Positions 1 to 21,427 of a DNA stretch of 21,427 bases are shown here, piece after piece. The stretch comes from a virus. The DNA lies in the IMG/VR virus record IMGVR_UViG_3300029263_000263, positions 1-21,427 of that record; one strand, given 5' to 3'. The notes under the pieces were generated by a model. It was not told the DNA's origin and ran no database searches. It worked only from the letters and a program-made list of their open reading frames with translations. The position numbers and the translations under genes were made by a program. How positions within the stretch are numbered: position 1 is the stretch's first letter; every line of letters begins with the position of its first letter.

Positions 1-221
1 TAAGCAGTGTCTTTAAACATGTTAAAAAACTCTGTATCATTTTGTTGGTTGTTTTGATTGAATCTATTTAATTGATTGCCATCAGGAAAATATGAACTAA
101 ACATTTCATCTTGTACTTGTTGAGCTATACTGTTAAACTCAACAGGAGTTACATAGCCTCTTTGCTCTTTGTTTAATATGAACAAGACTGTTGTGTATAC
201 TGTGTTTATATTTACCGCCAT
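1..221 (-). CDS. Probable virion connector protein, N-terminal part (runs off the window)
   Basis: The ATG is at 219-221 and the reading frame stays open for 73 codons to the window edge, so the C-terminus is missing. The protein begins MAVNINTVYTTVLFILNKEQ and continues with an Asn/Gln-rich, Phe-rich stretch. It lies directly downstream of the portal, scaffold, capsid and 271-residue genes. Proteins with this N-terminus recur, from memory, in uncultured marine phages just after the capsid gene, where head-tail connector or adaptor genes usually sit. The connector role is inferred from position; no domain is recognised. The leader on the coding strand is A-rich (AAAATAAAAATAA before the ATG) with no Shine-Dalgarno sequence. 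Confidence 0.75.
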   Translation of the reverse strand, partial: MAVNINTVYTTVLFILNKEQRGYVTPVEFNSIAQQVQDEMFSSYFPDGNQLNRFNQNNQQNDTEFFNMFKDTA

Positions 222-237
222 TTATTTTTATTTTATT

Positions 238-276
238 ATACTATAAAGGCGACGTTAAGCCGCCTTATAATAGTAT
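238..276 (-). other. Intergenic stem-loop
   Basis: An imperfect inverted repeat lies between the 271-residue gene and the next gene. The inner stem is AAGGCG/CGCCTT around a 9-base loop at 252-260. An outer AT-rich stem (ATACTA with TAGTAT) continues it after small bulges. On the coding strand it is followed by an A-rich tract, not a U-run, so it does not look like an intrinsic terminator. It could be an RNA processing or stability element. Confidence 0.45.
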
Positions 277-285
277 CACTTGTTT

Positions 286-1101
286 TTATAGTTTTTTATC
301 TATAGACTTATAGATTTCTACACCTTCGTCAGTCTTTAAAAAAGCCGCAAATGCAGAATAAGGATTTTCATCAAACGGTACGTTCATTAGTTTTCTACCA
401 TTTGAACCCCATGTGAATGATCTTTGATCAGCAGATAAATTTATTATACCTATTTCAACTGCTCTAATAGCCATGTTTCTAAGTTGAACATTATCATCAT
501 TAGCTAAGTTAATAAATAACTCTGGATTATTTCTAGCAAACAATAACAAATCTCTTTTAAGTTCTTTAGAACTCATTTCATTTACTCTTGATCCTAGTTC
601 TACTCTTAGTATTGCCTCAGCTTGATCAACGTCCATGTTTCTAGCAGCGTTTAAAGCATCTATTTGCATGTCTAGTACGTCAAGTTCATCTTCAGCCTCA
701 TTAACTGCGCTAAACTCTAAATATAGTTTATTTTTTAAAGGATGGTATAAAGATAATAATCTTTGTAAATTTTGTTTATCTTTTGGCACCGTTAATGTTC
801 CATTACGAAACTGAATATGTCCCATTGTTGCTTCACCTTTTTGCTCTTCTACAAATGGTGAATCCATATTTGTCGCATATCTTAATTCTTTTTGTTTCCC
901 TGATTCAGGGTCAAAATAAAGTAAAGCGTGTTTTCTTGTGTGTCTACAAGGTATTGTCATTGTTAAAGGTGATTTATTGCCTTTTAAATAATACACTCTA
1001 TCTTTTATTTCCCAACTAGGTTTAGCTGGTTTTGGTGCTACTTTTGTAGCTACCGGTTGAGGTGCAACCTCAATAGTTTCTGCTTTAGCTTGTTTAGCCA
1101 T
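286..1101 (-). CDS. Probable virion-associated protein downstream of capsid (271 aa)
   Basis: This is an intact 271-codon gene starting with an Ala/Lys/Pro-rich tail (residues 1-30), then a mixed beta region (about 31-110) and a predominantly helical, acidic second half (about 130-230). It sits right after the major capsid gene, where decoration, vertex or head-tail joining proteins are often found. I do not recognise a named family. Residues 42-46 read NKSPL and 80-83 read DSPF. These echo the Ser-Pro-hydrophobic motif of the small-protein cluster at 15960-18616, though two short matches could be chance. The start at 1099-1101 is preceded by an AT leader nearly identical to that of the 403-residue gene at 2713-3924. 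Confidence 0.8.
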   Translation of the reverse strand: MAKQAKAETIEVAPQPVATKVAPKPAKPSWEIKDRVYYLKGNKSPLTMTIPCRHTRKHALLYFDPESGKQKELRYATNMDSPFVEEQKGEATMGHIQFRNGTLTVPKDKQNLQRLLSLYHPLKNKLYLEFSAVNEAEDELDVLDMQIDALNAARNMDVDQAEAILRVELGSRVNEMSSKELKRDLLLFARNNPELFINLANDDNVQLRNMAIRAVEIGIINLSADQRSFTWGSNGRKLMNVPFDENPYSAFAAFLKTDEGVEIYKSIDKKL

Positions 1102-1137
1102 AATATAATATAATTAAATAGTTTGTAAAAGTAATAA

Positions 1138-1164
1138 TTACCCCCGTTAATTCAACGAGGGTAA
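1138..1164 (-). terminator. Stem-loop after the capsid gene, possible weak terminator
   Basis: The two arms (1138-1148 and 1154-1164) pair over 11 bases with one mismatch around a 5-base loop. On the coding strand the 3' arm is followed by a moderately T-rich run (AATTATTACTTTT). It lies 24 bases past the TAA at 1188-1190, not past the earlier TGA at 1371-1373, which fits the capsid gene extending to 1188. It may end or protect the capsid transcript. Confidence 0.55.
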
Positions 1165-1187
1165 CAATTACATTAATTTTGAATCAA

Positions 1188-2696
1188 TTAGATTCCTTTG
1201 AATAATACAAAGTTGTTAGCAGCTTGAGTCACTAAACATCTTTCAGATAGGAAGTTAACTTCCATTGCATCTAAAGTAGATGTGTAAGCTCCGCCAGCAG
1301 AACCAGTTAACCAAGACTTCATTCTTCTATCATCACCTTGTGAAGCTCTATATCTTACGTGTAAGAAAGGTCATCTGATGTTAGTTCCTAAAACTTGATC
1401 GTAAACTGTTGAAGTTCCAGCAGGTACTAATACACCTTCAATTGAATTGATACCTGTAATTCCACCTCTTGTAGAAGCATCGTTTAAGTATTTCCAATCT
1501 GTTTTGTAAAAGTCATAAGAACCTCTTCTAAATCCAGAGAATCCTAAGTTAAGTGCCATTTCTTCAGAGTTTTCGAATAAACCGAAAGCTGTTCCACCTT
1601 GAACACCACTAGAAATTGCAGCTAACATATCGTCAAAATCAAGAGATGTTTGTCTCTGTAAGAATAACATGTTTTCTTCAATTGCTCCTTGAGTATCTAA
1701 GTTTCTAAGAATTGCGTCAAATTCAGTAAGTCCGTTAGCAGCAGTAAATCCTACTTCTACGTTACCTCTTGAAGTTATAGCAGCGAATAAACCTTCAGTT
1801 CCTGGTACTGTATTAACACCAGCAGCTTGAGTTTGATTAAATTCACCTTCTATCATTGCCATTTCTAAGTAATCTTCGAAACGTAGTCTTGTTTCAGACT
1901 CAGCTTTTAAATACCATAAGTATCCAGATGTTCCATCTTCAGTAGCAACTTCAACCCAACCGATTTGCGCCATATCAGATCCAGATATTACATACTGGTC
2001 TCTAATAATGATTGGTGAGTTAGAAAATTGAGTTAACTGAGGAGTTACAGATACTCTAGTGTTAGCAACTTGAGCACCAACTCCAGCAGCAACGCCACCT
2101 AAGTTTGTACCTTTAGCGTAAGACGAACCGTATACAAATACTTTAAGTCCAGCTATAGCACCTACAGCAACTGCTCCTGCAGTACCTGAAAACGCAGCAG
2201 CTCCAATAAGACCTACATTATTAAAAGGTTGTACAGTGAAAGTACCACCGTTTCCAGGCGCACCACCAGCAGCAACAGTTGTACTAGCCGTTACAAGAGC
2301 TTTTACTTCTGCTCCATTTACTGGATTTAAAAGCACTACTGTATCGTTGATAGAAACTGTGTTTCTTACTGTATTAGGTAAGGTAATAAGGTTAGGTCCT
2401 GTTGCAGCACCATTTGCTCCTATACCGTATCCAGTGTAAGATATGTGTAATCTATTTTGTTCAGACCAAATTACTTGATCAGAAGACATTGGCATTTCAG
2501 CGCCAACCATTCTTAAGAATCCAGATAGAGTACGGTTTCCGTATCTTTCTACTTCTTGTTCGTAAATTTCAGGTAAAAATTGCTGAGCAAAATCATTTGT
2601 TCCAGCAGCACCTGTGTTAAATTGTAGGTAATTACTTGGCAATAATTGTTGTGTTGCCGAAGGAATTAAACTACCAAATTGAGGAGTTAAAGCCAT
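1188..2696 (-). CDS. Major capsid protein with an in-frame TGA codon
   Basis: From the ATG at 2694-2696 the frame runs 441 codons to a TGA at 1371-1373. It then continues in the same frame for 60 further sense codons to TAA at 1188-1190. The extension contains PFLHVRYRASQGDDRR, MKSWLTGSAGGAYTS and LSERCLVTQAANNFVLF, which read like a normal conserved capsid C-terminus rather than random sequence. With the TGA decoded the product is 502 residues. The N-terminal part (FLPEIYEQEVERYGNRT and onward) and the location after portal and scaffold genes fit an HK97-fold major capsid protein. The capsid role is inferred from order, size and remembered marine phage homologues. The TGA may be a real nonsense variant, a leaky stop (its 3' base is C) or a sequencing/assembly error. 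The last of these, or a rare allele, is the simplest reading. Confidence 0.85.
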
Positions 2697-2716
2697 TTTG
2701 TTTGTTTTTTAATTAG
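2697..2716 (-). promoter_or_regulatory. A-rich translation leader of the capsid gene
   Basis: On the coding strand the bases before the ATG are TAATTAAAAAACAAACAAA. There is no Shine-Dalgarno sequence. Very similar leaders precede the tail fibre gene and the 96-residue gene, so this is probably a translation enhancer of the Bacteroidota type. Function is inferred from recurrence and position only. Confidence 0.5.
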
Positions 2717-3924
2717 TTAAATTTTCTTTTTTTTATTTTTAATTTTGATGAATCAAATCCACTAACCGATTTTACTTTAAAACCACCTACAGTAATTTCA
2801 GCAGAACTTCCTGTTCTAGCTTTACTATCGGTTAAATTTTTAGAACTACTAATAACGTCTTTGACGGCATCAGCCTTTCCTTGTTCGTAAAAGTGACTAG
2901 CAATTTTATCAACATTGTCAGCAGCGTACATGGCTTTATGATAACCAGAAGTATCCACTACATCTCCATCTTCGTTTAAGAACTTCTTAACTAAATTATT
3001 GATGTTTGATTGATTTTCTGCTACTTTCTCACGATTCTGTATATTGTACTTATAGTTCTTTTCACCAACTTTAATATCAAAACCTTTGAATTCATCGTTG
3101 AATAGTTCCTTAGTATTTTTTTTGAAATTTTCGTGTTTTTCAGTAGCCACATCTTGTTGCTTATTGTAGCGATTAAAAAAGTCTGTAGCTTTTTGTTGGT
3201 CTTGAGTTACTCCGGGTCTCAACTTGATCTCCTCGTAATATTTATCTTTCAAGTCTTCCAAATAGTCTTTAGCTTTTGCAATCTCTTCTTTTTTAGCGAG
3301 CTTCTTTTTACGGACGTCACGCTCCTCGTCCAAGTCTTCATCATAAGAGAAACTATCCTCCATGACAAACCCTATTTCTTCCTCGTTTAAATGAGGTTTT
3401 GCTTTTTTATAATATTCTTTTAACAGAGTATCTTGATCTATACTAGAATAATCTGCATTTAATCTCGTGTAGTCTTCAATTGTACCACCAGTTTCTTTCA
3501 TAAAGTCAACTAGTTTTTCGATGTTTTCTGGTAATGCTTTACCTAGTATTTTTTCATCTCTAATAGCTTCTTTAACTTCTTTAGTAACTTGCTCTGTTAC
3601 TTCTTGGATTGCTTTAAACTCTTCAACATTTTTGATGGGCTCTTGTATTTGTTCGTCCATCTTAACGCTATCTCCGGTTTGTTTGTCCACATCCACTTTT
3701 TCTGTTTCTCCGATTTGAATGGCATCTGATTCTTGTGTTTTAAAAGATTCACTAGGAATCGTGACTTTAGTAATTGGATTAGGTATGTCTACTAAAGGTT
3801 CTTTAATGTTTACCTTTATTACCTCTTGATCGTTTTTTACTAATTGCTTAGGTGTTCGTTTTTTAGACTTTATTTTAAAGTCTCCCTCCTGTTTAACAGG
3901 TTCATTTGTTTTTGTTTCTGACAT
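2713..3924 (-). CDS. Probable capsid scaffolding protein (403 aa)
   Basis: This highly charged Lys/Glu/Asp-rich protein lies between the portal and major capsid genes, the standard place for a scaffold. Residues 1-110 look disordered (KIKSKKRTPKQLVKN, then many Glu/Val/Thr). A helical, coiled-coil-like core lies around 165-235 and includes the acidic patch SFSYDEDLDEERD followed by basic RKKKLAKKEE. The C-terminal 30 residues are basic (SSKLKIKKRKFN), as expected for a scaffold tail that contacts capsid protein. No protease signature is seen, so a fused protease-scaffold is unlikely. The assignment rests on composition, position and remembered marine phage analogues. Confidence 0.7.
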   Translation of the reverse strand: MSETKTNEPVKQEGDFKIKSKKRTPKQLVKNDQEVIKVNIKEPLVDIPNPITKVTIPSESFKTQESDAIQIGETEKVDVDKQTGDSVKMDEQIQEPIKNVEEFKAIQEVTEQVTKEVKEAIRDEKILGKALPENIEKLVDFMKETGGTIEDYTRLNADYSSIDQDTLLKEYYKKAKPHLNEEEIGFVMEDSFSYDEDLDEERDVRKKKLAKKEEIAKAKDYLEDLKDKYYEEIKLRPGVTQDQQKATDFFNRYNKQQDVATEKHENFKKNTKELFNDEFKGFDIKVGEKNYKYNIQNREKVAENQSNINNLVKKFLNEDGDVVDTSGYHKAMYAADNVDKIASHFYEQGKADAVKDVISSSKNLTDSKARTGSSAEITVGGFKVKSVSGFDSSKLKIKKRKFN

Positions 3925-3951
3925 AATATAATATAATTAAATAATTAAAAT

Positions 3952-6348
3952 TTAAACTTGCGGTGCCATTTGGCCCGGTTGTTCTTTGCTTTGCTCTTCA
4001 AAATCAATAGGTAATAAATTATTTTTTCTTTGATCTATCATTTGACTTTGCTGAGAACCTTCCATTTGGATACGAGTATCTTTACGGTTTTCAATTTCTT
4101 GTTCTTTTGCTTTTGTAGCTTCCATATCCATTTGCTTTAACTGCATATCAAACTGGAACTGAGCTTGCATTTTTTGTTGCTCTAATTGAGCAGCTGTTTG
4201 CATACGTTGTATTTCCATTTGGGATCTTGCTTGTTCGTATTGAACTTTAGATCCAGATATAGCTTCTTGTTTTTGTACTTCAGACATTGCTATTTTCTCA
4301 GACGCGTCAGCCTGTGATTCCGCTTGAGCTCTAATATTAGCTTGTTGGTTTTTTTGATCGAGCTTATCTTTAGCTTTACGTTTTATCTTAAGCATTTGAT
4401 TAGCTAATTTAAGATTTTTAATTTGTCTTAAATCTATAGCATCTTCTAAATCAATGCCACCACTTTGTAAAGCTACTTGAATGTTTTGCTCTAATTGTTG
4501 TTGCTCTTCTTCGTCTGGCTCTAATTCTAAAAATATACCAAAGTCATGTAAGTTTAAATTTACAATCTCTTTTAAAGTTTTTACATTATAAGTAGATACA
4601 GAATTAACTAAAGCGTTTTCAGTTAATGGAAATTCTAAAGCGTCAGCAATTTTGAGTGCAATATTTTCCGCTATTCTAAGAGTTAAAAACAAACTAGCTT
4701 GCTTGATATGTCTAGTTGCTACATTGGAAGCGTTAGCAGCCATCTTTTGTAGTCCTACTAGTGTTTGTTTGTCTGGTGTACTTCCGTCACGAGCCTCATT
4801 AAGTCCGGTTACGTCTCTTATCATTTGTAGATAATATTGATAAGTTTGTATAAGAGCTTGTATTTTGCCTTGACCACTAGAACTATTAAGTTCTTGTATT
4901 GGAACTTTACCAGCGTTCATTTCACCGTCTTGAGTAAGTGATCTACCAACTATAGAACCAGTTTGAAAATACATATTTAATGCTTCTGCTGGATTATAAT
5001 TTGTACCATTACCTAAATCAACTTCGGCTAAACCATCCATGTCTAAGTAAACACCATCTGGCACCATTCTAGACATTACTTGTTGTAGCTTTAAATGAGT
5101 CAATTGAATCATGTCGGCAAAACCTATGCATTTGCTTACAAGAGATTCTATTCTACCTTTATACATTCTTGGCGCACAAATAGCATAATTCATTTCTACC
5201 TTAGTTGTATCAGCTAAAGGTCTTGACATGTTCTCCGCTAGTTTCCATTGTAAGATTGTATCAGTACCTAGAACCTTAGCACCATTATATAATACTTCTA
5301 TTGATCTTGATACTCTTTCAAAACTTTCGTTTTCTGGTGGATTAAATGTGTCTGGCTTTTCTAAAGCTTTCATTAATCCTTGGTCAGTATATTTTATTTT
5401 AAATACTTGATTATGATAAGTCTTGTAATCAAAATACATAACTTGAACAGTGTTGTTATCATAATTTCCATAACCAGTCGTATATGAACTATTACCTGGC
5501 ATTTTTTGTATTCTTTCTAATTCTTCATCAGTAGTATCAGGAAATTCTTTTTTAAGTTCTGCTATAGTTATTGACTTAACTTCACCAACATAGTATATAT
5601 CTTCAAAATTTGGATCTTCTGTATAAGAATAAACCATGTAAGCTGGATCAACGTATTTAACTGTAACGCCTTCGGCTGTATTAAAATCAGTTTTAGCAGC
5701 AGATATACCACAAACAGTTAAGTCCATGTTAAGTCTTCTTCTTATTAAATCATATTTGTTTTGAGCAAGCACTGATGATATAGCTTCTTCTTCTGCTATT
5801 TCAATTGATTGCTTGTAACTTAATTGCATATGAAGCTCTAATTCGTCTTCTGATTCCGGCAAAGTACTAGGATCAGGACTTTGATATAGATCAATACCTA
5901 AAGTTTGTTTTAACTCTTTTAAGTAATCACTACCCATCATGTCTTCATATATCTTAGAAGCGTAATCAGTTCTTTTCTTTACAGAACTAGGATCTTGAGC
6001 ATAAGCTTTTATATCATAGCTTTTTGATGATATACCATTTACAACTATATCTACAAACTTAGATAAAATAGGAACTGGCTGCCAGTCTAAATTAAGATAA
6101 GACAAATCACCATTAATAGATAATTCATCTTTGTATTTTTGTGGAGATTGTTCTCCACGAGCATATAATCTTAGCTCATGAAAACTATTCCAATTAGTTA
6201 AATACCTATTACCGTTAGTTCTATTTTGACCAAACCACTCGTATTCAATTGCCATAGCAACTTGACTTCCATATTCTAAGCTTGCTTTTTCTGCATCGCT
6301 AACCACTTGACTAGGAAAGGCGCTATTGGTGTTAGTATATATATTCAT
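3952..6348 (-). CDS. Portal protein (798 aa)
   Basis: This gene directly follows the large terminase: the terminase TAA (6349-6351) abuts this ATG, suggesting coupled translation. The length of 798 residues is typical of large portal proteins of short-tailed and crAss-like phages. The N-terminal half is mixed alpha/beta with many Tyr/Trp residues. The middle holds a long region with ARDGSTPDKQTLVGLQKMA and RHIKQASLFLTLRIAENIA, resembling the helical stem and crown region of portals. Residues about 647-775 form a long Gln/Met/Ala-rich coiled coil (for example AQLEQQKMQAQFQFDMQLKQ), a barrel-type C-terminal extension. The twelve-subunit portal is the DNA gate at the capsid vertex. Identification is by order, length and architecture; no single diagnostic residue was used. 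Confidence 0.85.
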   Translation of the reverse strand: MNIYTNTNSAFPSQVVSDAEKASLEYGSQVAMAIEYEWFGQNRTNGNRYLTNWNSFHELRLYARGEQSPQKYKDELSINGDLSYLNLDWQPVPILSKFVDIVVNGISSKSYDIKAYAQDPSSVKKRTDYASKIYEDMMGSDYLKELKQTLGIDLYQSPDPSTLPESEDELELHMQLSYKQSIEIAEEEAISSVLAQNKYDLIRRRLNMDLTVCGISAAKTDFNTAEGVTVKYVDPAYMVYSYTEDPNFEDIYYVGEVKSITIAELKKEFPDTTDEELERIQKMPGNSSYTTGYGNYDNNTVQVMYFDYKTYHNQVFKIKYTDQGLMKALEKPDTFNPPENESFERVSRSIEVLYNGAKVLGTDTILQWKLAENMSRPLADTTKVEMNYAICAPRMYKGRIESLVSKCIGFADMIQLTHLKLQQVMSRMVPDGVYLDMDGLAEVDLGNGTNYNPAEALNMYFQTGSIVGRSLTQDGEMNAGKVPIQELNSSSGQGKIQALIQTYQYYLQMIRDVTGLNEARDGSTPDKQTLVGLQKMAANASNVATRHIKQASLFLTLRIAENIALKIADALEFPLTENALVNSVSTYNVKTLKEIVNLNLHDFGIFLELEPDEEEQQQLEQNIQVALQSGGIDLEDAIDLRQIKNLKLANQMLKIKRKAKDKLDQKNQQANIRAQAESQADASEKIAMSEVQKQEAISGSKVQYEQARSQMEIQRMQTAAQLEQQKMQAQFQFDMQLKQMDMEATKAKEQEIENRKDTRIQMEGSQQSQMIDQRKNNLLPIDFEEQSKEQPGQMAPQV

Positions 6349-8559
6349 TTAACTTATTATTTTTGATGTGGTTCCTTTATTGTTGTATCTTTTAATTCCT
6401 AAATCTACAGGTTCTAATTTAATTTTATTGCTTGGAGCATATCTATGCTTGTTGCAAGCCATTAAAGCTAGTCCTGAGCTAATAGAAGCATCGTGAGAAG
6501 TTCTATTATTAATATTAAATCTAGCCCAATCTTCTAAGGTTCTTTGAAAATATACATCTCCGTAACCTGTTTCTTTTAATCCTACAAAATGCTCTATATA
6601 AGACTCTATAGCCGCAGCGTGTGATTGTTTAATGTCTTCACTTGAATTAGGTATTCCACCTATTTCTTTTTCTGTTACAGATAATTTATTATATTTTTTA
6701 TCAGGTCTATTCATAGAATATGATCTATAACCTCTACGCCTAAAGTAGTATAATAATCTAGGTTTATTATTCTCTGCTAATATTGGCATGCCATAAAATA
6801 CACAAGCCATTAATACATCTTCAAAAAATATCTCAGCAGTTTGTGGACGAGCAATATATTCTAAAAAGAAATGATTTGGAGGCACGTCTTCCATGCTGAA
6901 TTTAGTTAGACCATGTAAAGATCCATTGGAACCTTTGCCGTCTACTGTTCCTGATATATCATATGGATCACATCCAAAAGCTCCACAGTGTTCATTGCCT
7001 GGATATTTCTTATGATTTCTTGTTATTGTTCTGTTTTGTAACTGAACCGGTGGAACCCATGAAACTAAAAATCTACCGTTTTTGTTTGGTACAAATATAA
7101 CTTTAGTATCTTGTTCTCCGTTTTCCCATTGAAAACTGCCTTGTGTTATTGGTAATGTGTTTTTTAAGTCTTCATTAAAATCTACCTGTTGGTATATTTT
7201 AGTTAAATTAAATAAAGACTCTTTAGACTCGTCTCTAAAAGCGTGCTTAGTGGTACGTGGAAACTGTCTATAAAATTCATTTAATCCATCTTGGTCATCT
7301 TTAAGACCTTCTACCTCATTATCCCAGTATTCAATAACCCCGATTTTGATTGGCGTTCCATGAGGTCCATACACTTGTTTTGATGGAGTTTCGAAGACAG
7401 GATAACCATAAGAATCAATGTATCCTTCGTAGTTCCATTCCATAGGAATGAACAAAGAATAGAGTCCTGAACGAGTTTGTCCATTGGCATTTCTTTTAAT
7501 AACATTTGAGTCATCATATAATTTTTTAAAATTTCTACCACCTTTATCTAAAGCGTTTGATGTTGATCCCATCATGCATTTACCAATAATTCTTGATCCT
7601 AATCTAAGCGTTGTTTTAGTAACACGCCAATTATTAAGAATATTATTTGGTCTTTCCCATTTGCCTGATTCATCATGAACTAGTAGTTTTAATTTTTCAC
7701 CATCATATGCATTGTCTCCAGTATTCTTCCAATCAATAGTAGTATCAAGACCAGCAAGATCTTCTGGCTTTTCAATTGAAGTAATACTTCTTCTAGTAAA
7801 TTTACTAGCTGGTACTCTATAAGCTAATTCGGTTTTAGGTCGATCCATACCATCCTGTATGGGTTTAAAAAAGAAAGGATAATTAACTGATATTGGTACT
7901 ACTTTGTCAGTAAACATTTTTTTAGCATCAGCACCAGATTTAGATAAAATTCCAAAACGTGCATCACTAGATATTGTCGCCATGTTAACTGTTTCTCCTG
8001 AAGCCATAAATGAAAAACCAGAACGTCTATTCTTTAAATAACACATGCCATAACATCTATCATCTGCTCTGCATGCTTCCCAGAATATAAAAAACAATCT
8101 ATTTGATTCTCTAAAATCTGGTTGACCTACATCAATTTTAGACCATTGTAAATACATGTAATGAGTACCTGTTATATAAGTAGCTATTCCTTTATTGTAA
8201 AACCAAAAACCCTCCTCGCGATACTTAAATTCTTTATCTATATAGTCGTACCATTTTTCTTTAAAGTCTTCTGGATACTCTCTCCAGTCAAACACAGTCT
8301 TTATTTTTTTTAATATCTTAGGATATTCAGTTTTAGCCCATTTATCTTTATCAAAAGTATGTGTATTATTTTCTTTAGGTAAAGCTATTTTAAGATTTTG
8401 TATCTCATATATTTCACCTATTTCTCCTGTCTTTGATATAATAATTATATCATGTTCTTCATTGTATCCGTAATCCCATTTTTTATACCTATTCATTCGT
8501 TTAAGAATTTTAGGCTTAATGTGATCTTTTAATACTTTGTATAAAGTTTGCTCGTACAT
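6349..8559 (-). CDS. terL: Large terminase subunit (ATPase-nuclease)
   Basis: This is the 736-residue DNA-packaging motor protein. A Walker A-like segment lies at 176-186 (KNRRSGFSFMA), Walker B at 291-297 (KLLVHDE) and a coupling-type motif at 331-341 (GSTSNALDKGG). The RNase H-like nuclease half shows FGCDPYD (Asp531), PILAENNK (Glu596) and SHDASISSGLAL (Asp690), the expected acidic triad. The Walker A-like segment has Phe where P-loops carry the catalytic lysine, so another basic residue nearby (Lys176, Arg178 or Arg179) may serve. The ATG (8557-8559) overlaps the stop of the 91-residue gene as TAATG. The portal gene follows immediately. Length and order fit terminases of Bacteroidota and marine phages. 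Confidence 0.92.
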   Translation of the reverse strand: MYEQTLYKVLKDHIKPKILKRMNRYKKWDYGYNEEHDIIIISKTGEIGEIYEIQNLKIALPKENNTHTFDKDKWAKTEYPKILKKIKTVFDWREYPEDFKEKWYDYIDKEFKYREEGFWFYNKGIATYITGTHYMYLQWSKIDVGQPDFRESNRLFFIFWEACRADDRCYGMCYLKNRRSGFSFMASGETVNMATISSDARFGILSKSGADAKKMFTDKVVPISVNYPFFFKPIQDGMDRPKTELAYRVPASKFTRRSITSIEKPEDLAGLDTTIDWKNTGDNAYDGEKLKLLVHDESGKWERPNNILNNWRVTKTTLRLGSRIIGKCMMGSTSNALDKGGRNFKKLYDDSNVIKRNANGQTRSGLYSLFIPMEWNYEGYIDSYGYPVFETPSKQVYGPHGTPIKIGVIEYWDNEVEGLKDDQDGLNEFYRQFPRTTKHAFRDESKESLFNLTKIYQQVDFNEDLKNTLPITQGSFQWENGEQDTKVIFVPNKNGRFLVSWVPPVQLQNRTITRNHKKYPGNEHCGAFGCDPYDISGTVDGKGSNGSLHGLTKFSMEDVPPNHFFLEYIARPQTAEIFFEDVLMACVFYGMPILAENNKPRLLYYFRRRGYRSYSMNRPDKKYNKLSVTEKEIGGIPNSSEDIKQSHAAAIESYIEHFVGLKETGYGDVYFQRTLEDWARFNINNRTSHDASISSGLALMACNKHRYAPSNKIKLEPVDLGIKRYNNKGTTSKIIS

Positions 8560-8834
8560 TATTTAGATCTTCCTTCAGCAAAACCACGAAACGTAATTTC
8601 TTTTTTAACTTCTTTAGGTTTTTCTTCTAACATGCTTTGTTCTTCTGTAATACGATTGTGTATTTCAAAAGCGTCAAATATGCATAGTTTTTTTGTAGCC
8701 GCAGCGTTTTTAAGTCTGTCAGCTGATATATCTTCGCTTGAATCTATAATAGCTTCTTTAGCAACTTTAATTAGTTCCTCTACCGCTATGTGCCCAGCTT
8801 GGATTATATTCAACTTCGTTTCCTTCGTGTTCAT
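8559..8834 (-). CDS. Small protein upstream of terL, candidate small terminase subunit (91 aa)
   Basis: This helical, charged protein ends FRGFAEGRSK and its TAA overlaps the terL ATG. Residues 15-60 (HIAVEELIKVAKEAI, LKNAAATKKLCIFDAFEI) look like paired helices. The position immediately before terL is where small terminase subunits are usually encoded. The size is small for one, and I see no clear helix-turn-helix, so the role is inferred. Its ATG at 8834 lies 68 bases inside the 3' end of the preceding 205-residue gene in another frame. A TTG at codon 8 is an alternative start that would still overlap. Confidence 0.7.
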   Translation of the reverse strand: MNTKETKLNIIQAGHIAVEELIKVAKEAIIDSSEDISADRLKNAAATKKLCIFDAFEIHNRITEEQSMLEEKPKEVKKEITFRGFAEGRSK

Positions 8835-9384
8835 ACTTTATAACAATATCATTAGATTTCATACAATAAAGACGTTGATCGTCTATTACAAACTCCCATT
8901 CACCGTACGGTTTAAAACCTACAAGATCTCCAGGACTTATTTTAAGCGCTTCTAATGAGCTATTACCTATTTTTAATATACCAATAAGCTTTTGCTCTTT
9001 GTCAAGCGTTAGAGAATTATTATTTTTAAGTGGCGTTACAAAACATCTGTCTCCAAATGATATCCACTCTGTGTTTCTTTTATATAAATAAACTTGATCC
9101 ATTTGACAAAAATATAAATTATCTTTGAAAAAAGATCTACTTTTCTTTCTATTACCTTTCATGTCATAAAATGTTCTAAACACGTTATGATGTATAAGTA
9201 TTACATCTCCTTTTTTAATAGGAGTTTTATAAGCTTTAGGTATATCAACAACAATAGCCAGGTTATTAACTGATTTATAACTTTCTATTTTAGTATTAAG
9301 AACTAAAGATTTTTCACCTATTTTAACTTCGTTATCATACTCATCACCTAGTGGTTGTATGATAAAGTCAAACATACCTCTCAT
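8767..9384 (-). CDS. Tandem GroES-like (co-chaperonin-like) protein (205 aa)
   Basis: Two GroES-type segments can be seen. The first covers about residues 6-70: FIIQPLGDEYDNEV, then LAIVVDIP and IKKGDVILIHH. The second covers about 112-183: GDRCFVTPL, IGILKIG, ISPGDLVGFKPYGEWEFVID and LYCMKSNDIVIKY. Each matches the GroES order of N-terminal strand, G-x-V-x-x-hydrophobic-G, GD-x-V-x-F turn and a final D-I-hydrophobic strand. GroES proper is about 95 residues, so 205 fits a duplication. T4 gp31 shows that phage co-chaperonins can serve capsid folding, and this gene sits in the packaging/head operon. The function is inferred from sequence pattern. Mobile-loop sequence is not obvious, so a structural use of the fold is also possible. 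Confidence 0.6.
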   Translation of the reverse strand: MRGMFDFIIQPLGDEYDNEVKIGEKSLVLNTKIESYKSVNNLAIVVDIPKAYKTPIKKGDVILIHHNVFRTFYDMKGNRKKSRSFFKDNLYFCQMDQVYLYKRNTEWISFGDRCFVTPLKNNNSLTLDKEQKLIGILKIGNSSLEALKISPGDLVGFKPYGEWEFVIDDQRLYCMKSNDIVIKYEHEGNEVEYNPSWAHSGRGTN

Positions 9385-9611
9385 TAATATTCTAAATCAT
9401 ATTCAACAGATATAGCCATGTTAGAATTAAATTTTTTCCATGGCAATACCTCGTTGTTTTTTTTAATGAATATATTATAAGAACTGTCAGAATCTTCTCT
9501 TAAAATATGAGATATTTCATGTCCACCATAGACTTGTTGCCCTATAGAGTAATGCATAGCATCAGACTTATAGTCAGCGCCAATACTTATTTTTCTTATA
9601 ATAGAAGTCAT
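9384..9611 (-). CDS. Conserved small phage protein of unknown function (75 aa)
   Basis: This intact small gene is linked to both neighbours by TAATG overlaps (9384 and 9611). It begins MTSIIRKISIGADYKSDAMH and includes a glycine turn (QQVYGGHEISHI) and a C-terminal strand (NMAISVEYDLEY). It looks like a compact, mostly beta protein. Similar small proteins recur in uncultured marine phage genomes near terminase genes, from memory. No function is known to me. Translational coupling places it in one operon with the GroES-like protein and terminase. Confidence 0.75.
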   Translation of the reverse strand: MTSIIRKISIGADYKSDAMHYSIGQQVYGGHEISHILREDSDSSYNIFIKKNNEVLPWKKFNSNMAISVEYDLEY

Positions 9612-9865
9612 TAGTCTTCTTTTTTGTCTTCGTCTTCTATAACTTCATAAGAACCATCTTTTAAGTCGATGCTTATTTTACCGTATTCTTTTTCAAGCTC
9701 TGCTTTAAATTCTTCAATTTTTTTGCCTTGATCTATAGCCATATCAGTTAATTGAGACTTTTGAGCTGTCAAAACACCTATGTTAGTTAGTGTTGAATTT
9801 AATTCTTTTTGAGAATCTAAAATTGTTTTTAATTGTTCTTCTGTAATTTTTTGATCTTTATTCAT
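9611..9865 (-). CDS. Small coiled-coil protein (84 aa)
   Basis: Residues 1-60 are a heptad-like helical region with many Gln/Lys/Glu (TEEQLKTILDSQKEL, IGVLTAQKSQLTDMAI). It is followed by ELEKEYGKISIDLKDGSYEV, a short beta segment, and an acidic tail. The helix-helix-strand layout resembles small oligomerising phage proteins. No function is recognised. Its TAA overlaps the ATG of the 75-residue gene. It follows the fibre gene after a short AT-rich gap (9866-9921) where I see no clear promoter or terminator. Confidence 0.75.
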   Translation of the reverse strand: MNKDQKITEEQLKTILDSQKELNSTLTNIGVLTAQKSQLTDMAIDQGKKIEEFKAELEKEYGKISIDLKDGSYEVIEDEDKKED

Positions 9866-9921
9866 TTTATTTGATTTAATTGTTATTACTTACTAATATA
9901 GTTACTTGTTTTTTTTATTAT

Positions 9922-12900
9922 TTAAGCGTTTTCTAATGCTGTTACTTTTGCTGATAGTTCTTGAATAGCTTTTACTAACACAGGAATTAATCTTCCATAA
10001 CTAGCTTGTAGTTTTTCAGGGTTTGATGAATTTACTAATCTTAAAAAATCATCATCCACAGTTGCCAGTTCTTGCGCTATAAATCCAACGTCTTTAATAC
10101 CCGCTGTCGAAGGTATTACAGTATGGGCAATTTTGATTATTTCTTCAGTATCTCTAGGTAAAGGAGATCCTAAATCCGTCGGTGTATCTGTAGGTGCTGG
10201 AGTAACTTTTTCTTCTCGAGTATATACAACTTCCTCTCTTGGGTCCCAAACAAATTTTCTAGGCTTTAAACTATTTATTAAATCTAATCCAGAGTCTAAA
10301 TCTACTATCTCAGATTTATCTCTTTCGTCAGATAAAGCTGTAATAGTTTGAACTTGACACCTTAAAGTAGCAATACTACTATTTCCTAAAACAATTTCAT
10401 TAGTAGTGTTTGCAGTTGTAAATTGCGCACCATTTCCTAGTGCTGTATTGTTATTACCTGTTGATGCCGCGTTATCTGCAGGACCTGAGTTATGTCCAAT
10501 AAATGTATTGAAATCGCCTGAAACATGCTCTACTCCTGCTAAAGCACCGAAAAAAGAATTGTAATTAGCAGCTACACTAGTGCTCGCGTCTTGACCACTA
10601 GAATATCCTACAGCTACATTATTGTTCCCATTAACAGTGTTACCCATTGATCTATATCCAACATGAACATTAAATTTTGAGTCAGCACTTGAATTTCCGG
10701 AATCTTTACCTACTTCTCTTCCTATATATACCCCGTTTTGAATACTTCCTCCAATACCATTTTCAAAAGCTTCAGCTCCAATGATTACCGTTGAAGATGC
10801 AGAATTGCTTCCAACATCACCACCACCATTAAACATATCACTTCCTATCCATACTGCATCTTGAATATTTTTTCCAGCGGTTGCATTTAGAAATTGATTT
10901 CCCATGCCTATAAATACGTCTCTCGCATGTAGTGTACTAGAGTTAGTAAAAACGTCTTGAGCAAAATTATCACCAATAGCTATTACATTTACATACTTGC
11001 TTGGACTACTTCCTGATAAGTTTACCGCAGTATGTGAAGATGTAATATCCCATACTATCATCTTATTAATGTCTTGTGAACCCATTCCGTCTACACTTCC
11101 CATTGTTCCTATTGGAAAACCTGTTTTCCACCACCCACTAAAACTAAAATCAGGGTAATTAGGAAACAAAAATTCATTAGTGTAACCACGAGTTATAACT
11201 GAGTTAGTTCCAAGTCCAGCCGCTATGTTTGAATTAGATCCACCGCCAATCGTGGTTGCATTTGTCCATCTAGGTGATTGCGCCGCTACAGGAGTATAAG
11301 TAGAATCAATTCCTGCCCCAGCTGCAGCAGTTGCCCATACTGGAGTTGCGTTTCCAGCAGAAGTTAAAACTTGTCCAGATGTTCCATAAGCTGTTCCTGT
11401 AGAACCAAAAGATATTCCTCCAGCTGAAGTAATACGCATTCTTTCTGTTATATTATCTCCTGGGTTTGTTTTAAAGGTCATGTCACCTGTTAAAGCGTTA
11501 CCTGTTCCATCACTAGTAATTAAGCCGCTAATTTCACCAACTACATCAGTTGAAGCAAGAGCATCACCAACAACAAAAGTAAGACAAGCTTTGTTATTTA
11601 ATGCTTCAGCAACTTTTATAGCAGTAAAAGAATATGTTTGACCGCTATTCTCAAATATTGCTGTATTTAAAGCATCTGTTGTGTCCACTTGAAACAAAGC
11701 ATCAGGGCTAGTCGTTCCGACTCCAAACCTTCCATTAGACATCATACGCATTTTATCTACAGTACCTGCTTGAAAATGAATTTCCCCTGTATTTCTACCA
11801 TTAAGTGTTAAACTATTTGTAAGGTTGTCAATAACGTCAGTTATCCTTAAGTTTCCATTTGCCTCAATACGCATTTTTTCGGCATTGTTTACTATAAATG
11901 AAACTTCTCCTTCTATACCTGAAGCAGTCTCCGTTCCTTGCACTGTTCCAATTCTTGCTACTTTAGATGCGGTTATTAAATCCATAAACACTCTTTGCGT
12001 TCCAGTGTTAAAGCTAGCTGACTGTGCAGTTGAATTTATTGAGCCACCAATTACTAGTTTTTCGGTAGGATTAGTAAAATTTATACCGACGTTTCCGGCG
12101 GAATCAATACGCATTTTTTCAGTTGGTGAAGCATCATTCGATGTAGCAAAGGTTAATTCTCCCCTATTACTTGATCCTACTTTTTCACCTGCTATATACG
12201 CTAATATGTCATCTGTCTGTGAGTTTGCAGCTGCAGTGTTAGCAAAATTAATTTTACCAAACGGTAAATCATCAGAAGCTAATATTCCAGCTAATCTCAT
12301 CTCACCAGCAACGTCTGAAGTTGTTGATACAATATCTAATTTTTTAACAGGAGTAATCGTTCCGATCCCAACGTTGCCGTTATAAGTTCCTGCGGTACCT
12401 ACATACATTTTAGACCCGAATGCATCATCAAAAATTATTAAACCTTCGCCAGCTCCTGCCAGCACTGCTTTACCAGCTCCGCCTCCAGTCCTTTCAAGTG
12501 TTAATTGAGCGCTTCCGCCATTCAAAGATACATGAAGCTTAGTATCTGGGTTAGTTGTTCCAATGCCAACGTTTCCTCCAGATGTAACTGTTAATCTTGT
12601 TGACTGTGTGGAAGTTCCGCTTGCTGTTCTTAATTTTATATCACCTCCGTTGCCAGCAAAAATATTTGTAGAGAATGGGCCGCTATCATAGTTAAGCATA
12701 TTAAACCCGTAGTAATCAACTCCATTTGTTTGTAAATGAAATGCTTTTCCTGTGCTGCTTCCAAAATCTAATCTTACAGCAGGCGAAGTCGTTCCGATAC
12801 CAACGTCGCCGTTTGATTGCATAGTCATCACGGTAGTCTCAGGTAAAGCTGTGTTGGTCCCAGCTAAGTCTTTTAATTTAAAGTCTAATCTTGATTTTGG

Positions 12901-13797
12901 ATTAGAACCATTACCTGTTGAATATCTACCTAATGCTAAACTTGCCCCTCCTGACCAAACACTAGGAGAACCATATCTATATAAAGTAAATAAATCCTCA
13001 ACACTTGCTGCATCTCCCGTTAAAGGCATTTCGCTACCTTCTACGTAAAGTTTAGTTTCTGAAACTAGTGGTGTATGATTAATTAAAACATTACCCTCTT
13101 GCGTAATACGCATTTTTTCAGACTTAGTGTTATTGTTTTCAGTTACAAAAGCTAAATCTGTACTCGCGTTAGCGACTCCTATGCTAACTATTCTTGAACT
13201 ACCTCTATTACTTCCTTTATTATGGAAAACAATTTGAGAAAAAGTATCTGCTGTTTGATTGTCATTAGATACTAATATAGTAGCTGTACTAGACTCTTGA
13301 CCAGTATCACTTGTTGCGTCGTATACAGTATCGTTATCTTTAGAAACTTCAAAAAGAGCCGTAGGACCAGTCGTTCCAATACCTAAATTGCCTGGATTTG
13401 TAAAATAAATATTAGTACTACCACCGTCTAAAGTTAAATACGTAGCTAATCCACCAGAGCCATTATCATTTTGAAATATTACATCTTTGTCAGCTGCTCT
13501 TTGTTGTATTGATAAATCTCCTGCGTAATTTTGAATAAAACTTGTTCCCGGTACACCTGACGTATGTTGTATTCTTAAATCATCACCTGTGCCAAATTTA
13601 ACTACTACATCATCGTTTAAATCAATATCGCCAGTCATAGTTCCACCAGCTAGTGGTAAAAAAACACCAGTACCTCCTGAGGTAACAAAATTAGCTGGTG
13701 TTATACGAACGTTTTGTGTACCATTATACCCTACAATTTCTTGTATTCCTGATATATTTGTTACTTCTGTAAATCCTGAGAATTTAATATTTGCCAT
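9922..13797 (-). CDS. Tail fibre or spike with C-terminal S74 intramolecular chaperone (1291 aa)
   Basis: The N-terminus (MANIKFSGFTEVTNISGIQE) probably anchors to the tail. A long shaft follows, built of repeats pairing EKMRI-type strands (for example SEKMRITQEGNVLI) with VGIGTTSP-type turns; about six of the latter are visible. Near the C-terminus there is a stretch rich in NNNVAVG, FNTFIGHNSG and NNNTALGNGAQ, resembling trimeric left-handed beta-roll repeats. The last 136 residues are an S74/endosialidase-type chaperone. They start at SDERDKSE (Ser1156 and Lys1161 as the expected autocleavage dyad), then GFIAQEL and YGRLIPVLVKAIQEL. This domain trimerises the fibre and is normally released by self-cleavage before Ser1156. 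The protein is a likely receptor-binding component, which makes it a candidate host-range determinant. Confidence 0.9.
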   Translation of the reverse strand: MANIKFSGFTEVTNISGIQEIVGYNGTQNVRITPANFVTSGGTGVFLPLAGGTMTGDIDLNDDVVVKFGTGDDLRIQHTSGVPGTSFIQNYAGDLSIQQRAADKDVIFQNDNGSGGLATYLTLDGGSTNIYFTNPGNLGIGTTGPTALFEVSKDNDTVYDATSDTGQESSTATILVSNDNQTADTFSQIVFHNKGSNRGSSRIVSIGVANASTDLAFVTENNNTKSEKMRITQEGNVLINHTPLVSETKLYVEGSEMPLTGDAASVEDLFTLYRYGSPSVWSGGASLALGRYSTGNGSNPKSRLDFKLKDLAGTNTALPETTVMTMQSNGDVGIGTTSPAVRLDFGSSTGKAFHLQTNGVDYYGFNMLNYDSGPFSTNIFAGNGGDIKLRTASGTSTQSTRLTVTSGGNVGIGTTNPDTKLHVSLNGGSAQLTLERTGGGAGKAVLAGAGEGLIIFDDAFGSKMYVGTAGTYNGNVGIGTITPVKKLDIVSTTSDVAGEMRLAGILASDDLPFGKINFANTAAANSQTDDILAYIAGEKVGSSNRGELTFATSNDASPTEKMRIDSAGNVGINFTNPTEKLVIGGSINSTAQSASFNTGTQRVFMDLITASKVARIGTVQGTETASGIEGEVSFIVNNAEKMRIEANGNLRITDVIDNLTNSLTLNGRNTGEIHFQAGTVDKMRMMSNGRFGVGTTSPDALFQVDTTDALNTAIFENSGQTYSFTAIKVAEALNNKACLTFVVGDALASTDVVGEISGLITSDGTGNALTGDMTFKTNPGDNITERMRITSAGGISFGSTGTAYGTSGQVLTSAGNATPVWATAAAGAGIDSTYTPVAAQSPRWTNATTIGGGSNSNIAAGLGTNSVITRGYTNEFLFPNYPDFSFSGWWKTGFPIGTMGSVDGMGSQDINKMIVWDITSSHTAVNLSGSSPSKYVNVIAIGDNFAQDVFTNSSTLHARDVFIGMGNQFLNATAGKNIQDAVWIGSDMFNGGGDVGSNSASSTVIIGAEAFENGIGGSIQNGVYIGREVGKDSGNSSADSKFNVHVGYRSMGNTVNGNNNVAVGYSSGQDASTSVAANYNSFFGALAGVEHVSGDFNTFIGHNSGPADNAASTGNNNTALGNGAQFTTANTTNEIVLGNSSIATLRCQVQTITALSDERDKSEIVDLDSGLDLINSLKPRKFVWDPREEVVYTREEKVTPAPTDTPTDLGSPLPRDTEEIIKIAHTVIPSTAGIKDVGFIAQELATVDDDFLRLVNSSNPEKLQASYGRLIPVLVKAIQELSAKVTALENA

Positions 13798-13825
13798 TAT
13801 GTAATTTTATTTGTTTTGTTTTTAA
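13798..13825 (-). promoter_or_regulatory. A-rich translation leader of the tail fibre gene
   Basis: On the coding strand this short gap reads TTAAAAACAAAACAAATAAA and then a few AT bases before the ATG. It closely resembles the capsid leader and has no Shine-Dalgarno sequence. A role in translation initiation is inferred. Confidence 0.45.
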
Positions 13826-13990
13826 TTATGGGGAAACTTCTGTTATCATAAGATCGCCATTTGATTCTGCAGTTACAAATTCATCAGAGGGATTTTTTTG
13901 ACTTACTATGTAAAATTCTTCTGGATTTGTACCACCTCCTTCTGGATTTCCCATTGGTATTCCTATACCAAAACCTAGTCTTAAACTCAT
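13826..13990 (-). CDS. Small protein upstream of the tail fibre (54 aa)
   Basis: The ATG at 13988-13990 overlaps the TAA of the preceding gene as TAATG, and the frame is open for 54 codons to TAA at 13826-13828. The product starts MSLRLGFGIGIPMGNPEGGG, with a Gly-rich hydrophobic start, then FYIVSQKNPSDEFVTAESNG and ends MITEVSP. The short overlap, the codon use like its neighbours and the filled gap support it as real. Function is unknown. Position between a virion-like protein and the fibre suggests a tail or fibre accessory. Confidence 0.75.
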   Translation of the reverse strand: MSLRLGFGIGIPMGNPEGGGTNPEEFYIVSQKNPSDEFVTAESNGDLMITEVSP

Positions 13991-14529
13991 TATTTTATTG
14001 CTAACATATTAGTGCCTGTAGTTCCTGCAGCTAGTACATAGTCTACAATTACTGGTAAAAAAGATCCTGCTGGATATCCTGTAAAGGTCACTGCGTCTCC
14101 AGCGTCTGGTAGAGAATCAATTACATTGATAAAAAATCTAGCATTACTTCCAGTAGCTTGAACGATTGTTATGATGTCTCCTTGTCTATAAGCAGAACCT
14201 CCTGTTGCTATAGCTATACCTGTTATACCACCTGCCGCGTCTACAGCCGTGATATTAACTGTTAAACCAGTTCCTTCAGCACTTGATGGTGTTGCAACTA
14301 ATCCATTGGCTACAGTATATCCAGTTCCAAGTGATTGTACGTTTAGACTTGATACTACACCTTGAGTACCTGTTACCCCAGATAATATAACTGTAATATT
14401 TGCTATTGGAGCTGGTCCTCCAACATAAATACAAGCTTGATTTAAATTAGTTGCCGAGCTTATTGTATTGCTTGGTGTTAAGTTAGCCGCTATTGTTCCA
14501 AAATCTGGTTGGCCTGCGTATTGTCCCAT
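13990..14529 (-). CDS. Gly/Thr-rich virion-like protein (179 aa)
   Basis: The protein is low in charge and rich in Gly, Thr, Ala and Ile. It contains two related beta units: SLGTGYTVANGLVATPSS followed by GTGLTVNITAVDA, and ATGGSAYRQGDIITIVQATG followed by ARFFINVID. This G-x-G-Y/A...G-D-x-I-T-I pattern recurs in structural proteins of marine phages such as cyanophages. It probably forms a beta-rich tail, baseplate or capsid-surface component. Exact role unknown. Its TAA overlaps the start of the 54-residue gene. Confidence 0.75.
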   Translation of the reverse strand: MGQYAGQPDFGTIAANLTPSNTISSATNLNQACIYVGGPAPIANITVILSGVTGTQGVVSSLNVQSLGTGYTVANGLVATPSSAEGTGLTVNITAVDAAGGITGIAIATGGSAYRQGDIITIVQATGSNARFFINVIDSLPDAGDAVTFTGYPAGSFLPVIVDYVLAAGTTGTNMLAIK

Positions 14530-14539
14530 ATTATTTTAT

Positions 14540-14995
14540 TTATTTATTACTTATTGTTTTATATTTTTCAACTCCACGTGATCCAAAATAGGCTACGTAG
14601 ACTGTGGTTACTAAAGTTTTTAGTAAACCTATCCATTCTTGTTCTACTGTAAAAGATATTTCATGGTGACTATCAACCCATATAAAAGCTACAGTCATTA
14701 CAGATAAGAATATCATACACATCGGACGAGTGTTCTTAGAAAGCCATGAATCAGATTTCATATCGCTTTCCCAACGTTTTGTTATTTCTCTCATCTCTGT
14801 CATATCTTGTTCTAATAACATTAATGCTTTTTCTTTATCCTCTGCAGGTAGCACAGGATCTTTTTTTATTAAATTCTTTACTAAACCAAAAACTCCAGCG
14901 TCAGGCAATATATCACCAGCTAGATCTAATATACTAGGAGCAGCTTTACTTAAAAACTTTCCTACTTTAGTTTGGTTAAATTTTTTTTTACTCAT
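14540..14995 (-). CDS. Holin, GTA 3TM type (151 aa)
   Basis: The segment RWESDMKSDSWLSKNTRP (residues 74-91) closely matches the signature preceding the membrane region in the family described as holin of 3TMs for gene-transfer-agent release. Hydrophobic segments follow at about 92-107 (MCMIFLSVMTVAFIWV) and 121-138 (WIGLLKTLVTTVYVAYFG), ending in SRGVEKY, also family-like. The N-terminal 70 residues are amphipathic (SILDLAGDILPDAG, then a Lys/Glu helix). Holins make inner-membrane holes that release the endolysin. The gene overlaps the upstream metallopeptidase-like gene by TAATG, which suggests a two-gene lysis unit. Confidence 0.8.
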   Translation of the reverse strand: MSKKKFNQTKVGKFLSKAAPSILDLAGDILPDAGVFGLVKNLIKKDPVLPAEDKEKALMLLEQDMTEMREITKRWESDMKSDSWLSKNTRPMCMIFLSVMTVAFIWVDSHHEISFTVEQEWIGLLKTLVTTVYVAYFGSRGVEKYKTISNK

Positions 14996-15303
14996 TATCC
15001 TTTTTTATATGCTTCAGCTTCCCATGGTAGGTTTTTAGCACCTTCTTCCATTTTAGCTCTTGAGTATTTTTTTCCTTTCCAATAAACATTGTCATCATCA
15101 TAATCTAAATCACCTCTTTCCATTTGATCTAAATGTACTTTTTCATGAGATACCACATCGTCTACTTGACTTGGATCTAAGTCTTTGTTTATAACAATAG
15201 AACCATTATTATTAGCTTTACCCATAACACCTTCTTCCATGTCTACTCTATATATAGGAGTGTTATCATAATCGTAAGGAGGGTTGTTTAATTTGAAAGC
15301 CAT
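14995..15303 (-). CDS. Putative HExxH zinc metallopeptidase (102 aa)
   Basis: Residues 52-57 read SHEKVH, an HExxH zinc-binding motif (His53, Glu54, His57). Downstream, NLPWEAEAYK carries Glu95 and Glu97, one of which could be a third zinc ligand. Small phage proteins of this layout (HExxH, then WKGKKY, then PWE-x-EA) recur in marine phages, from memory. The gene precedes the holin with a TAATG overlap, so a cell-wall endopeptidase role in lysis is plausible, but processing of virion proteins is equally possible. No signal peptide is seen. The N-terminus MAFKLNNPPY resembles MGFKIKPFYS of the 79-residue protein at 17600-17839. Confidence 0.65.
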   Translation of the reverse strand: MAFKLNNPPYDYDNTPIYRVDMEEGVMGKANNNGSIVINKDLDPSQVDDVVSHEKVHLDQMERGDLDYDDDNVYWKGKKYSRAKMEEGAKNLPWEAEAYKKG

Positions 15304-15306
15304 ATC

Positions 15307-15459
15307 TTATTTGTAAGGTAATATTTTGTTTAAAGCATCCCTGCGACTTTGACAGCCGCAAGGAATGTTTAAACCTTGTGATACTTTATCAACAATACTT
15401 TTGATACCTGAAGCTTTAGTGAACTTCTCTATGCTGTCTCCTAAACCTCTAGATTTCAT
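15307..15459 (-). CDS. Small protein with C-x-C and RRDALN motif (50 aa)
   Basis: I start it at the ATG 15457-15459 (MKSRGLGDSIEKF), because the longer in-frame start at 15492 would overlap the preceding gene by 26 bases. The C-terminal half reads IPCGCQSRRDALNKILPYK. The C-x-C, RR, LN and PY pattern is familiar from many small phage proteins near lysis or virion genes, from memory, but its function is unknown to me. The two cysteines might bind a metal or form a disulfide. It lies 7 bases after the 141-residue gene. Confidence 0.7.
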   Translation of the reverse strand: MKSRGLGDSIEKFTKASGIKSIVDKVSQGLNIPCGCQSRRDALNKILPYK

Positions 15460-15466
15460 AATATTA

Positions 15467-15892
15467 TTACGGTGTGAATATAGCCGATACAAATGTGCTT
15501 CTAACAGCTGGTGCTGTTACAACTATATTACCTTGTGGTCCTCTACCGTTTGAAGTTCCACCGCCTTGAGCTAATGGTGCTTGAGCAGTTGTTAAAGGTG
15601 GTACTACCGTAGATACTACTCCTCCTGGATTAGCTGTTAAAGCTGCACTGAATGAAGCTAGCATATCAGCTTGTCTTGTAGCTACAGTAGCAGGTGCTAC
15701 TATAGGTGCTGATACGACAACAGTATATAAAGAAGTCGCGCTAGTGTCAGTCGTAATTACTAATGTTGTAATTGCAGCTGCTGCGGCTCCAGTGTTTGTT
15801 GCTACCATTCCGCCAATGTGCGAAATTGGAATTAATGTTTCTCCAACGACTCCTGCCGCTGATGTTGTTGGTACTTTTAAAAATTGTGCCAT
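15467..15892 (-). CDS. Ala/Thr/Val-rich virion-like protein (141 aa)
   Basis: The gene starts at 15890-15892 (MAQFLKVPTTSAAGVVGETL) and ends VRSTFVSAIFTP. It is almost free of charged residues and is rich in Ala, Thr, Val and Gly, the composition of a beta-structured, secreted or virion surface protein. There is a Gly/Gln-rich linker around 109-121 (QGGGTSNGRGPQG). No family is recognised. A tandem hexamer repeat sits immediately upstream of its start. Its place among small virion-like genes suggests a minor capsid or tail component, but this is inference. Confidence 0.7.
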   Translation of the reverse strand: MAQFLKVPTTSAAGVVGETLIPISHIGGMVATNTGAAAAAITTLVITTDTSATSLYTVVVSAPIVAPATVATRQADMLASFSAALTANPGGVVSTVVPPLTTAQAPLAQGGGTSNGRGPQGNIVVTAPAVRSTFVSAIFTP

Positions 15893-15897
15893 TTTTT

Positions 15898-15930
15898 GTT
15901 AGTGTTAGTGTTAGTGTTAGTGTTAGTGTT
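15898..15930 (-). repeat. Tandem hexamer repeat, 5.5 copies, in the 5' leader
   Basis: Five perfect copies of GTTAGT (plus-strand sense; CACTAA-type on the coding strand) and half of a sixth fill the leader of the 141-residue gene, ending 5 bases before its start codon. The array is unlike the surrounding AT-rich sequence. It could vary in copy number by slippage and change leader length, or supply an unstructured C/A-rich initiation region. Confidence 0.9.
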
Positions 15931-15959
15931 TGGCTGAGGTTTGTACAGTCCTCTCTGTT

Positions 15960-16379
15960 TTACATATAGTCTTTTTTAGATTTTGAATCATCGCCTTTTT
16001 TACCGCCATACATTTTAGCAGGAGATTCATAATCTTTTTTTGATTTGCTGTCGTCTCCTTTTTTGCCGCCATACATCATAGCTGGAGATTCTGGTGCAGC
16101 TTCAATTTTAGACTTTAAAGCCTCTGGTAAATTTGCTTGTTTTCCAACTAATTCTTTTTCCATTGGAGAGTCTTTCATCATAGCTGGTGATTTGTCATAC
16201 ATCTTAGCTGGTGATCCACCAATTCTAGATTGTGAATGTTTAGACATCCAAGATCCACCGCTAGCTCTAGAAGCTATAGGATTATCATTCATTAGGTTTT
16301 TTCTTTCTTGTTTTGGTGATTCCATTTTCATAGGAGCGTTACCTTTAGTAGCTCTCATGTCTTGTTTGTAGTTTGGCAT
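15960..16379 (-). CDS. SP-motif small protein with C-terminal tandem duplication (139 aa)
   Basis: I choose the ATG at 16377-16379 (MPNYKQDMRATKGN), because the longer start at 16436 overlaps the preceding gene by 26 bases. The protein is Lys/Ser/Met-rich and looks disordered. Six Ser-Pro motifs occur: ESPKQE (20-25), GSPAKM (55-60), KSPAMM (63-68), DSPMEK (70-75), ESPAMM (97-102) and ESPAKM (118-123). Residues 97-117 and 118-138 are near-perfect 21-residue copies. No enzymatic domain is visible. It is the strongest member of the SP-motif cluster at 15960-18616. Function unknown; a virion-associated or assembly-tag role is speculation. Confidence 0.75.
   Translation of the reverse strand: MPNYKQDMRATKGNAPMKMESPKQERKNLMNDNPIASRASGGSWMSKHSQSRIGGSPAKMYDKSPAMMKDSPMEKELVGKQANLPEALKSKIEAAPESPAMMYGGKKGDDSKSKKDYESPAKMYGGKKGDDSKSKKDYM
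15966..16091 (-). repeat. In-frame 63-base tandem duplication, two copies
   Basis: Copy 1 is 16029-16091 and copy 2 is 15966-16028, both coding for the 21-residue SP unit. Comparing codons, eight differ silently (Asp, Ser, Ser, Asp, Asp, Gly, Gly, Pro) and only one changes an amino acid (Met to Lys at unit position 5). The duplication is therefore old enough to diverge at silent sites while the peptide was kept. Confidence 0.9.
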
Positions 16380-16410
16380 AGTGTTTATTTTTTGAATTTT
16401 ATATTGTTTC

Positions 16411-16962
16411 TTAGTTTGGTAAAGGTGATTTAGCAATTTTATTACCTAGCTGCTCTTTTGTTTTCTTGTATTTTTTAATTTTTCTTGTTTCTCTTTTGCT
16501 AGCAGGCTTATCTGCAGTCCTTACTTTATCTGTTGTTTTATCGTCAGGATCACCAAGATATACATCTTTTACGCTACTTCTTTTAGTTTGCATTTTAGAG
16601 ATTTGCTTAAGCGTCTTATTAGCTTTTTTAATTTTTCTTCCTGTTCCGTCATCTTTTCCAAGACCAAAATACTTTGCTTCTTGATTAAAGGGTGAAGTCA
16701 TTTTAGCAGGAGAACCGTGATTTTTCTCATCATATTTTAAATCACCCGCTAGTTTAGAGATATGTTTTTCATCACTAGTCATGCTAGAATCGCTATAACC
16801 ATGTTTGTTATCATAATCAATATCTTTTTTTAGATATTCCATATGAGCTTCGTCATCTTTTTTTGTAGCTTTATAATTTCCTTCTGTGACTTTTGTATCT
16901 GCGTGATCTTTTGACCACTTAGCGTTACCGCTATATTCTCCGTAATGTCCTTTGTGTCCCAT
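16411..16962 (-). CDS. SP-motif basic protein (183 aa)
   Basis: The protein starts MGHKGHYGEYSGNAKWSKDH, is strongly charged and probably partly disordered. The first half has a helical segment (KKDDEAHMEYLKKDIDYDN, then SDEKHISKLAGDLKYDEK). Residues 83-91 hold GSPAKMTSP, with PFNQEAKYFGLG following, and the C-terminus is AKSPLPN, giving three Ser-Pro-hydrophobic motifs. The second half is very basic (KIKKANKTLKQISKMQTKRS, KRETRKIKKYKKTKEQ). Similar proteins beginning GHKGHYGE appear, from memory, in uncultured marine phages. Function unknown; the basic half could bind DNA or acidic capsid surfaces. Confidence 0.75.
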   Translation of the reverse strand: MGHKGHYGEYSGNAKWSKDHADTKVTEGNYKATKKDDEAHMEYLKKDIDYDNKHGYSDSSMTSDEKHISKLAGDLKYDEKNHGSPAKMTSPFNQEAKYFGLGKDDGTGRKIKKANKTLKQISKMQTKRSSVKDVYLGDPDDKTTDKVRTADKPASKRETRKIKKYKKTKEQLGNKIAKSPLPN

Positions 16963-16972
16963 AATTTTTATT

Positions 16973-17365
16973 TTATAATCCTAATTGGTCTTTTTTAGCT
17001 TTTATTAAAGCTTCAGTTGGATTTGTTTGTGAGTTAAACCAATTACTATAATCTTTTTGAGCTTGCTCTTTATTTGTTAGTTTTGTAGTTGCGTCATCTT
17101 TTTTAGCGTCAACTTTTTTAGATCTAATATCAAATTTATCTAATCTATCTTTACTTGCCTCTTTATCTGTTAAAATAATTCTTCTATCTTCTCTTCTTTG
17201 TATTCTTTTTGATAAACGTTTTTCTTGTTTTTCAGCAGTGTCAGATGCCATTACTTTTTCAGCCGCTGCTTGTATATCACTTTGTAATTTTTGAAAAGCT
17301 GGTTGATCAGATAAATAAACTTCACCTCTAGGATTTTCGTAAGAATTTAAAGGAGATTTATTAAT
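16973..17365 (-). CDS. SP-motif basic coiled-coil protein, probable ATT start (130 aa)
   Basis: The first ATG in frame is at 17249-17251, but the frame stays open upstream for 38 more sensible residues (NKSPLNSYENPRGEVYLSDQ and onward). An ATT codon at 17363-17365 overlaps the previous stop as TAATT, exactly where TAATG overlaps occur elsewhere in this operon. With that start the protein is 130 residues, with the SP motif at positions 4-6, like its neighbours. The rest is helical and very charged (EKRLSKRIQRREDRR, KKVDAKKDDATTKLTN). Alternatively a -1 slip on the A10 tract at 17371-17380 would fuse the previous gene to this frame. The short ATG version (92 residues) remains possible. Confidence 0.6.
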   Translation of the reverse strand: MNKSPLNSYENPRGEVYLSDQPAFQKLQSDIQAAAEKVMASDTAEKQEKRLSKRIQRREDRRIILTDKEASKDRLDKFDIRSKKVDAKKDDATTKLTNKEQAQKDYSNWFNSQTNPTEALIKAKKDQLGL

Positions 17366-17595
17366 TAAGCTTTTTTTTTTGATTTATAATCTTTAGCTTC
17401 ATAATCAACACCGCCTTGTCCTTCAACATTGTCATAATCTGGGCTTTCATAGTCTGTTCCACCTTGACCTTCAACACCTATTGATGCTGGTTTTGAAGAT
17501 GATGCTGATATACTGCTCTTAAGATCTTTGTCGTTTAATTTTATTGTTTTCATAGGATCTTTACTCATGAAAGCTTTTTGAAATGGTGAACTCAT
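17365..17595 (-). CDS. SP-motif small protein with acidic repeats (76 aa)
   Basis: The protein begins MSSPFQKAFMSKDPMKTIKL, with the SPF motif at its N-terminus. A Ser-rich linker follows (SSISASSSKPAS), then two 16-residue repeats: VEGQGGTDYESPDYDN (41-56) and VEGQGGVDYEAKDYKS (57-72). It ends KKKA on an A10 run and TAA. The repeats at 17428-17475 and 17380-17427 differ by four silent codons and one replacement over their first ten codons. Tyr/Asp/Gly richness suggests a flexible binding tail. Function unknown. The A10 run at its end could permit frameshifting into the next gene. Confidence 0.75.
   Translation of the reverse strand: MSSPFQKAFMSKDPMKTIKLNDKDLKSSISASSSKPASIGVEGQGGTDYESPDYDNVEGQGGVDYEAKDYKSKKKA
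17371..17380 (-). other. A10 homopolymer, candidate slippery site
   Basis: Ten consecutive A residues (coding strand) end the 76-residue gene as TCA AAA AAA AAA GCT TAA. A -1 shift on this run reads AGC TTA ATT AAT AAA and continues into the following open frame, giving a predicted 207-residue fusion. Transcriptional or ribosomal slippage is known on runs of this length. Whether it happens here is untested, and homopolymers are also a common place for sequencing errors. Confidence 0.5.
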
Positions 17596-17599
17596 GTTA

Positions 17600-17839
17600 T
17601 TATGATTTTTTAGGTTTGTATGCTGCTATTTGTTCGTTAAGTCTTGAAAGTTGATCAGATTTATTGTCCCAATTAGTTACTTTACCTGTTTTTTTACTTT
17701 CAGCTCTCATAGCTGCTATTTCTTGTTTAAGCTTTGCCGCTTGTTCTTTCATTGCCATTAACTTAGCGTCTTCCATATGTAAAGGACTACTATTATGTAA
17801 CGGTGATCCACTGTAAAAAGGTTTTATTTTAAATCCCAT
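17600..17839 (-). CDS. SP-motif small coiled-coil protein (79 aa)
   Basis: I choose the ATG at 17837-17839 (MGFKIKPFYSGSPLHNSSPL), since a longer start at 17857 would overlap the previous gene by 16 bases. Two SPLH motifs occur at residues 12-15 and 18-21. Residues about 23-52 form a charged helix (EDAKLMAMKEQAAKLKQEIA), and a second helix lies near 60-74. The N-terminal MGFKIK resembles MAFKLN of the HExxH protein. No domain is recognised. It is a member of the SP cluster. Confidence 0.75.
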   Translation of the reverse strand: MGFKIKPFYSGSPLHNSSPLHMEDAKLMAMKEQAAKLKQEIAAMRAESKKTGKVTNWDNKSDQLSRLNEQIAAYKPKKS

Positions 17840-17841
17840 AG

Positions 17842-18042
17842 TTATTTGTTTTTGCAACCGAAGTTGTTTGCGTAGTTTGCCATTTTAACAACATCCTCGC
17901 TATAGTTATCTTTTTTAGACATTACAGAGCTAGCTGCCGAGCAAGCGTCCTTAAAGCCGTTCTTTTTAGCCCAAGCAGTAAATTTACCTTTGTTCTCTGG
18001 TTTTATTTTAGGAAAACCTTTTTTATAAAATGGTGAATTCAT
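17842..18042 (-). CDS. SP-motif protein of the G-x-F-T-x-x-A-K small phage family (66 aa)
   Basis: It starts MNSPFYKKGFPKIKPENKGK, with an SPF motif at residues 3-5. The core KGKFTAWAKKNGFKD, later DNYSEDVVKMANYANNFG, matches a pattern remembered from small proteins of many phages and some large viruses (G-F-T-A-K-A-K...G...A...N...Y...A-N-F-A-x-N). The function of that family is unknown to me; its basic helical character suggests a virion or DNA-associated protein. Two cysteines (CSAAS and FGCKNK) are present. The ATG overlaps the stop of the preceding gene as TAATG. Confidence 0.75.
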   Translation of the reverse strand: MNSPFYKKGFPKIKPENKGKFTAWAKKNGFKDACSAASSVMSKKDNYSEDVVKMANYANNFGCKNK

Positions 18043-18245
18043 TATTTATAAACTTTAGCTATTTGGGTTATTGGTCCTGCTATGTATTTAGTTGGATATT
18101 TAGACAATTCCATACCTGTAATACCTGAACTTGATCCACTACCCATTGGAAAACCTACTTTGCTTAATGGTCCGTCCCATACTGCATTTTCTCCAACTTG
18201 ACCGCTTAATTGTGGGTTTTTAATTATTGCTTTATCTTTATTCAT
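18042..18245 (-). CDS. Small Gly/Ser-rich protein (67 aa)
   Basis: The sequence starts MNKDKAIIKNPQLSGQVGEN and includes WDGPLSKVGFPMGSGSSSG. The GPLSKVGFP segment resembles SPFYKKGFP of the next gene, so it may be a divergent form of the SP motif with Gly replacing Ser. The C-terminus (KYIAGPITQIAKVYK) is moderately hydrophobic. No family is recognised. It lies 14 bases after the 118-residue gene, and its TAA overlaps the next start as TAATG, supporting co-translation. Confidence 0.7.
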   Translation of the reverse strand: MNKDKAIIKNPQLSGQVGENAVWDGPLSKVGFPMGSGSSSGITGMELSKYPTKYIAGPITQIAKVYK

Positions 18246-18259
18246 AATTATTTATTTAT

Positions 18260-18616
18260 TTATTTTCTTCTTGCTATTCTTTTCATCATGTTTAGTCCAG
18301 AACTTCCCGCTGTGACATATGAGTCTTCTTGTAATTCTTGAACAGCTCCAGGAACTGATCCCATATCTTGGTCAGCCATGCTAGGAGTTTCTATACCTTG
18401 AGCATCAGCAGCGTTATCTAATACTGGATTATCTAGTCCTTCTTCAACAGGAACAGCTTCTTGTGCAGAACTAGAAGCAAGGTCTATTTTTTCTTCAATA
18501 CTACCTAGTCTTTTGTTTATTTTTTTAAGAGTTTTTGAAGTTTTCTTTCTACCTCTTTGACCTATTAAAGCTCCAGCTATAGCACCTCCTAAAAAATTTA
18601 TTGGACTTTTACTCAT
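18260..18616 (-). CDS. SP-motif protein with Gly-zipper segment (118 aa)
   Basis: It begins MSKSPINFLGGAIAGALIGQ, so the SP motif at residues 4-6 runs directly into a Gly-spaced hydrophobic stretch (about 7-19), followed by basic RGRKKTSKTLKKINKRLG. This could be a short membrane-inserting or helix-packing segment, too short and weak for a confident transmembrane call. The second half is acidic and Gln/Ala-rich (SAQEAVPVEEGLDNPVLDNA) and looks disordered. The ATG overlaps the preceding TGA as ATGA. Function unknown. Confidence 0.75.
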   Translation of the reverse strand: MSKSPINFLGGAIAGALIGQRGRKKTSKTLKKINKRLGSIEEKIDLASSSAQEAVPVEEGLDNPVLDNAADAQGIETPSMADQDMGSVPGAVQELQEDSYVTAGSSGLNMMKRIARRK

Positions 18617-19059
18617 CTTTGTTTGTCTTTATTTACATTATATATAGCTTGTGTCATTACTTTGTCTGTGTATGTTTCACCAGCTATTAGTTTATTTCTT
18701 CTATTACTTGTTGGTATATCATCTTTACCTAACATGATTCGATACACTCTACTTATAAGTTGCTTACACTTAAATGAAACTTTATATATATTATACTTTT
18801 GTGTGGTTCTATTTCTGTTTCGCCACACGACTATCCAGTCGTTTTTAAGTAATTTGTTCCAGCGTCTATTATCCCAACTATAAGAATATGTACCTTTTTC
18901 AAAATCATGCTTAGTAAAAAGATCAATGCAATCTAAGTATATTAATAACTCTAAATCTGCATCGTTTAAATTGTTGTTTTTACAAGCCCATTTACGAATT
19001 ATTCGATAATGTTTTAATAAGTTTAGATTTTTTAAGTCTAAAGCTTCTAGCTTTTTCAT
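18613..19059 (-). CDS. Possible winged-helix protein (148 aa)
   Basis: Residues about 34-50 (LNDADLELLIYLDCIDLFTK) form a helix pair, followed by KLLKNDWIVVWRNRNRTTQKYNIYKVS. That second segment reads as a recognition helix and wing, as in MarR- or PadR-like winged helices. The C-terminal part is basic and helical. The protein is joined to GroES by an ATGA overlap and to the next gene by another, so it belongs to one operon. A DNA-binding regulator of late genes is plausible, but the fold call is made by eye and it could be another small structural protein. Confidence 0.55.
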   Translation of the reverse strand: MKKLEALDLKNLNLLKHYRIIRKWACKNNNLNDADLELLIYLDCIDLFTKHDFEKGTYSYSWDNRRWNKLLKNDWIVVWRNRNRTTQKYNIYKVSFKCKQLISRVYRIMLGKDDIPTSNRRNKLIAGETYTDKVMTQAIYNVNKDKQR

Positions 19060-19316
19060 AAAACAACAACCACGTCTTGTAATTTAATAACGTGATATGT
19101 ATTTTCTTTTATTTCTATTTTGTGGCCAGCGTGTCTATCAAAGAATATTTCGTCATCTTTTTTTAAACTTGGCACTTCTTCACCTACTGATATAATACTA
19201 GCTTTAGTATATCTTATATCTTCTCTTTGATTTTCAGCAAGAAGTAAACCACCTTTTGTTTTAGTAGTACCTTCTTTTGTTTTTTGAATTATTAAATTTC
19301 TACCTATTGCTTTCAT
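19056..19316 (-). CDS. groES: Phage GroES co-chaperonin (86 aa)
   Basis: The order of GroES features is present: an N-terminal strand (RNLIIQK), the mobile-loop region with KGGLLL, a central SIISVGEEVPSLKKDDEIFF segment, and a last strand IKLQDVVVVL. The dome-like part is short; the usual GroES length is about 95. It forms the heptameric lid on GroEL. Its ATG lies 17 bases inside the groEL 3' end in another frame, giving the unusual order groEL then groES. The KDDEIFF stretch replaces the usual GD-x-V-x-F. The TGA stop overlaps the next ATG. Confidence 0.88.
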   Translation of the reverse strand: MKAIGRNLIIQKTKEGTTKTKGGLLLAENQREDIRYTKASIISVGEEVPSLKKDDEIFFDRHAGHKIEIKENTYHVIKLQDVVVVL

Positions 19317-20850
19317 CTATCCTTAAATTATTGATTACACAATCGGTTGATAAGATAGTAGTTGCCACTGAAGCTGCGTTCTGAAGTGCGCTTTTTGTAA
19401 CTAACAATGGATCTATAATACCACTGTTAATCATATTGACCATATTTCCTGTAACCACATTTAGTCCTTGTCCTTTTCTTTTAAGCTCAGGATAATCAAC
19501 AATGCCAGCATTTTCTAATATAACATTAAATGGAGCTTTAATTGCATCTAGTAAAACTTGTTCACCTTCAGTCCTTGCTTTAACAAAAGTAGCAGCGTTA
19601 AGCAAAGCTATACCACCACCTGGAACTATACCTTCTTTTATCGCAGCCTTAGTAGCACAAATAGCGTCTTCAACCCTATCTGTTTTTTCTTTAAGTTCAA
19701 TATCAGAATTAGCGCCAACTTTAACTATAGCTATTTTAGCAGCTAATCTTGCTAATCTTTTTTCTAGCTTAATAACTTCGTGAGAAGCTTTATCTTCTTT
19801 TAATTCTTCTTTAATGCTTTTAATAATTTCTTTAACCTCATCAGATGTTTCTTCAACCTGAAGAATAGTTTCTAAATGAGTAGTAGTACTTTTTAAACAT
19901 GTACCTAAATGATCTGCGCTTATAAGATTCGTATCATCGCCTAAGTCTTCGTTTATTATAGTAGCACCTGTGAGCAAAGATAAGTCATCTAAAGTATCTT
20001 TTTTGCTTACCCCATATGTTGGAGCATCAATAACATTTACTTTTATATTACCTTTCATTTTATTCATAGCAAGAGCGCTTATCACTGACTCATCTAAATC
20101 ACCTATAATCAATAAAGGTTTATTGCCTTTTATCACATACTCTAAAACAGATTGTATTTGTCTTATTGTAGTTATTGGTGATTCAATTAATAAAACTAAA
20201 GGTTCCTCTAGTTCTACTGATTTATTTGCTTTATTAGTTATAAAATGAGAGTTCTTAAGACCTTTGTCATATTGAACTCCTTCAACTACTTCTATTTCAG
20301 TTTTACTAAACTGAGTTGGCTCCATCATAACAACACCTGTTTCGCCAACTGCTCTAAACGCGTCACCTATTATTTTACCTAAGTTTTTATCATTGTTAGT
20401 AGAGATAGTGGCTACATTGTCTATCATGTCTCCTTTTACATCTACTGCTGATTTTTCTAGGTTTTTAATTACTTTTGCAACAGCGTTATTAATACCGTCT
20501 TTTAATTCTCTTGAATTAATATTTACTTTATAAGCCTCTTGTAAAATAGCATGAGCTAGAACAGTAGCTGTAGTTGTACCATCGCCTGCTTCTTGTACTG
20601 TTTTTCTTGCTGCTTCTTTTATAAGTGTAGCGCCCATGTTTTCAACAGGATCTCTAAGAACTATAGAGTTTGCCACAGTTACACCATCTTTTGTTATAAC
20701 AGGATTACCCATCCCATCTTCAAGAAGAACACATTTACCGCTAGCCCCTAATGTGGAGCTAACAGCTTTTGTGAGTTTTTCTATTCCTTTAAATACATTA
20801 GCCTTGGCTTCTTCGCCAAAGTTAAGGTTCTTGACAATTGCGTCATTCAT
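19300..20850 (-). CDS. groEL: Phage GroEL chaperonin (516 aa)
   Basis: Chaperonin motifs are clear: VITKDGVTVA (Asp55), AGDGTTTATVLA (Asp90), EVVEGVQYDKG, PLLIIGD in the apical domain, RVEDAICAT (Asp395, equivalent to E. coli Asp398), GIVPGGGIAL and IDPLLVTKSALQNAASVA. All three ATPase aspartates are kept, so it should be active. At 516 residues it is shorter than bacterial GroEL (about 545) and lacks the C-terminal GGM tail. It starts at 20848-20850 after an AT-rich leader of tandem CTAAT/TTAAT-like repeats. It could fold phage capsid or fibre proteins. Host acquisition followed by divergence is likely but not tested here. Confidence 0.93.
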   Translation of the reverse strand: MNDAIVKNLNFGEEAKANVFKGIEKLTKAVSSTLGASGKCVLLEDGMGNPVITKDGVTVANSIVLRDPVENMGATLIKEAARKTVQEAGDGTTTATVLAHAILQEAYKVNINSRELKDGINNAVAKVIKNLEKSAVDVKGDMIDNVATISTNNDKNLGKIIGDAFRAVGETGVVMMEPTQFSKTEIEVVEGVQYDKGLKNSHFITNKANKSVELEEPLVLLIESPITTIRQIQSVLEYVIKGNKPLLIIGDLDESVISALAMNKMKGNIKVNVIDAPTYGVSKKDTLDDLSLLTGATIINEDLGDDTNLISADHLGTCLKSTTTHLETILQVEETSDEVKEIIKSIKEELKEDKASHEVIKLEKRLARLAAKIAIVKVGANSDIELKEKTDRVEDAICATKAAIKEGIVPGGGIALLNAATFVKARTEGEQVLLDAIKAPFNVILENAGIVDYPELKRKGQGLNVVTGNMVNMINSGIIDPLLVTKSALQNAASVATTILSTDCVINNLRIDESNR

Positions 20851-20881
20851 ATTTGATTAAATTAAATTAGATTAGATTATA

Positions 20882-21172
20882 TTATTTAAAGGTTTTCACG
20901 ACTTTAGGTCCGTTAATGAACTCTAGTTTTTTAACATAGTGAGCGACTGATGAGTCAATAGCTTGTTCTGCTCCTTCTAAAGTTTCACGTCTTGTAACGT
21001 CGTTCCAAGTATCTTTTTTGTTTTGATCTTGGTGTTCGGTTTGATAGAAACCATTTGGTAATTGCACAATACGCCAGTTTTTCTTTTCAGCTACATGCTT
21101 CCAAAGGTCTATGGTTTCTTGTGTTATTTGTGGTTGACTACTCCACGATTGAGTCTGGTAAAAAAATGTCAT
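20882..21172 (-). CDS. Small protein of unknown function (96 aa)
   Basis: It starts MTFFYQTQSWSSQPQITQET, with Trp residues at 10, 24 and 33 and a helix-rich middle (TIDLWKHVAEKKNWRIVQLP). The second half is acidic and basic mixed, ending GPKVVKTFK. No family is recognised. It precedes groEL by 31 bases, so the two are probably co-transcribed. Its leader resembles those of the capsid and fibre genes. The 84 bases upstream (21173-21256) contain a GC-richer patch (ACCGGCTCGGGTTAAGAG) but no promoter I can support. Confidence 0.65.
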   Translation of the reverse strand: MTFFYQTQSWSSQPQITQETIDLWKHVAEKKNWRIVQLPNGFYQTEHQDQNKKDTWNDVTRRETLEGAEQAIDSSVAHYVKKLEFINGPKVVKTFK

Positions 21173-21195
21173 TGGTTTTGGTTTTAATTATTAAT
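21173..21195 (-). promoter_or_regulatory. A-rich translation leader of the 96-residue gene
   Basis: On the coding strand the bases before the ATG include TAATTAAAACCAAAACCA, close to the leaders of the capsid and tail fibre genes. No Shine-Dalgarno sequence is present. Function is inferred from recurrence. Confidence 0.4.
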
Positions 21196-21256
21196 TGGTT
21201 TGCTCTTAACCCGAGCCGGTATATTTATATTGTCACTTGTTTTAAGTAATATTTAC

Positions 21257-21427
21257 CTAATCTTCCACTGGTGGTACTGGATTCATCCATGTGAAATACA
21301 AGTCCTCGTTTACTGGTGCTATCTCAATAGCTATAGTTGCAGCTATTCTATTTTGCATTGCAGCTACATCTAATGATCCTTCTAGCCATCCGATAACTAC
21401 AGCTTCAAAAGCTTCAGTATCTGCGTA
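21257..21427 (-). CDS. Unknown protein, C-terminal 56 residues (gene runs off the window)
   Basis: The frame is open from the window edge to TAG at 21257-21259. The tail begins YADTEAFEAVVIGWLEGS, continues LDVAAMQNRIAATIAIE and ends WMNPVPPVED. It is slightly hydrophobic and helical, then Pro-rich. No family is recognised. The frame is the only long one here and its codon use matches its neighbours, but the start and most of the protein lie outside the window. Confidence 0.6.
   Translation of the reverse strand, partial: YADTEAFEAVVIGWLEGSLDVAAMQNRIAATIAIEIAPVNEDLYFTWMNPVPPVED

Follow-up and report, generated by a model that had tools for sequence, protein, structure and literature searches.

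The window, by which we mean the whole 21,427-nucleotide stretch of viral DNA that was analysed, carries a major capsid protein gene on its minus strand. Translation of 1188-2696 begins with an ATG at 2696 and proceeds through 441 sense codons to an in-frame TGA. The frame then continues in phase for another 60 sense codons and closes at a TAA, which reproduces the reading given in the preliminary description of this DNA. The locus comprises the following features:

1188..2696, minus strand: gene for the major capsid (virion structural) protein; with codon 442 counted as sense, 502 codons followed by TAA
1371..1373, minus strand (read 1373-1371): codon 442, an in-frame TGA; a nonsense substitution private to this contig, at a site where relatives have Arg; AGA in a conspecific contig
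1191..1370, minus strand: 60-codon C-terminal capsid segment, conserved, in frame and not decayed, as judged by conservation and codon differences
1188..1190, minus strand: TAA, the true terminal stop of the capsid gene; 127 of 146 readable homologues have TAA here, 19 have TAG and 0 have TGA
1137..1165, minus strand: intrinsic-terminator-like hairpin past the TAA, 13 pairs with a U-rich tail, z = -5.5

A PHROGs profile search assigns the protein to PHROG 13704, a head and packaging family, with an E value of 6e-81. The full-length match scores 273 bits and aligns residues 33-500 with positions 33-446 of the 452-position profile. The gene lies after terL, portal and a hypothetical protein of ~400 residues, and the order terL-portal-hypothetical-capsid recurs in Maribacter phage Panino, the Flavobacterium elemo phages, and Cellulophaga phages phi38:1 and Calle. 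The Calle_1 counterpart is annotated as 'structural protein /major capsid protein (VirFam)'. Panino, the elemo phages (Elemovirus), phi38:1 and Calle (Callevirus, Pervagoviridae) all have the same capsid family over its full length, at 35-47% identity to the window protein. In each of them the capsid gene is a single uninterrupted frame, whereas the window alone has TGA at codon 442. The source of the window is a flavobacterial podovirus-type phage, represented by a marine contig. A profile search of solved structures with the capsid protein gave no match. The AlphaFold model of the full-length protein is of poor confidence (mean pLDDT 48) and was therefore not used for placing the tail within a fold.

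Several other features of the window and of related contigs were recorded. A 1291-residue tail spike/fibre protein (9922-13797) carries a C-terminal Peptidase_S74 (endosialidase chaperone) domain. GroES-like (Cpn10, E 1e-13) and GroEL-like (Cpn60, E 2e-55) genes lie next to one another at 19056-20850 with a 17-base overlap; a complete chaperonin pair is uncommon in a phage. A hexamer tandem repeat of 5.7 perfect copies (15897-15930) is found just upstream of the ATG of gene 15467-15892 and may be a regulatory or phase-variable tract. In gene 15960-16436, a 63-base tandem duplication (15966-16091) with SPAKMYGGKKGDDSKSKKDY-type repeats lies in the C-terminal coding part. A 205-residue gene with a variable C-terminus overlaps the next gene at 8767-8834, and the window has AGA where the conspecific contig L332 and about a dozen relatives have TGA; the difference reflects natural movement of the stop over a few codons. 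One contig of the family, L113 (IMGVR_UViG_3300047157_000138), has a capsid gene broken into several frames at 4862-6346 and looks like an error-rich, faulty assembly. Family contigs L303-L331 were assigned to bins named Pelagibacter, Woesearchaeota, Aenigmatarchaeota, Aliivibrio and others; this suggests that the phage contigs were mis-binned, not that these organisms are hosts.

The TGA at codon 442 is the sole internal in-frame TGA among the 28 gene-like frames of the window. All 59 of the Trp codons counted in the window are TGG. Most genes end in TAA, and TGA serves as the end of only two (18613-19059 and 19056-19316), which have backup stops (TAA/TAG) 4 and 2 codons further on. These counts agree with the preliminary description, which had singled out the lone internal TGA, the TGG usage elsewhere and the two TGA-ended genes with stops close behind. 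It had also placed a hairpin after the TAA and not after the TGA, and folding bears this out: the 122 nt of RNA 3' of the TGA are not more stable than shuffled sequences (z = +0.67) and form no stimulatory structure, in contrast to the hairpin past the TAA. No tRNA, suppressor or otherwise, was found in the 21 kb window. Where relatives cover the window, over roughly bases 1-9,900, its own frames contain no other internal stop or frameshift. A frameshift in place of a stop was rejected, since reading stays in phase beyond the TGA and no frameshift-like junctions occur in the part of the window that relatives cover. A wider collapse of the window was rejected as well; its other internal stops belong to shadow frames, on strands or in frames other than those of the real genes.

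Alignment of homologous capsid proteins at this site, a check proposed at the outset, gives a uniform picture. Codon 442 encodes Arg in 260 of 264 distinct homologues, and neither a stop nor Trp is present in any. The four exceptions have Gln, Leu, Lys and Lys and come from cultured phages that are less than 50% identical. Across 79 viral contigs that cover the site the codon is AGA, CGT, CGA or CGC, always specifying Arg, and the tail is uninterrupted as far as each contig extends. Searching all of IMG/VR for the local motif gave no contig when the motif carried TGA and at least 120 when it carried an Arg codon; such scans may omit records very near the window, but near-identical contigs were nonetheless recovered. 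The exact 34 bases flanking the variable base are common to at least 120 contigs, and in all 121 fetched loci with these flanks, representing 95 distinct contexts, the variable base is A, giving AGA. These results agree with the point change envisaged in the preliminary description, but the codon replaced was probably neither of those it named (CGA or TGG), as both the conspecific and the nearest relatives have AGA. A CGA-to-TGA transition is likewise less likely than a change from AGA, given the codon of the conspecific and of the 121 exact-context loci.

The 60 residues beyond the TGA align with the C-terminus of hundreds of homologous capsid proteins in the same alignment columns. In a 46-sequence alignment many tail columns are invariant, and mean conservation is 0.88 for the tail versus 0.70 for residues 1-441. 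Codon differences within the tail are predominantly synonymous: 16 synonymous and 2 non-synonymous against L001, and 9 and 1 against L213. Furthermore, the match to the PHROGs capsid family scores 218 bits without the tail and 273 bits with it, a gain of 55 bits. The continuation beyond the TGA is not a chance open frame. It had been reasoned that homologues ending at the TGA would place the tail outside the protein; the opposite is observed, with all of them continuing through it. Judged from these alignments, all relatives share the tail as the conserved C-terminal part of the capsid protein, and it is under purifying selection. Together with the strong terminator hairpin that follows, this indicates that it is not a read-through extension. 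The tail has not decayed, as its conservation and mostly synonymous differences attest; the stop is therefore no long-fixed feature, nor is the tail an optional addition.

The closest comparison is provided by L240 (IMGVR_UViG_3300029260_000063), which is 99.76% identical to the window over 1-7966 (7,966 bases) and hence belongs to the same phage species. At codon 442 it has AGA, so a second, independent contig of this phage disagrees with the window base. This fits a sequencing or assembly error and also a rare allele. The two contigs differ at 19 positions: 17 differences are synonymous and mostly transitions, one is an Ile/Thr difference in terL and one is the TGA/AGA difference. Against this background the nonsense transversion stands out from natural variation. 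The other conspecific contig, L332, matches the window at 99.5% identity over 1587-8807; it begins at window position 1587, short of the codon 442 site, and its differences are again mostly synonymous. Selection therefore filters the natural variation of the population, as sampled by both contigs. A transversion that creates a stop at a conserved Arg, just where one of the best-conserved regions of the protein lies downstream, does not resemble a variant that is being maintained.

Taken together, the sequence comparisons show that the change is private to the window contig and that the site is Arg in all close relatives. Its origin is probably a sequencing or assembly error consisting of a single A-to-T change. 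The major capsid protein of the phage population would then have 502 residues, the 442nd being Arg, and the first base of that codon would read T for A in one assembled contig, producing TGA. The real product would be a single full-length protein extending to the TAA, with no decoding mechanism involved. We infer an uncorrected fault in a metagenomic contig as the most likely course, in preference to a real defective genome. Loss of the conserved last 60 capsid residues is expected to be lethal, which makes the nonsense allele unlikely as the consensus of a living population. The preliminary description had listed a sequencing or assembly error, or a rare-allele point change, first among its explanations, and this is strongly supported by a TGA that is private to the window, by Arg in 260 of 264 homologues and by AGA in L240.

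The second of these origins, a real nonsense allele carried by a defective phage genome or by a minority genome that the assembler followed, is unlikely but deserves some weight. Unless intact siblings complemented it, such a genome would have only a non-functional capsid protein, cut short at 441 residues. The TGA base lies within otherwise clean sequence, and the remaining variation of the contig resembles true population polymorphism. In particular, the other 18 differences from L240 look genuine, indicating that the contig is not generally error-ridden, and Ile262 of terL, although unusual in the family, is also present in L332, so odd residues in the window contig can be real. Both points count against an error. 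An undecayed tail would also be expected from a very recent mutation. However, the capsid is essential, and a nonsense allele would be expected only at mutation frequency; this makes an error more probable than a real defective allele. Moreover, the allele is absent from L240 and from every relative.

Programmed read-through of the UGA after the model of phage Qbeta, with capsid forms of 441 and 502 residues, is very improbable. UGA followed by C is a leaky stop context, and the window TGA has it. The frame downstream is also open, conserved and under purifying selection. Against this, a stop at codon 442 occurs in none of the 264 homologues, is missing from the 99.8% identical contig, and was not recovered in the IMG/VR scan with the TGA motif. 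The tail is the normal C-terminus of every homologue and not an added domain, the RNA after the TGA forms no unusual structure (z +0.67), and the window contains no tRNA. The read-through proposed earlier is thus not supported, as relatives make the full-length protein from one uninterrupted frame, and we rejected it on the empty TGA scan, the AGA of L240 and the lack of downstream structure. The coat/A1 system of phage Qbeta, in which read-through occurs at a UGA (PMC8067240), resembles the window in having a UGA inside a capsid frame with a long in-frame continuation. In Qbeta, however, the short form is itself the working coat protein and the extension forms a domain of its own (PMC8067240), whereas the corresponding short form of the window would lack the conserved C-terminus of all homologues, and its stop is found in no relative. 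A narrower version, in which a recent, strain-specific UGA is read through with Arg or another residue to give a working capsid from a mixture of 441- and 502-residue forms, is scarcely credible. Read-through of this TGA would make it a new instance of capsid recoding in a DNA phage, but the evidence points the other way.

Reassignment of TGA to Trp or another amino acid in the window phage can be set aside almost entirely. The scarcity of TGA ends leaves it some room, with most window genes ended by TAA and a second stop within 4 codons of both TGA ends, but the site is Arg in relatives and never Trp, the 59 counted Trp codons are all TGG, and the single internal TGA falls at an Arg site with no repeats elsewhere. 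In relatives, TGA terminates the portal, terL and 205-residue genes, a few of which have no further stop over the following 20-56 codons, and the 21 kb window yielded no suppressor tRNA. An ancestral Arg and the use of TGA by relatives as a genuine stop refute the earlier suggestion of decoding as Trp; the candidate was rejected on these grounds. Stop-codon-recoded phages are known, for example crAss-like phages with code 15 (PMC9523058), and the window resembles them in having an in-frame stop codon in a structural gene. It differs from them in having one isolated site, not many, and no suppressor tRNA. Nor does its ancestral Arg correspond to any TGA reassignment that is known.

We retain the reading of one incorrect base in one contig: the TGA is almost certainly a sequencing or assembly error or a single broken gene copy, an ordinary finding and not a new decoding mechanism. 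It serves as a caution: a single-base fault in a metagenomic contig would cut the capsid annotation by 60 conserved residues, and a close sister contig together with a family alignment suffices to reveal such a fault.

Follow-up and report, generated by a model that had tools for sequence, protein, structure and literature searches.

Genomic setting of the cluster

The window, by which we mean the whole stretch of DNA analysed, spans 21,427 bases of a viral record (IMG/VR IMGVR_UViG_3300029263_000263) and carries eight small genes between positions 15960 and 18616, all on the minus strand. One flank of this cluster is a 148-aa gene (18613..19059, minus strand) lying behind groEL/groES (18613-20850). 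Its product is a homologue of gp78 from Cellulophaga phage phi38:1 (HMM E = 1.8e-20), and the gene anchors the synteny with virion genes detected by mass spectrometry (MS). On the other flank lie a 141-aa gene (15467..15892, minus strand), then an HExxH protein, the holin and the tail genes. The 141-aa protein is weakly similar to phi38:1 gp77 (phmmer 0.003 for relatives, HMM 0.052), whose counterpart in phage phi40:1, gp077, is among the MS-detected proteins. Short tandem CACTAA repeats fill part of the gap before the 141-aa gene (about 15893-15932). The window also holds two GroES-type genes, one encoding a 205-aa GroES-like protein (8767-9384) before the terminase and one an 86-aa protein (19056-19316) beside groEL.

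The terminase of the window shares 61.8% identity with its counterpart in podovirus MW202828, the terminases of Flavobacterium phage elemo and of Cellulophaga and Tenacibaculum phages being more distant. Matches in genome bins are mostly to Bacteroidota MAGs, with some archaeal and gammaproteobacterial bins that are probably misbinned. Taken together, terminase relatives and bin matches suggest a lineage of marine viruses infecting Bacteroidota. Megablast of the window against phages returned no match, and Pfam and PHROGs searches with the eight small proteins gave nothing above noise.

A Ser-Pro motif in the small proteins

Most of the eight proteins carry Ser-Pro followed by a hydrophobic residue, in many cases close to the start, where we call it the tag. 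The first, a 118-aa late protein beginning MSKSPINF (18260..18616, minus strand), has the tag at residues 4-6 (18599-18607), and 12 of the 16 members of its family have SP-hydrophobic within the first 25 residues. The 66-aa protein (17842..18042, minus strand) joins an MNSPFYKKGF start, with the tag at 18028-18036, to a KGKFTA three-helix domain. The 79-aa protein MGFKIKPFYSGSPLHNSSPLHM (17600..17839, minus strand) bears two tags, at 17798-17806 and 17780-17788, and all six members of its family (6/6) are tagged.

The next two ORFs, judged by their relatives, are two halves of one gene, because three relatives encode both halves as a single protein with no break (L118:7696-8541, L005:3471-3962 and L200:3673-4104). 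The N-terminal half is the 76-aa ORF MSSPFQKAFMSK (17365..17595, minus strand), tagged at 17581-17589; the C-terminal half (16973..17377, minus strand) includes a 92-aa ORF starting at ATG 17251. NKSPLNSY (17348-17356) precedes this ATG, where the frame is still open and extends the 76-aa gene past a stretch of ten A (17371..17380, minus strand); it is at this stretch that the two halves fall out of frame. In the fused family 66 of 71 members are tagged. The break at 17371-17380 is compatible with an assembly error, a frameshift or programmed slippage.

The last two genes have no N-terminal tag. The charged 183-aa protein (16411..16962, minus strand) contains three SP motifs (SPAKMTSPF, KSPLPN), all internal or C-terminal, and the 139-aa protein (15960..16379, minus strand) is built of SPAKMYG-type repeats with five SP-hydrophobic motifs and one SPK. 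A preliminary description of the locus had counted the same three motifs in the former; in the latter it had counted six, of which five stand and the sixth is the SPK. Its statement that seven of the eight genes carry the motif holds for six with ordinary starts, the seventh being the NKSPLN that precedes the ATG of the 92-aa ORF.

The remaining gene encodes an untagged neighbour of 67 aa (18042..18245, minus strand), in which GPLSKVGFP had been taken as a variant of SPFYKKGFP. Only 1 of 130 members of this family has SP-hydrophobic in the first 25 residues, and the family core is [IV]WDGPL...GSSSG...GPIT, so that the likeness is not one of homology and the protein is no carrier. The 271-aa protein also falls away as a carrier: its two motifs are internal, are conserved in 19 of 22 members, and belong to a family related to phi38:1 gp94 (HMM 8.2e-33).

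The motif exceeds chance expectation

In the eight small proteins SP[FLIMAV] occurs 14 times, against 1.20 +/- 1.08 expected from composition-preserving shuffles, none of 5000 of which reached 14. The other 21 genes of the window show no excess in the same test (6 vs 4.7 expected, P = 0.33). For relatives, we pooled the late-strand genes of about 310 related IMG/VR loci, with ORFs called by a simple script and then clustered, and scored SP with F, L, I, M or V as the next residue within the first 25 residues. Among 400 patterns of two residues plus a hydrophobic one, SP-hydrophobic ranks first (family average 77 vs 37 for the next), and 12 of the 82 families that have at least four members are tagged in the majority of them. 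A common N-terminus may by itself pull genes into one family, and we therefore rebuilt the families from sequences stripped of their first 30 residues, using an enlarged set of 7,076 genes: the pattern still ranks first, with 86 family-equivalents vs 44 for the next. At residues 41-64 it drops to ninth.

Motif density is 1.1-2.1 per 100 positions over residues 2-15 and falls to mostly 0.1-0.3 beyond residue 25; the gene set was gathered partly with tagged queries, which inflates such absolute frequencies and does not explain the contrast between families. Large conserved late families (terminase, GroEL, GroES and holin) have essentially zero tags.

Conservation of the tag and of its module

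Of the 57 members of the 66-aa family, 56 keep SP[FL] at the N-terminus, between flanks of varying sequence and length, as in MNSPFYKKGF, MYTSPLFKDF, MAYIQSPLLKKF and MGYAQYNSPFMQKDF. A second motif follows the first mostly after 10, 6 or 11 residues, and the module SPFQxxFxxKSP is found on 20 core families, in support of the earlier proposal that proteins with no other relationship share a short linear motif. For one mini-domain, a single phage (L101) has the tagged form and others the untagged one.

Such an N-terminal motif could be a by-product, either of a preference at translation starts or of a copied 5' gene segment, and the DNA of the module ATGAGTTCACCATTT is indeed nearly invariant in several genes. 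We consider this very improbable. A start preference is at odds with the untagged terminase, GroEL, holin and GroES families, and the tag also precedes domains inside proteins (NKSPLNSY). As for copying, the Ser codon of the motif switches between the TCN and AGY classes in the 66-aa family, and module copies share 65% of codons within one genome vs 71% across genomes; being as different within as between genomes, they are not explained by recent copying. The tag is a real N-terminal short linear motif of unrelated late proteins, under selection at the protein level.

AlphaFold2 models hint, if weakly, that the tag may be disordered in two unrelated families. The 66-aa protein has helices at 20-27, 33-42 and 49-63 and a pLDDT of 49 over its first ten residues; a second, unrelated tagged family also has low confidence at the tag, in a model that is poor throughout (mean pLDDT 55). 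We also considered genome-specific dialects of the tag and dropped them: tag types of different families at one locus are concordant 298 times vs 299 expected.

Tagged genes form an optional late set

In eight near-complete phages 42 of 378 late-strand genes are tagged vs 7 of 346 early-strand genes (Fisher 5e-7), several of the latter seven being short antisense ORFs. The tags form two groups: the first lies in the interval between groES and the lysis genes, the second follows a giant protein and closes the late operon. Compared with untagged families, those with the tag are more polar and less hydrophobic, and slightly more basic. The tagged proteins are an optional set whose number differs between phages: terminase-selected records have from zero to six tags per groES-lysis interval, and G009, whose terminase is 78% identical to that of the window, shares the core virion genes of tagged phages and has no tagged late protein. 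Among the records tested, tag-bearing phages have terminases at least 71% identical to the window's, and the cultured relatives elemo, phi38:1, phi19:3, Gundel and MW202828 have no cluster of N-terminal tags. We found no description of such a motif in phages in the literature searched.

Effectors directed at the host and never packaged could show the same optional presence. The motif would then bind some intracellular factor of the host or the phage, such as a chaperonin, a polymerase or a protease adaptor, and its carriers, optional and variable like effectors, would stay in the cytoplasm; in the window they do follow groEL/groES. This seems to us fairly unlikely, given that tagged genes lie on the late strand with the early strand nearly empty of N-terminal tags, and that the second group follows the giant structural gene, a long way from groEL. 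A chaperonin tag as such, one of the roles first suggested, is not supported: G009 and the elemo phages have groEL and no tags.

The 67-aa family was tried as a partner of the tag and rejected. It is present in all eight tagged phages among nine complete ones (8/8) and absent from the ninth, G009; among TerL-selected records it occurs without tags, and tags occur without it.

Some of the records surveyed have features of their own. In G007:C1:47055-48727 and its homologues, tagged mini-domains (DUF6321, KVWPSAYASGW and GGGTTKTCLPKSKI) make up a second cluster among the late genes, following the giant structural gene; no Pfam or PHROG family covers the GGGTTKTCLPKSKI mini-domain. The 129,537-base record G012 contains GroEL twice (61810-63354 and 125692-127237) and TerL twice (55011-57215 and 118488-120694), the second copies being broken, and looks like a mixture of two related phages or an artefact of assembly. 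In G030:C1:7228-9437 TerL is in two parts with stops between, possibly owing to an intron or insertion.

Carrier domains and known virion proteins

The domain of the 66-aa protein is present in crassviruses, where it either stands free between portal and major capsid protein or forms part of the gene that follows the muzzle gene, which is the position of cargo protein C1. The 66-aa protein matches C1 of cr128_1 (tblastn 9e-6), which in turn matches residues 370-425 of PhicrAss001 gp45 at the same gene position (phmmer E 0.18), next to the portal-bound segment 425-552. In PhicrAss001, gp45 (C1) is carried in the virion as cargo (PMC10172136). The putative link of the domain to gp45, drawn through crass relatives, is borderline. 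Foldseek found no match of the domain to a solved structure, and a sequence search of the PDB no direct match. The likeness is confined to the KGKFTA domain: gp45 is large and portal-bound, whereas the window protein is a free domain with an SP tag that gp45 lacks, and the crass homologues are mostly without SP. On its sequence we do not file the 66-aa protein as C1, as it ends after the domain, with neither the portal-bound domain (gp45 425-552) nor the long N-terminal arm.

Other carriers resemble known mini-domains. DUF6321 (PF19846) is above cut-off on two tagged relatives (E 9e-11 and 5e-11), while none of the window's own proteins reaches its gathering score, and a DUF5872-like match is below cut-off (E 0.053). 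The Pfam domains differ from the carriers in that they exclude the tag.

Small virion proteins are known from the same interval in cultured phages. The phi40:1 proteins gp069, gp077 and gp080, annotated in their record as structural by MS/MS, surround the homologue of the 148-aa gene; like the carriers, the phi40:1/phi38:1 proteins are small and lie before the lysis genes and terminase, and gp069 and gp080 are Lys/Arg-rich. Unlike them, all three lack the tag, as do the gp080 homologues of the tagged lineage. Tagged proteins known from virions number none so far.

Placement of the carriers outside the capsid, as decoration, or in the tail would agree with our observations as well as placement inside, and small late proteins may be decoration proteins. 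Two indirect points nonetheless make it quite unlikely in our view: Lys/Arg-rich mini-domains (DUF6321-like, KVWPSAYASGW) are frequent among the carriers, and an internal crass cargo protein contains the 66-aa domain.

Comparison with the capsid-targeting sequence of T4

The internal proteins of T4 are a diverse, optional set in which the targeting peptide alone is conserved and sends them to the prohead core (PMC3012670, PMC5694885). The capsid-targeting sequence (CTS) of IPI-IPIII and Alt and the SP tag are alike as short conserved N-terminal peptides on diverse optional small phage proteins, and here too the peptide is common to unrelated proteins of one phage. They differ in sequence, the present one being SP[FL], often doubled 6, 10 or 11 residues apart; neither a T4-type cleavage motif nor a homologous protease came to light here, and the window yielded no prohead protease. 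We take the CTS as a working analogue of the SP tag and claim no homology.

The targeting peptides of T4 are also cleaved (PMC5694885), which raises the question of whether the SP motif is a recognition site for proteolysis, by a prohead protease or a neighbouring peptidase, that would activate or trim the tagged proteins. A candidate enzyme lies beside the cluster: the small HExxH (HEKVH) protein of 102 aa (14995-15303), weakly like DUF6782 metallopeptidases (E 0.0024), 12 of whose 162 relatives themselves start with an SP tag (e.g. MSFKLKSPF). Homologues of this peptidase are nevertheless found in phages with a tag-free interval (G042/L043), and repeats inside the 139-aa protein and an SP near the start leave little to cleave. 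We regard proteolysis as unlikely to be the function of the motif, although docking and cleavage can coexist.

Discussion

The preliminary description was right in its observation, and its interpretation is partly supported. Both conditions that it had named as refuting were checked and neither applies: the motif exceeds the frequency predicted by Ser/Pro composition, and relatives keep it at its N-terminal position. It had suggested that the motif is bound by one common partner, possibly in packaging. Of these, a packaging role is the best-supported reading, through gene position, the late strand, the MS-annotated phi40:1 proteins and the cargo-protein homologue; binding, the partner, packaging and ejection of tagged proteins are what we infer.

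We would put at about even chances that the tag is an N-terminal docking motif sorting small accessory proteins into the virion. Ser-Pro-[Phe/Leu/Ile/Val/Met] near the N-terminus, often as the module SPF-x-x-x-F-x-x-K-SPL, would then serve as a short linear docking motif on variable small late proteins, among them basic mini-domains and disordered charged proteins. By binding one late phage protein (scaffold, core, portal or inner capsid) during head or virion assembly, it would recruit its carriers into the particle, from which some would be ejected with the DNA. A bolder version, possible but less probable, is a portable virion-sorting code of marine Bacteroidota podoviruses, of non-T4 origin, in which SP[FL] alone would suffice for entry into the particle and, fused onto new domains by shuffling, would create an exchangeable injected set.

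Even if the motif is no packaging signal, dozens of protein families still bear it as a short linear motif that is conserved. If the sorting role is true, the shared N-terminal tag is a previously undescribed address label: sequence would then tell which of the many small proteins of abundant marine phages are taken into the virion, and perhaps reach the host cell as well, and the tag would be a short peptide to try for loading other proteins into phage heads.
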